Positions 1-49,754 of a DNA stretch of 49,754 nt are shown here, in pieces. Position 1 is the stretch's first letter; each line of letters opens with the position of its first letter. Source of the DNA: Flavobacteriaceae bacterium. Its GTDB lineage: Bacteria > Bacteroidota > Bacteroidia > Flavobacteriales > Flavobacteriaceae. The notes under the pieces were generated by a model. That model saw only the letters and a list, made by a program, of their open reading frames with translations, searched no databases and was not told the DNA's origin. The stretch spans positions 1 to 49,754 of the forward strand of contig JALWKK010000059.1 of the NCBI GenBank assembly GCA_027081505.1. The letters are read 5' to 3'. The translations under genes were made by a program, and so were the position numbers.

Positions 1-206
1 AAATATATACCAAAAACAACTAAGTTTAAATTTAATAAGTTATTATTTTTTTAAAATTATTTTTTTTTTTTTAATACCGATATGGGGTTTATAAACTATG
101 ATACAGAAAAATTTATTTTAGACTATAAAACATTTCCTTTTGGTATTAACGAATGCAAGTACAAATTATTTTTGTTTGATATAGAAAAGATAGTATTATT
201 TTCAGG

Positions 207-2657
207 TTACAATTTTTTGGCATTCTTTACTTTTTGTTTGGTAAGTGCTACATCCAGTACTTGGTTCATGTTTTTTACGTAATGAAAAGTAAGACCTTTT
301 AAATAATCGGGTTTAATTTCTTCAATATCGCTACGATTGTCTTCGCAAAGAATAATTTCTTTAATCTTCGCACGTTTAGCAGCCAATATTTTTTCTTTGA
401 TTCCGCCAACGGGTAATACTTTTCCTCGAAGTGTTATTTCACCGGTCATTGCCAAATGTTTTTTTACTTTTCGTTGTGTAAATAAAGATACTAACGAAGT
501 TAGCATAGTTATTCCGGCACTGGGTCCGTCTTTGGGTGTGGCACCTTCAGGGATATGAATGTGAACACTGTATTTTTCAAAAATGGTAGGAGAAATTCCT
601 AACGATTCGGCATTTGCTTTAATGTATTCCATAGCAATGGTAGCCGATTCTTTCATTACTTTTCCTAAGTTTCCGGTTATTGTAAGATTACCTTTTCCTT
701 TAGACAGAATAGATTCAATAAATAATATATCGCCTCCTACACGCGTCCAAGCCAGTCCGGTTACTACTCCGGCAACGTCGTTATTTTCGTATTTATCGCG
801 TTCTAGTTTAGGTGCGCCCAAAACTTTAACTATGGTTTGGTTGGTTACTTTTATATCATAAGGCTCTTCCATAGCAATACTCATAGCTGCGTACCGAACC
901 ATTTGAGCCAATTTCTTTTCTAGACTTCTAACGCCGCTTTCTCGAGTGTATCCTTCAATAATTTTTTCGAGTTGTGGTTTTGTAATTTTTAAATGTGATT
1001 TGTTTAAGCCGTGTTCTTTTAGTTGTTTGGGTAAAAGATGTCGTTTGGCAATTTCTATTTTTTCTTCGATTGTATAGCCTGTTACTTCAATAATCTCCAT
1101 TCGGTCTCTGAGTGCTGGTTGAATGGTGCTTAGGCTATTTGCCGTTGCGATAAACATGATTTTAGACAAATCGTAATCTACTTCTAAAAAATTATCGTAA
1201 AAAGCATTATTTTGCTCTGGATCCAGTACTTCGAGCATGGCAGATGACGGGTCGCCTTGACTTCCTACCGCTAGTTTATCAATTTCGTCTAATACAAATA
1301 CGGGATTTCCGGTTTTTGCTTTTTTTACGCTTTTAATAATGCGTCCCGGCATTGCTCCTATGTAAGTTTTGCGATGACCTCTTATTTCCGACTCATCTCG
1401 TAATCCGCCCAAAGCAATTCGTACATATTTTCTTCCCAGTGCTTCGGCAATAGATTTTCCGAGCGATGTCTTTCCTACTCCGGGAGGTCCGTAGAGACAA
1501 AGAATAGGCGATTTCATATCGTTACGTAATTTTAAAACCGCTAGGTGTTCTATAATGCGTTTTTTAACATCTTCTAAGCCAAAGTGATCTCTGTCTAGTA
1601 TTTTTTGTGCTCGTTTTAAATTAAAATTATCCTTGGTGTATTCTTCCCAAGGGAGGTCTAATAATAGTTCCAGATAATTGCGTTGAATCCCAAAATCCGG
1701 TGCCTGCGGATTCATGCGTTGTAGTTTTTTTAACTCTTTGTCGAAATGCTTTTCGGTTTCTTTACTCCATTTTTTCTTTTTTGCTTGTTGGCGCATTTCT
1801 TCTACTTCTTGCTCGGTTGAGTTACCACCCAACTCTTCTTGGATGGTTTTCATTTGTTGGTGCAAAAAGTATTCGCGTTGTTGCTGGCTTATGTCACTTT
1901 CAACTTTAGATTGAATGTCGTTTTTTAACGTAAGACGTTGTAACTCAATCTTCATGTATCTTAAAGTTTCTAACGCGCGTTCTTTTAAATCGTTTATCTT
2001 TAAAATTGTCTGTTTGTCTTCTACTTTTATATTAAGATTTGAAGCAACAAAATTTATTAAAAACGAATCACTATCAATATTTTTTATTGCAAAAGAAGCC
2101 TCGCTTGGTATGGTAGGGTTGTTATCTATAATAGAGAGAGCAGTGTCTTTTATAGAGTCTATAACAGCATTAAACTCTTCGTCATCGGTTATTGAGCGAG
2201 TTTCGCTTACATTTTTTACACGTGCAGTAAGATAAGGAGTTGTGGTTACTACTTCGGTTATTTCAAAACGTTTTTTACCTTGCAAAATAACGGTTATATT
2301 TCCGTCTGGCATTTTTAGAATACGTAATATTTGAGCAACGGTACCTGTGGTATGAATATCTTTAACAGTTGGATCCTCAATATTTTCGTTTTTTTGGGCA
2401 ACTACTCCAATTACTTTATTTCCTTTATTGGTTTCGTTTATTAATTTGATAGATTTGTCCCTTCCGGCAGTAATAGGGATTACCACTCCGGGAAATAAAA
2501 CCATATTTCGTAATGGTAAAATTGGTAAGACATCGGGAAGTTTTTCTTTATTCATAGCTTCTTCATCTTCTGGAGTTAATAGCGGTATCAACTCGGCATC
2601 TTCCTGTAATTCTTGAAATGACAAATTGTCTATTGATGTAAGTTTGGTTCTAGCCAT
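207..2657 (-). CDS. lon: ATP-dependent protease Lon
   Basis: Cytoplasmic AAA+ serine protease that degrades misfolded and regulatory proteins. The 816 residues show the LonA order: an N-terminal substrate-binding domain (about 43-240, with [14 protein letters not shown]), a coiled-coil linker, an AAA+ module with Walker A GPPGVGKT at 390-397 and Walker B FVLDEIDK, and a C-terminal protease domain. The catalytic dyad is Ser713 in DGPSAG and Lys756 in GGIKEK; the 43-residue spacing equals that of E. coli Ser679/Lys722. Length is normal for Bacteroidetes Lon. The start ATG is the only one ahead of the conserved N-terminus. It is divergent from the ECF sigma operon across 230 bp. A 7-bp inverted repeat (2659-2665 / 2671-2677) lies just upstream of the start codon and could fold in the leader; its role is unknown. 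Confidence 0.98.
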
Positions 2658-2742
2658 AATATTGTATAAGACAATATGGCATAAAAAAATATACCATATC
2701 GTAACGGATTATTAGTATTAATTATAGTTCTTTAATAACAAA

Positions 2743-2766
2743 CACGTAAAAATGTGTAATTACGTG
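2743..2766. promoter_or_regulatory. Dyad-symmetric candidate operator between lon and the sigma operon
   Basis: CACGTAA (2743-2749) and TTACGTG (2760-2766) form a perfect 7-bp inverted repeat with a 10-bp spacer, total 24 bp, in the divergent intergenic region. The size and symmetry fit a site for a dimeric repressor. No regulator gene for it is present nearby, so the function is inferred from symmetry alone. Confidence 0.25.
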
Positions 2767-2835
2767 CTGTTTATAAATAACATTCAATTGTTATGCCATG
2801 ACTGGATAGTTAAACGATGTTTTTTTTAAAAAAAA

Positions 2836-2863
2836 GTGTAACAAAAAAAAAGGAAACGTATCT
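2836..2863 (+). promoter_or_regulatory. Candidate ECF-sigma-dependent promoter of the sigma operon
   Basis: GTGTAAC (2836-2842) followed after 14 bp by CGTATCT (2857-2863) resembles the AAC / CGT layout of many autoregulated ECF sigma promoters. No TAnnTTTG box is visible upstream of the operon. The spacer is slightly shorter than the usual 15-17 bp. A start site near 2869 would leave about 19 nt to the TTG start codon. Autoregulation is an inference. Confidence 0.35.
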
Positions 2864-2887
2864 TTAAGGCAAATATTAAATATTTTT

Positions 2888-3439
2888 TTGATACTAACCA
2901 AAACTAATATTAAAACATTACTCACTTTATGTCAAGAGGGAGACCAAATGGCACAAATGGAAGTTTATAATAGATATGCAAAAGCGATGTTTAATACAGC
3001 ATACCGAATAGTACACCATTCTGCCGAAGCTGAAGATATTATGCAAGAAGCCTTTATTACGGCTTTTAACAATTTACAAACATTTAAAGGTACAGCTACT
3101 TTCGGGGCTTGGTTAAAACGAATTGTAATTAATGCCGCTATTGCAAAGTATAAAAAAAATAAATACTTACTATCGATTGATGATGCTACAACTTTACTTC
3201 CCGAAACAGATTATTCAACCAATACAAACGAAGATTATATAGATAAAAAGATAAAAGAATTAATGACCGTTTTGCAAAAACTAAAACCAAGTTATAGAAC
3301 AATAATAACACTTCATTATATTGAAGGATATGATTATGAAGAGCTTTCTGAAATATTAAATATGAGCTATGGAAATTGTAGGACTTTGCTTTCAAGAGCA
3401 AAAGAAAGTTTACGTAAAAAATTAAAAGCAAACCATTAA
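2888..3439 (+). CDS. RNA polymerase ECF sigma-70 factor
   Basis: Extracytoplasmic-function sigma factor of 183 residues, expected to redirect RNA polymerase to envelope-stress or surface genes. Region 2 spans about residues 11-80 (LCQEGD, YRIV, AEDIMQEAFI, FGAWLKRIVIN), and region 4 about 125-178 (YRTIITLHYIEGYDYEELSEI, then the helix-turn-helix ending in CRTLLSRAKESLRKKL). The start is TTG: the first ATG (2948) would remove the conserved first helix of region 2, and no ATG or GTG lies in frame before it. It is followed after 1 nt by an anti-sigma-like membrane protein, so the two are co-transcribed. Classification into an exact ECF group was not possible by eye. Confidence 0.93.
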   Translation: MILTKTNIKTLLTLCQEGDQMAQMEVYNRYAKAMFNTAYRIVHHSAEAEDIMQEAFITAFNNLQTFKGTATFGAWLKRIVINAAIAKYKKNKYLLSIDDATTLLPETDYSTNTNEDYIDKKIKELMTVLQKLKPSYRTIITLHYIEGYDYEELSEILNMSYGNCRTLLSRAKESLRKKLKANH

Positions 3440-3440
3440 A

Positions 3441-3992
3441 ATGAAAACAGATAACATCGAATACCTATTTAAAAACATCAAAGAAGATTTTGATGTAATA
3501 GAACCGCCTAAAGGTCATCAAAAAAGGTTTTCAGAAAAACTAAAAGAGGTTAAACTGTCTAATGAACAAGCAAAAAACAGGTTTTGGTTAAAAGCAATCT
3601 CGGTAGCTGCATTGTTGATATTACTGGTAAGTATAGGTTTGTATGGCACTCAAGAACAAATTGTTAGTGCAGATTTAGCAAGTGTTTCTCCCGAAATGCA
3701 AAAAACTCAATCATTTTTTAAAAATGCAATCGACCAAGAGTTAGAAAAACTTAACAGCTATAATAGCCCCGAAACAAAAAAAATAATAAACGATGCTTTA
3801 GTGCAAATTGAAAATTTAGAAAAAGACTATCAGAAATTAAAAATTGATTTGGTAAAAAGTGGTAATAACAAAAATGTTGTTTATGCGATGGTTAATAATT
3901 TTCAAAACAGAATAAACCTATTACAACAAGTAGTAAAAAAAATAGAAGAAATCAAAAGCATTAATACCCAAAGAAATGAAAACATACTATAA
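3441..3992 (+). CDS. Probable anti-sigma factor, single-pass membrane protein
   Basis: 183-residue protein of unrecognised family. It has a charged cytoplasmic N-terminus of about 48 residues, one transmembrane helix (about 49-69, LKAISVAALLILLVSIGLYG), and a periplasmic C-terminus predicted to be helical and coiled-coil (about 85-180, rich in E, K, N and Q). Position directly after an ECF sigma gene, a short cytoplasmic domain and one membrane helix are the usual pattern of a membrane anti-sigma factor, which would hold the sigma factor at the membrane until an envelope signal arrives. The zinc-binding HxxxCxxC motif of the ZAS type is absent. The 3' end overlaps the next gene by 17 nt, supporting translational coupling. 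Confidence 0.7.
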   Translation: MKTDNIEYLFKNIKEDFDVIEPPKGHQKRFSEKLKEVKLSNEQAKNRFWLKAISVAALLILLVSIGLYGTQEQIVSADLASVSPEMQKTQSFFKNAIDQELEKLNSYNSPETKKIINDALVQIENLEKDYQKLKIDLVKSGNNKNVVYAMVNNFQNRINLLQQVVKKIEEIKSINTQRNENIL

Positions 3993-5058
3993 CTATATTT
4001 TAATCCTTTTCTTTATACCGGGCATTGCTTTTGCCAATACCGGAAAAAAAGGAAAATACGAAAAGCAAAAAATAATTAAAAAAGAGTTTGCGGTAAATCC
4101 AAATTTTCTATTAAAAGTTAACAATAGCTACGGAAACTTAGACTTGGTTACTTGGGATGAAAATCGTACCGTTATCGAAGTAACAATAACAACGTATGGC
4201 AATGATGAAGAAAAAGTAAATGACCGTTTGCAAGAAATTTCGATAGATTTTAATGCAACCCCGGATATGGTATCGGCTACTACTATATTCGGTAACAAAA
4301 AAAAATACTGGAAATGGTGGAAATTATCCGGCAGTAATGTGAAATTAGAAGTTAATTATACTGTAAAATTTCCGGTTACAAGTTCTATAGAAATTAAAAA
4401 CGATTATGGTACTATAAGCCTTAACAAACTAGAAGGACATGCACTGATAAATTGTGATTACGGACAACTTATAATTGGTGATTTATTAGCCGAAGACAAC
4501 ACACTTAATTTTGATTACACTAACAAATCGACAATAAATTATATGAAAAGTGGTGTGATTATAGCCGATTATTCAGATTTTACAATCGAAGAAGCAGATA
4601 AACTTACACTAAAAACCGACTATACTCGTTCCGAAATTCAAAAAGTAAACACCTTAACTTATTCTTGCGATTATGGAAAAATGATTATAGGTACCGCTTC
4701 TGTTGTTTCAGGTCAAGGAGATTATATTCCTACGCACATAAAGTTACTTTTGGGAAGTTTGGCAATTAATTCCGATTACGGTTCAATAAAAATAGACGAA
4801 ATAGCAAAAACTTTTACCGGAGTTACAATAAAAGCAGATTATACAAATGTAAAATTAGGATTTAATCCGGATGTTTCTTTTTCGTTTGTGATTAACCTAG
4901 TTTATGCCGATTTAAAAGGAAAAGAAAATGTTACGGTTACAAAGTCAGCTATTCATAATAGAAATGGCAAATTCTTAGGCTATTATAATGAACAAGATTC
5001 AAATGCTAGTATTATTATCGATTCTGAATACGGTACAGTCTCTCTTATTAAAAATTAA
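3976..5058 (+). CDS. DUF4097-like secreted beta-repeat protein
   Basis: 360 residues with a Sec signal peptide (about 1-20, ending IAFA). The mature part is a beta-repeat protein in which a D/N-Y-G/T motif recurs roughly every 20-25 residues (NDYGTI, CDYGQL, CDYGKM, SDYGSI, ADYTNV, SEYGTV). This matches the DUF4097 'putative adhesin' type of beta-helix. The biochemical role is unknown for the family. Overlap with the anti-sigma-like gene and a 19-nt gap to the DUF2807 gene place it in the ECF operon, so it is probably an envelope or periplasmic effector of that response. The ATG used lies inside the end of the upstream gene; the signal peptide supports it. Confidence 0.75.
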   Translation: MKTYYNYILILFFIPGIAFANTGKKGKYEKQKIIKKEFAVNPNFLLKVNNSYGNLDLVTWDENRTVIEVTITTYGNDEEKVNDRLQEISIDFNATPDMVSATTIFGNKKKYWKWWKLSGSNVKLEVNYTVKFPVTSSIEIKNDYGTISLNKLEGHALINCDYGQLIIGDLLAEDNTLNFDYTNKSTINYMKSGVIIADYSDFTIEEADKLTLKTDYTRSEIQKVNTLTYSCDYGKMIIGTASVVSGQGDYIPTHIKLLLGSLAINSDYGSIKIDEIAKTFTGVTIKADYTNVKLGFNPDVSFSFVINLVYADLKGKENVTVTKSAIHNRNGKFLGYYNEQDSNASIIIDSEYGTVSLIKN

Positions 5059-5077
5059 CTATTTAAAACCTTTTAAA

Positions 5078-5800
5078 ATGAAATCAATTTACACATTAAC
5101 AACAATCGTATTTTTATTTTTTGCAGCACAAGTTTCTTGCTTTGCACAAAAAAAAGTTAAAGGAAACGGAAACATCACAACAAAGACTGTACTTACCCGA
5201 AATTACCAATCGATTCAAGTAGTAGGATTTATGGAAGTTTATCTAGAACCCGGTAAAGAAGGTGTCATTACCGTTTCTACCGATGAAAATTTGCAACCCT
5301 ATATAAAAGTGGAAGTAAATGCAGGTAGGCTCACTATTGCCATAAAAAAAGGCGTAAACTTACGTACTAAAAAAGGCGTAATTGTTAAAGTTCCTGTTGA
5401 AGAAGTTAGCGAAATATCATTGGTTGGTTCAGGTGATATTATTTCAAACAATAAGATTTCTACAAAACAAATGGAAATTTCATTAACAGGTTCGGGCGAT
5501 ATTGCACTTGCAGTTCAAGCCCAACAAACCGATGTTAAGATTGTAGGTAGTGGTGATGTGAAGCTTTCGGGAGCTACCGGAAATTTGGAAGTAAAGCTCA
5601 GTGGTAGTGGTGATTTTAACGGGTATTCGTTACTATCTCAAGATACCGAAGCGTATGTTTCGGGATCGGGAGATGTGAAAGTTTCAGCACTTAAAAGTCT
5701 AAAAGCTAGAGTAAACGGTTCGGGAGATATAGCCTATAAAGGGAACCCGGAAATTCTTAGCACTAAAATCATAGGCTCCGGAGATATTACCGGGCACTAA
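5078..5800 (+). CDS. DUF2807 (GIN-domain) secreted protein
   Basis: 240 residues with a signal peptide ending CFAQ and one 'putative auto-transporter adhesin head GIN' domain (DUF2807). The hallmark is visible: seven GSGD motifs spaced 17-23 residues apart, one per beta-helix turn, between about residues 115 and 240. The start at 5078 is chosen because it begins the signal peptide; an in-frame ATG 90 nt earlier lies inside the upstream gene and adds no recognisable sequence. It is the last gene of the sigma / anti-sigma-like / DUF4097 / DUF2807 operon and is followed by a terminator. Both DUF4097 and DUF2807 form repetitive beta-helices; binding partner unknown. Confidence 0.88.
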   Translation: MKSIYTLTTIVFLFFAAQVSCFAQKKVKGNGNITTKTVLTRNYQSIQVVGFMEVYLEPGKEGVITVSTDENLQPYIKVEVNAGRLTIAIKKGVNLRTKKGVIVKVPVEEVSEISLVGSGDIISNNKISTKQMEISLTGSGDIALAVQAQQTDVKIVGSGDVKLSGATGNLEVKLSGSGDFNGYSLLSQDTEAYVSGSGDVKVSALKSLKARVNGSGDIAYKGNPEILSTKIIGSGDITGH

Positions 5801-5828
5801 GTGTTGCACGTTATATTTATCTAAAATA

Positions 5829-5863
5829 AAAAATCCGCTATAATGAAACAGCGGATTTTTTGT
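5829..5863. terminator. Bidirectional intrinsic terminator
   Basis: AAATCCGCT (5831-5839) pairs with AGCGGATTT (5850-5858), loop of 10 nt, with T runs on the right and A runs on the left. It separates the plus-strand DUF2807 gene from the converging DUF6252 gene and can serve both strands. Confidence 0.85.
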
Positions 5864-5880
5864 TTAAAATTATGTTTTGT

Positions 5881-7299
5881 TTATTGAATTTCAACCAAGA
5901 AAACACCGTTGGTTATTTGGTGTACATCAGTATCGTTTCCGGTAATATCTATTGCTTCAAACTCAAAAGAACCTTCAATTACTCCTGTTTCGGTATCGTA
6001 AGCCGTAATTGTTAAGGTACCTGTGTTAGATTTAAAGGTAGCCGAATTATTAATATCGGGTGTGTAAATTCCTATTTTTTCATCTCCGGTAACAAGTAAG
6101 GCTTCCATTGCATAAGTCCCTACTGTGATTTCTTTAGGAAATAAAATTCCTAATTCTTGATTGGTCGTTGTGTTCTTGGCAGTAATGTTTACTCTATTTA
6201 CACCATTAAACGTATCTTGTGTTACAACAACTTCATCAGGGCTAAACGTGATGGTATTTACATCGGCAGAGAACGTACTATTAACTTCTACTGCCAAATC
6301 GAGGTTGTATAATTCAAAATTACCTTCTGTAACTTCAACAATAGTAGGATCTATGTTTAACGGGTCGCTTCCGGTAAATTCAAACGTTCCTTTAATGATG
6401 CCTTCGCTTGAGTTGTATTCCGTTATGGTAAGTGTACCCGGATTAGAGGTTAAATTTTCTCCACCGGAGTTTGCATTGTAGAGTCCTATGATTTTAGTTC
6501 CGTCAGAAATTGTTTCCATAGAAAAAGTACCTACACCTATATCTTGCGGGAAATCCAGCCTAATAGATTGACCGTTTGTATTGTGAGCAATAACATTAAT
6601 CATATTATTTTCACCAACAGTAGTTTGTGTTGTTTCAATGGTTTCAGCAATAAAATCTACACCATCTACTTTAGCAAATAGAACATCGTTTGTAGCGTTG
6701 TTATCTCCGCCACCGGTATTACTTGTATCGTCAATGGTAAAAGAAATTTTATTAAATTCTCCAAGAGTAATATTTCTAGTTTCTATAACGGGGTTTCCGT
6801 TTGCATCGGTAACCGGAATTCCGTTTGCATCGAGTAAAAAACGAGCCGAAACAAAACTAAAGGTGCCCGATACTTTATTACCTACAGTATCAAATTCGGT
6901 AATTTGTAATTGTCCGGAGCCTCCCAACACAAAAGCGGAAACATAGGCATTGTTATTATTAACGCCATCTAGATAACTTCCGCTATTTACCAATGAAGGA
7001 TTTCCCAGTGTTAGGTTAAAGGTATCCGGTAATGGGTTTTCTACTTTTAGTATAATAGCTTCGCCGGTATCTGCTTTTACAGCAGTAACCGTAAGTACAT
7101 TATCTTGTGTTGTGAGAACGGCAGTAACAGAATTGGTTATAAAATTATTTCCTTCTACATTGGCTTTAAATTGCCCTTCTTCAATAGTAACTTCCTCTTC
7201 TTGAGGGAACTCGCCTTCAAGAGTTTCGTTCTCACAGGATATAAACTGAAACATTAGAGTTATAAAAAGTATCCAGTTTAATAAATAGGTCTTTTTCAT
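5881..7299 (-). CDS. Lipoprotein with three DUF6252-like domains
   Basis: 472 residues. A lipoprotein signal ends in FISC (Cys about 22), followed by acidic residues typical of Bacteroidetes surface-exposed lipoproteins. The rest contains three related domains of about 130 residues (about 42-190, 205-330, 340-470), each running from FKANVEG / FAKVDGVDF / FSADVNTITF to a G-x-F-E-F strand near its end (YNSSEGIIKGTFEF, YDTETGVIEGSFEF). This is the Flavobacteriaceae DUF6252 pattern, of unknown function. A lone -7 box (minus-strand TAAGTTTG, 7331-7338) lies upstream. The tripled domain suggests internal duplication. It looks monocistronic, with a shared terminator downstream. Confidence 0.75.
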   Translation of the reverse strand: MKKTYLLNWILFITLMFQFISCENETLEGEFPQEEEVTIEEGQFKANVEGNNFITNSVTAVLTTQDNVLTVTAVKADTGEAIILKVENPLPDTFNLTLGNPSLVNSGSYLDGVNNNNAYVSAFVLGGSGQLQITEFDTVGNKVSGTFSFVSARFLLDANGIPVTDANGNPVIETRNITLGEFNKISFTIDDTSNTGGGDNNATNDVLFAKVDGVDFIAETIETTQTTVGENNMINVIAHNTNGQSIRLDFPQDIGVGTFSMETISDGTKIIGLYNANSGGENLTSNPGTLTITEYNSSEGIIKGTFEFTGSDPLNIDPTIVEVTEGNFELYNLDLAVEVNSTFSADVNTITFSPDEVVVTQDTFNGVNRVNITAKNTTTNQELGILFPKEITVGTYAMEALLVTGDEKIGIYTPDINNSATFKSNTGTLTITAYDTETGVIEGSFEFEAIDITGNDTDVHQITNGVFLVEIQ

Positions 7300-7357
7300 A
7301 AGTAGTAAATTCTTTTTTTTGTAATAACAGCAAACTTAAATAAAATATTGTGAAGTT

Positions 7358-8671
7358 TTATGATTTTCTTGGAATTCTAAGCAATAAAAATGCTCCAACC
7401 ACAAAAAATACTATTAAAAACAGTACCGAATTTCGCATACTTCCTGTAATATGGTCTATGATTCCATAGATTAACATTCCTATTACAATTCCTATTTTTT
7501 CAGAAACATCGTAAAAACTAAAGTAGGAAGCGGTGTCTTCGGTTTCGGGTAAAAACTTAGAGTAAGTAGAGCGAGAAAGTGCTTGTATTCCTCCCATTAC
7601 CAAGCCTACAAAACCTGCTGTTATATAAAAATGGATGGGTTGGGTGATAAAAAAAGCTACAACACAAATTGCTGCCCAAGAAAAGTTGATGAAGATTAGT
7701 GTTGGGATGTTCCCGTATTTTTCGGAAGCCTTGGATGTGAGTTGCGCTCCGGCTATTGCTACCAATTGGATAATCAAAATACTGGAAATAAGACCTATGG
7801 TTTTTCGAATATCGCTTCCCCAATGTATTTCTTGCTCACCAAAATAAGTTGCAACCAGCATAACTGTTTGAACAGCCATAATATACACAAAAAAGGCGGC
7901 GAGGTAACGTTTTAGGGTGATGTTTTCGGAAAGCGATAAATATACTTTTTTTAATTCTTTAAAACCGTCAAAAACGATTTGTGTGGTTACTTTTCCGTCG
8001 TTTTTATTTCCTTTGGGTAAGTAGTAAAAGGTATATTGACTAAAAAGCATCCACCAAACACCCACCGAAATAAATGAATAGCGCATGGCTTTTAATTTTG
8101 CTTCTCCACCTTCTCCCAACCCGTATGTTTCTGGAAATAGAATCATAGAAAGATTAAACAATAACAGGATAACACTGCCTATATAGCCCAGCGAAAACCC
8201 TTTTGCGCTTAAAGCATCTTGTTGTTCGGGATAAGCAACATCGGGAAGGTACGAGTTATAAAAAACCCAGCTACTCCAAAAACCTATTAAGGTTAAAAAG
8301 TAAGTTACTAAACTAAAATAAATATGTTCTAAGCTAAAAAACGAAAGCCCGATACACGAAAGAGCGCCGAGGTAAACAAAAAATTTCATAAATGATTTTT
8401 TGTTTCCCACATAATCGGCAATTCCCGATAGTATGGGAATGAGTAGCGAAACAATTAAAAAAGCAAAAGCCGTGATATAGCTTATAAGAGGAGTACTTCT
8501 TATGGAAGCCCCGAAAATAATGATACTGTTGGTGCCGGTAGATTCAAATAGTGCTTTGTAATATATGGGAAATACGGCAGAAGCGATGACCAAGCTATAC
8601 ACCGAGTTTGCCCAATCATAAAATGCCCAAGCATTTAGTATTCTTTTACTTCCTTTTACTGCGTTTGCCAT
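7358..8671 (-). CDS. UMF1-type MFS transporter (Atg22-related)
   Basis: 437-residue polytopic inner-membrane protein with about 12 hydrophobic segments. The N-terminus, with LNAWAFYDWANSVYSLVIASAVFP, is diagnostic of the UMF1 / Atg22-like branch of the major facilitator superfamily; other conserved pieces are GFWSSWVFYNSYLPD and GGIQALSRSTYSKFLPE. Related yeast Atg22 exports amino acids from the vacuole; bacterial substrates are not established. Start chosen at 8671 (MANAV): an upstream ATG at 8692 lies within the terminator hairpin of the preceding M48 gene and adds only seven unconserved residues. No operon partner is certain because a terminator separates it from the M48 gene. Confidence 0.9.
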   Translation of the reverse strand: MANAVKGSKRILNAWAFYDWANSVYSLVIASAVFPIYYKALFESTGTNSIIIFGASIRSTPLISYITAFAFLIVSLLIPILSGIADYVGNKKSFMKFFVYLGALSCIGLSFFSLEHIYFSLVTYFLTLIGFWSSWVFYNSYLPDVAYPEQQDALSAKGFSLGYIGSVILLLFNLSMILFPETYGLGEGGEAKLKAMRYSFISVGVWWMLFSQYTFYYLPKGNKNDGKVTTQIVFDGFKELKKVYLSLSENITLKRYLAAFFVYIMAVQTVMLVATYFGEQEIHWGSDIRKTIGLISSILIIQLVAIAGAQLTSKASEKYGNIPTLIFINFSWAAICVVAFFITQPIHFYITAGFVGLVMGGIQALSRSTYSKFLPETEDTASYFSFYDVSEKIGIVIGMLIYGIIDHITGSMRNSVLFLIVFFVVGAFLLLRIPRKS

Positions 8672-8679
8672 GCATAAAA

Positions 8680-8706
8680 TAATAAAAACCACCTGCTAAG
8701 GTGGCT
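8680..8706 (-). terminator. Intrinsic terminator of the M48 protease gene
   Basis: On the minus strand CCACC (8704-8700), loop TTAGCA, GGTGG (8693-8689), then TTTTTATT. It sits between the M48 gene and the MFS gene. Confidence 0.7.
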
Positions 8707-8740
8707 CCTAATGTATTACTTATTTTAAAAACTCAAAAAT

Positions 8741-9562
8741 TTAATTTCTAATAAACTGTGTAACACCAAATTTTCTGGCTTCGGCTTTGGCTTCCGGGAT
8801 CCATTTTTTAATGTTATTGATACGTGTTTCATCAGAGGGATGTGTGCTTAAAATTTCGGGTGGTTTTTGTCCGCCTTGCTGGCTCATTCTTATCCAAAGG
8901 TTTCCGGCTTCAACCGGATCGTATCCTGCAATTGCCATTAAGATTAAACCTATTCGGTCTGCTTCGCTTTCGTGTTTTCTGCTAAAAGGTAACATCACTC
9001 CAACGGTCGAACCAATGCCATAAGCATCATTAAATATTTTTTGTTTTTTAGGATCTTTTGAAAAAGCTACATTTCCGGCAACAGCACCCAACATTTGTAA
9101 TTGTGCGGCACTCATTCGTTGCTGACCGTGATTTGCCAAAGCGTGTGCCACCTCGTGCCCCATTACGGCAGCCAAAGCGGCATCGGTTTGAGTAACCGGA
9201 AATATTCCGGTATAAACAACAACTTTTCCACCCGGCATTACCCAAGCATTAACAGCAGGGTCGTCAACGAGATTGTACTCCCAATCATAATCTTTTAAAT
9301 AACCGGGATACCCGACAGCGTTTAAATATCGCTCTGCGGCAACAGCAATTTTTTGCCCGATGTTTGTTACTTTGTTTGCTTCAGGTGTGTTTTTTACAAC
9401 TTTATTTTCAGATAAAAATTGTTTGTATTGTTGCAATGCCATAGGGAAAATCTGTGAATTGGGTATCAATGCCAATGTCTTTTTCCCTGTAAACGGATTC
9501 TGACTACACGCTATAATTAAAAGCGAAATAATGAGAAGTGAGATAATGTTTTTTGGTTTCAT
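8741..9562 (-). CDS. M48-family metalloprotease lipoprotein
   Basis: 273 residues; zinc endopeptidase of the periplasmic/outer-membrane M48B type (LoiP/YcaL/BepA relatives without the TPR tail). The lipoprotein signal ends LLIIAC (Cys19). The zinc motif HEVAH is in MGHEVAHALANHG, and the third ligand is in SRKHESEADRIGL. The C-terminus has the conserved LSTHPSDETRINNI. Family members degrade misfolded or unassembled outer-membrane proteins; here that is inferred from homology. A terminator follows directly, so it is probably transcribed alone. Length is normal. Confidence 0.93.
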   Translation of the reverse strand: MKPKNIISLLIISLLIIACSQNPFTGKKTLALIPNSQIFPMALQQYKQFLSENKVVKNTPEANKVTNIGQKIAVAAERYLNAVGYPGYLKDYDWEYNLVDDPAVNAWVMPGGKVVVYTGIFPVTQTDAALAAVMGHEVAHALANHGQQRMSAAQLQMLGAVAGNVAFSKDPKKQKIFNDAYGIGSTVGVMLPFSRKHESEADRIGLILMAIAGYDPVEAGNLWIRMSQQGGQKPPEILSTHPSDETRINNIKKWIPEAKAEARKFGVTQFIRN

Positions 9563-9706
9563 AGTGTTATTGGTTAAAAAATTATGTATAAATGTAATAA
9601 TATATTTTTATATTTCGGCTTGAAAAAGAACAAATAATATGCCACTAAGTTTTTGTTGGAAAATTTTAGAATTTAAAACAAAAATATTTAGACATTGAAT
9701 ACTTCT

Positions 9707-9732
9707 ACTAACTTTTTTACAAGTTAGTTTTT
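9707..9732 (+). terminator. Orphan terminator-like hairpin in the leader of the serine hydrolase gene
   Basis: ACTAACTT (9707-9714) pairs perfectly with AAGTTAGT (9721-9728), loop of 6 nt, followed by TTTTT. It points along the plus strand, but no plus-strand gene lies upstream within this intergenic region. It could be an attenuator or end a short RNA. The stem is AT-rich and weak. Confidence 0.35.
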
Positions 9733-9776
9733 ATGGTAGATTCCATATATACTTTAAAAATCAATAAAATAAACTC

Positions 9777-11111
9777 ATGAAAAAAACACTTAAATACATA
9801 GGCGTAATTTTACTTTTTGTAGTAGCATATTTTATTTATACAACCTACCCGAAATTGGATATTGTAACAGGCTTTTCGGCAAAAAGTGTGGCTTCGCATT
9901 TGTTTATATCCGGACAATCTAAAGAACAAACCGAAAAAGAAGATAATGCGATTCCCTCTATGGAATTGGCAAACAACCAAGTAGATATAACTTCCAAAAG
10001 CGTAACATCAACCGCTCTGGGAATGAAAAGCAGAACAGCCGTTTTTAAACCCGGACTTGGAGCCATCCTTTTACCTCCAAACGCGGCAGTTGCCAATTTG
10101 CCAAAGCAAGTTCCTCTGCGAATAAAGAACACAGAGAGTTTTGCTTATCCCTATGGAGACTTACCTCAAAGAGATACTGTTTTTCAAAATATAGATTATG
10201 AAAAGTTACAACAAGGAGTTGCTAATGCTTTAAAAAAAGAAAATAAAACCCGATCGGTTTTAGTAATTTACAAAGACCAAATTATTGCTGAAGATTATGC
10301 AGATGGTTTTAATAAAACCTCGATTTTTTTAGGTTGGTCGATGACAAAAAGTATTACAAGCGCAGTATTGGGAGTAATGGAAAGACAAGGAAAAATCACC
10401 CTAAATCAAAAAAACTTATTTCCCGAATGGGAAGGAGACAGCCGAAAAAATATCACGCTTAGAAATTTATTGAATATGAATAGCGGTTTGGCTTGGGACG
10501 AAGATTATACAGAAATTAGTGATGTTACCAAAATGCTTTTTTTAGCTCCTAATATGACCGAAATTCAAAAAAACAAACCGCTAACCGAAACACCTAACAA
10601 CGCTTGGAATTATTCCAGCGGGACCACTAATTTACTCAGCGGGTTTATTAGAAACCGGTTTAAAAGCCGGCAAGAATATTTGGATTATTGGTATCGGGAA
10701 TTAATAGACAAATTAGGAATGAACTCCATGCTTATCGAAACCGATTTTTCAGGGCATTTTGTAGGCAGTAGTTACGGTTGGGCAACTGCAAGAGATTGGG
10801 GAAAATTCGGCTTGTTGTATTTACATAACGGAAATTGGAACGGAGAACAAATTATAAACCCATCGTGGGTCGATTTTTCAAAAACACCTACAAATGATTC
10901 AAATGGTGTTTACGGAGGGCATTTTTGGTTAAATGCAGGTGGAAAATTTCCCGATGTTCCACGCGATATGTTTTCGTGCAATGGCTATCAAGGACAGTAT
11001 GTTTTTATTATTCCTTCAAAAGATTTAGTAGTAGTTAGAACCGGACTATTAGAAAATCCGGACTTTAATATAAATAAATTTCTTTCCGAAATAATTTCTT
11101 CTATTCAATAA
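9777..11111 (+). CDS. Serine hydrolase, beta-lactamase / class C-like family
   Basis: 444 residues. An N-terminal hydrophobic helix (about 5-24) anchors or exports it, so the enzyme domain (about 140-440) should face the periplasm. The SxxK motif is SMTK with Ser188 and Lys191; the second motif Y-x-S is YSS at 279-281 (NYSSGT). GYQGQY near the C-terminus fits the third motif region. This is the beta-lactamase fold group that includes 6-aminohexanoate-dimer hydrolases, esterases and DD-peptidases; substrate cannot be told. A low-complexity linker of about 100 residues separates anchor and enzyme. The downstream T9SS hydrolase begins after 31 nt and may be co-transcribed. Confidence 0.85.
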   Translation: MKKTLKYIGVILLFVVAYFIYTTYPKLDIVTGFSAKSVASHLFISGQSKEQTEKEDNAIPSMELANNQVDITSKSVTSTALGMKSRTAVFKPGLGAILLPPNAAVANLPKQVPLRIKNTESFAYPYGDLPQRDTVFQNIDYEKLQQGVANALKKENKTRSVLVIYKDQIIAEDYADGFNKTSIFLGWSMTKSITSAVLGVMERQGKITLNQKNLFPEWEGDSRKNITLRNLLNMNSGLAWDEDYTEISDVTKMLFLAPNMTEIQKNKPLTETPNNAWNYSSGTTNLLSGFIRNRFKSRQEYLDYWYRELIDKLGMNSMLIETDFSGHFVGSSYGWATARDWGKFGLLYLHNGNWNGEQIINPSWVDFSKTPTNDSNGVYGGHFWLNAGGKFPDVPRDMFSCNGYQGQYVFIIPSKDLVVVRTGLLENPDFNINKFLSEIISSIQ

Positions 11112-11142
11112 AAAATGTATTTTTAGAAAAAAAACATATCTT

Positions 11143-12747
11143 ATGAAAAATTTTTACGTCACTCTTCTATGTTTATTAGTTTCTTTTCAGTTTTTTTCAC
11201 AGACTGTCATTACAGCAACCATACCCTATCAAGGGTATGACGAAGCGCAACCACTTTTTGGACAAGGCGAATATCAAATTTTCTTAGATAACGCAGACGG
11301 AGTTTTAGATAAACCGGTAATCATAATAGATGGCTTTGATCCGGGCGATTCGCGAGATATTAATGCGCTTTATAACGCTTTAGATTATGGTTCGGGAAAT
11401 TTAGCCGATTTTATTAGAGACGAAGGTTTTGACGTAGTGATATTAAACGCACCTCTTTATACTACAAACGGAGTTGATATTGATGGCGGAGCCGATTATA
11501 TTCAACGTAACGCAATGGTACTTATTGAGTTAATTAATCAACTTAACGCTCAAAAAGTAGGAAACGAAGAGTTGGTGGTAATAGGACCGAGTATGGGAGG
11601 GTTAATTGCTCGTTATGCGCTAGCCTATATGGAACAAAACAGTTTGCCGCATGAAACAAGATTATATATTTCTTTCGATTCGCCTCACTTAGGAGCAAAC
11701 ATACCCATTACGATTCAGTATTTATTTAATTATTTAGCCGAATCGCAAGGCGATCCTGATGCACAACAAGCTATAGATGAATCATTAAATAGCCCGGCTG
11801 CCAAACAAATGCTTATCGATCATTATTCGGCACATTTACTGGCAGGTTCTACTTACGAGCAAGACCCGGCTTTGTTATTGCCTATGGGAGCTTCCGGATT
11901 TAGAGATGTTTTTCAAACCGAATTAGACAATCTTGGTTTTCCACAACAAACAAGAAACGTTGCCATGATTAACGGAAGCAATAACGGAACAATGATAGGT
12001 TATCCCGGAATTGAAGTAATAAATACAACATTAGATTTAGGCTCGGGAGTAACTACCGATATTATCTTACATTTTACACCACCCGCCTCACAAATTAATA
12101 CGGTAACCGATTTCGCATCGTTTTTTATCGGAATTCCTTTAGCAACTTTTAGTGCAGATGCAGAAGCATTTTCATATACCGCTGGTGTAGATAGCGCGCC
12201 GGGTGGTTTTAGTACGTTTAGTAGTGGATTAGCAGGTAGTACAAATCCGGTAATTATTGATTTTATAAATGCTTTACAACAAGATGAATATTGCTTTATT
12301 CCTGCAATTAGTGCCTTAGCCATTACCAATGAAACTAATTGGTTTGCTACTCCGGATATCGGAGGAGTACATAACTCACCGTTTGTAACTACCTATATTC
12401 CACCCGATAATGAGCCACATACTCTTATTACACCCGAAAATGCGCAATTTGCTATAGATGAAATACTTAACGGTGATTTAGGAATGGTTGATAATACTGT
12501 TGTTTCCAGATATGTTTTGGCAAATAATCCGGCTAAAGAAGATGTAAAGATTTTACTTAATACTAATTTGAACTATTCTAATATTAAAGTTGAAATATTC
12601 TCGATAACGGGTCAAAAAGTGTTTCATTTTAAACCTTCGGTTTACGATAATCAACTTGTTTTTTCACCTCAGCTTAAAACGGGAGTTTACTTACTTAAAA
12701 TTAGTGATTCAGAAACTGTTTTTTCAACTAGACTAGTGGTTGAATAA
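11143..12747 (+). CDS. Secreted alpha/beta hydrolase with T9SS sorting domain
   Basis: 534 residues. It has a signal peptide ending QFFSQ, then an alpha/beta hydrolase core in which the nucleophile elbow is GPSMGG (Ser150) preceded by the strand ELVVI; the fold resembles lipase/PGAP1-like esterases. A hydrophobic strand PVIIIDGFDPGD forms the likely oxyanion region. The last 70 or so residues (NPAKEDVKI ... GVYLLKISD ... TRLVVE) are a type A T9SS C-terminal sorting domain, so the protein is exported across the outer membrane by the type IX system. Substrate unknown; lipid or ester is a guess from the fold. It follows the serine hydrolase by 31 nt. Confidence 0.88.
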   Translation: MKNFYVTLLCLLVSFQFFSQTVITATIPYQGYDEAQPLFGQGEYQIFLDNADGVLDKPVIIIDGFDPGDSRDINALYNALDYGSGNLADFIRDEGFDVVILNAPLYTTNGVDIDGGADYIQRNAMVLIELINQLNAQKVGNEELVVIGPSMGGLIARYALAYMEQNSLPHETRLYISFDSPHLGANIPITIQYLFNYLAESQGDPDAQQAIDESLNSPAAKQMLIDHYSAHLLAGSTYEQDPALLLPMGASGFRDVFQTELDNLGFPQQTRNVAMINGSNNGTMIGYPGIEVINTTLDLGSGVTTDIILHFTPPASQINTVTDFASFFIGIPLATFSADAEAFSYTAGVDSAPGGFSTFSSGLAGSTNPVIIDFINALQQDEYCFIPAISALAITNETNWFATPDIGGVHNSPFVTTYIPPDNEPHTLITPENAQFAIDEILNGDLGMVDNTVVSRYVLANNPAKEDVKILLNTNLNYSNIKVEIFSITGQKVFHFKPSVYDNQLVFSPQLKTGVYLLKISDSETVFSTRLVVE

Positions 12748-13182
12748 TTATGAATTCATCCTTTTACCCGCATTATTCATATAAAAACGAAGTGAATTAT
12801 ATGAATCTGCTATGGACAAAGGGGTAAATGCGGGAAACCCCGACTTAGAAATGCCCCAAATTTGGGTGTTTTCAAAATACACAAATTTGTTGGCAGTACT
12901 TAGTCGTTTAACAATTCCGTGAATTTTTCGGGTTAAAAATATATGTGTTTTACACGGAAGTGAAAACGGAAATGATAATGTTATTATGTAGCAGGCTAAT
13001 GAACTTGAAAAAATTTTAGCCCAAAAAAGCTTTTGTTGCCAAATAAACATTTTGACTTGTTACTTATTGATAACACAATCGAAGGTTTGCTTTTAAAAAC
13101 CAATGAATTTATTCTGCTCGGAATTAACCGGTGGTTATCTATAGATAAAACATAAAAAACGACTTAATAAAACAATTTTTAC
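12748..13182. other. Gene-poor stretch rich in inverted repeats
   Basis: No confident gene in about 430 bp. Visible structure: an outer stem CCCGCATT (12767-12774) / AATGCGGG (12827-12834) enclosing a perfect 10-bp stem ATTCATATAA (12775-12784) / TTATATGAAT (12797-12806); a 12-bp palindrome CCCAAATTTGGG (12855-12866); and TTCCGTG (12915-12921) / CACGGAA (12953-12959). A 100-codon minus-strand reading frame (12748-13050) covers it but shows no signal peptide, domain or family resemblance I recognise. It could be a structured RNA, a degenerate gene, or the 3' region of the hydrolase transcript. Confidence 0.4.
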
Positions 13183-13212
13183 TTGTTTTTGAAGAGTAAA
13201 TAGCTACTTTTG
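13183..13212 (+). promoter_or_regulatory. Bacteroidetes housekeeping promoter of ndk
   Basis: TTG (13183-13185), 19-bp spacer, TACTTTTG (13205-13212): a textbook match to the Bacteroidetes sigma-ABfr consensus TTG-N17-23-TAnnTTTG. It lies 16 bp before the ndk ATG, giving a leader of only about 10 nt. Confidence 0.85.
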
Positions 13213-13228
13213 CACAAAATTTTTAAAA

Positions 13229-13648
13229 ATGAGAACAGACAGAACGTTTACGATGTTAAAGCCCGATAGTGTTGAGAAAGGATACATTGGTGCTATATTA
13301 GAAAAAATTAATGCCGCAGGCTTTAAGATTGTGGCTATGAAACTTACACAAATGACACGCAGAGATGCGATGAAATTTTACGAAGTTCATAAAGAACGCC
13401 CATTTTATGGCGAGTTAGTTGAATATATGACCAGAGGTCCTATTGTTGCTGCAATACTTGAGAAAGAAAATGCCGTAGCTGATTTTAGAACCCTAATTGG
13501 TGCAACCAATCCCGCAGATGCGGCAGAAGGAACTATTAGAAAACTATATGCAACTTCTATTGGCGAAAATGCGATTCACGGAAGTGATAGTGATGAAAAT
13601 GCAGCCATTGAAGGTGCATTTCATTTTGCAGGGAGAGAACTATTTTAA
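13229..13648 (+). CDS. ndk: Nucleoside diphosphate kinase
   Basis: 139 residues, full length. It transfers the gamma-phosphate from ATP to nucleoside diphosphates through a phosphohistidine. The N-terminus [14 protein letters not shown] and the active-site segment [12 protein letters not shown] (the phosphorylated His is in IHGSDS) are diagnostic. The ending FAGRELF is typical of the Flavobacteriaceae form. The start follows directly after a strong TTG-N19-TACTTTTG promoter. Monocistronic. Confidence 0.98.
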
Positions 13649-13749
13649 TAATAAAAGAGAATTTGTTAGGCACTTTCAGGAGTAAGGTCAAAAATTAGAT
13701 TTTCTTATTTTTTGATATCTAATAATCCGGTTAAAATTGAGTTTGTAAG

Positions 13750-14937
13750 CTATTCTTGTTTCCAACCGTTAAACACTTTTACTAAATAAAGATACCTGTA
13801 AAAAAGAGCCAAAAATAAGGGCAAGAGTGCTTTGGCAAATTCTTGAACTCCGGTAACCCAATGCACCCCGAGAAGAAAAAGCATCATAATTAAAAACCGG
13901 ATGTATTTTTTTAACCATTTTTTAGGTTTTTTTCTTGAAATAGCTACAAAAAACAACAAGTTTAGCGGAAAAGCCCACAGCACATTATAATTACCGGCAG
14001 TCGTACTATGGTCTGTTGCAAACCATAAAAGGAGTAAAAATACGCCTATAAGTCCGGTTGTAAAAAAAAGAATTCCGTCTGCTATTTTAGTTCTTTTTCC
14101 GGTTTTGGCATCCTTAAAAGTAATGTAAACAATAATGAAACTTAGAATTAGAAAAACAAAAAGGGGAGAGGTTAAAAATTGCGATTTTCCGTTTCTTTCT
14201 TTAGTGGTTTTATAAAGTGTTTTTTTAGATTTTACCAGCGGAATCATCTTTGTTTCCTTTATTATTGTTGCTTTGTCGGCGGCTTTTTCAACATATTTCG
14301 GTAAAAATTGGTATTCCCAAGGCGTTGCTTTTTTGTCTGTAACCGCACCAATGGCAACGTCCATCCCGAGGCTTCCCCACGAATTCCAATATACGTTTTT
14401 CTGAATAAGTTGTCTAAAAGTATATTCTTCTTCAACAAAATAATCCGAATATTTTAGCGCATCACCCAATACGGCAACCAATACGTCTCTTATTTTGGTT
14501 GCGCAATTATCATATAAAAAATCGTATTTATAAGCTCTGTTTTCGGGTTTGGCGTTGTTTTGTAAATATTTAAAAACGGCTTGCGTCTGTTGAGGTGAAA
14601 GATTTAATATTTGCTCATGAATGCTTCTGTCTTGTTTTTTATAATAATTATAAAAAGGAGAGAACCGCGTAACAGCAAGGTTGTACAATAATTTTCCTCC
14701 GGCAAATTTGGTATAGAAATTAGGTGTATTAAAATCATACACGCCATAGTTGTAAACCCAATCTATCCCTACTGTAGTGTCTTTTACTCTAAAGGCACTA
14801 TGCCCGAACGAGTCATATAACTCATCGCCGGGACCCATTGTAAGTATACTGATTTCAGCATTTGGCGATAATTTAAAATCTTGCGAAAATAAGGTTGAAG
14901 AAATTAGAAGAAATAAAAAGATGTATTTTTTTATCAT
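13750..14937 (-). CDS. DUF4105 (Lnb N-terminal periplasmic domain) membrane protein
   Basis: 395 residues: a signal peptide (about 1-18, ending LFSQ), then a DUF4105 domain (about 20-190) with the conserved SFGHSAFRVKD, NYGVYDFNTPNFYTKF and YDNCATKIRD segments. His and Cys in FGHSAF and YDNCAT are in the positions expected for a papain-like (NlpC/P60-related) hydrolase. The C-terminal third holds four to five hydrophobic helices (about 255-390). Founding homologues are Lnb proteins; enzyme activity in Bacteroidetes is not established. It lies 8 nt after the PorV2-like gene on the same strand and is surely co-transcribed. Confidence 0.87.
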   Translation of the reverse strand: MIKKYIFLFLLISSTLFSQDFKLSPNAEISILTMGPGDELYDSFGHSAFRVKDTTVGIDWVYNYGVYDFNTPNFYTKFAGGKLLYNLAVTRFSPFYNYYKKQDRSIHEQILNLSPQQTQAVFKYLQNNAKPENRAYKYDFLYDNCATKIRDVLVAVLGDALKYSDYFVEEEYTFRQLIQKNVYWNSWGSLGMDVAIGAVTDKKATPWEYQFLPKYVEKAADKATIIKETKMIPLVKSKKTLYKTTKERNGKSQFLTSPLFVFLILSFIIVYITFKDAKTGKRTKIADGILFFTTGLIGVFLLLLWFATDHSTTAGNYNVLWAFPLNLLFFVAISRKKPKKWLKKYIRFLIMMLFLLGVHWVTGVQEFAKALLPLFLALFYRYLYLVKVFNGWKQE

Positions 14938-14945
14938 TATGTAAT

Positions 14946-16040
14946 TTATCTAAACAAACTCCAGTCTAGTTTAACCGAAAATATATTTGAATACAGTGCC
15001 GCACTTTGGTCGCCAATATCGGTTAGTGCATAATCTACTTGTATTCCTTTGTATTTAAAACCTACTCCTATATTGGGTTGAAATCCTACCGAATCGCTTC
15101 CGTCTAATTGTGTAATATTTTGAAAATTTCCGGCACCGGCTCGTACAAAAATCATATCAATGTAGGCAAATTCAAAACCAACCGAAGGAGTCATACTTAC
15201 GGCAGAAGATGAAAAAATATCATTGGTTTCGGCAAATCTCAAGTTTAAGTCCACTTCAGCTAAAAGAGTGTAATCATGGTGAAAATCAAATTTTTTAGCT
15301 ACACCCATTTGTAATTTAGGAAGGGTTATTTCGGTTTTTTCCGGAAGCTCTTGATTTTGCCCGGCAACAGCATTTTGAATGGTAGCAAACTGTTCTTCAT
15401 CAATACTCCAAGCATTAAAAGTGGTAGAGATATCTCGTGCCATAAAACCAAACATCCAGTCATTTTTTTTGAATTGAATTCCCGCATCCAGCCCAAATCC
15501 CCAAGAATTGGCAAATTTTCCTATTATTCGGCGGATTACTTTTGCATTTACTCCAAAATTTAGACCGTCAAGGGGTAATCTTCGGGCATACGAAAACGTA
15601 AAACCGTAGTCGGCTGTTGAAAATAAACTAATACGATTATAATCTATATTTCCTTGAGCATCTATTAATTGTGTGGTGTTTAATATATCATCTACTCCAA
15701 ACCGAATTGCCGAAAAAGCAACCACACTTCTGTCATCAAGGGGTTTGGCAAAACCTACATAATCGTATCCTGCAATATTAGCAAAGTAGGAGGCATGCAT
15801 TAAGGAGAGTTGATTGTCTTCTAAATTTACAAGTCCCGCCGGATTCCAATATCCCGAATTCACATCGCCTGTAGAAGCAACAACGGCATTTGCCATTCCA
15901 AAAGCAGAAGCATCTACACCTATATTCATAAACTCATTAGAGTACTTTCTAACGGTTTGGGCAGAAGCAATAATCGTAAACAAAAAAACAATACAAGTTA
16001 TTCTAACTTTCAAAGGAATAATTTTTAGCAAATATCTCAT
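14946..16040 (-). CDS. PorV/PorQ-family outer-membrane beta-barrel protein (PorV2-like)
   Basis: 364 residues, signal peptide ending TIIASAQ. The mature N-terminus (NEFMNIGVDASAFGMANAVVAS, then GDVNSGYWNPAGL) is the hallmark of the PorV/PorQ/UPF0164 group of FadL-like barrels, and alternating amphipathic strands continue to the aromatic C-terminal end (KLDWSLFR). PorV is the shuttle protein of the type IX secretion system; this shorter, DUF4105-linked version fits the PorV2 type, whose role is less well defined. The window encodes three T9SS cargo proteins, so a role in that pathway is plausible, not proven. First gene of a two-gene operon with DUF4105. Confidence 0.78.
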   Translation of the reverse strand: MRYLLKIIPLKVRITCIVFLFTIIASAQTVRKYSNEFMNIGVDASAFGMANAVVASTGDVNSGYWNPAGLVNLEDNQLSLMHASYFANIAGYDYVGFAKPLDDRSVVAFSAIRFGVDDILNTTQLIDAQGNIDYNRISLFSTADYGFTFSYARRLPLDGLNFGVNAKVIRRIIGKFANSWGFGLDAGIQFKKNDWMFGFMARDISTTFNAWSIDEEQFATIQNAVAGQNQELPEKTEITLPKLQMGVAKKFDFHHDYTLLAEVDLNLRFAETNDIFSSSAVSMTPSVGFEFAYIDMIFVRAGAGNFQNITQLDGSDSVGFQPNIGVGFKYKGIQVDYALTDIGDQSAALYSNIFSVKLDWSLFR

Positions 16041-16170
16041 TATTTTACGGTATATAAAACTTTAAAATTGTTTATATATTGTGTATTATTGCAATAGACG
16101 ATAAAAGTTATGTGTTTTTACAAATAAGTGTATGTTTTGTATAAAATCATTTCGTATCAATTGATTTATC

Positions 16171-16911
16171 ATGAAAAAACAAATTCCTAATATTATTACA
16201 TCTCTTAACTTGCTCTGTGGTATTACAGCGGTACTATTTATTGTTTCGGGAGATTTAATTACTGCATCTTTTTTTGTTTTTGCAGGTATTTTCTTTGATT
16301 TTTTTGATGGCTTGGCAGCAAGACTTCTACACGCACAGAGTGCTATCGGTTTGCAATTGGACTCTCTTGCCGATATGATAACCAGTGGAGTTGTACCTGC
16401 ACTTGTTATGGTACAATTATTAAGTTTGGCAACAACAGGAACATATCTGGATATTTCTCATATTGTAAGTACCGATTCTTGGAATGTTTCGCTTGCTATG
16501 TATGTGCCTTTTATTGGCTTGTTAATTGCCATTGCCTCCGCTTACAGGCTAGCCAAATTTAATGTAGATACGCGACAAACTTCCGGTTTTATAGGCTTAC
16601 CAACACCTGCCAATACGTTACTAATTTTAAGCCTTCCGTTACTATTGCATTTTCAATCTTCCGAAGTATTGCAACGTATTATTTTAAACAAATGGTTTTT
16701 AATCGGGTTAACCTTACTGAGTTGTTTATTACTTAATGCCGAAATAAAATTGTTTGCTTTAAAGTTTAAAACTTGGGATTTTAAAACCAATTGGTTTAAA
16801 TATATTTTTCTTTTAATAAGTGTTGTAACTCTATTTTTGCTTAAATTTTTAGCTATACCGATACTAATTTTATTCTATATTTTGCTTTCGTTGGTTCTTC
16901 CGAAAAAATAA
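16171..16911 (+). CDS. pssA: CDP-diacylglycerol--serine O-phosphatidyltransferase
   Basis: 246-residue inner-membrane enzyme that makes phosphatidylserine from CDP-diacylglycerol and serine, first step toward phosphatidylethanolamine. The CDP-alcohol phosphotransferase motif is complete: D-x2-D-G-x2-A-R-x8-G-x3-D-x3-D, seen from DFFDGLAAR through GLQLDSLAD. The N-terminus KKQIPNIITSLNLLCG is characteristic of type II PssA. About seven hydrophobic segments. It is divergent from the PorV2-like gene (130 bp) and followed by a deleted copy of the dispersed repeat and a terminator. Confidence 0.96.
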   Translation: MKKQIPNIITSLNLLCGITAVLFIVSGDLITASFFVFAGIFFDFFDGLAARLLHAQSAIGLQLDSLADMITSGVVPALVMVQLLSLATTGTYLDISHIVSTDSWNVSLAMYVPFIGLLIAIASAYRLAKFNVDTRQTSGFIGLPTPANTLLILSLPLLLHFQSSEVLQRIILNKWFLIGLTLLSCLLLNAEIKLFALKFKTWDFKTNWFKYIFLLISVVTLFLLKFLAIPILILFYILLSLVLPKK

Positions 16912-16924
16912 TACCAAAAGGAAT

Positions 16925-16963
16925 TATACCTATTCTTAATATAAAATAGTTGTTTTCGGTATA
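16925..16963. repeat. Dispersed structured repeat, internally deleted copy
   Basis: Short copy that keeps the left end (ACCTATTCTTAATATAAAATAGT in two runs: ACCTATTCTTAAT then ATAAAATAGT) and the right end (TTCGGTATA) but lacks the central 70-85 bp of the copies at 25660-25767 and 34916-35038. Its ends TATACC / GGTATA are inverted. Location: between pssA and its terminator. Confidence 0.65.
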
Positions 16964-16965
16964 AA

Positions 16966-16993
16966 AAAACCGCCTCAATTATGAGACGGTTTT
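16966..16993. terminator. Bidirectional intrinsic terminator between pssA and clpB
   Basis: AAAACCG-C-CTCA pairs with TGAG-A-CGGTTTT (one mismatch), loop ATTA. The T run is longer on the minus strand, so it mainly serves clpB, but it also fits pssA. Confidence 0.8.
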
Positions 16994-17017
16994 CGCTGTT
17001 TTATCAACTAATCTATT

Positions 17018-19603
17018 TTAGTTACTAAAGACTATTTTATTGTCTTTAAGTTCAATTTTTACACTGCTATCTACATTTACTTCTCCTGAAAGGATTCGTT
17101 TAGAGAGTTCGTTAAGAATTTCTCTTTGAATAGCACGTTTTATTGGTCTGGCTCCAAATTGCGGATCGAATCCTACTTTGGAAATATATGCTATGACATC
17201 GTCAGACAGTTCTAATGTGATGTCGTTTTCTTGTAACTTTTTCTTCAAATTATTTAATTGTATTTGTACAATTTGTTTTATTTCGTTTTCATTTAGAGGT
17301 GTAAACATCACAATCTCGTCTATTCGGTTTAAGAATTCGGGACGAATTTGTTTTTTTAATAAATCAAGTACTTCTTTCTCGGCTATATCCATTACCGTTT
17401 TTCTTTTTTCCATATCAATACCTTCCAGTTTTTCTTGAAGAATATGGCTTCCCATATTACTGGTCATAATAATGATGGTATTTCTAAAATCGGCGGTACG
17501 TCCTTTGTTATCGGTTAATCGTCCTTCGTCTAATACTTGTAACAAAATATTAAAGGTATCGGGATGCGCTTTTTCAATTTCGTCTAACAAAATTACCGAA
17601 TAAGGCTTGCGTCTTACGGCTTCTGTTAATTGTCCGCCTTCGTCATAACCCACATATCCGGGAGGTGCGCCAACGAGTCTGCTCACCGAATGTTTTTCTT
17701 GGTATTCGCTCATATCGATTCGGGTCATCGCTTTATCGCTATCAAACAAATATTCGGCAAGTGCTTTGGCAAGTTCGGTTTTACCTACTCCGGTTGTACC
17801 TAAGAATAGAAATGAGCCAATAGGACGGTTTTGGTCTTGCAATCCGGCACGAGAGCGACGTACGGCATCGGCTACTGCTTGTATTGCTTCGTCTTGTCCT
17901 ACCACGCGTTTATGCAGTTCTTCTTCAAGATGGAGTAGTTTTTCGCGTTCGCTTTGCAACATTTTAGAAACGGGAATACCGGTCCATTTTGCTACTACTT
18001 CGGCTACATCTTCCCGGGTAACTTCTTCTTTTACCAGCGCTTGATTTTTTATTGAAGCAAATTCTGCTTGCAGGTTGTGTAATTTTTCTTCTAATTTTTT
18101 TAGCTTTCCGTACCGAATTTCGGCAACCAATCCGTAATTTCCGTCTCGTTCTGCTTGTTCGGCTTCCAGTTTTGCTTGCTCTATTTCTTCTTTTACTCTG
18201 TTTATTTGGTCTAGCAAGTCTTTTTCATGCTTCCATTTTGCATAAATATCGTCTCTTTGGCTTTTAATATTTGCCAATTCTTCTTGAAGCTTTTGCAGTT
18301 TCTTTTTGTCTTTTTCGCGTTTAATGGCTTCTATCTCAATTTCAAGCTGCATGATTTTACGGTCGAGTTTGTCTAACTCTTCAGGTTTTGAATTGATTTC
18401 CATTCTGAGTTTTGCAGCGGCTTCGTCCATTAAATCAATGGCTTTGTCGGGTAAAAACCGGTCGGTAATATAGCGTTGCGAAAGCTCTACGGCTCCAATT
18501 ACAGCAGCGTCGGTAATGATAACTTTGTGGTGTGCTTCGTATTTTTCTTTAATTCCGCGTAAAATAGAAATTGCGGATTGTGTGTCGGGTTCGTTTACCA
18601 TTACTTTTTGGAAACGGCGCTCGAGTGCTTTGTCTTTTTCAAAATATTTTTGGTATTCGTCTAGAGTGGTTGCTCCAATGGCTCTTAACTCGCCTCTTGC
18701 AAGCGCGGGTTTTAAAATATTGGCTGCATCCATAGCACCTTGACCGCCACCGGCACCTACGAGTGTGTGTATTTCATCTATAAATAAGATAATGGTACCT
18801 TCCGAGCTTTGCACTTCTTTAACTACGGCTTTTAGGCGTTCTTCAAATTCACCTTTGTACTTGGCTCCGGCGATAAGCGCACCCATATCTAGCGAATAAA
18901 TGGTTTTGTCTTTGATGTTTTCGGGAACATCGCCTTTGATAATTCGGTGGGCGAGACCTTCAACAATAGCGGTTTTTCCGGTTCCGGGTTCGCCAATTAG
19001 CATCGGGTTGTTTTTGCTTCTTCTGGATAATATTTGAAGCATTCGTCTAATTTCTTGGTCGCGACCAATAACGGGATCTAATTTTCCGCTTTGTGCTAAT
19101 TCGTTGAGGTTACGAGCATATTTGCTTAATGAATTATACGTTTCTTCGGCACTTTGAGAGGTTACTCTACTACCTTGACGCAGCTCTTCGATTGCTGCTT
19201 TTAAATCTTTTTCGTTAAACCCATTGTCTTTTAATAATCGGGCAGTATCGTCTTTTGCTTTTAAAATTGCCAATAAAAGATGCTCTATGGCAACGTATTC
19301 ATCTTTCATTTTTTTGGCAATGATGTTTGCTTCGTTAAGTGTTTTTGAAGCTTCTCGCGAAAGCATAATATCGCCACCTTCTACCTTGGGATAGCTGTTT
19401 AAAATGTTTTCTAAAACTTGTTTTAGCAACGGAACGTTTACACTTAATTTGTTAAACAAAAAAGTGATTACGTTTTCGTCCACTTCAAAAATTCCTTTAA
19501 GAATGTGTGCGTTTTCTATTTGTTGGTGTCCGTATCCTTGTGCAATTTGTTGCGCTTTTTGTACGGCTTCTTGTGCTTTTATAGTATAGTTGTTAAAATT
19601 CAT
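17018..19603 (-). CDS. clpB: ATP-dependent disaggregase ClpB
   Basis: 861-residue Hsp100 chaperone that, with DnaK, pulls aggregated proteins apart in the cytoplasm. Order: N-terminal Clp_N repeats (1-150), AAA-1 with Walker A GEPGTGKT at 204-211 and Walker [11 protein letters not shown], the long coiled-coil M-domain (about 400-525) that separates ClpB from ClpA/ClpC-type unfoldases, AAA-2 with Walker A GTTGVGKT at 602-609, and the D2 small domain. No IGF/IGL ClpP-binding loop was seen, as expected for ClpB. Full length, monocistronic, with a bidirectional terminator downstream. No CIRCE or other heat-shock operator was recognised upstream. Confidence 0.98.
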
Positions 19604-19894
19604 ATTGTTTTATGTTTTATTTGTCTTTAAACAGACAAGTTAAGTATTTATTTTGAGGTGTGTTTATCAAAATACAAACCAAAAAATAAAGCGGTCATTT
19701 TGGCTTGTGATGCAATGTTTTTTACAGACATATTGTCGGTTATAGAAGATAGTATTGCAAATGTCTCAAAAGCATTTTTAATTTACTTTATGTTGTTTAA
19801 TTGAAAATTTTTAATTTTTAGGGGTAGGGTAATTATGGTTTGAATTGTTTTAAGGTTGAATTTAAAACAAAAAAATAATCCTAAATCTATAACT

Positions 19895-20689
19895 ATGAAA
19901 AACCTAAAAATTTTGACCTTCAGTTTTGTACTATTAACGTTGTTTTTCCAATCTTGTAGTAAAGAGAATATAAATGATGGTGATAACGATGATACCGGAG
20001 AAGCCTTTTACAGTGTAACAACAAAAACGATTTTTTCCAATTTATCTGAGAATATTGCACAATCTTCCGGTACTGAAACCCCAACCGATTTGAGTAAATC
20101 ATTATCATTTGATTTCTGTTTCGATTTTGTGTACCCGATTACTTTAAAATACAACGATGATACCACTGTAAATATTAATAGTGTGCAAGAGTTGCTGACA
20201 ATTGTAGAAACCGTAAACCCCACGCATTATATTGACGGAATAGTTTTTCCTTTTCAAGTTACATCAAACGGAAATACATTGACAATAGCTAATGAAACGG
20301 ATTTTGCCGCTATTTTGTCCAATTGTGATTTTGACGGTGATGGAATAATGAACTTCTTAGATACAGACTGCGATAATGACGGAGTGCCAAATACTACTGA
20401 AGATTTAAATCATGATGGGATTTGTACTAATGATAACACCGACAATGATTCGCATCCTAATTATTTAGATATAGACGATGATGGAGATGGCGTAAATACC
20501 GAAGACGAAGATGCAGACCACAACGGAGATTGTGCCGATGATGATAGTGATGGCGACGGGATACCCGATTATTTAGACGGCGATAGTGATAATGACGGAA
20601 TAGAAGATGGTGATGACCCTGATGCCGATGGAGACGGTATAAATGATGATGAAGAAGAAAGCGAATGTAGTGACAACGACGATGATTAA
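19895..20689 (+). CDS. Lipoprotein with thrombospondin type 3-like calcium repeats
   Basis: 264 residues, start chosen at 19895 (MKNLKILT), which opens a lipoprotein signal ending LFFQSC; a 13-residue upstream extension is not signal-like. The central domain (about 35-145) is unrecognised and cysteine-containing. From about residue 150 to the end come tandem D-rich units such as DFDGDGIMNFLDTD, DIDDDGDGVNTED and DSDGDGIPDYLDGDSDNDG, the DxDxDGxxD calcium-binding pattern of thrombospondin type 3 repeats. The tail is almost entirely acidic. It is likely on the cell surface or outer membrane. It converges on the hybrid two-component regulator gene. Function unknown. Confidence 0.8.
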   Translation: MKNLKILTFSFVLLTLFFQSCSKENINDGDNDDTGEAFYSVTTKTIFSNLSENIAQSSGTETPTDLSKSLSFDFCFDFVYPITLKYNDDTTVNINSVQELLTIVETVNPTHYIDGIVFPFQVTSNGNTLTIANETDFAAILSNCDFDGDGIMNFLDTDCDNDGVPNTTEDLNHDGICTNDNTDNDSHPNYLDIDDDGDGVNTEDEDADHNGDCADDDSDGDGIPDYLDGDSDNDGIEDGDDPDADGDGINDDEEESECSDNDDD

Positions 20690-20740
20690 TTAAAAATATA
20701 TACACGTTTGGTTGTTGGTTATTGTATGTTTTTGCCCCGA

Positions 20741-20774
20741 AAAACTGCTTTGAAATTTTCAGAGCAGTTTTTTT
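20741..20774. terminator. Intrinsic terminator between the TSP3 lipoprotein and the regulator gene
   Basis: AAAACTGCT (20741-20749) pairs with AGCAGTTTT (20763-20771), followed by further T residues on the plus strand. It overlaps the stop codon of the convergent regulator gene. Confidence 0.85.
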
Positions 20775-23616
20775 ACGATAACAACTCATTTGGGCTAATA
20801 CCAAAGCGTTCTTTAAATTTTCTGTTAAAGTAAGAAGATGACGGAATCCCTACATCGTACCGTACTTCCGATAAGGTAAAATGTACTTTGTTTTGTAATA
20901 ACCGGTAGGCTTTTTGAAGCCTAATTTCCAAAATAAACTTCACCGGCGACATACCGGTGTGTTGTTTTAAAATACGGGTAAGTTGTCGTTGACTGTAGCC
21001 CACAACAGAAGCAAGTTGCGTTACTTTAAATTCTTCGTCGCTTATATTTTCTTCTACAACGGCTTTAATTTTATCGAGTAATTGTTTTTGGGCAGCGTCA
21101 ATTTCTTCTACCTCTTCAGGATGTTGTTGTATCCAACTTTCTCTATCCAGTTTGTTTTGTAGAAGGTTGTTAATACGTGCTAAAAGTTCGTTTTTATTAA
21201 ACGGCTTTACCACATAATCGTCGATACCAAGATTAAACCCTTTTATTTTATCTTCTTCTAAGGTTTTTGCAGAGATTAATATAAACGGAATGTTTTTAAG
21301 TTGTGGGTCTTCATTTAATTTTTCGCGTAATTGAAAACCGTCCAAACGTGGCATCATAATATCAGAAGTAATTAAATCGTAGGAGTTGGTGTTAATTTTA
21401 TATAGAGCTTGCTGTCCGTCAAAAGCCTTTTCGCAATCGTATGTTGACGAAAGTATTTCTTCTAGATACGAAGCCATTTCGGGGTTGTCTTCTACGATTA
21501 AAATTTTTGGTTTACCAGATGAAGTAATCTCATTGTTGTCTGTAGATAATTCTTCTTCGTTAGTATTGGTTTTGGAAAGCGATTTTTCACTTTGTTTTGC
21601 TTCTTTTTGAATAGTAGGAGTTACTTTTTCTTCTGAAACAGATTCAATGACAGCTATTTCAACAGGCATTGTAAAAATAAAGGTACTGCCTTTGCCTAGT
21701 TCGCTTTCAACGGTTAAGTTTCCATTTAATAATTCGGCAAATTCTTTGGCAAGCGATAAGCCGATGCCGATTCCGCCAACGGCGTTGCTTTGTGAAGATT
21801 GGTAAAAGCGTTCGAATATTTTTTCGGTTTCGTTAAAATGAATTCCTTGCCCGAAATCGGTTACTTTTACGGTGAGTTGTTGGTTGTTGTCTAAGTTTGC
21901 ATCAAAAATAATTTTAGTATCTGAAGGCGAATATTTTACAGCGTTAGACACTAAATTATTGAGTATTTTTTCTACTTTTTCTACGTCTATTTTTGCGGTT
22001 ACATCGGCTTCGATATTGGATTGATATACCAGTTTTATTTGTTTCATCTCGGCAAGTGAAACAAAAGATTTAAAAATACGTTTTAAGGTTTGGTCTAACG
22101 GTACGGTATTGAGTTTGATGGTGGTTTTGTTTTTTTCAAACTTTAAAAGTTCGAGTATTTCATTGGCGTCTTCTACTACTTTTTTTGAGTTGATAAGAGC
22201 GGTTTTTATGTTTTGTTTTGCTTTTTCTTTTTGGTCAAAGTTTTCGAGGGCAAGGTTTAAGTTTCCGGAAATTAAGGTTAACGGTGTACGTATTTCGTGA
22301 GCGATATTACCCAAAAATTTGGTTCGCAGTTCGTTTACCTCTTGTTCTTTTTGAAGTTGGGTTTCGGCAAGGAGTTTTTTACGTTTTTGACGATTGTTGT
22401 TCCACTGAAAGCCCATAAAACCAAATAATAATAACCCTAAACTTCCAAAAATTAATTTGTTACGCTTGCTTTTTTCTTGTTCGAGTTGTAGTTTTTGTTG
22501 GGCTATTTCTTTGTCTTTTTCGGCGGTTGCCAGTTTTACATTAAATTTCGCAAAATCTTTAGTAGCATTATTTTTTAAAACGGTATCTTTTAATTGCAAT
22601 AAAACATCTTTATAATCATTTGCCATTTTATAGTTGTTTAGTTTGGCATAAGCAAAGGATAATCCTTCAATGGCACTTAATTTATTTTCAAGACTAAAAT
22701 CTTTTGCTTTTTGATATTCATTAAAATAAGCAATAGCATTTTGATAGTTTCCCAACTTGTTTTCTACGAGACCAAGATCCAATAAAGCATAATTATGCAT
22801 TACATCGTAACTAATGTCTTTACATTTATGAAGACCTATTAATAAATTGTCTTTTGCTTCTTTGTATTTTTTAAAATTTGCACGTAAAGCAGTTCCTTTT
22901 AATACATAGAAATAGGCTTCGTAAGTTTTTAAGGATGTTTTGTTCTGTTTTATTAGTTCTAAACATTTATCGGTGTAGGTATTAAATTCACTTAAATTTT
23001 TAGACTTATCGATTAAGGCAAATAGTACCCGCAAATATAAATTGTTATTTTCGTTAATGTCTGTACAAATTGCATAAGCTTTGGTTAAATAATTACGCGC
23101 TATTGAATCTTGTTTAAAATTTGTGTAAATATTATATAACAAGTAATATGATTCTGCTATTAAAGTAGAATCTTTCATATTAGAAGTTATTTGCAGTGCT
23201 TTTTTACCGTAGTCCAATGCTTTTTGAGGTTTGTCAATGTTGAAGGTGTAAATCAGACTATGTTGAAAAGCAGATTTAAAACGAAAATAATCATCGTTTT
23301 TAAGAAGTAGTAAGCTATCCAAAATTTTTAATTCCGATAAAGCTTGTGAGCTTTTTCCCATATTATATAAAAACACAATTTTGTTAAATCGTACTTTATA
23401 CAATAGTTCGGTACAATCGTTACAATTCTCGGCATATTTTATTGCTTTATTTGAATAGTAAATGGCAGAATCTTGAGAAATATTGGAAGATGCAAATTCA
23501 GCATAATATTTTGCTTTTTCCCTATCGGTTTTTACACTATCCGGAAGTCTTTCCTGCGCGTAAAGAGTTCCTACAAGAAAAAATACAAAAATAGATTGTA
23601 ATAAAAACCGAACCAT
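20773..23616 (-). CDS. Hybrid two-component regulator: TPR sensor, histidine kinase, receiver, AraC HTH
   Basis: 947 residues combining a whole signalling pathway in one inner-membrane protein. Signal peptide (ending GTLYAQ); periplasmic TPR-like helical repeats (about 30-350); one membrane helix at about 388-407; HisKA with phospho-acceptor His440 in GNIAHEIRTP; HATPase with N-box NNLVSNAVKYSP and G-box DFGQGIH; receiver domain with Asp752 in ITSDIMMPRLDG; and a C-terminal AraC DNA-binding domain (about 850-947, ending RKFKERFGISPNEL). A TPR sensor replaces the beta-propeller sensor of the best-known Bacteroides HTCS proteins. Known HTCS proteins activate adjacent genes; the 21-bp-spaced direct repeats upstream of three nearby surface-protein genes are the obvious targets. 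A -7-like box, minus-strand TAGTTTTG (23637-23644), lies upstream. Confidence 0.95.
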   Translation of the reverse strand: MVRFLLQSIFVFFLVGTLYAQERLPDSVKTDREKAKYYAEFASSNISQDSAIYYSNKAIKYAENCNDCTELLYKVRFNKIVFLYNMGKSSQALSELKILDSLLLLKNDDYFRFKSAFQHSLIYTFNIDKPQKALDYGKKALQITSNMKDSTLIAESYYLLYNIYTNFKQDSIARNYLTKAYAICTDINENNNLYLRVLFALIDKSKNLSEFNTYTDKCLELIKQNKTSLKTYEAYFYVLKGTALRANFKKYKEAKDNLLIGLHKCKDISYDVMHNYALLDLGLVENKLGNYQNAIAYFNEYQKAKDFSLENKLSAIEGLSFAYAKLNNYKMANDYKDVLLQLKDTVLKNNATKDFAKFNVKLATAEKDKEIAQQKLQLEQEKSKRNKLIFGSLGLLLFGFMGFQWNNNRQKRKKLLAETQLQKEQEVNELRTKFLGNIAHEIRTPLTLISGNLNLALENFDQKEKAKQNIKTALINSKKVVEDANEILELLKFEKNKTTIKLNTVPLDQTLKRIFKSFVSLAEMKQIKLVYQSNIEADVTAKIDVEKVEKILNNLVSNAVKYSPSDTKIIFDANLDNNQQLTVKVTDFGQGIHFNETEKIFERFYQSSQSNAVGGIGIGLSLAKEFAELLNGNLTVESELGKGSTFIFTMPVEIAVIESVSEEKVTPTIQKEAKQSEKSLSKTNTNEEELSTDNNEITSSGKPKILIVEDNPEMASYLEEILSSTYDCEKAFDGQQALYKINTNSYDLITSDIMMPRLDGFQLREKLNEDPQLKNIPFILISAKTLEEDKIKGFNLGIDDYVVKPFNKNELLARINNLLQNKLDRESWIQQHPEEVEEIDAAQKQLLDKIKAVVEENISDEEFKVTQLASVVGYSQRQLTRILKQHTGMSPVKFILEIRLQKAYRLLQNKVHFTLSEVRYDVGIPSSSYFNRKFKERFGISPNELLS

Positions 23617-23680
23617 TAGTTGATGTTTTGGTATTTCAAAACTACAAAAAAACTTTATTTAAAATTAATAAAAATAGACA

Positions 23681-23747
23681 ATGGCAAAAATGCGCCACAA
23701 TATGGCAAATTTGCAACACTAATTTACTTTACCGAGACATACTTTTG
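23681..23747 (+). promoter_or_regulatory. Activator-type promoter, copy 1: two ATGGCAAA repeats plus -7 box
   Basis: ATGGCAAA at 23681 and again at 23702 (21 bp apart), joined by the conserved GCCACAAT, and TACTTTTG starting at 23740, 38 bp after the second repeat. No TTG -33 box at the usual spacing. The same arrangement recurs at 25897-25963 and 32844-32910. The site lies between the divergent regulator gene and the tail-fibre-like gene; the regulator's own putative -7 box is 37 bp on the other side. Confidence 0.75.
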
Positions 23748-23816
23748 TCCTGTTTAAAATTTAAAAAACAACAAAACGTACTGTAAAACAGTTATTTTTT
23801 TCAAATTAAGTTTAGG

Positions 23817-23848
23817 CAAGTCGCTTTTTCCTACAAAAAAGCGACTTG
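23817..23848. other. Perfect hairpin in the leader of the tail-fibre-like gene
   Basis: CAAGTCGCTTTTT (23817-23829) pairs perfectly with AAAAAGCGACTTG (23836-23848), loop of 6 nt. The GC pairs are at the base and the AU pairs at the loop, and no T run follows on either strand, so it is not a normal terminator. The region also holds a possible second promoter, TTG (23859-23861), 20 bp, TATAATTG (23882-23889). Confidence 0.5.
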
Positions 23849-23913
23849 TCTAATTGTTTTGCTATTTGTCGATTTTATTCGTATAATTGTCAGGTGATTA
23901 AAAAGTCAAGATT

Positions 23914-25524
23914 ATGAAAAAAATTATGTTTGTACTTATGCTGTGTACATTTTACTCAATTTTTGCACAGGTTGGTGTTGGGACTACCAGTCCAAATGCA
24001 AATCTTGATATTGTAGCTACAAACAGCGCAACTCCGGCTAATACAGACGGGATTTTAATACCTCGTGTAGATGCTTTTCCTGCCGTTAATCCCACGGCAA
24101 ATCAGCACAGTATGTTGGTATATCTTACAACAGCTACGGCAAGTGATGCGATTGGATTTTATTATTGGGATAACACTTTAACTGACTGGATACCCTTAAA
24201 AGGTGTAGAAAAAATAGACGATTTATTGGACGGAAAATCAGACAGTGATGGCTCGCAAGACGGATCTTCAGTATTTCTTGGTATAAGAGCTGGATCGAAT
24301 GACGATAGTACAGACAATCAAAACGTAGGTGTTGGCTTTGAGTCATTAAAAGCAAACACTGTCGGTTATATGAATACGGCAGTAGGACATCATTCACTTT
24401 TATCTAATGATGAAGGCTTTGTTAATGTAGCAATAGGAGCTCGCACGCTTATGTTAAATACATCGGGACACAATAACACTGCTATTGGATCAGGTTCACT
24501 ATCTTCTAATACTACAGGATTTGTTAATGTAGCAATTGGAAATAACGCTCTTGTTTCAAACAATATTGGTTTTATGAACACTGCAGTAGGAGCAGGTTCT
24601 ATGCTTTCTAACCTATCAGGTAGTTACAATACCGCTACAGGTGTATCATCGCTTTCTTACAATACAACAGGAAATAATAATACTGCATTCGGTCATCGTA
24701 CATTATATTCTAACAATATCGGTTATAATAATGTTGCAATTGGTTTTGAAACACTTAGTAGCAACACAGAAGGATATCTTAACGTAGCTTCCGGATACCG
24801 AGCATTATATAATAACAAAACCGGGAATGAAAATACCGCTACCGGATCTTCTGCTCTTTTTAGCAACACAGAAGGCAGTCAAAATATGGCAACCGGCTAT
24901 CAATCTCTTTACTCGAACACAACAGGCTCTTATAATACTGCGGTTGGTTACTCTGCTTTTAGTGTTGGTGCTGCCTATACCAATTCTACAGGTATTGGTT
25001 ATGACGCAGAGCCGGGAGCCTCTAATGTAATAAGATTAGGAAATGCTTCGGTAGGTACAATTGGTGGTTATGCCAATTGGTCTAATGTTTCTGACGGGCG
25101 TTTTAAAACCAATGTAAAAGAAAATGTGCCGGGAATTGATTTTATCATGAAACTTCGTCCTGTAACTTACAACTTGGATATGAGCGCCATTGCCGTATTT
25201 AACAAAACACCAGAGAGGCTTCGTTTAAAAGAAGCCGAAAATCTAAAAGCCAAAGAACTACAAAGTGGTTTTATAGCACAAGAAGTTGAAGCCGCTGCAC
25301 AGAGTATAGGTTATGATTTTCACGGTGTTGATAAACCTAAAAACGCAACTTCGCATTATGGTCTTAGATATGCAGAGTTTGTTGTACCTATAGTAAAAGC
25401 AATGCAAGAACAACAGGAGTTGATTCTTATTTCGGAAAATAAAATTCGAAAACTAGAGGAAGAAAATCAAAAGTTAAAAAACAGATTAGATGCCATTGAG
25501 CGAATGCTGAAAAATAAGAATTAA
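23914..25524 (+). CDS. Tail-fibre/YadA-like surface protein with S74 chaperone domain
   Basis: 536 residues. Signal peptide ending SIFAQ; an N-terminal domain beginning VGVGTTSPNANLDI and including GILIPRVDAFP and GFYYWDNTLTDWIPL, shared with the protein at 32935; then about 13 tandem 17-residue units (137 to about 357) of the type NTAVGxxSLxSNxxGxx, a YadA/tail-fibre left-handed beta-roll pattern; then a Peptidase_S74 intramolecular chaperone domain (388 to about 510) with SDGRFK, IMKLRPVTYNLD, SGFIAQEVE and YAEFVVPIVKAMQEQQ; and a terminal coiled coil. S74 domains trimerise the fibre and then cut themselves off through a Ser-Lys dyad; the Ser and Lys of SDGRFK are present. No T9SS signal is seen, so the route across the outer membrane is unclear. 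Confidence 0.87.
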   Translation: MKKIMFVLMLCTFYSIFAQVGVGTTSPNANLDIVATNSATPANTDGILIPRVDAFPAVNPTANQHSMLVYLTTATASDAIGFYYWDNTLTDWIPLKGVEKIDDLLDGKSDSDGSQDGSSVFLGIRAGSNDDSTDNQNVGVGFESLKANTVGYMNTAVGHHSLLSNDEGFVNVAIGARTLMLNTSGHNNTAIGSGSLSSNTTGFVNVAIGNNALVSNNIGFMNTAVGAGSMLSNLSGSYNTATGVSSLSYNTTGNNNTAFGHRTLYSNNIGYNNVAIGFETLSSNTEGYLNVASGYRALYNNKTGNENTATGSSALFSNTEGSQNMATGYQSLYSNTTGSYNTAVGYSAFSVGAAYTNSTGIGYDAEPGASNVIRLGNASVGTIGGYANWSNVSDGRFKTNVKENVPGIDFIMKLRPVTYNLDMSAIAVFNKTPERLRLKEAENLKAKELQSGFIAQEVEAAAQSIGYDFHGVDKPKNATSHYGLRYAEFVVPIVKAMQEQQELILISENKIRKLEEENQKLKNRLDAIERMLKNKN

Positions 25525-25659
25525 TTTTTTTTTTTTTTTTAAAAAAAAACTACTATAAATATTTTCTATCTTTTTAATTAAGAGAAGCTTTTTGAAAAGC
25601 TGATGTCATACCTTCCTAACCATCCAACTCTCTCACATTAGACATTTTAATGTCTAATT
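25525..25659. other. Intergenic region with T/A runs and two palindromes
   Basis: Directly after the stop codon come a T run and an A run that could pair as a weak terminator. AGCTTTT (25586-25592) / AAAAGCT (25595-25601) is a short hairpin. TTAGACATT (25638-25646) / AATGTCTAA (25649-25657) is a perfect 20-bp palindrome touching the left end of the dispersed repeat. No gene is visible. Confidence 0.5.
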
Positions 25660-25767
25660 CCTATTCTTAATATAAAATAGTCTATTTTATATTTAATGCC
25701 GTTACAGAATGAAAATAGTTCAATGAGAGAACTTGAAATTGAACTATATTGAATTGGTATTCGGTAT
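25660..25767. repeat. Dispersed structured repeat, full copy B
   Basis: About 108 bp, nearly identical to 34916-35038. Stem-loop 1 is ATATAAAATAG / CTATTTTATAT with a one-base loop, where the other copy has a 12-bp stem and CCAAA loop. Stem-loop 2 is ATAGTTCAAT / ATTGAACTAT with a 13-nt loop. The stretch from TTAATGCCGTTACAG to TATTCGGTAT differs at one base from copy C. No coding potential. Confidence 0.85.
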
Positions 25768-25896
25768 AATATCTTGCTCAAAAAGGGTTATTCCAAAGAT
25801 ATTTAATATAGATGGTAACTCGCAAATAAAAGAAATTACAATCTATTTGTTTTAATGCTGTGTTTTGCAGGCAATCAAAGAACTTATTTCATAACA

Positions 25897-25963
25897 ATGG
25901 CAAAAATGCGCCACAATATGGCAAAAATGAACCATAGTATTTAATAGTACTGGCGTAACATTG
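25897..25963 (+). promoter_or_regulatory. Activator-type promoter, copy 2 (LRR gene)
   Basis: ATGGCAAA at 25897 and at 25918 (21 bp apart) with GCCACAAT between, and TAACATTG (one base from TAnnTTTG) starting at 25956, exactly 38 bp after the second repeat. No -33 TTG. The LRR gene starts 29 bp after the -7 box. Confidence 0.75.
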
Positions 25964-25992
25964 CAGTGAATTAATCAAATAAAAAAACCAAA

Positions 25993-28900
25993 ATGAAAAA
26001 TCTAGTTTTACTTTTTACTTTTTTAAGCACTTTTGCTTTGGTGGCACAGACTACTTATGTGCCGGATGATAATTTTGAAGATTACCTTGAAATTCACGAT
26101 GCAAATGGTAATGCAGTACCTCTTGGCGACCCAAACAGTATGGGTAACGGTATTGCTAACGACAATTATGTTTTTACTAATAGGATAAATACGGTTACGG
26201 AGTTAGATGTCAGAAGCTTAAGTATTAGTGACTTAACAGGTATTGAGGATTTTGCAGCATTACAAATATTAAATTGTAATAATAATAATTTATCCAGTTT
26301 AGATGTAAGTCAACATACACTTTTAATGATATTGTATTGTGCTGGAAACAATCTTTCTTCCTTAGACGTACAAGCTAACAGTTTTTTAAGTGATTTATAT
26401 TGTAGAGATAATACTAATCTAACTACGATTACTTTTAATGTAACTACTCATCTAAAAGAATTAGATTTTACGAATACCGGTATCGCAAGTATGAATCTTT
26501 CAGGTTTTACTGCATTGGAAGTGTTAAATTGTGGAAGTACTACAAATACTGTAAGCTCTCTTAGTTCTTTAACTCTTACCAATACACCACAATTAAATAC
26601 ATTAAATGTATTAAATACAAAAATAACATCATTAGATATTAGTAATCATAGTAACTTTTTAGAATTTCATATAAACAAAAATTCACTACTAACACAATTA
26701 AATCTATCTAATATAGTCCATACTTCTCCAACAAATGCTTTTTCTGCAGTGGCAGAAGTTGATAATAATTCTGTTTTAAATAGTGTTAATTTAAATAATG
26801 CTAATATAAAATATTTGTACATAACTAATAATTCAAGTTTAACCTCACTGAATTTATCAAATACAGTAATACAAGACACTTTTAGATGTGGGAATAATAA
26901 TTTGAATAGTTTACAAGTTAATCACCTAACTAATCTAGTAGAATTACAATGCCAAGGAAACAACTTAAGCACCTTACAAGTTTCCAATTTAACTAATTTG
27001 ACAAACTTAAGATGCTCTTATAATAATTTAAGCACTTTACAAGTAGCTAATCTTACCAATTTAAATTACCTGAACTGTAATAACAATAACATTTCCAATT
27101 TATACCTATCTACAAATACTAACTTAACAGAGCTTTATTGCAATAATAATAATCTTTCAAATTTAGATCTTACTTCAATCTCTTCATTGGTAGAATTAGA
27201 TTGTAGTCATAATCAACTTACTTCATTAGATGTTTCTAAAAACACAAATTTACAACTGGTAGATACATTTAATAACAATTTAAAAGCATTGAATCTTAAA
27301 AACGGCAATAATAGTAGTTTGTATAATATTTCTGCAGTTAACAACCCTGATTTATTTTGCATCAACGTAGATAATGTAGCGTATGCTAATGCGAATACAA
27401 GTTGGCTAAAAGATATTACTGCCAGTTACAGCACCGATTGTTATGTGTATGTTCCGGATGATTATTTTGAGCAAGAATTAATCAATTTAGGTTATGACGA
27501 TGTGTTAAACGATTATGTTGCTCGTGTTTTTATTGAAAATGTTACTTCTTTAAACCTTTCCAACAAAAATATTACAGATTTAACAGGGATAGAAGGATTT
27601 ACTTCGCTAGAAAATTTAAATGCTTCTAGTAATTCATTAAATGTTGTAAATATAAGTCAAAATACCGCTTTAGTAACTTTAGACGTAAGTAACAATGGCT
27701 TGGTGGCTTTAGATGTAAGTAGCAATACTAACTTAACCGAGTTAAGATGTCAAAGCAACACAAATATTAGTAGTTTGGATGTTTCATCAAACCCCAATCT
27801 TACAACTTTGTGGTGTTATGGTAATAAAATTGAACAACTTAATTTAAATAATAATACCGGTTTAACCGATATTCGTTGTCATAGTAATCTTCTTAATAGA
27901 ATGACTATTAAAAACCAAAATAATAGCGCTATTACAACTTTTTCTGCGCATACAAATCCTAATTTAACCTGTATTGAAGTAGATGATCCTGTATTGCTTA
28001 CCACTAATTTTAGCGGAAATATAGACGCACAGACTTCTTTTAGTCTTAATTGCTATTATGATGACACCTATATTCCCGATGCTGTTTTTGAAGCCTATCT
28101 CGAAACCCACGATGCCAACGGAAACATTGTTGCTGTAGGCAGTTCTAACAGTATGGGAAATGGTATATCCGGCGATAATTATGTTACTACGGCAAAAATT
28201 AACACCGTAACCAACTTAAACGTGTCTAATTTAGGTATTTCCGATTTAACCGGTATTGAAGATTTTACGGCTTTAACGCATTTAAATTCAGGTGATAACA
28301 GTTTAAGCTCTATCAATATTAACACCAATACTAATTTAATTGTATTGCAACTATATAACAATAATTTAACGAGTATCGATGTTTCTGCATTAACTTCTTT
28401 AGAAGAAATTTATGTAAATAATAATTCTTTAACCGCTTTAGATGTTACTGCAAATTCAAATATTAAAAAAATATACTGCTATAACAATCAAATTACAGGA
28501 GAACAACTTAAATTTCCAACTCTAAGTAATATTCTTACTCATTTATTATGTCAAAATAATCAAATAACAAAGTTAAATTTAAGTTATGGTTCAGGAGCTT
28601 TATTTTCTTTATCTGTTTTGGATTGTTCTAACAACTCATTATCCGAACTATATTTAAGCAATTATCTAATAACATCATTAAATTGTTCTAATAATAACTT
28701 AAGTATATTAAATTTAAAAAACACAAATAATACTAATGTTACCTATTTTAATAGTTTAAATAATCCAAACCTAACATGTATAGAAGTTGATGATGCGGCG
28801 TATAGCACAGCAAACTGGACTAATAAAGATGTTACAACTTCTTTTAACAACGACTGTCACTATGACGAAACCTACGTCCCCGACGACAATTTTGAAAACT

Positions 28901-31900
28901 ACCTTGAAACCCACGATGCAAACGGTAATGTAGTAACGGTAGGAGCTGCAAACAGTATGGGTAACGGTATTGCTAATGATAACTATGTGTTTACTAACAG
29001 AATTGATACGGTTACAAACTTAAATGTGAGTAATCAAACTATCGCTGATTTAACAGGTATTGAAGATTTTACGGCATTACAACTGTTAAATTGTGGAAAC
29101 AATAGTTTAACATCTTTAGATGTAACACAAAATACGGCTTTAACTGATTTAGATTGTAGTGGCAATAGTTTAACTTCTTTAGATGTAACGCAGAATACGG
29201 CATTAATAAGTCTTTTGTGTCAAACGAATCAATTAACCAGCTTAGATGTAACTCAAAACATATCATTAACAGGACTTTGGTGTTATGGTAATCAGTTAAC
29301 ATCCTTGGACGTATCACAAAATACAGTATTAACACTTTTGAATACCTCAGGAAATCAAATCAGCTATTTAGATTTAAGTACAAATGTTAATTTGATAGAT
29401 TTGTTTTGTAGTAATAATCAATTAACCGGTTTATCGGTTTATTACAATAATAATTTACAAATATTAGATTGTGATAATAATCAAATAAGTAATTTAATTT
29501 TACCAAACCAATCTACTAGTTTACAAAAATTAATTTGTGATAATAACAATATACCATCAATAGATGTAAGTGGGTATTCTAATTTAACTCAAATTATATG
29601 TAACAATAATTCGCTTACCCAACTAAATGTTAAAAACGGCAATAACACCAATATTATTAATGCGGATTTTAACGCAACCAACAATCCAAATCTTACTTGT
29701 ATCCAAGTAGATGATGCGGCGTGGAGTTTGGCAAACTGGAGCAACATCGATGCCGGAGCCGGTTTTAGTGCCAACTGCGGGTATAACGACACGTTTGTTC
29801 CGGATGATAATTTTGAAAACTACTTAGAAACCCACGATGCCAACGGTAATGTAGTACCATTGGGCGATCCAAACAGTATGGGTAACGGTGTTGCAAACGA
29901 TAACTTTGTAACTACTGCAAAAATAAATACCGTTACACAGTTGGATATTTCCAACCTATCCATAAGCGATGTAACCGGAATTCAAGATTTTACGACACTT
30001 ACCAACTTAAATTGTGCCAATAACAGTATTTCGGTATTGGATTTAGGACAAAACACCTCCTTAGCATTTTTAGATTGTAGCAATAACAACATTCCTTCTT
30101 TAAATTTATTGGGTAACATCTCACTGCAAGCCGTTACTTGTAATAACAATAATATGGAGGATTTAAACATTGCTCCCAACAGTTTAGCATATTTATACTG
30201 CCAAAATAATAGTTTACAGCAGTTGGATTTAAGCCAAATGTACAACCTGATTGAAGTGGTTTGTAATAACAATCAAATAAGCAATTTAGATGTAATGAAT
30301 AGCGGTGCCAATCTGTCGGTTTTACTGTGTAATGATAACCAACTTACCGGAATTAACACCGATGCTAATGTTAATTTGATAAAATTGTATTGTCAAAACA
30401 ATGCCATTACTTCATTAAATTTAACGACCAACACCACACTCGAAGAATTGGATTGTAGCGACAATAATCTTACAACGCTTGATGTAACCCAAAACACACA
30501 ATTAGGATTACTGTATTGTTCAGCCAATTCCTTAACAGCATTAAACGTTACCCAAAATACCAATTTAACAGAGTTAAAATGTAATGTGAACCAATTAAGT
30601 TCCTTAGATGTGTCTCAGAATACACAAATAGGTGCATTGGATTGTACAGGAAACCAAATTACTCAATTAGATACATCTAACTTACCGTTATTAACCCAAT
30701 TGTATTGTGGTTCTAACCAATTAACATCGATTGATGTATCGGCAAATACCAATTTAATAATGCTATGGATTGATGGAAACCAAATCGAAACATTAGACCT
30801 AAGCAATAATGCATACTTTAATTCTTTGTTAGCTTTTGATAACCCGAATCTGTACCAACTGGATATAAAAAACGGAAATAACAGTAACCAATCGGGAAGT
30901 AATTTTAACATAAGTAACTGTCCGTTATTAACCTGCGTTCAAGTAGATGATGTGGCTTATAGCGATGCCAACTGGACTAATAAAGATCCACAAACCTATT
31001 ACAACACCAATTGTCCCATAGTAACCATATGGTCGGGAAGTGCTTGGTCTAACGGCACGCCTACCATCGCAACCAATGCAATAATAAGAGGAGACTATAA
31101 TACGGCAAGCAATTCCTATATAGATGCCGGCAATTTGGTAATTGAAAACGGCGTTTCGCTAACTGTACTGTCCGGATATTCGGTTTTTGTTTATGGTGAT
31201 ATTACTGTACATGGAAGTCTTCATATAAATCCGGAAGCAATAGTGGTACAAGAACTAAATACAGCAAAAACATATAACAACGGAACCATTAACGTAAATA
31301 TTCAAACACCCAACCTCGCTTCCCGAGACTTTATGATACTTGGTAGCCCGATGACCGCCGAAACACGTAACGGAGTATTTAACAGTGCTTTCTTGGTGCT
31401 TAATCATACTACGGCAAACTTTGTACCCAACCCCGATGTTGCCGCCGCTTTCCCGGCAGCCGAAAACTTTGCCGACGATAACTACGACAACTGGAATCCT
31501 TACAACGGAATCATAAACCCCGGCGAAGGGTACATCGTACGTCCGCAAGCCGGCTACGGACAACCCGGAGGTGTGTTTAGTATGACCTACCAACAAGGTA
31601 CGCTAAACAACGGATTTGTTAATTTTAACGTGGTGTTTAACAACAATAAAAATGACAGTCCCAATGTATTGGCAAACCCTTATGCCAGTGCTATTTATGC
31701 CGATGACTTTATCAATGCCAACAGTATGATAGACGAGGTATATTTCTGGGAACACCTTACACCGCCCAGCTCATCACTTCCCGGTGCCGGATCAATGAAC
31801 TTCTCTATGGAAGACATCTCGATGTACAATCTGCTTGGCGGAATACCCGCAGCCAGCGACCCCGGAACCTCAACCACACCCAACGGATACATATCGACAG

Positions 31901-32682
31901 GGCAAGGTTTCGGCATTAAAGCTACCGCTTCCGGTGTTGCATTTTTTGAAAATAATATGAGAAGACTCAGCGGAAACAACACACTTAGAAATCCGGTAGA
32001 CAAAGATAGAATTTGGTTAAGGGTTAGCAATAGTCAATACGAAATGCAAAACACCACCTTAGTTGGGTTTACCGATGCTTCTACTCAAGGGTTCGATAAC
32101 GGTTACGACTCGCGCCGTTTGGCAACCGTAGTATCGTTGTATTCGCACCTTCCCGGCGGAGATATGGAACTCGATATTCAAGCAAGAGAAGCCTTTAACG
32201 AAGATATCGAAATACCAATGGGCTTTTCGACCCTGATAGATGCCGATACCGAATACAAAATAAGCATTGCCGATGTACAAGGAGCAAACCTTGAACAAGC
32301 GGAGGTATATCTTGTTGATACTTTAACAGGAATGGTAACAAACTTAAACGAGGGCAGTTATAGTTTTACTTCCGGTAAGGAAACCTACAACAACCGGTTT
32401 ATCTTACTTTTTAAAAATCCCGAACTAAGTGTTCAAGATTACGCACTTGTAAATGTGATGGTGTATCCTAATCCAACAAGCGGAATTGTTACAATAGTAT
32501 CACCCGATAACCAAATACAACAACTTCACTTGTTCGACCTGCAAGGAAGACAAATACGAAGTAAAAAAGCCGGTGGTGCGCAACAGTTTCAGCTCGACCT
32601 GTCGCAATTGGATAATGCCGTTTACCTTTTAGAAATAATCACCTCCAAAGGAAAAACAGTACAACGAATTATTAAAAATTAG
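25993..32682 (+). CDS. Giant leucine-rich-repeat surface protein with T9SS sorting domain
   Basis: 2229 residues. Signal peptide ending ALVAQ. Five cassettes begin at about residues 21, 486, 692, 960 and 1267, each with a cap (VPDDNFExYLExHDANGN, then SMGNGI and ISDLTGIEDF), a run of 21-22-residue LRRs (LxxLxCxxNxLxxLDVSxN), and a closing cap (NPNLTCIEVDDAAYSxANW). Cassette 2 has a divergent opening cap. LRRs stop near 1673; a non-LRR beta-rich region follows (about 1673-2150), then a type A T9SS sorting domain (from VYPNPTSG at 2157 to the C-terminus). It is therefore exported by the type IX system and attached to the surface; LRR proteins of this kind usually bind proteins or glycans. The promoter shares the ATGGCAAA repeats with two other genes. 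Confidence 0.92.
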   Translation: MKNLVLLFTFLSTFALVAQTTYVPDDNFEDYLEIHDANGNAVPLGDPNSMGNGIANDNYVFTNRINTVTELDVRSLSISDLTGIEDFAALQILNCNNNNLSSLDVSQHTLLMILYCAGNNLSSLDVQANSFLSDLYCRDNTNLTTITFNVTTHLKELDFTNTGIASMNLSGFTALEVLNCGSTTNTVSSLSSLTLTNTPQLNTLNVLNTKITSLDISNHSNFLEFHINKNSLLTQLNLSNIVHTSPTNAFSAVAEVDNNSVLNSVNLNNANIKYLYITNNSSLTSLNLSNTVIQDTFRCGNNNLNSLQVNHLTNLVELQCQGNNLSTLQVSNLTNLTNLRCSYNNLSTLQVANLTNLNYLNCNNNNISNLYLSTNTNLTELYCNNNNLSNLDLTSISSLVELDCSHNQLTSLDVSKNTNLQLVDTFNNNLKALNLKNGNNSSLYNISAVNNPDLFCINVDNVAYANANTSWLKDITASYSTDCYVYVPDDYFEQELINLGYDDVLNDYVARVFIENVTSLNLSNKNITDLTGIEGFTSLENLNASSNSLNVVNISQNTALVTLDVSNNGLVALDVSSNTNLTELRCQSNTNISSLDVSSNPNLTTLWCYGNKIEQLNLNNNTGLTDIRCHSNLLNRMTIKNQNNSAITTFSAHTNPNLTCIEVDDPVLLTTNFSGNIDAQTSFSLNCYYDDTYIPDAVFEAYLETHDANGNIVAVGSSNSMGNGISGDNYVTTAKINTVTNLNVSNLGISDLTGIEDFTALTHLNSGDNSLSSININTNTNLIVLQLYNNNLTSIDVSALTSLEEIYVNNNSLTALDVTANSNIKKIYCYNNQITGEQLKFPTLSNILTHLLCQNNQITKLNLSYGSGALFSLSVLDCSNNSLSELYLSNYLITSLNCSNNNLSILNLKNTNNTNVTYFNSLNNPNLTCIEVDDAAYSTANWTNKDVTTSFNNDCHYDETYVPDDNFENYLETHDANGNVVTVGAANSMGNGIANDNYVFTNRIDTVTNLNVSNQTIADLTGIEDFTALQLLNCGNNSLTSLDVTQNTALTDLDCSGNSLTSLDVTQNTALISLLCQTNQLTSLDVTQNISLTGLWCYGNQLTSLDVSQNTVLTLLNTSGNQISYLDLSTNVNLIDLFCSNNQLTGLSVYYNNNLQILDCDNNQISNLILPNQSTSLQKLICDNNNIPSIDVSGYSNLTQIICNNNSLTQLNVKNGNNTNIINADFNATNNPNLTCIQVDDAAWSLANWSNIDAGAGFSANCGYNDTFVPDDNFENYLETHDANGNVVPLGDPNSMGNGVANDNFVTTAKINTVTQLDISNLSISDVTGIQDFTTLTNLNCANNSISVLDLGQNTSLAFLDCSNNNIPSLNLLGNISLQAVTCNNNNMEDLNIAPNSLAYLYCQNNSLQQLDLSQMYNLIEVVCNNNQISNLDVMNSGANLSVLLCNDNQLTGINTDANVNLIKLYCQNNAITSLNLTTNTTLEELDCSDNNLTTLDVTQNTQLGLLYCSANSLTALNVTQNTNLTELKCNVNQLSSLDVSQNTQIGALDCTGNQITQLDTSNLPLLTQLYCGSNQLTSIDVSANTNLIMLWIDGNQIETLDLSNNAYFNSLLAFDNPNLYQLDIKNGNNSNQSGSNFNISNCPLLTCVQVDDVAYSDANWTNKDPQTYYNTNCPIVTIWSGSAWSNGTPTIATNAIIRGDYNTASNSYIDAGNLVIENGVSLTVLSGYSVFVYGDITVHGSLHINPEAIVVQELNTAKTYNNGTINVNIQTPNLASRDFMILGSPMTAETRNGVFNSAFLVLNHTTANFVPNPDVAAAFPAAENFADDNYDNWNPYNGIINPGEGYIVRPQAGYGQPGGVFSMTYQQGTLNNGFVNFNVVFNNNKNDSPNVLANPYASAIYADDFINANSMIDEVYFWEHLTPPSSSLPGAGSMNFSMEDISMYNLLGGIPAASDPGTSTTPNGYISTGQGFGIKATASGVAFFENNMRRLSGNNTLRNPVDKDRIWLRVSNSQYEMQNTTLVGFTDASTQGFDNGYDSRRLATVVSLYSHLPGGDMELDIQAREAFNEDIEIPMGFSTLIDADTEYKISIADVQGANLEQAEVYLVDTLTGMVTNLNEGSYSFTSGKETYNNRFILLFKNPELSVQDYALVNVMVYPNPTSGIVTIVSPDNQIQQLHLFDLQGRQIRSKKAGGAQQFQLDLSQLDNAVYLLEIITSKGKTVQRIIKN

Positions 32683-32687
32683 AACGT

Positions 32688-32795
32688 ATGAGAACACTAA
32701 ATATCATTCTGTTATTCATTATAAAAACGGTGATTCTCTTTTTCTTTTTCCCTTATAAAGAACAAAAAGAAACAAACAAAGAGTTTTTTGATTAA
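32688..32795 (+). CDS. Possible 35-residue small membrane protein
   Basis: ATG 5 nt after the LRR stop codon opens a 35-codon frame (MRTLNIILLFIIKTVILFFF...) ending TAA at 32793-32795. It would be one hydrophobic helix of about 18 residues with a charged tail (PYKEQKETNKEFFD). It ends 12 bp before the terminator, so it lies inside the LRR transcript. No family recognised; such frames can arise by chance in AT-rich DNA. Confidence 0.4.
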   Translation: MRTLNIILLFIIKTVILFFFFPYKEQKETNKEFFD

Positions 32796-32807
32796 TTCTG
32801 TTTTATG

Positions 32808-32840
32808 CCTCCTTTTTAAATCGAAAAGGAGGTTTTTTTT
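32808..32840 (+). terminator. Intrinsic terminator after the LRR gene
   Basis: CCTCCTTTT (32808-32816) pairs with AAAAGGAGG (32824-32832), followed by eight T residues (32833-32840). It ends only 3 bp before the next activator site. Confidence 0.93.
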
Positions 32841-32843
32841 GAA

Positions 32844-32910
32844 ATGGCAAAAACGAGCCACAATATGGCAAATTTGCGCCTATAATTTTCCTACACGCAA
32901 ATTACCTTTG
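32844..32910 (+). promoter_or_regulatory. Activator-type promoter, copy 3
   Basis: ATGGCAAA at 32844 and at 32865 (21 bp apart) with GCCACAAT between, and TACCTTTG starting at 32903, exactly 38 bp after the second repeat. No -33 TTG. The following gene starts 24 bp after the -7 box. Confidence 0.78.
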
Positions 32911-32934
32911 GTTCAAATTTAAAAACATAGCGTC

Positions 32935-33843
32935 ATGAAATTAAAAATTAGTTTACTTTTCCTTATATTATTCGGGCAGTTATATGCACAGGTTGGTATT
33001 GGTACAACAAACCCAAATGCTACATTAGAAATTAATGCTACAAACCCAAATTCACCACAGCCTAATGATGGAATTTTAATACCCAGAGTAAATAATTTTC
33101 CGGCTACCAATCCAGGAGCAGGTCAGCACGCAATGATGATTTATTTAGTTAATCCTCAAGGTTCATACTCTGAGGGGTTTTATTATTGGGATGCTAATTA
33201 TCAAGAGTGGATTCCTGTGAGTATAGATAATGATACAACTAATGAAATACAAGACCTTCAATTAATCGATTCAAATTTAGGATTAAGTGGTAGCAACCAA
33301 ACTGTAAATATGAGAAGTTATATGGATTTAAAATTCCCTGACGGATTTGCAAATATCATACCTGTTGAAAATGCTACTACCTATACCGTTCCACAAGGTA
33401 AAAATTTGTATATAACTTCTGGTTCAAATGTAACATTTGCCTTAGTCATAAATAATTCGATTAATAGTTTATATCACACTGAATCTGAATTTGCTAACAC
33501 TAATTTACTTCCTAGTCCCATCATAGTAAAATCCGGTGATACAGCAAGTACAGGTGGTTCTGCAAATTTTAATGGTTTTATAGTTGATGCAACTGTTACA
33601 CCGGTACATATATACGAAGGAAATATCTATACAGTTCCTGTAAATAAAATATTAGTAATTATAGGAGCACACAAGCATTCAGCAACTATCGGTTATTTAA
33701 AAAAAATACTTGCAAATAATTATCAGCAGGAAGTTTATTCTAAAAAATATTTACAGGAATTTAATAACCCCATTTTTTTTGATGCCGGTTCTAAGTTAAT
33801 AACCACTGGTTTAAGAATTTGGGGATACCTTATGGATAAATAG
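32935..33843 (+). CDS. Secreted protein sharing the tail-fibre N-terminal domain
   Basis: 302 residues, signal peptide ending QLYAQ. The N-terminal domain (about 20-105) matches the protein at 23914 (VGIGTTNPNATLEI, DGILIPRVNNFP, GFYYWDANYQEWIPV). The remainder (about 105-302) has no YadA-like repeats and no S74 domain; it contains two similar short segments, TYTVPQGKNLYITSG and IYTVPVNKILVIIGAHK, suggesting a duplicated small beta domain. I do not recognise its family. It has its own copy of the ATGGCAAA promoter. A decayed S74 C-terminus lies about 100 bp downstream, so the gene may be the front half of a formerly longer fibre protein with a replaced or truncated back half. Confidence 0.75.
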   Translation: MKLKISLLFLILFGQLYAQVGIGTTNPNATLEINATNPNSPQPNDGILIPRVNNFPATNPGAGQHAMMIYLVNPQGSYSEGFYYWDANYQEWIPVSIDNDTTNEIQDLQLIDSNLGLSGSNQTVNMRSYMDLKFPDGFANIIPVENATTYTVPQGKNLYITSGSNVTFALVINNSINSLYHTESEFANTNLLPSPIIVKSGDTASTGGSANFNGFIVDATVTPVHIYEGNIYTVPVNKILVIIGAHKHSATIGYLKKILANNYQQEVYSKKYLQEFNNPIFFDAGSKLITTGLRIWGYLMDK

Positions 33844-33945
33844 AAATACTTCTAATAAGCTCGATTATTTAACTTTTATTTGAATAGCTTTTACTGTATA
33901 CCCTTAAGTTTTGACAGTCAATTCGTATATAGAAAAGAAAATTAA

Positions 33946-34119
33946 TTTTATTACTACGTACGGTATGCCGAGTTTGTACCACCCTTGGTAAAAGCCGTAC
34001 AAGAACAACAAGAAATGTTAAACAATATAGAAAAGGATATAAGTTACCTAACAGAAAACACCAATAAAATAAACTTACTGAAACAAAAGTTGCAAAACTT
34101 AGAAAAAAGAAACAAATAG
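33946..34119 (+). pseudogene. Remnant of an S74-domain C-terminus
   Basis: An open stretch without a start codon, bounded upstream by an in-frame TAA (33943-33945), reads YYVRYAEFVPPLVKAVQEQQ and continues as a coiled coil to TAG at 34117-34119. It corresponds to the last 60 or so residues of the tail-fibre-like protein at 23914 (LRYAEFVVPIVKAMQEQQ). The rest of the S74 domain, including SDxRxK, is missing. It is a decayed gene end. Confidence 0.85.
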
Positions 34120-34171
34120 GGCTAACACTTTTTTAATGACGCTAATTGTTGTTAGCAAGTTTCTTTTATAC

Positions 34172-34206
34172 CCCGACAGAGTCATAATCTTTGTCGGGTT
34201 TTTTTA
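34172..34206 (+). terminator. Intrinsic terminator after the S74 remnant
   Basis: CCCGACA (34172-34178) pairs with TGTCGGG (34192-34198), followed by a run of T (34199-34206). Just upstream GCTAACA (34121-34127) / TGTTAGC (34150-34156) is a second inverted repeat. Confidence 0.9.
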
Positions 34207-34216
34207 TTTATAATGG

Positions 34217-34248
34217 TTGTACTATGTAAATGTGATTTTATATTTTTG
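34217..34248 (+). promoter_or_regulatory. Promoter of pcm
   Basis: TTG (34217-34219), 21-bp spacer, TATTTTTG (34241-34248). The predicted transcript starts about 11 nt before the TTG codon at 34266, which supports that start over the ATG at 34293. Confidence 0.65.
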
Positions 34249-34265
34249 AAGAAATTTAAACAACT

Positions 34266-34910
34266 TTGAAAGATACACCCAAACACCAAGGAATGAGAAA
34301 AAAACTGGTAGAAACCCTTATTAAAAAAGGTATTCAAGATGCTCGTGTGTTGGATGCAATAAATAAGATTCCGAGACACTTGTTCATGGATTCGGGTTTT
34401 GTTGACCATGCTTATGTAGATAAGGCGTTTCCTATTGCTGCAGACCAAACTATTTCACAACCCTATACCGTTGCCCGTCAAACCGAACTCTTGGAGGTAA
34501 AAAAAGGCGATAAAATTTTAGAAATAGGCACCGGAAGCGGTTATCAAACGGCTGTATTACTTGAAATGGGAGCACTGGTTTATACCATAGAAAGGCAAAA
34601 CGAATTGTTTAAAAAAACCAAACTGTTTTTACCAAAATTAGGATACAGACCTAAAAAAATTGTATTTGGCGATGGCTATAAAGGCTTACCCGAAAATGCT
34701 CCCTTTAACGGAATTATAGTTACTGCCGGTGCTCCTTTTGTGCCAAAACCCTTACTGGCACAATTAAAAATAGGAGGGAAGTTGGTGATTCCGGTTGGTG
34801 ATGGAGAGGTGCAAATAATGACCGTTTTTACAAGAACCGAAACCAATAAATTTAAAAAAGAAGAATATGGTAATTACCGTTTTGTGCCACTATTAAGTGA
34901 TAAAAATTAA
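34266..34910 (+). CDS. pcm: Protein-L-isoaspartate O-methyltransferase
   Basis: 214 residues. SAM-dependent enzyme that methylates isoaspartyl residues to start repair of aged proteins in the cytoplasm. Motif I is LEIGTGSGYQTAVL; other family segments are IPRHLFM, QTISQPYTVARQTELL, GDGYKGLPENAPFNGIIVTAGAP and GGKLVIPVGD. The start codon is TTG: the residues before the first ATG (KDTPKHQG) are conserved in flavobacterial Pcm, and the promoter position agrees. A copy of the dispersed repeat lies between it and the convergent alpha/beta hydrolase. Confidence 0.95.
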   Translation: MKDTPKHQGMRKKLVETLIKKGIQDARVLDAINKIPRHLFMDSGFVDHAYVDKAFPIAADQTISQPYTVARQTELLEVKKGDKILEIGTGSGYQTAVLLEMGALVYTIERQNELFKKTKLFLPKLGYRPKKIVFGDGYKGLPENAPFNGIIVTAGAPFVPKPLLAQLKIGGKLVIPVGDGEVQIMTVFTRTETNKFKKEEYGNYRFVPLLSDKN

Positions 34911-34915
34911 TTGTA

Positions 34916-35038
34916 CCTATTCTTAATATAAAATAGTCCAAAACTATTTTATATTTTAGATGGTTAATGCCGTTACAGAATGAAAATAGTTCAATGAGAG
35001 AACTTGAAATTGAACTATATTGAATTCGTATTCGGTAT
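34916..35038. repeat. Dispersed structured repeat, full copy C
   Basis: About 123 bp. Stem-loop 1: ATATAAAATAGT (34926-34937) / ACTATTTTATAT (34943-34954), perfect 12 bp with loop CCAAA. Stem-loop 2: ATAGTTCAAT (34986-34995) / ATTGAACTAT (35009-35018), perfect 10 bp. The ends TACC (34914-34917) and GGTA (35034-35037) are inverted. The right edge coincides with the stop codon of the minus-strand hydrolase. Confidence 0.85.
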
Positions 35039-35679
35039 TATTTAGAAATTGACAAAAGAAACTCTTTGTTTACTTCATGAGTTCCATTAAAAACCTGAAT
35101 CTGTAATTTATCACCAAAAAGTTTATTACCAATTAAAGTTTGTTCGGTAATTCGAGCTTCGGTAATGTACTGGTCTTTATTTCCGTAGAGATAAGTAACT
35201 TTTGAAGTAGCAGGCAAAAACTCAAAATCTTCGGGTTTTAACTCTGTTGGAATTCCACCCGAATGTAATATAAGATGATTGCATTTAATTTTTTTATTTG
35301 CAACCCAACGAGCTGCAATAGATACCCCTTGCGAATATCCTAAAACCAGTAAATTTCCCTTAAAATTTTTTACTTCAAAATTGTAAACAGCATCGATGTA
35401 ATTTAAAATGTTTTGGGTTTCAATTATTGTGTTTTCACGTGTTAACCAAGATGCACCAACGTGCTTAAATTTATCATCTTGATAATATTTTGAAGGAGCC
35501 TGAGGGGCGATAATATAGTTTTCTTCTGTATTTAAATGTGAGAAATACTTAATAAAATACCTGCTTAAATATCCCAATCCGTGAAAGACAATCCAAACAT
35601 TTTTTGTTTTGGAAGTGTATGTATTTAATGTAGAAAAAGTATTTGTTGTTTGGTAGCTAATTTTTTTTTCTTTAAACAT
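35038..35679 (-). CDS. Alpha/beta hydrolase, carboxylesterase/phospholipase-like
   Basis: 213 residues, no signal peptide, so cytoplasmic. The nucleophile elbow is GYSQG with Ser116; the oxyanion segment is FHGLG (33-36); the likely catalytic His lies in NGTHEV near the C-terminus; YGNKDQYI supplies the probable Asp. The layout matches the small dimeric carboxylesterase / lysophospholipase group (GYSQG is their typical motif). Substrate unknown. Its stop codon falls on the edge of the dispersed repeat, so the last codons may have been set by insertion there. It is divergent from the menI-like gene with overlapping promoters. Confidence 0.83.
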   Translation of the reverse strand: MFKEKKISYQTTNTFSTLNTYTSKTKNVWIVFHGLGYLSRYFIKYFSHLNTEENYIIAPQAPSKYYQDDKFKHVGASWLTRENTIIETQNILNYIDAVYNFEVKNFKGNLLVLGYSQGVSIAARWVANKKIKCNHLILHSGGIPTELKPEDFEFLPATSKVTYLYGNKDQYITEARITEQTLIGNKLFGDKLQIQVFNGTHEVNKEFLLSISK

Positions 35680-35708
35680 AAAAATAGATTTGCTTTTTTA
35701 TACTTTTA

Positions 35709-35740
35709 CAAAAGTAAACCATTATTATGAAGCCTACCAA
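35709..35740 (-). promoter_or_regulatory. Promoter of the alpha/beta hydrolase
   Basis: On the minus strand TTG (35740-35738), 21-bp spacer, TACTTTTG (35716-35709). The -7 box is half of a 16-bp palindrome, TACTTTTACAAAAGTA (35701-35716), whose other half (TACTTTTA) could be a weaker -7 box for the menI-like gene. Confidence 0.6.
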
Positions 35741-36149
35741 AAAAGAAATTTTAGATGCTTGCAATTCCATTATAAAAAATACGTTAATGGAAACCTTACA
35801 AATCGAGTATGTCGATGTAACTAAAAATTCCCTAACAGCCAGAATGCCGGTTAATGCAAGAGTGCATCAACCTAACGGTATTTTACATGGTGGAGCTTCG
35901 GTTGCCTTAGCAGAAAGTGTAGGTAGTGTAGCTGTTTTTGTTTTTTTAGGCGCAAAAGATGTATCGATTCGCGGGTTAGAAATTGCGGCAAATCATATAA
36001 AAAGTGTTAAAGACGGATATATTTATGCCACGGCAAAAGCACTCCATAAAGGTAGAACAACACAATTATGGCAAATAAAAATAACCAATGAGCAAGGTGA
36101 ACTGGTTTGTTTGTCTAAACTTACAACCATTACTTTACCCAAGAAATAA
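35727..36149 (+). CDS. menI: Hotdog-fold thioesterase, probable DHNA-CoA thioesterase
   Basis: 140 residues of the PaaI/YdiI hotdog family. The signature HQPNGILHGGASVALAES holds the catalytic acidic residue of the family (Glu in LAES) and the HGG turn. Located 3 nt before the isochorismate synthase gene, it most likely hydrolyses 1,4-dihydroxy-2-naphthoyl-CoA in menaquinone synthesis. The symbol rests on this context; the sequence alone says only acyl-CoA thioesterase. Confidence 0.8.
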   Translation: MKPTKKEILDACNSIIKNTLMETLQIEYVDVTKNSLTARMPVNARVHQPNGILHGGASVALAESVGSVAVFVFLGAKDVSIRGLEIAANHIKSVKDGYIYATAKALHKGRTTQLWQIKITNEQGELVCLSKLTTITLPKK

Positions 36150-36152
36150 ACA

Positions 36153-37214
36153 ATGAAAGTTTTTGATTTAGCAATCTCGCATTTAGATAAAAAAAAACCT
36201 TTTGTATTTTACTCCTTACCCGAAAGTGATACCATAGTAGGTTATTTTCAGAAAAATAATGAGTTAAACCATTGTCTTGATTTTACAAAAAGCGGTTTTG
36301 TTTTTGCGCCGTTTAATTATTTAGACAAAACTCTTTTTATTCCTAAAGATGAATCTTCAGTTATTGAAGAGGTCTTTCAAACTCATGATGTTTCTTTAAA
36401 TGGTATTAAGCTACACGAAACATCTTCTGAAAAAAAAACGCATACCGATTTAGTTGAAAATGCGATAAAATATATTGACACCCAGAATCTAAAAAAAATA
36501 GTTGTTTCTCGTAAAAAAGAAGTTGATCTGGAAAGAATAGATTATTTAGTTATTTTTGAACGATTATTCTCTTTATACCCTTCTGCTTTTAGATATGTTT
36601 GGTTTCATCCTCAAACCGGATTTTGGTGTGGAGCTACTCCAGAGATTTTATTACAAACAAAGGATCTAACATTTACAACAATGGCTTTGGCAGGCACTAA
36701 AAAGATAGTAAAAGATAAGAAACCACATTGGACAGCGAAAGAAATTTTGGAACAACGATTTGTTAAAGAGTCTATTTTAAAAATATTGGAAAATGTTACT
36801 ACAATAGTAAGAGCATCAAAAACGTATAACCATAAAGCAGGGCAAGTAGTACATCTTCGTACCGATATAACAGGTGTTTTTAATCGTCATAAAACCAATT
36901 TACTTTCTATAACCAAAGCACTGCATCCTACACCGGCTGTTTGTGGTACACCCAGAGATGAAGCGTTACGTTTTATAATTAAAAATGAAGACTACAATCG
37001 TGAATTCTACACCGGTTTTCTAGGAAATGTATGCGAAGAATCCACTTGCTCTGATTTTTTTGTAAACCTTAGGTGTATGAAAATAACAAATAATACGGTT
37101 TCTTTTTATGCCGGTGGTGGTATTACTTTTGATTCCAATCCACTTACCGAATGGGAAGAAACCCAAAATAAACTGCAAACGATGACGGAAGTTGTAGCTC
37201 CTTTTTTGTGTTAG
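36153..37214 (+). CDS. menF: Isochorismate synthase (chorismate-binding family)
   Basis: 353 residues. It converts chorismate to isochorismate, the first committed step of menaquinone synthesis. The chorismate-binding fold is evident in the C-terminal two thirds: GATPEILLQ, MALAGTKK, HLRTDITG, LHPTPAVCGTPRDEAL, REFYTGFLG and FYAGGGIT with a trailing NPLTEWEE. It lacks the glutamine-amidotransferase partner and the anthranilate-synthase N-terminus. It is translationally linked to the menI-like gene. Later men genes (menD, menB, menA) are not in the window. Confidence 0.93.
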   Translation: MKVFDLAISHLDKKKPFVFYSLPESDTIVGYFQKNNELNHCLDFTKSGFVFAPFNYLDKTLFIPKDESSVIEEVFQTHDVSLNGIKLHETSSEKKTHTDLVENAIKYIDTQNLKKIVVSRKKEVDLERIDYLVIFERLFSLYPSAFRYVWFHPQTGFWCGATPEILLQTKDLTFTTMALAGTKKIVKDKKPHWTAKEILEQRFVKESILKILENVTTIVRASKTYNHKAGQVVHLRTDITGVFNRHKTNLLSITKALHPTPAVCGTPRDEALRFIIKNEDYNREFYTGFLGNVCEESTCSDFFVNLRCMKITNNTVSFYAGGGITFDSNPLTEWEETQNKLQTMTEVVAPFLC

Positions 37215-37230
37215 TACTAAATAAAGTATT

Positions 37231-38565
37231 CTATAACAATCCGCGTGCTTTTATTTCTAAATATTTATTTATGGTATTTACCGTAAGATTCTCGGGCGCT
37301 GTTAGTATGGTTTGTATACCGTGTTTACGAAGTTCGTTAGCGATGAGTTTTTTCTCGTAAATAAATTTTTCGGCAATGGTTTTGTTAAAAATTTCACGAG
37401 TTGTACGTGCTTCTTTTTCAGCAAAAGCTTCTAACTCGGTATTTTTAAAAAAAATGACAACCAATAAATGATTTTTAGAAATGGCTTTTAAGTACGGAAG
37501 TTGTCTATGAAGCGCATCAAGTGTTTCAAAATTAGTGTATAACAACAAGAGGCTTCGTTGTTTTATCAACCGCTTTAGGTCTATGTAAAGTCGGGCAAAA
37601 TCACTTTCAGAATAATCGGTGTTAATGTTATAAAGACTTTCAAGAATTAATCGCATCTGACTTTTTCTGCGTTTTGCAACAACTTGATTTTCCATTTTTC
37701 TGGAAAAAGTAAACATTCCGGCTTTGTCTTGTTTTTTTAATACAATATTTGAAATCACTAAAGTAGCATTAATGGCATAATCTAATAAACTTAAGTGGTT
37801 AAAAGGCATTTTCATAACCCGTCCTTTATCTATCACCGAATACACAGGCTGCGATTTTTCGTCTTGGTACTGGTTAACCATTAACTGATTTTTTTTGGCG
37901 GTTGCTTTCCAGTTAATATTTCGAATATCGTCTCCGGTAACATAATCTTTAATTTGTTCAAATTCTAACGTATGTCCGATTTGCCGTATTTTTTTTAAAC
38001 CGAAAAGATTTAATTTATTGCTAAAAGCAACAAATTCGTATTTTTTTAATTGAAGAAAAGAAGGATAATTAGGTACCATTTGGTTGTCTTGAAATTGTTG
38101 CTTTCTAGCGACCAAACCTATGGGGGATTTCGAGAAAATATTTAATTTCCCAAAATGATATTCGCCTCTTTCGGTTGGGCGAACTTGATAGGTAAACTTT
38201 TTTTCTTCTGCAGAATTTAAATTTGCATTTATTGTAAAATCACGTATTTGCCATTGTACAGGAAGCTCGTCGATAATTTTAATTTTTATAGGAAATAAAT
38301 ACCGGTTGGTAACATTAATAATCACCGAATTGTTATCGCCGTTAGAGAGTTTTTCGGGTAGTTCTCTTTTGGCTTGCACTCCTATTTTGTTTCGATATAA
38401 CAAAAATACATCTAAAACAGTTACTAAAAATAAACCACCAACAATTAACTGCATAACCCCAAGAAGATTTTCGTAAAAATAGGCTATTACAAACCCTCCG
38501 GATATTGAAAATATAATCCAGAAAAATAATGGCTGAAGGTATATTGTTTTAAAAAATTGTTTCAA
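37231..38565 (-). CDS. DUF58 membrane protein
   Basis: 444 residues. Two N-terminal membrane helices (about 14-30 and 36-53), a beta-rich region, then the DUF58 signature: EFEQIKDYVTGDDIRNINWKATAKKN split by eye as EFEQIKDYVTGDDIR and NINWKATA. The C-terminal part resembles a von Willebrand A fold. With the MoxR ATPase upstream it forms the widespread MoxR-DUF58 pair, thought to act as an AAA+ chaperone with a vWA partner at the membrane; the exact client is unknown. Last gene of the minus-strand run, 87 bp after moxR. Confidence 0.92.
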   Translation of the reverse strand: MKQFFKTIYLQPLFFWIIFSISGGFVIAYFYENLLGVMQLIVGGLFLVTVLDVFLLYRNKIGVQAKRELPEKLSNGDNNSVIINVTNRYLFPIKIKIIDELPVQWQIRDFTINANLNSAEEKKFTYQVRPTERGEYHFGKLNIFSKSPIGLVARKQQFQDNQMVPNYPSFLQLKKYEFVAFSNKLNLFGLKKIRQIGHTLEFEQIKDYVTGDDIRNINWKATAKKNQLMVNQYQDEKSQPVYSVIDKGRVMKMPFNHLSLLDYAINATLVISNIVLKKQDKAGMFTFSRKMENQVVAKRRKSQMRLILESLYNINTDYSESDFARLYIDLKRLIKQRSLLLLYTNFETLDALHRQLPYLKAISKNHLLVVIFFKNTELEAFAEKEARTTREIFNKTIAEKFIYEKKLIANELRKHGIQTILTAPENLTVNTINKYLEIKARGLL

Positions 38566-38605
38566 AATTATTGGTTTTTATCTCCTACATTCGCTAGACA
38601 AGTCT

Positions 38606-38633
38606 GCTTACTGTTTACTGCTTACTGCTTACT
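38606..38633. repeat. Short heptamer tandem repeat
   Basis: Four units of GCTTACT / GTTTACT in a row in the 87-bp gap between moxR and the DUF58 gene. No coding potential. Confidence 0.8.
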
Positions 38634-38652
38634 GTGTTGTAACTAAGTATAT

Positions 38653-39654
38653 TTATCTGGGTACTTCTACGGTTTCTAAAATTTGCTGTACTACTTTTTC
38701 TGAAGTAAACCCTTCCATTTCACGTTCGGGTGTTACAATTATTCTGTGACTTAATACAGAAGGTGCTACTTTTTTTATGTCTTCTGGAGTGACAAAATCT
38801 CTACTTTCGATAGCTGCTTTTGCTTTTGAGGCAATAAGTATGGACAGAGAAGCTCTGGGCGAAGCACCGAGATATAAATTGGCGTTTGTTCGTGTATTAT
38901 TTACTATGGCTGCAATGTATTTTAGCAAGTGGTCTTCAATAATAACTTCTTTAATAGTATTTTGGTATTCTTTTATTTGTTTTGCATCTAATATCGATTT
39001 AACAACATCAAATTTGTTTTGATTTTTTCGCTTGTGTTGATTTTCTAAAATGGTAATCTCTTCTTCCAGATTTGGATACGGAACCTTTATCTTAAACAAA
39101 AAACGGTCTAATTGTGCTTCGGGTAGTGCATAGGTTCCTTCTTGCTCAATAGGATTTTGTGTTGCAAAAACCAAAAAGGGGTGTTTCATTTCATTTTTTA
39201 TTCCGTCAAGGGTAATCTGTCGCTCTGCCATTACTTCAAAGAGGGCGGCTTGTGTTTTTGCAGGAGCACGATTTATTTCGTCTATTAAAATTATATTAGA
39301 AAAAACAGGACCTTTTTTAAACTCAAATTCTTGAGTTTTTACATTAAAAATAGAAGTTCCCAGAATATCGCTGGGCATTAAATCGGGTGTAAATTGGATA
39401 CGGCTAAAATCTACATCCATTGTTTTTGCTAGGAGTTTTGCCGTTACGGTTTTTGCAACTCCCGGTACTCCTTCGATTAGTGAATGTCCGTTTGCCAGGA
39501 TTGAAATAATAAGCAATTCTATCATTTCTTCTTGTCCAACGATGATTTTGGCTAGTTCGGTTTTAATGTTTTTAACGGCTTGGTGTAGATTTTTTAAATC
39601 GATTCTTGCTGTAAATTCAAGTGGCTGTTTGTTTTGGTTATTGTTTTCGTCCAT
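38653..39654 (-). CDS. MoxR-family AAA+ ATPase
   Basis: 333 residues. Walker A GVPGVAKT (62-69), Walker B IILIDEINRA (121-130), sensor region FATQNPIEQEGTYALPEAQL, and the C-terminal lid with ASPRASLSIL. This is the classic MoxR/RavA-type chaperone ATPase. Stop and start with the DUF4350 gene are 2 nt apart, and DUF58 follows, so it works within that membrane-associated complex. Client proteins unknown. Confidence 0.96.
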   Translation of the reverse strand: MDENNNQNKQPLEFTARIDLKNLHQAVKNIKTELAKIIVGQEEMIELLIISILANGHSLIEGVPGVAKTVTAKLLAKTMDVDFSRIQFTPDLMPSDILGTSIFNVKTQEFEFKKGPVFSNIILIDEINRAPAKTQAALFEVMAERQITLDGIKNEMKHPFLVFATQNPIEQEGTYALPEAQLDRFLFKIKVPYPNLEEEITILENQHKRKNQNKFDVVKSILDAKQIKEYQNTIKEVIIEDHLLKYIAAIVNNTRTNANLYLGASPRASLSILIASKAKAAIESRDFVTPEDIKKVAPSVLSHRIIVTPEREMEGFTSEKVVQQILETVEVPR

Positions 39655-39656
39655 AA

Positions 39657-40844
39657 TTATAATTTAAAATCTTCGAGTAATTTATTTAGGTTTATTAAAT
39701 CGTTTTCGGTATGAAATGATTTGTTTTTTAAGTTGTTAATTTCGGTTATAAGTTTTTGCGTTTCTTCTGTTGTATGGCTACTTTTTGTAGCTAATTTTTT
39801 TACAAAAGAGTTGTCTAATTTTTGTGTGTCGAGGTAATATTGCGTTCTGATTTTTTCTAAAAAATAAGTAATTTTTTTAGCAATTATATTACTAAAATCT
39901 TTGTGCTGAAAATGTAAATCGCCAATGGTCTTTGTAAATTCAATAGTCGAGTTTTTTAGAGGCTCTATTACTTCAATAACACGTTGTTCTCTTTTTCCTT
40001 TAAAAATAACAAATAAAATAAGCCCTAATGCAGTAAGGTAATAAGCCCATTTTAATGGAGTTTGATTGAGTATAAACCGTATGGGCGATTTTACAATTTT
40101 TCGCCCCGATTTTATATAATTATCCCAATATACAACAGATGGGTTTACGTATGACATAACTTTTTCTGTATATTTTTGGTTGTTTTCTTTCAATAGATAA
40201 AAATTTGAAAAAGCTTCGGGGAGTGTATGGAAATAATAATACCCCTTGCCTTGTTTAACTTTTATAAAGTTAAGATTTTCTATAGGGGTTTCGTCTTCAT
40301 TATTATAATACCCGAAAGCAGTTGTATTTAAAGTATCTATAGAGGTAAACGTTACTTGGTAAACTAATTTTTTGAACTTTGCGGTTGTGTCTTTTCCTAA
40401 CTTAGGATTAAAAAACAGCGGCGTTATTTCAGTTTCAAACGGTTTGTTATATAAATACGTTTTTATATGAAGGGAATCTTTAAATAATTTGTCAAAATAG
40501 CGAGCCGATAAAAATACCGTGTTTCCTTCTTCTACATATTTGTTTAATTTCTGAAACTGTCTTTTATCAAAATAAAGATAATCATTTACAAAAAAATACA
40601 GCGAATTGCTTTTGTATGTACTGTCGTTAATAAAAAGATAGGGGTCCTTGTCTATTTGGTTCACCGGAACTTTATACAGGTTTTTTAGTTCGTTAAAAAA
40701 CACATAACTGCCCAAAGGTATTTTATCTGTTGCGGTATAATTGGGTTTCCAATTTATGGGTTTGGGACTGATAATTTCTATAACAATAAGTGTTACAATG
40801 GCTACGACTAAAGCGCCTATTATTCGTTTTGACCGCTTATCCAT
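39657..40844 (-). CDS. DUF4350 membrane protein
   Basis: 395 residues. One N-terminal membrane helix (about 8-26), a DUF4350-type domain (about 35-240, with GSYVFFNELKNLY and FLSARYFDKLF), a second membrane helix (about 268-285, AYYLTALGLILFVIFKG) and a helical cytoplasmic tail. It overlaps the DUF4129 gene by 8 nt and ends 2 nt before moxR. DUF4350 proteins regularly sit in MoxR/DUF58 operons; molecular role unknown. Confidence 0.87.
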   Translation of the reverse strand: MDKRSKRIIGALVVAIVTLIVIEIISPKPINWKPNYTATDKIPLGSYVFFNELKNLYKVPVNQIDKDPYLFINDSTYKSNSLYFFVNDYLYFDKRQFQKLNKYVEEGNTVFLSARYFDKLFKDSLHIKTYLYNKPFETEITPLFFNPKLGKDTTAKFKKLVYQVTFTSIDTLNTTAFGYYNNEDETPIENLNFIKVKQGKGYYYFHTLPEAFSNFYLLKENNQKYTEKVMSYVNPSVVYWDNYIKSGRKIVKSPIRFILNQTPLKWAYYLTALGLILFVIFKGKREQRVIEVIEPLKNSTIEFTKTIGDLHFQHKDFSNIIAKKITYFLEKIRTQYYLDTQKLDNSFVKKLATKSSHTTEETQKLITEINNLKNKSFHTENDLINLNKLLEDFKL

Positions 40845-41526
40845 TGTTAGAAATGTTATGGGTTAAATGATCAAAAACTTGCTTTGCGTTTGTAAATTCA
40901 GGTTGCTCGATAGAGAACTCTCCATACCAAATATATTCGTATAAATAGGAAACCTTTTTAAAATTTTCTTTTACGGTTGGGATTTTTATTTCGTGGTAAT
41001 AATCTGAATTGGTTTTTTCAAAATTCCACTCGATTAATTTGTTTTTTGAAAGTTCTTTAAGTGTTTTAAGGTACATATATCGTATAGCCAGACGGTAGTT
41101 CTTTTCTGAAAGTGCTTGTTGTATAAGTTTATCTAAATCTATTTTTTCTATGTTTTCTTCTTCGTATTGAAGCGTTGCAATTTCTTTGCTCTTTTTTGAA
41201 AAGAGTGATGTGGCTTGTTTTCCTGCAAGTAATCTTACAATAAAATACAATGCAATGCCTATAAGCGTAAAGTAGATTATTTTTTCGAAAATACCATATA
41301 GTTCGGGGTCTATATGAACACCAAAAACACGTTCTAAACCATCAAAAAACCATTTGAGTATTCGAACTAAAAAATTTTCAGCTTGTCCCTCTGCAGTATC
41401 ATAATTAAATTCGTTTCCTATATATTTATCTTGTAGTGTTTTCGGAAATCTTTTTACAGTAATTTTACTGCTGTCTATGGTAATAGCAATACTGTCTTTT
41501 AAGATAGGAGATAGGGTGATCGCCAT
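40837..41526 (-). CDS. DUF4129-type membrane protein
   Basis: 229 residues. One clear membrane helix (about 85-105, IIYFTLIGIALYFIVRLLAG) and a C-terminal cytoplasmic DUF4129 domain (LSEKNYRLAIRYMYLKTLKEL, then W-x-F-x-x-T and YLYEYIWYGEF). Usual companion of DUF4350, MoxR and DUF58. It begins 6 nt after the acyl-CoA synthetase gene, so the whole set is probably read from upstream of that gene. Confidence 0.82.
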   Translation of the reverse strand: MAITLSPILKDSIAITIDSSKITVKRFPKTLQDKYIGNEFNYDTAEGQAENFLVRILKWFFDGLERVFGVHIDPELYGIFEKIIYFTLIGIALYFIVRLLAGKQATSLFSKKSKEIATLQYEEENIEKIDLDKLIQQALSEKNYRLAIRYMYLKTLKELSKNKLIEWNFEKTNSDYYHEIKIPTVKENFKKVSYLYEYIWYGEFSIEQPEFTNAKQVFDHLTHNISNNG

Positions 41527-41532
41527 AAAAAA

Positions 41533-43314
41533 TTAACTGGTATGATCGTATATTTTATTATAAAGTTTGATGTATTTTTGTTTTACAGTTTTTCGTCGAA
41601 GCTTCATAGTAGGAGTTAGGTGTCCTTCGTCGATACTCCATACTTGGGGAGTGAGTTCAAATCGCTTAATTTGCTCCCATTTTCCAAAACTTTGGTTATA
41701 ATGATCCAATTCTTTTTGAATTCTATCTATAACTCTTTTATCTTTTATCATTTCTGCCGGATTTGAAGAAATATCGTAGCCTTTATTTTGTGCCCACTCT
41801 TTAATAAATTCAAAATTTGGCTGAATAATAGCAGCCGGCATTTTTTCTCCTTCGCCCACCACCATAATTTGCTCGATAAATAACGATTGTTTCATTGCAT
41901 TTTCAAGTAATTGTGGTGCAACATATTTTCCGCCACTGGTTTTAAACATTTCTTTTTTCCTATCGGTGATTTTTAAAAATCCTTCACTATCTATTTCACC
42001 TATATCTCCGGTATGAAAGTATCCGTTTTTAATGGCTTCTTTTGTTTTTTCTTCGTCTTTATAATAACCCATCATCACTTGTGGACCTTTTACCAAAATT
42101 TCGCCGTCTGTTGCGATTTTTACTTCGGTTTCTTTAATGGGTTTTCCTACAGTACCTATTTTAAAAAGGTGGTTTCTTTCGTCATTAACCGAAATTACAG
42201 GTGATGTTTCTGTTAATCCGTAACCTTCCATTACGGGTATTCCGGCGGCATTAAATACTCTGGCTAATCTGGGTTGTAAAGCGGCACTTCCTGATACGGT
42301 TGCCAAAATGTTCCCACCTAATGCTTCTTGCCATTTTTTGAAAATGAGTTTCCTTGCAATTTTTAATTGTATTTCATACCACCATCCGTTTTGCCCGTAG
42401 GGTTCGTATTTTTTACCTAATTCTAAAGCCCAAAAAAACAATTTTTTCTTGATACCCGTGAGCTCTACACCTTTTGCATAAATTGTATCGTAAATTTTTT
42501 CAAGTAATCTAGGAACTACCGTCATAATATTGGGTTTTATTTCTCTAGCATTGTCGCCTATTTTTTCAATAGATTCTGCAAAATAAATTGAAACCCCGTT
42601 GTACATATAAAGGTACAGGATCATTCTTTCAAAAATATGACAAACAGGCAAAAAGCTTAATGCACTGGCTTTTCCTGCTTCAATAGGTAACCGTTCTGAG
42701 CTGTAAATTACATTACTTACAATATTTTTATGCGAAAGCATAACTCCTTTGGGTCTTCCGGTAGTTCCGGATGTATATATCAAGGTAGCCAAATCATTTT
42801 CCGATACGTTATCTTTTATTTTTTCTACTTCTTCTTGGTTACTTTTGTCTTTTCCTAACTCCAAAACTTCTTCCCAATTGGCACAACCTTCTATCGAATT
42901 AAAACTATAAACTCCTTTTAGCGAAGGGATATCATTTTTAATAGCGTTTACTTTTTTTAGTACATCTTCGCAAGACACAAAACAATAAACAGCTTCACTG
43001 TGATTTAAAACATATTGGTAGTCTTCTTTAGAGATGGTAGGGTAAATTGGCACATCTTGCGCGCCTATTTGTAAAATTCCAATATCACAAATATTCCATT
43101 CGGTTCTATTTGTCGAGGAAATGATTGCAATTTTGTCGTTAGGTTTTACGCCTAATCGTAGCAATCCTCTACTTAGAGCATTTACTTTTTCTATAAAACT
43201 TTGAGTCGAATCGCTTTTCCATCCATCGCTATATTTTGTGGTAAAAGAGGTTGGTAAATTAAATTTTTCTAGTTGATAATACGGAAAATCAAATAAACGT
43301 TTGGGCTGTATCAT
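41533..43314 (-). CDS. Long-chain acyl-CoA synthetase (AMP-forming)
   Basis: 593 residues, FadD15-like branch of the ANL superfamily. It activates fatty acids to acyl-AMP and then acyl-CoA. The P-loop is YTSGTTGRPKG, the adenine-binding segment GYGLTETSP, the hinge YFHTGDIGEID followed by ITDRKKEMFKTSGGKYVAP, and the lysine region near the C-terminus is present (LTPTMKLRRK). Membrane-peripheral by analogy. It is followed by DUF4129 after 6 nt, an unusual operon partner that links lipid activation with the MoxR-DUF58 set, perhaps only through shared transcription. Confidence 0.94.
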   Translation of the reverse strand: MIQPKRLFDFPYYQLEKFNLPTSFTTKYSDGWKSDSTQSFIEKVNALSRGLLRLGVKPNDKIAIISSTNRTEWNICDIGILQIGAQDVPIYPTISKEDYQYVLNHSEAVYCFVSCEDVLKKVNAIKNDIPSLKGVYSFNSIEGCANWEEVLELGKDKSNQEEVEKIKDNVSENDLATLIYTSGTTGRPKGVMLSHKNIVSNVIYSSERLPIEAGKASALSFLPVCHIFERMILYLYMYNGVSIYFAESIEKIGDNAREIKPNIMTVVPRLLEKIYDTIYAKGVELTGIKKKLFFWALELGKKYEPYGQNGWWYEIQLKIARKLIFKKWQEALGGNILATVSGSAALQPRLARVFNAAGIPVMEGYGLTETSPVISVNDERNHLFKIGTVGKPIKETEVKIATDGEILVKGPQVMMGYYKDEEKTKEAIKNGYFHTGDIGEIDSEGFLKITDRKKEMFKTSGGKYVAPQLLENAMKQSLFIEQIMVVGEGEKMPAAIIQPNFEFIKEWAQNKGYDISSNPAEMIKDKRVIDRIQKELDHYNQSFGKWEQIKRFELTPQVWSIDEGHLTPTMKLRRKTVKQKYIKLYNKIYDHTS

Positions 43315-43365
43315 ATCGTATAACTATTGTTTTTTTGCAAAGTAATAAAAAAACAATAGATAAAG

Positions 43366-43400
43366 AAAAACCTCACAGATTTTTTACAACTGTAGGGTTT
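43366..43400 (-). terminator. Intrinsic terminator of the carboxypeptidase gene
   Basis: On the minus strand AAACCCTACAG pairs imperfectly with CTGTGAGGTTT (one mismatch, one G-U), followed by TTCTTT. It lies between the M14 gene and the acyl-CoA synthetase gene. Confidence 0.55.
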
Positions 43401-43425
43401 GGTTATTTTTATTTACTTAAAAAAA

Positions 43426-45825
43426 TTACTTTTTTATAACCTTAAAAGTTTTTGAAGTTTTTTGTGATGTTAATTTTAAAATATAAATCCCGGTAGATAA
43501 ATTGCTTAAATCAAGAGTTTTACTTCCGGTTACAAATTTTATTTTTTGCACTATTTGCCCCTGTAAGTTGAATAACTTAATTGTATAATTTCTATTGGGT
43601 GTTGTAATGTTTAATACATTGTTTGTTGGGTTTGGATAGATGTTAAAACTATTTATTATAGTTTCATTAACTCCTAGTTGACTTTCTTCAACAATGTTTA
43701 CTTTTAAATCGTCAAAATAAAAACCGTCTGCTGTTTCAGAATCATCTGAAAAAAATCTAAATCGCACCAATATTTGCTCGCCCAGATAGTCGCTTAAATC
43801 TATTTCTTCAAACACCCAACTGTTTTGGTCTCCGTCATAAAGCGGTTCTCCTTGTGGTTGAGTTCCGGTATTGCTTCCCATATTGGTATATTTTCCGCAT
43901 TGTGCCGTCCAAGAATTTCCGTTATCTGTAGATACTTCAAATTGAGTATAATCAAAATCGTTTTCAATATTCCACTTTGCATAAAAGCTCACATTGGCTC
44001 CAATGGCATTTGTTAAGTCAATGTTGTTTTTTATCCTAATGGTTTTATAATCATTGTTATTGTAATCTCCGTTTGGCGAATCGGAAATACTGCTTGATGG
44101 CGATACGTAGGTGTTTGTTGTAGTTCCCCAACCGTTGTTGTTAAAATTAGCAGTTGTACTATTTCCTGCATCTTCAAAAACGGCAGATAACAAACCAAAT
44201 TTCTTAGATACTACAGTTTCATTATCATAACTACCGTTGTTTACTATTAGTTTATAAACAATATCATCGCCAGCAGTTGTTCCGCCTGCAAGTGTGTATT
44301 GCAGGGTTCCTGTAACTTCTTCGAGCGGATTTAGACCGGTATAAGATACAGGGCTTCCCACCGAAGTAATGTTAGCCGATACCGCTTCTATACGTACTGT
44401 GAAATTTCCTGAACCGGATATTCCTAAACGTTTAAGATTAAAGGATGTATTAACCGTAGCATTTTCGCCAACAAAAGTAGGTGTGGTGTCTTCAACAATG
44501 GCATAATTGTTTACCATTTTTGCTGCGGTAAGATTAAGGTACATCATATTTTTACAGATGCTTTCTATTTGGTTTGAAGGTGGCCAGAACGCATCACCAA
44601 TCTCGGGAGTAAAAGCATAAATTTTATCGTGTGTTCCTATAGTTCCGTACATAAAATCATCACTATCGCCTGCAGCCGGATACAATCCGGATGAAATCAT
44701 ATTCTGAAAACCGTTTTGCGAAACCAACTCGGCTGATACATTTTCAAATAAATCATTTTCAGGGGTAGGAGCATTGTTGGTATAACCATACGGGAATAAT
44801 AATAAATTTCCGTAAGTGTGATTATTAAAAGCCATTATAAAATTATGGTTTTCTACAAACCACTTAATAGCTTGATTTTCTATTTCGGAAAATGGACCGG
44901 TGCCTGCATAGACGTTGCTGTTTGGGTCGGTTGATGTTCCTTCGCCTCCCCAAACGTTATTTGCGGCATTTCCGTTTATGTAATAATCGTAATTTCGGTT
45001 GTTGTCAACTCCGTGGGTGTTTTTACGGTTTTTTCTCCAATATCCACCACCGTTAGGGTCGGTTTTTTGATTGTACAAGTAACCATCTGGATTAACCACC
45101 GGAACAAAATACAATTCGGTATTATCAACAATGGCTTTTATCCCCGGGTCGGTATCATAGTTTTCTAATAAATACCACATATAAAAAATTAATTGCGATA
45201 AAGATGCAGGTTCTCTGGCATGATGAATAGCGGTATAAAGAATTTGCGGTTCACCTTCGGATGAAGTGTTAGGGTTGTCGCTTATTTTTACCCATTTAAT
45301 ACCGTTATTACCAATAGAGGGTGATACACTATTGTCGGGCGTGCCTTCGGTAAAAAAACTGCCTATATTGGATTTTGTTGTGATTAAATTCGGGTACAAT
45401 ACCTTCATTTGGTCTAATTCATCCAACATTTCTTGGTAGGTTAAATAACCGCCCATACTCCCCAGATTAAAATTTGAAGGAGTTGTATATTCAACATTAT
45501 TTGTGCCATTACAGGTAGGGTTTTTTACAGGGGTTTTATTTAACCTGTTTTGGTCCAAAAAATATTGCTTGGCATCTTCAATTAAAACCTCTACTTGATA
45601 GCCTGCATTTCTGGCTTTTTCCAATTCGGATATCGAAAATTCTGAAATAATAAAATAACCTCGTTTATGAATACCGTGTTCTACAGGAATTCCTAAAGCA
45701 TCTAATTTTTCAAGCCCGTTTGGAGTATTGTAACTAATTTTCGCGCGTTGGTATTTTTCTTGAAATTCTTGTGAATAAGTTAAAGTAGCTGTAAGTAAGG
45801 TTACTAAGAGTATAATTTTTTTCAT
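43426..45825 (-). CDS. Secreted M14 zinc carboxypeptidase with T9SS sorting domain
   Basis: 799 residues. Signal peptide (about 1-18, ending TLTYSQ), a propeptide-like region, then the M14 catalytic domain (about 125-440). Zinc ligands His202 and Glu205 in HHAREP, the substrate-binding NNRNYD, the third ligand His in FNNHTYGN and the catalytic Glu in FTPEIGDAFWP are all visible. A beta-sandwich region follows (with a MAM/jelly-roll-like EEIDLSDYLGEQILVRFRF segment), then a type A T9SS sorting domain (about 728-799, IYPNPTNN to FKVIKK). Expected to digest peptides outside the cell or on its surface. Confidence 0.95.
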   Translation of the reverse strand: MKKIILLVTLLTATLTYSQEFQEKYQRAKISYNTPNGLEKLDALGIPVEHGIHKRGYFIISEFSISELEKARNAGYQVEVLIEDAKQYFLDQNRLNKTPVKNPTCNGTNNVEYTTPSNFNLGSMGGYLTYQEMLDELDQMKVLYPNLITTKSNIGSFFTEGTPDNSVSPSIGNNGIKWVKISDNPNTSSEGEPQILYTAIHHAREPASLSQLIFYMWYLLENYDTDPGIKAIVDNTELYFVPVVNPDGYLYNQKTDPNGGGYWRKNRKNTHGVDNNRNYDYYINGNAANNVWGGEGTSTDPNSNVYAGTGPFSEIENQAIKWFVENHNFIMAFNNHTYGNLLLFPYGYTNNAPTPENDLFENVSAELVSQNGFQNMISSGLYPAAGDSDDFMYGTIGTHDKIYAFTPEIGDAFWPPSNQIESICKNMMYLNLTAAKMVNNYAIVEDTTPTFVGENATVNTSFNLKRLGISGSGNFTVRIEAVSANITSVGSPVSYTGLNPLEEVTGTLQYTLAGGTTAGDDIVYKLIVNNGSYDNETVVSKKFGLLSAVFEDAGNSTTANFNNNGWGTTTNTYVSPSSSISDSPNGDYNNNDYKTIRIKNNIDLTNAIGANVSFYAKWNIENDFDYTQFEVSTDNGNSWTAQCGKYTNMGSNTGTQPQGEPLYDGDQNSWVFEEIDLSDYLGEQILVRFRFFSDDSETADGFYFDDLKVNIVEESQLGVNETIINSFNIYPNPTNNVLNITTPNRNYTIKLFNLQGQIVQKIKFVTGSKTLDLSNLSTGIYILKLTSQKTSKTFKVIKK

Positions 45826-45896
45826 AGCAAGATAAAGAGAGTGTTTTTTAATTAAAATAGTTTTTGGGTCTGCATATTAGACAACTTTTACAACGA

Positions 45897-45911
45897 AAAC
45901 CCTACGGGTTT
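45897..45911 (-). terminator. Weak terminator after purL
   Basis: On the minus strand AAACCC, loop GTA, GGGTTT then TTCG. Six base pairs with a short T run, directly after the purL stop codon. Confidence 0.4.
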
Positions 45912-45915
45912 AGTA

Positions 45916-48900
45916 TTATTTTTCAACCGAATGTTTTTCAATCCATTCACGGGCATTTACAAAAGCTTGTAGCCAAGGCGAAACATCATCTTTTCTGTTG
46001 TCGGGATAATGTGCCCAATTCCATTGAAAGATGGAGCGTTCAATGTGTGGCATCATAACCAAATGGCGCCCGTCCGAAGAGCATAGCATAGCTGTGTTAT
46101 AATCACTACCGTTAGGATTTGCGGGGTATTCTTCATAGGCATATTTTGCAACTATATCATATTTTTCTTCGGGTAAAGGAAGGCTAAATTTTCCTTCGCC
46201 ATGACTTATCCATACGCCTAATGTACATCCTTCAAAACCGGATAGCATCACCGAATTGTTTTTCTGAATTTTCACACTCGTAAAAGCGCTTTCATGTTTT
46301 TGTGAGTTATTATGAAGCATTTTTCCGTGTTCGGTATGTTCGGGATTTATTACTTTTAATTCCATAAAAAGTTGGCATCCGTTGCAAATTCCCACACTTA
46401 ATGTATCGTCTCTTTGTAAGAAATTATCTAATGCTTTTTTTGCTTTTTCGTTAAATATAAAGGCTCCAGCCCAGCCTTTGGCAGACCCTAAAACATCACT
46501 GTTACTAAAACCACCAACGGCTCCGAGAAATTGGATGTCTTCAAGGGTTTCTCTTCCTTCAATCAAATCGGTCATGTGTACATCTTTAACATCAAATCCG
46601 GAAAGAAAAAGTGCTTGAGCCAATTCTCGCTCCGAGTTGCTTCCTTTTTCTCTCAGTACTGCAGCTTTTGGTCTGAAATTAGGAATTTTAGGAAGTTTGC
46701 CGGTAAAATAGTCTGGAAAATCAAATTGCAAGGGTTGTTTTTTATAGTTGTTAAAACGCTCTTTTGCTAAGTTGTTTGCGCATTGCTTTTGGTCTAATAA
46801 AAAAGAAGTATTATACCACGTATCACGTAGTTGGGGAATGTTAAAATTAAAAGTTTCTTGATAGTTTTTTATCTGTAGGGTTTCTGCTTTTGTAACGGTT
46901 CCTATTTTGAAGAATTCGATGTTGTTTTGCAAAAGAATTGTTTCAACCGAAGCATCTTCATTGGTTTGAAAAACAATTCCACAGTTTTCAGAAAAAAGTA
47001 GTTTTACCGAATCTTTTTCTCTTAGGTTTGTTACATCAATTTTTGCTCCTGTATTGGGATTAGCAAAGCAAAGTTCAAGTAATGTTGTGATAAATCCACC
47101 AGAAGCGACATCGTGTCCGGCAACAATTTTATTTTCTGAAATTAATTTTTGAATGGTGTTAAAAACAGTTTTAACAAAAGAAGCATTGGTGACGGTAGGT
47201 ACTTCGTTACCAATAACATTTAGTGTTTGAGCAAAAGAAGAACCGCCTAATTTATAATCATCTTGTGAAATGTTAATATAATAAATACTTCCTTTATCAG
47301 GTTGTAAAACAGGTTCTACAACTTGAGTAATCGAATTGCAATGACCGGCAGCCGAAATAATTACCGTACCGGGAGCGATTACTTCTTGATTGGCATATTT
47401 TTGTTTCATAGAAAGCGAATCCTTTCCGGTTGGAATGTTGATTCCTAAATCTATAGCAAACTCCGATACTGCTTTAACAGCCTTGTACAACCTTGCATCT
47501 TCTCCTTTATTATTACACGCCCACATCCAATTAGCCGAAAGCGAAACACTCTTTAGACCTTCTTCCAGCGGAGCCCAAATAATATTGGTAAGAGCCTCGG
47601 TAATTGCGTTTCTAGAACCTGCTTCGGGGTTTACTAAGGCGGTAATAGGCGAATGTCCTATAGAAGTGGCAATTCCGTTTTTACCTTTATAGTCTAAAGC
47701 CATCACGCCACAGTTGTTAAGTGGTAATTGCAACGCTCCCGTACATTGTTGTTTGGCAACTTTTCCGCCCACACATCGGTCAACCTTATTAGTTAACCAA
47801 TCTTTACAAGCTACGGCTTCAAGCTGCAGCACTTGATTTAAATACGTGTAAATTTTAGATTTATCATATTTTATTTCGGAATAAGCAACCGTAATGTTTA
47901 CATCGTTAATTATGGTTTTTGGTGAGTTGCCAAACATATCTTCCAGATGTAAATTCATTGGTTTTTCACCGGTACTGCTTCTATAAAAAGTAAAGTTATG
48001 GTCGTTGGTTACTTTTCCTACATCATAAATAGGAGCTCGTTCTCTTTTACAAATTTCTTCTAAGATATTTAAATGCTTTTTGCTAATAACAAGTCCCATT
48101 CGTTCTTGCGATTCGTTTCCAATAATTTCTTTATCGGAAAGTGTTGAGTCGCCGATGGGAAGTTTATCAATATCAATAATTCCTCCGGTGTCTTCAACCA
48201 ATTCACTAAGACAATTTAGATGTCCTCCGGCACCATGGTCGTGAATGGAAACGATAGGATTAGCATCGTTTTCAACCATCGCTCTAATAGCATTGGCTAC
48301 CCGTTTTTGCATTTCGGGATTAGAACGTTGTACTGCATTGAGTTCGATACCACTTTCAAAGGCTCCGGTATCTGCCGAAGAAACGGCGGCTCCTCCCATT
48401 CCTATCCGGTAATTATCGCCTCCTAAAATAACGATTCGATCACCTTCTTTTGGTGTTTGTTTTTGTGCTTGTTCGGCTTTTCCGTAGCCAATTCCTCCGG
48501 CAAGCATAATAACTTTATCGTATGCGATTATTGTATGGTTTTCTTTGTGTTCAAATGTAAAAACAGACCCGGCAATTAAGGGTTGCCCGAATTTGTTTCC
48601 AAAATCGGATGCACCATTGCTTGCCTTAATTAGTATATCGACGGGTGTTTGATAAAGCCATTTGCGTTTGGGTATGTTTTGTTCCCACTCACGATTGTCT
48701 TGAAGTCTGGAGTAGGCGGTCATATATACAGCTGTTCCTGCCAGTGGGAGCGAACCTTTTCCTCCGGCTAAACGGTCTCTAATTTCACCGCCACTTCCGG
48801 TTGCAGCACCATTAAACGGCTCTACGGTAGTAGGAAAATTATGAGTTTCGGCTTTAAGCGACAAAACAGAATCAAACGAAGTTTCTTTATAAAAATCGGG

Positions 48901-49587
48901 TTTTTGAGAAGATGCGGGAGCAAACTGTACGGCTTTTGGTCCTTTTATAAACGCCACATTGTCTTTGTAAGCCGACACGATGTTGTTGGGGTTTTGTTTT
49001 GAGGTTTCCTTAATAAGTTTAAATAAAGAAGAAGGCATTTCTTTTCCATCAATGATAAAAGTACCATTAAAAATTTTATGCCTGCAATGCTCACTGTTTA
49101 CTTGGCTAAAACCAAAAACTTCACTATCGGTGAGTTTTCGATTGAGTTTTTTAGAGAGTCTTTCTAAATAGGTTACTTCTTCATCGCTAAGTGATAATCC
49201 TTCTTTTTTGTTATAAGCAGCGATATCCTCAATCATTAAAATAGGTTCCGGAGTTTTATCGACAGTAAAAATATTTTGATTTAGTTCTTCAAATTTTTGA
49301 AAAAGCATGGGGTCGTAATCTAAAAAATTCTTAGAAAAGTTAATAAATTTCTCAATTCTTTGAATACCTACAATTCCCATGTTTTGAGTAATTTCGACAG
49401 CATTGGTACTCCAAGGAGTAATCATTGTGGTTCTAGGACCAATAAAAAAATCCGCTAATACGGATTTGTTTAGAAGCGGTTGGTTACCAAATAGCCACTG
49501 GAGTTTTTTAACATCTTTTGAGAAGATAGATTTATTGGACTGAACGGCAAAAATAACATTTGAAGGATTTCCGAAAAAAAGTATCAT
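45916..49587 (-). CDS. purL: Phosphoribosylformylglycinamidine synthase, single-chain
   Basis: 1223 residues, the large fused form. It makes formylglycinamidine ribotide from FGAR, glutamine and ATP in purine synthesis (cytoplasm). N-terminal FGAR-AT domain; synthetase domains with SLKAETHNFPTTVEPFNGAATG and a second repeat with SLSANWMWA and PTGKDSLSM; C-terminal class I glutamine amidotransferase with nucleophile Cys1068 in GICNGCQ and the catalytic His in HGEGKF / PHIERS region. The start ATG fits the family's N-terminus. A lone -7 box (minus-strand TATCTTTG, 49622-49629) lies 35 bp upstream. Nothing else is seen from 49630 to the window end. Confidence 0.98.
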   Translation of the reverse strand: MILFFGNPSNVIFAVQSNKSIFSKDVKKLQWLFGNQPLLNKSVLADFFIGPRTTMITPWSTNAVEITQNMGIVGIQRIEKFINFSKNFLDYDPMLFQKFEELNQNIFTVDKTPEPILMIEDIAAYNKKEGLSLSDEEVTYLERLSKKLNRKLTDSEVFGFSQVNSEHCRHKIFNGTFIIDGKEMPSSLFKLIKETSKQNPNNIVSAYKDNVAFIKGPKAVQFAPASSQKPDFYKETSFDSVLSLKAETHNFPTTVEPFNGAATGSGGEIRDRLAGGKGSLPLAGTAVYMTAYSRLQDNREWEQNIPKRKWLYQTPVDILIKASNGASDFGNKFGQPLIAGSVFTFEHKENHTIIAYDKVIMLAGGIGYGKAEQAQKQTPKEGDRIVILGGDNYRIGMGGAAVSSADTGAFESGIELNAVQRSNPEMQKRVANAIRAMVENDANPIVSIHDHGAGGHLNCLSELVEDTGGIIDIDKLPIGDSTLSDKEIIGNESQERMGLVISKKHLNILEEICKRERAPIYDVGKVTNDHNFTFYRSSTGEKPMNLHLEDMFGNSPKTIINDVNITVAYSEIKYDKSKIYTYLNQVLQLEAVACKDWLTNKVDRCVGGKVAKQQCTGALQLPLNNCGVMALDYKGKNGIATSIGHSPITALVNPEAGSRNAITEALTNIIWAPLEEGLKSVSLSANWMWACNNKGEDARLYKAVKAVSEFAIDLGINIPTGKDSLSMKQKYANQEVIAPGTVIISAAGHCNSITQVVEPVLQPDKGSIYYINISQDDYKLGGSSFAQTLNVIGNEVPTVTNASFVKTVFNTIQKLISENKIVAGHDVASGGFITTLLELCFANPNTGAKIDVTNLREKDSVKLLFSENCGIVFQTNEDASVETILLQNNIEFFKIGTVTKAETLQIKNYQETFNFNIPQLRDTWYNTSFLLDQKQCANNLAKERFNNYKKQPLQFDFPDYFTGKLPKIPNFRPKAAVLREKGSNSERELAQALFLSGFDVKDVHMTDLIEGRETLEDIQFLGAVGGFSNSDVLGSAKGWAGAFIFNEKAKKALDNFLQRDDTLSVGICNGCQLFMELKVINPEHTEHGKMLHNNSQKHESAFTSVKIQKNNSVMLSGFEGCTLGVWISHGEGKFSLPLPEEKYDIVAKYAYEEYPANPNGSDYNTAMLCSSDGRHLVMMPHIERSIFQWNWAHYPDNRKDDVSPWLQAFVNAREWIEKHSVEK

Positions 49588-49621
49588 TGTTTGGGCAATT
49601 GATTAAAAACTTTAAACCGGT

Positions 49622-49629
49622 CAAAGATA
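49622..49629 (-). promoter_or_regulatory. Candidate -7 box of purL
   Basis: TATCTTTG on the minus strand matches TAnnTTTG and would start transcription about 25 nt before purL. No TTG -33 box at normal spacing was found, and no purine riboswitch-like fold was seen in so short a leader. Confidence 0.4.
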
Positions 49630-49754
49630 CTTATTTTAGCGGTATAATTTTTTAGATTAAAATTAAATGACTAACAACTTTTAAACAAAAGAGAATATTT
49701 TTTTGATAGGGTAATTTTAATCATTGTTGTCTTCTTGTTAAATAAATATTAAGA

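Follow-up and report, generated by a model that had tools for sequence, protein, structure and literature searches.

In a 49,754-nucleotide stretch of a Flavobacteriaceae genome (contig JALWKK010000059.1; hereafter the window), a hybrid two-component regulator with a predicted periplasmic TPR sensor probably activates a dispersed regulon of surface proteins from promoters that lack a -33 element. The protein joins a membrane sensor to a gene activator and appears to switch on secreted surface proteins, including one that resembles a phage fibre. A sequence-only reading of the window had called such a system apparently undescribed, and among open-licence PMC papers no paper was found that combines its features.

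The regulator gene (20773..23616, minus strand) encodes 947 amino acids and was assigned by Pfam, hydropathy and catalytic motifs. Pfam placed HisKA at residues 431–493, HATPase at 544–653, Response_reg at 705–816 and HTH_18 at 868–945; kinase, receiver and AraC-type helix-turn-helix (HTH) are present in one chain, which is the domain composition of an HTCS. Catalytic residues comprise H440 in HisKA, D752 in the receiver and the ATP-binding boxes, and both H440 and D752 are invariant in six aligned regulators. At the N-terminus, signal-like residues 1–20 are followed by a putative periplasmic TPR region and a transmembrane segment at about residues 387–406; in the hydropathy profile, two hydrophobic segments flank residues about 20–386. 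The TPR_12 match of the regulator (28.7 bits) falls just below the Pfam cut-off of 30.1, which its relatives L079, L087 and L103 exceed. Reg_prop or Y_Y_Y, as in sensors of the COG3292 type, gave no Pfam match in the regulator. The helix of its AraC-type HTH reads YSQRQLTR and is the same in L079.

The promoters attributed to this regulator have a common design, which consists of two 16-bp half-sites (about TGGCAAAAATGAGCC and variants) with a period of 21 bp and a -7 box of the Bacteroidota type, TAnnnTTG. Direct repeats of ATGGCAAA had been reported at 23681/23702, 25897/25918 and 32844/32865 with GCCACAAT in between. These coordinates are exact and the 21-bp period holds, but the unit, which had been taken as 8 bp, is about 16 bp long according to the alignment of five sites. 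Operator 1 (23681..23717, plus strand) comprises two 16-bp half-sites with a 21-bp period and lies 65 bp from the divergent start codon of the regulator; its -7 box TACTTTTG (23740..23747, plus strand) starts 38 bp after the start of the second half-site and is not accompanied by a -33 element. Operators 2 (25897..25933) and 3 (32844..32880), both on the plus strand, were located by repeat search and alignment, and their -7 boxes TAACATTG (25956..25963) and TACCTTTG (32903..32910), also on the plus strand, by alignment together with the -33 check. The distance of 38 bp between second repeat and box, as described before, is found in all three cases (box starts 23740, 25956 and 32903). The proposed TAnnTTTG-like form of the box fits TACTTTTG and TACCTTTG, whereas TAACATTG is one base off. 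The absence of a -33 box was borne out on a larger set, with TTTG or TTG found 15–24 bp before the -7 box in none of 16 promoters tested. A terminator-like hairpin (32807..32833, plus strand; recognised by consensus match only) stands directly ahead of operator 3 and makes it probable that the third gene forms a separate transcription unit.

Allowing up to three mismatches, the 29-base repeat had five matches in the window compared to a mean of 1.25 in shuffled sequences, and five were reached in one of 100 shuffles; the matches with zero mismatches are only the three promoter sites. An RNA element was set aside as the nature of the motif: given its position upstream of the -7 box, the motif would not be transcribed from it. 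An Rfam search of the window gave no match, and a sigma-70 promoter scan revealed no excess (59 versus 60.7).

Three secreted proteins are encoded downstream of these operators. The first is a fibre-like protein of 536 amino acids (23914..25524, plus strand; Pfam, profile search and repeat analysis) with the N-terminus QVGVGTTSP, NTAxG-type repeats every 17 residues (154–341) and a helical end. Its C-terminus matches Peptidase_S74, the endosialidase chaperone, with 36.8 bits at a cut-off of 22, and thus carries the intramolecular chaperone domain by which phage-type S74 fibres are defined; the fibre-protein profile A3 matched 6f45, the distal subunit of a long tail fibre, with E = 1.3e-5. The second is a leucine-rich repeat (LRR) protein of 2229 amino acids with a type IX secretion (T9SS) C-terminal sorting domain (25993..32682, plus strand; Pfam/NCBIfam). 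The third protein (302 amino acids; 32935..33843, plus strand) starts after box 3 and belongs to no Pfam or NCBIfam family, and its residues 5–96 match the fibre-like protein with 52%, indicating a common N-terminal domain. AlphaFold2 models of the 302-residue and the fibre-like protein had mean pLDDT values of 27 and 40, respectively. Two other T9SS-sorted proteins encoded in the window (11143–12747 and 43426–45825) have no operator within three mismatches; secreted cargo is therefore not generally marked by this operator.

The whole-genome scan suggested by the sequence-only reading was carried out on the source assembly, which comprises 2.12 Mb in 112 contigs and is 78.8% complete. With the repeat alone, without the box and with up to two mismatches, 14 matches were obtained in the 2.12 Mb compared to seven for the reversed control. 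Matches with no or one mismatch numbered five, namely the three window sites, C86:58 and C90:11150, and all five are followed by a TAnnnTTG -7 box at the identical distance of 38 bp, although the box was absent from the search pattern. The same five sites match the box-including pattern TANNNTTG exactly, for which 2.8e-5 sites per genome are expected from base composition; this pattern was chosen with the sites already seen. As the assembly is incomplete and fragmented, five is a lower bound. The two sites on other contigs mean that the putative regulon is not local, as had been proposed: the C86 operator precedes a second LRR-T9SS protein (L009) and the C90 operator a HYR-T9SS protein. At C90 the operator is part of a frame that runs on into the target gene, and its ATGGCAAA could serve as a start, yet a start with a signal peptide comes after the -7 box. 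The C90 target is cut by the contig end; its full-length counterpart in genome G399 (L107) has HYR and type IX sorting domains according to Pfam.

Could these promoters be alike merely through joint duplication of genes and promoters, with no common control? The products of the first and third window genes do have an N-terminal domain in common, and LRR proteins of one kind occur twice among the targets. Pairwise identity of the five source-genome promoters, however, was 92% and 78% for the two half-sites and 76% for the -7 box, but only 29% for the spacer and 34% upstream, which agrees with the earlier description of the surroundings as otherwise unrelated. Furthermore, relatives of both families on contig C45 of the source genome have no operator within three mismatches, and the C90 target belongs to another family. 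Duplication without common control is accordingly very improbable.

The comparison with close relatives, likewise proposed earlier, connects the sites with the regulator. Among 19 genomes of the genus, many of which are incomplete, exact sites track the adjacent regulator: five were found in the source genome (G000), four in G400, three in G399, two in G409 and none in the other 15. Regulator orthologues have 68–100% identity in G000, G400, G399 and G409 and 64% in G407, so that exact sites occur in four of five genomes with an orthologue and in none of 14 without (Fisher p = 0.0013). Counting against our reading, the orthologue of G407 has the same helix, yet no site within two mismatches was found in this genome, where the gene is cut by a contig end. 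Relaxing the search to two mismatches yielded four more matches (G404, G401, G359 and one in G409) compared to three for the reversed control. Two further observations count against our reading, namely the presence of the QVGIGT domain in four of the 14 genus genomes without the regulator and of an LRR match in one of them (G406). In 397 genomes of the family, a draw containing only three genomes of the source genus, matches with up to one mismatch were present in 11, the source genome with its five sites and ten genomes with one each; the reversed pattern had no match in these 397 genomes. One of the ten single sites, in G128, adjoins a regulator of the group described below, and seven lie inside long reading frames. 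A search of 395 genomes of the order at a stricter threshold contributed no new regulator, only a locus (L157) of one found before.

Scanning 84,980 species with nothing but the DNA pattern gave 42 stretches, the source genome's own records being left out. Eight came from three metagenome-assembled genomes (MAGs) of the source genus, and in two of these, with a site of the C90 type, the site lies inside the frame of the target itself. The 34 stretches outside the genus divide into 18 inside frames of at least 150 codons, nine outside such frames without an AraC gene in the DNA covered and seven with an AraC-HTH gene, which in all seven is located no more than 200 bp from the site. Four of these seven genes, in Altibacter, in two Flavobacteriaceae MAGs and in Aureispira, encode kinase-receiver-AraC hybrids and are oriented away from the site. 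In Altibacter, the gene opposite the regulator starts QVGIGTVTP and has S74; in S143_36, it starts QVGIGTTTP, is cut at the contig end and has no Pfam match. In bin1007 the opposite gene encodes a LamG-T9SS protein and the second gene after it an S74 protein; in Aureispira the opposite gene encodes a phosphodiesterase and starts some 270–300 bp on. The Aureispira regulator falls outside the tree group, has a different helix and no Pfam TPR match, which counts against our reading. Of the remaining three, one is a Reg_prop regulator of Prevotella next to a gene that is SusC-like as judged by its start, and two are AraC genes of Capnocytophaga. Chance matches in AT-rich DNA may well account for part of this set: the 18 stretches inside long frames, with 15 in records titled other phyla, are chance-like. 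As an explanation of the promoters themselves chance is hardly credible, as the five sites found against the expectation given above already exclude it in the source genome.

An association of operator and regulator was also seen among regulators that had been found by protein search. An operator matrix trained on 12 distinct genus sites was applied to the DNA upstream of 54 kinase-receiver-AraC regulators. The regulator set consisted of the loci of the best matches (30 per search), and in one of the searches two candidates per genome were scored; scored frames matched kinase, receiver and HTH models, whereas frames preceded by fewer than 250 bases of sequence and frames with identical C-termini were left out. 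Twelve of the 54 scored 18–60 and the other 42 at most 6.2. All 12 operators are on the divergent side, 37–170 bp from the regulator start codon; the lowest scores (18.2, 18.3 and 19.7) are little above the top shuffle score of 16.0 (40 shuffles per regulator for the 54 regulators). For a held-out count, four training regulators, four found by the pattern and L032, whose contig starts inside the gene, were excluded and L157 was added. Of these regulators found by protein only, four of nine with an SQ[RK]QL helix and none of 37 others had a divergent operator (p = 0.0008). In three of these four cases the opposite gene is of the QVGI/QIGI type, and in the fourth (G050) it encodes a secreted protein of 254 amino acids without a family. 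Beside the remaining five SQ[RK]QL regulators (L119, L120, L033, L122 and L157) no recognisable operator was detected by the matrix scan, a result against our reading; among the operator-less cases, three g4 genomes and G270 face no QVGI/QIGI-type gene, as judged by gene start. An ABC transporter was rejected as the gene facing the G390 regulator, which faces a different gene.

Altogether, the QVGI/QIGI fibre type is encoded opposite seven of the 12 operator-bearing regulators (G000, G400, Altibacter, S143_36, G128, G386 and G105), and the other five face LRR genes (G399 and G409), a LamG-T9SS gene, a phosphodiesterase gene and the gene of the 254-residue secreted protein. The half-sites have drifted in G386 (ATGACAAA/TTGTCTAA) and in G105 (ATGTCGAA/ATGTCCAA). 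Beyond the genus, the search pattern or the matrix itself prescribes the 38 bp, which are therefore not independent evidence there. In a quick tree of 66 rows, a group of 18 with support 97 contains 11 of the 12 operator-bearing regulators; that of Aureispira is on a long branch elsewhere, its placement being unsure. Of the 11 rows nearest to the window regulator, ten have an operator and the remaining one is G407, whose upstream DNA is missing.

These results bear on the question which protein uses the sites. They might be real AraC-family operators used by a different AraC-type protein, such as a second TPR hybrid on contig C56 of the source genome or a one-component regulator, with the neighbour as a bystander. 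The source genome does encode other proteins matching kinase, receiver or HTH parts, and HTCS of Bacteroides are generally predicted on 21-bp direct repeats, as stated in excerpts of the comparative study (PMC3878776). The sites nevertheless follow the window regulator and its group across genomes, and the C56 regulator (L019, helix MSRMQLHR) as well as others with that helix have no adjoining site, which makes a different user unlikely. The earlier proposal that the neighbouring regulator acts through these sites gains independent support from the co-occurrence in the genus, the recurrence beside hybrids outside it, the held-out operators and the published 21-bp average for HTCS.

From the sequence we infer a mechanism of the following kind, in which DNA binding, phosphorylation, the topology and signal of the sensor, display and adhesion at the cell surface, and the direction of control, taken to be activation and not repression, are predictions. 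When the sensor meets its signal, the regulator would phosphorylate its own receiver, and two C-terminal AraC domains would then bind adjacent 16-bp half-sites on the same helix face, 21 bp apart. With the -7 box placed at -14 to -7, the half-sites are at -73 to -58 and -52 to -37; a position of about -52 to -37 is the place of a class II activator. The inner half-site would be directly upstream of the usual position of the -33 element, and the regulator may take the place of this absent element in recruiting RNA polymerase, as in class II activation. At least five units would be switched on, namely the fibre-like, LRR and 302-residue protein genes and the LRR-T9SS and HYR-T9SS genes on other contigs. 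Alternatively, the regulator might bind the sites and repress, or chiefly autoregulate its own divergent gene at operator 1, and the position of this operator 65 bp before the regulator start codon, with 37–170 bp in the 12 regulators, would suit such a role. We consider this quite unlikely, as the four other operators of the source genome are away from the regulator start and the constant 38 bp to the -7 box without a -33 box in five promoters fits activation. Activation by the adjacent hybrid is thus the preferred reading.

The 21-bp spacing of direct-repeat half-sites is also that of Escherichia coli AraC at araI1-I2, where the inner half-site abuts the -35 region. The window operators resemble this arrangement, but AraC is a ligand-binding one-component regulator that acts at a sigma-70 promoter. 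Closer relatives in design are the Bacteroides HTCS, for which excerpts of Ravcheev et al. 2013 (PMC3878776) give predicted operators as direct repeats averaging 21 bp, with an example of 16-bp sites and a 5-bp spacer. The window operators are direct repeats with this published 21-bp geometry, at which protein contact is putative. According to the same excerpts, the HTCS of Bacteroides polysaccharide utilisation loci (PULs) likewise are single chains made up of kinase, receiver and AraC HTH, and some of their regulons include genes distant from the locus (PMC3878776), as predicted here. They differ in the sensor, which is COG3292 (once COG1879) in Bacteroides, and in that they were chosen for susC/susD neighbours and a glycan response (PMC3878776, excerpts); the sensor of the window regulator is TPR-like, and its predicted targets are a secreted fibre-like protein together with LRR and T9SS proteins. 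The excerpts give no distance between operator and -7 box. No SusC, SusD or glycoside hydrolase was found by Pfam in 27 of the 40 window frames of at least 100 codons. As far as these excerpts go, the 21-bp geometry is already predicted, and the TPR sensor and the non-polysaccharide targets are new; the HTCS of that one comparative study (PMC3878776) are sugar sensors for polysaccharide use, and for the branch described here surface fibres and type IX cargo are indicated instead. In this branch, sequence is enough to read off the operator, the geometry of the promoter and the putative targets. This suggests a rule for activator-dependent Bacteroidota promoters, with 38 bp from operator to -7 box and no -33 element, and offers a route to regulon prediction for TPR-type hybrids lacking assigned targets.

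With regard to sensor and target, the closest comparison is FimS of Porphyromonas gingivalis, described in excerpts of PMC11053733 as a periplasmic TPR sensor kinase that turns on fimbriae, a surface fibre. The NCBIfam FimS model (NF053520) matched regulator residues 203–651, including part of the putative periplasmic region, with 98.1 bits, far below the cut-off of 600, and is one of 152 kinase-type families matching the regulator, 24 of which score better. A TPR-type sensor kinase and a surface-fibre target, as proposed for the window regulator, are the likeness to FimS-FimR; the differences are that in P. gingivalis kinase and regulator FimR are separate and the fibre is of a different type, whereas the window protein is fused (PMC11053733, excerpts). 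One can speculate that the window regulator is a single-protein counterpart of FimS-FimR, whose TPR domain might read secretion traffic or a peptide from the surface proteins under its control, and that the divergent regulator-fibre module moves with its operator among Bacteroidota genomes as a self-contained switch for surface display and recruits further secreted genes by gain of the 42-bp operator.

All three predicted operators of the window (23681-23717, 25897-25933 and 32844-32880) contain GCCACAATATGGC, which is at the same time a short imperfect inverted repeat and appears as a minus-strand hairpin in the hairpin scan. The operators of the same-genus genome G409 carry ACC in place of the GCC of this element.

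Between the promoter and the start codon of the fibre gene, the 166-base leader contains a hairpin of 18 pairs (23812-23853), and folding of this leader gave a z value of -4.0. The hairpin is largely conserved in the same-genus genome G400 and could possibly act as an attenuator or terminator.

Fibre-type sequences were also found next to the third gene, which encodes a secreted protein of 302 aa. In the same-genus genome G399, the corresponding 302-aa gene is preceded by a fibre-type gene of 490 aa. In the window, a remnant resembling a fibre C-terminus (RYAEFVPPLVKAVQEQQEM...) and devoid of the N-terminal part lies 3' of the third gene (33931-34120). Additional QVGIGT and LRR relatives are present on contig C45 of the window's genome, with no operator within 3 mismatches. 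Two genomes (L145:1-4903 and L087:1091-4752) share a similar gene pair after the first gene 3' of the operator. The pair encodes a protein of about 160 aa and a protein with the motif FNYKALxTNNGN, the latter carrying S74 in L087 and being cut in L145.

Behind the regulator gene lies ClpB (17018-19603), separated from it by a single 277-aa gene on the other strand; genes with a ClpB-like start, as judged by the start only, adjoin the regulator in Altibacter (L079) and in the same-genus genome G407 (L153). The PorV-like match of 14946-16040 is weak, its 21 bits falling below the cut-off of 27. Outside the window, a CHAT-TPR protein gene (L010:8415-11084) ends immediately ahead of the C90 operator, which precedes a predicted HYR-T9SS target.

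Matching sites occur in other Bacteroidota as well. In two Capnocytophaga loci (L093:2669-2734 and L098:3710-3775), such a site is located where an AraC gene of 274 aa ends, and a 226-aa gene follows in L093. In Prevotella (L104:3057-3200), the same double repeat and box have a Reg_prop regulator on one side and, on the other, a gene that is SusC-like as judged by its start; judging from this arrangement, the 38-bp distance may therefore extend to ordinary PUL regulators.
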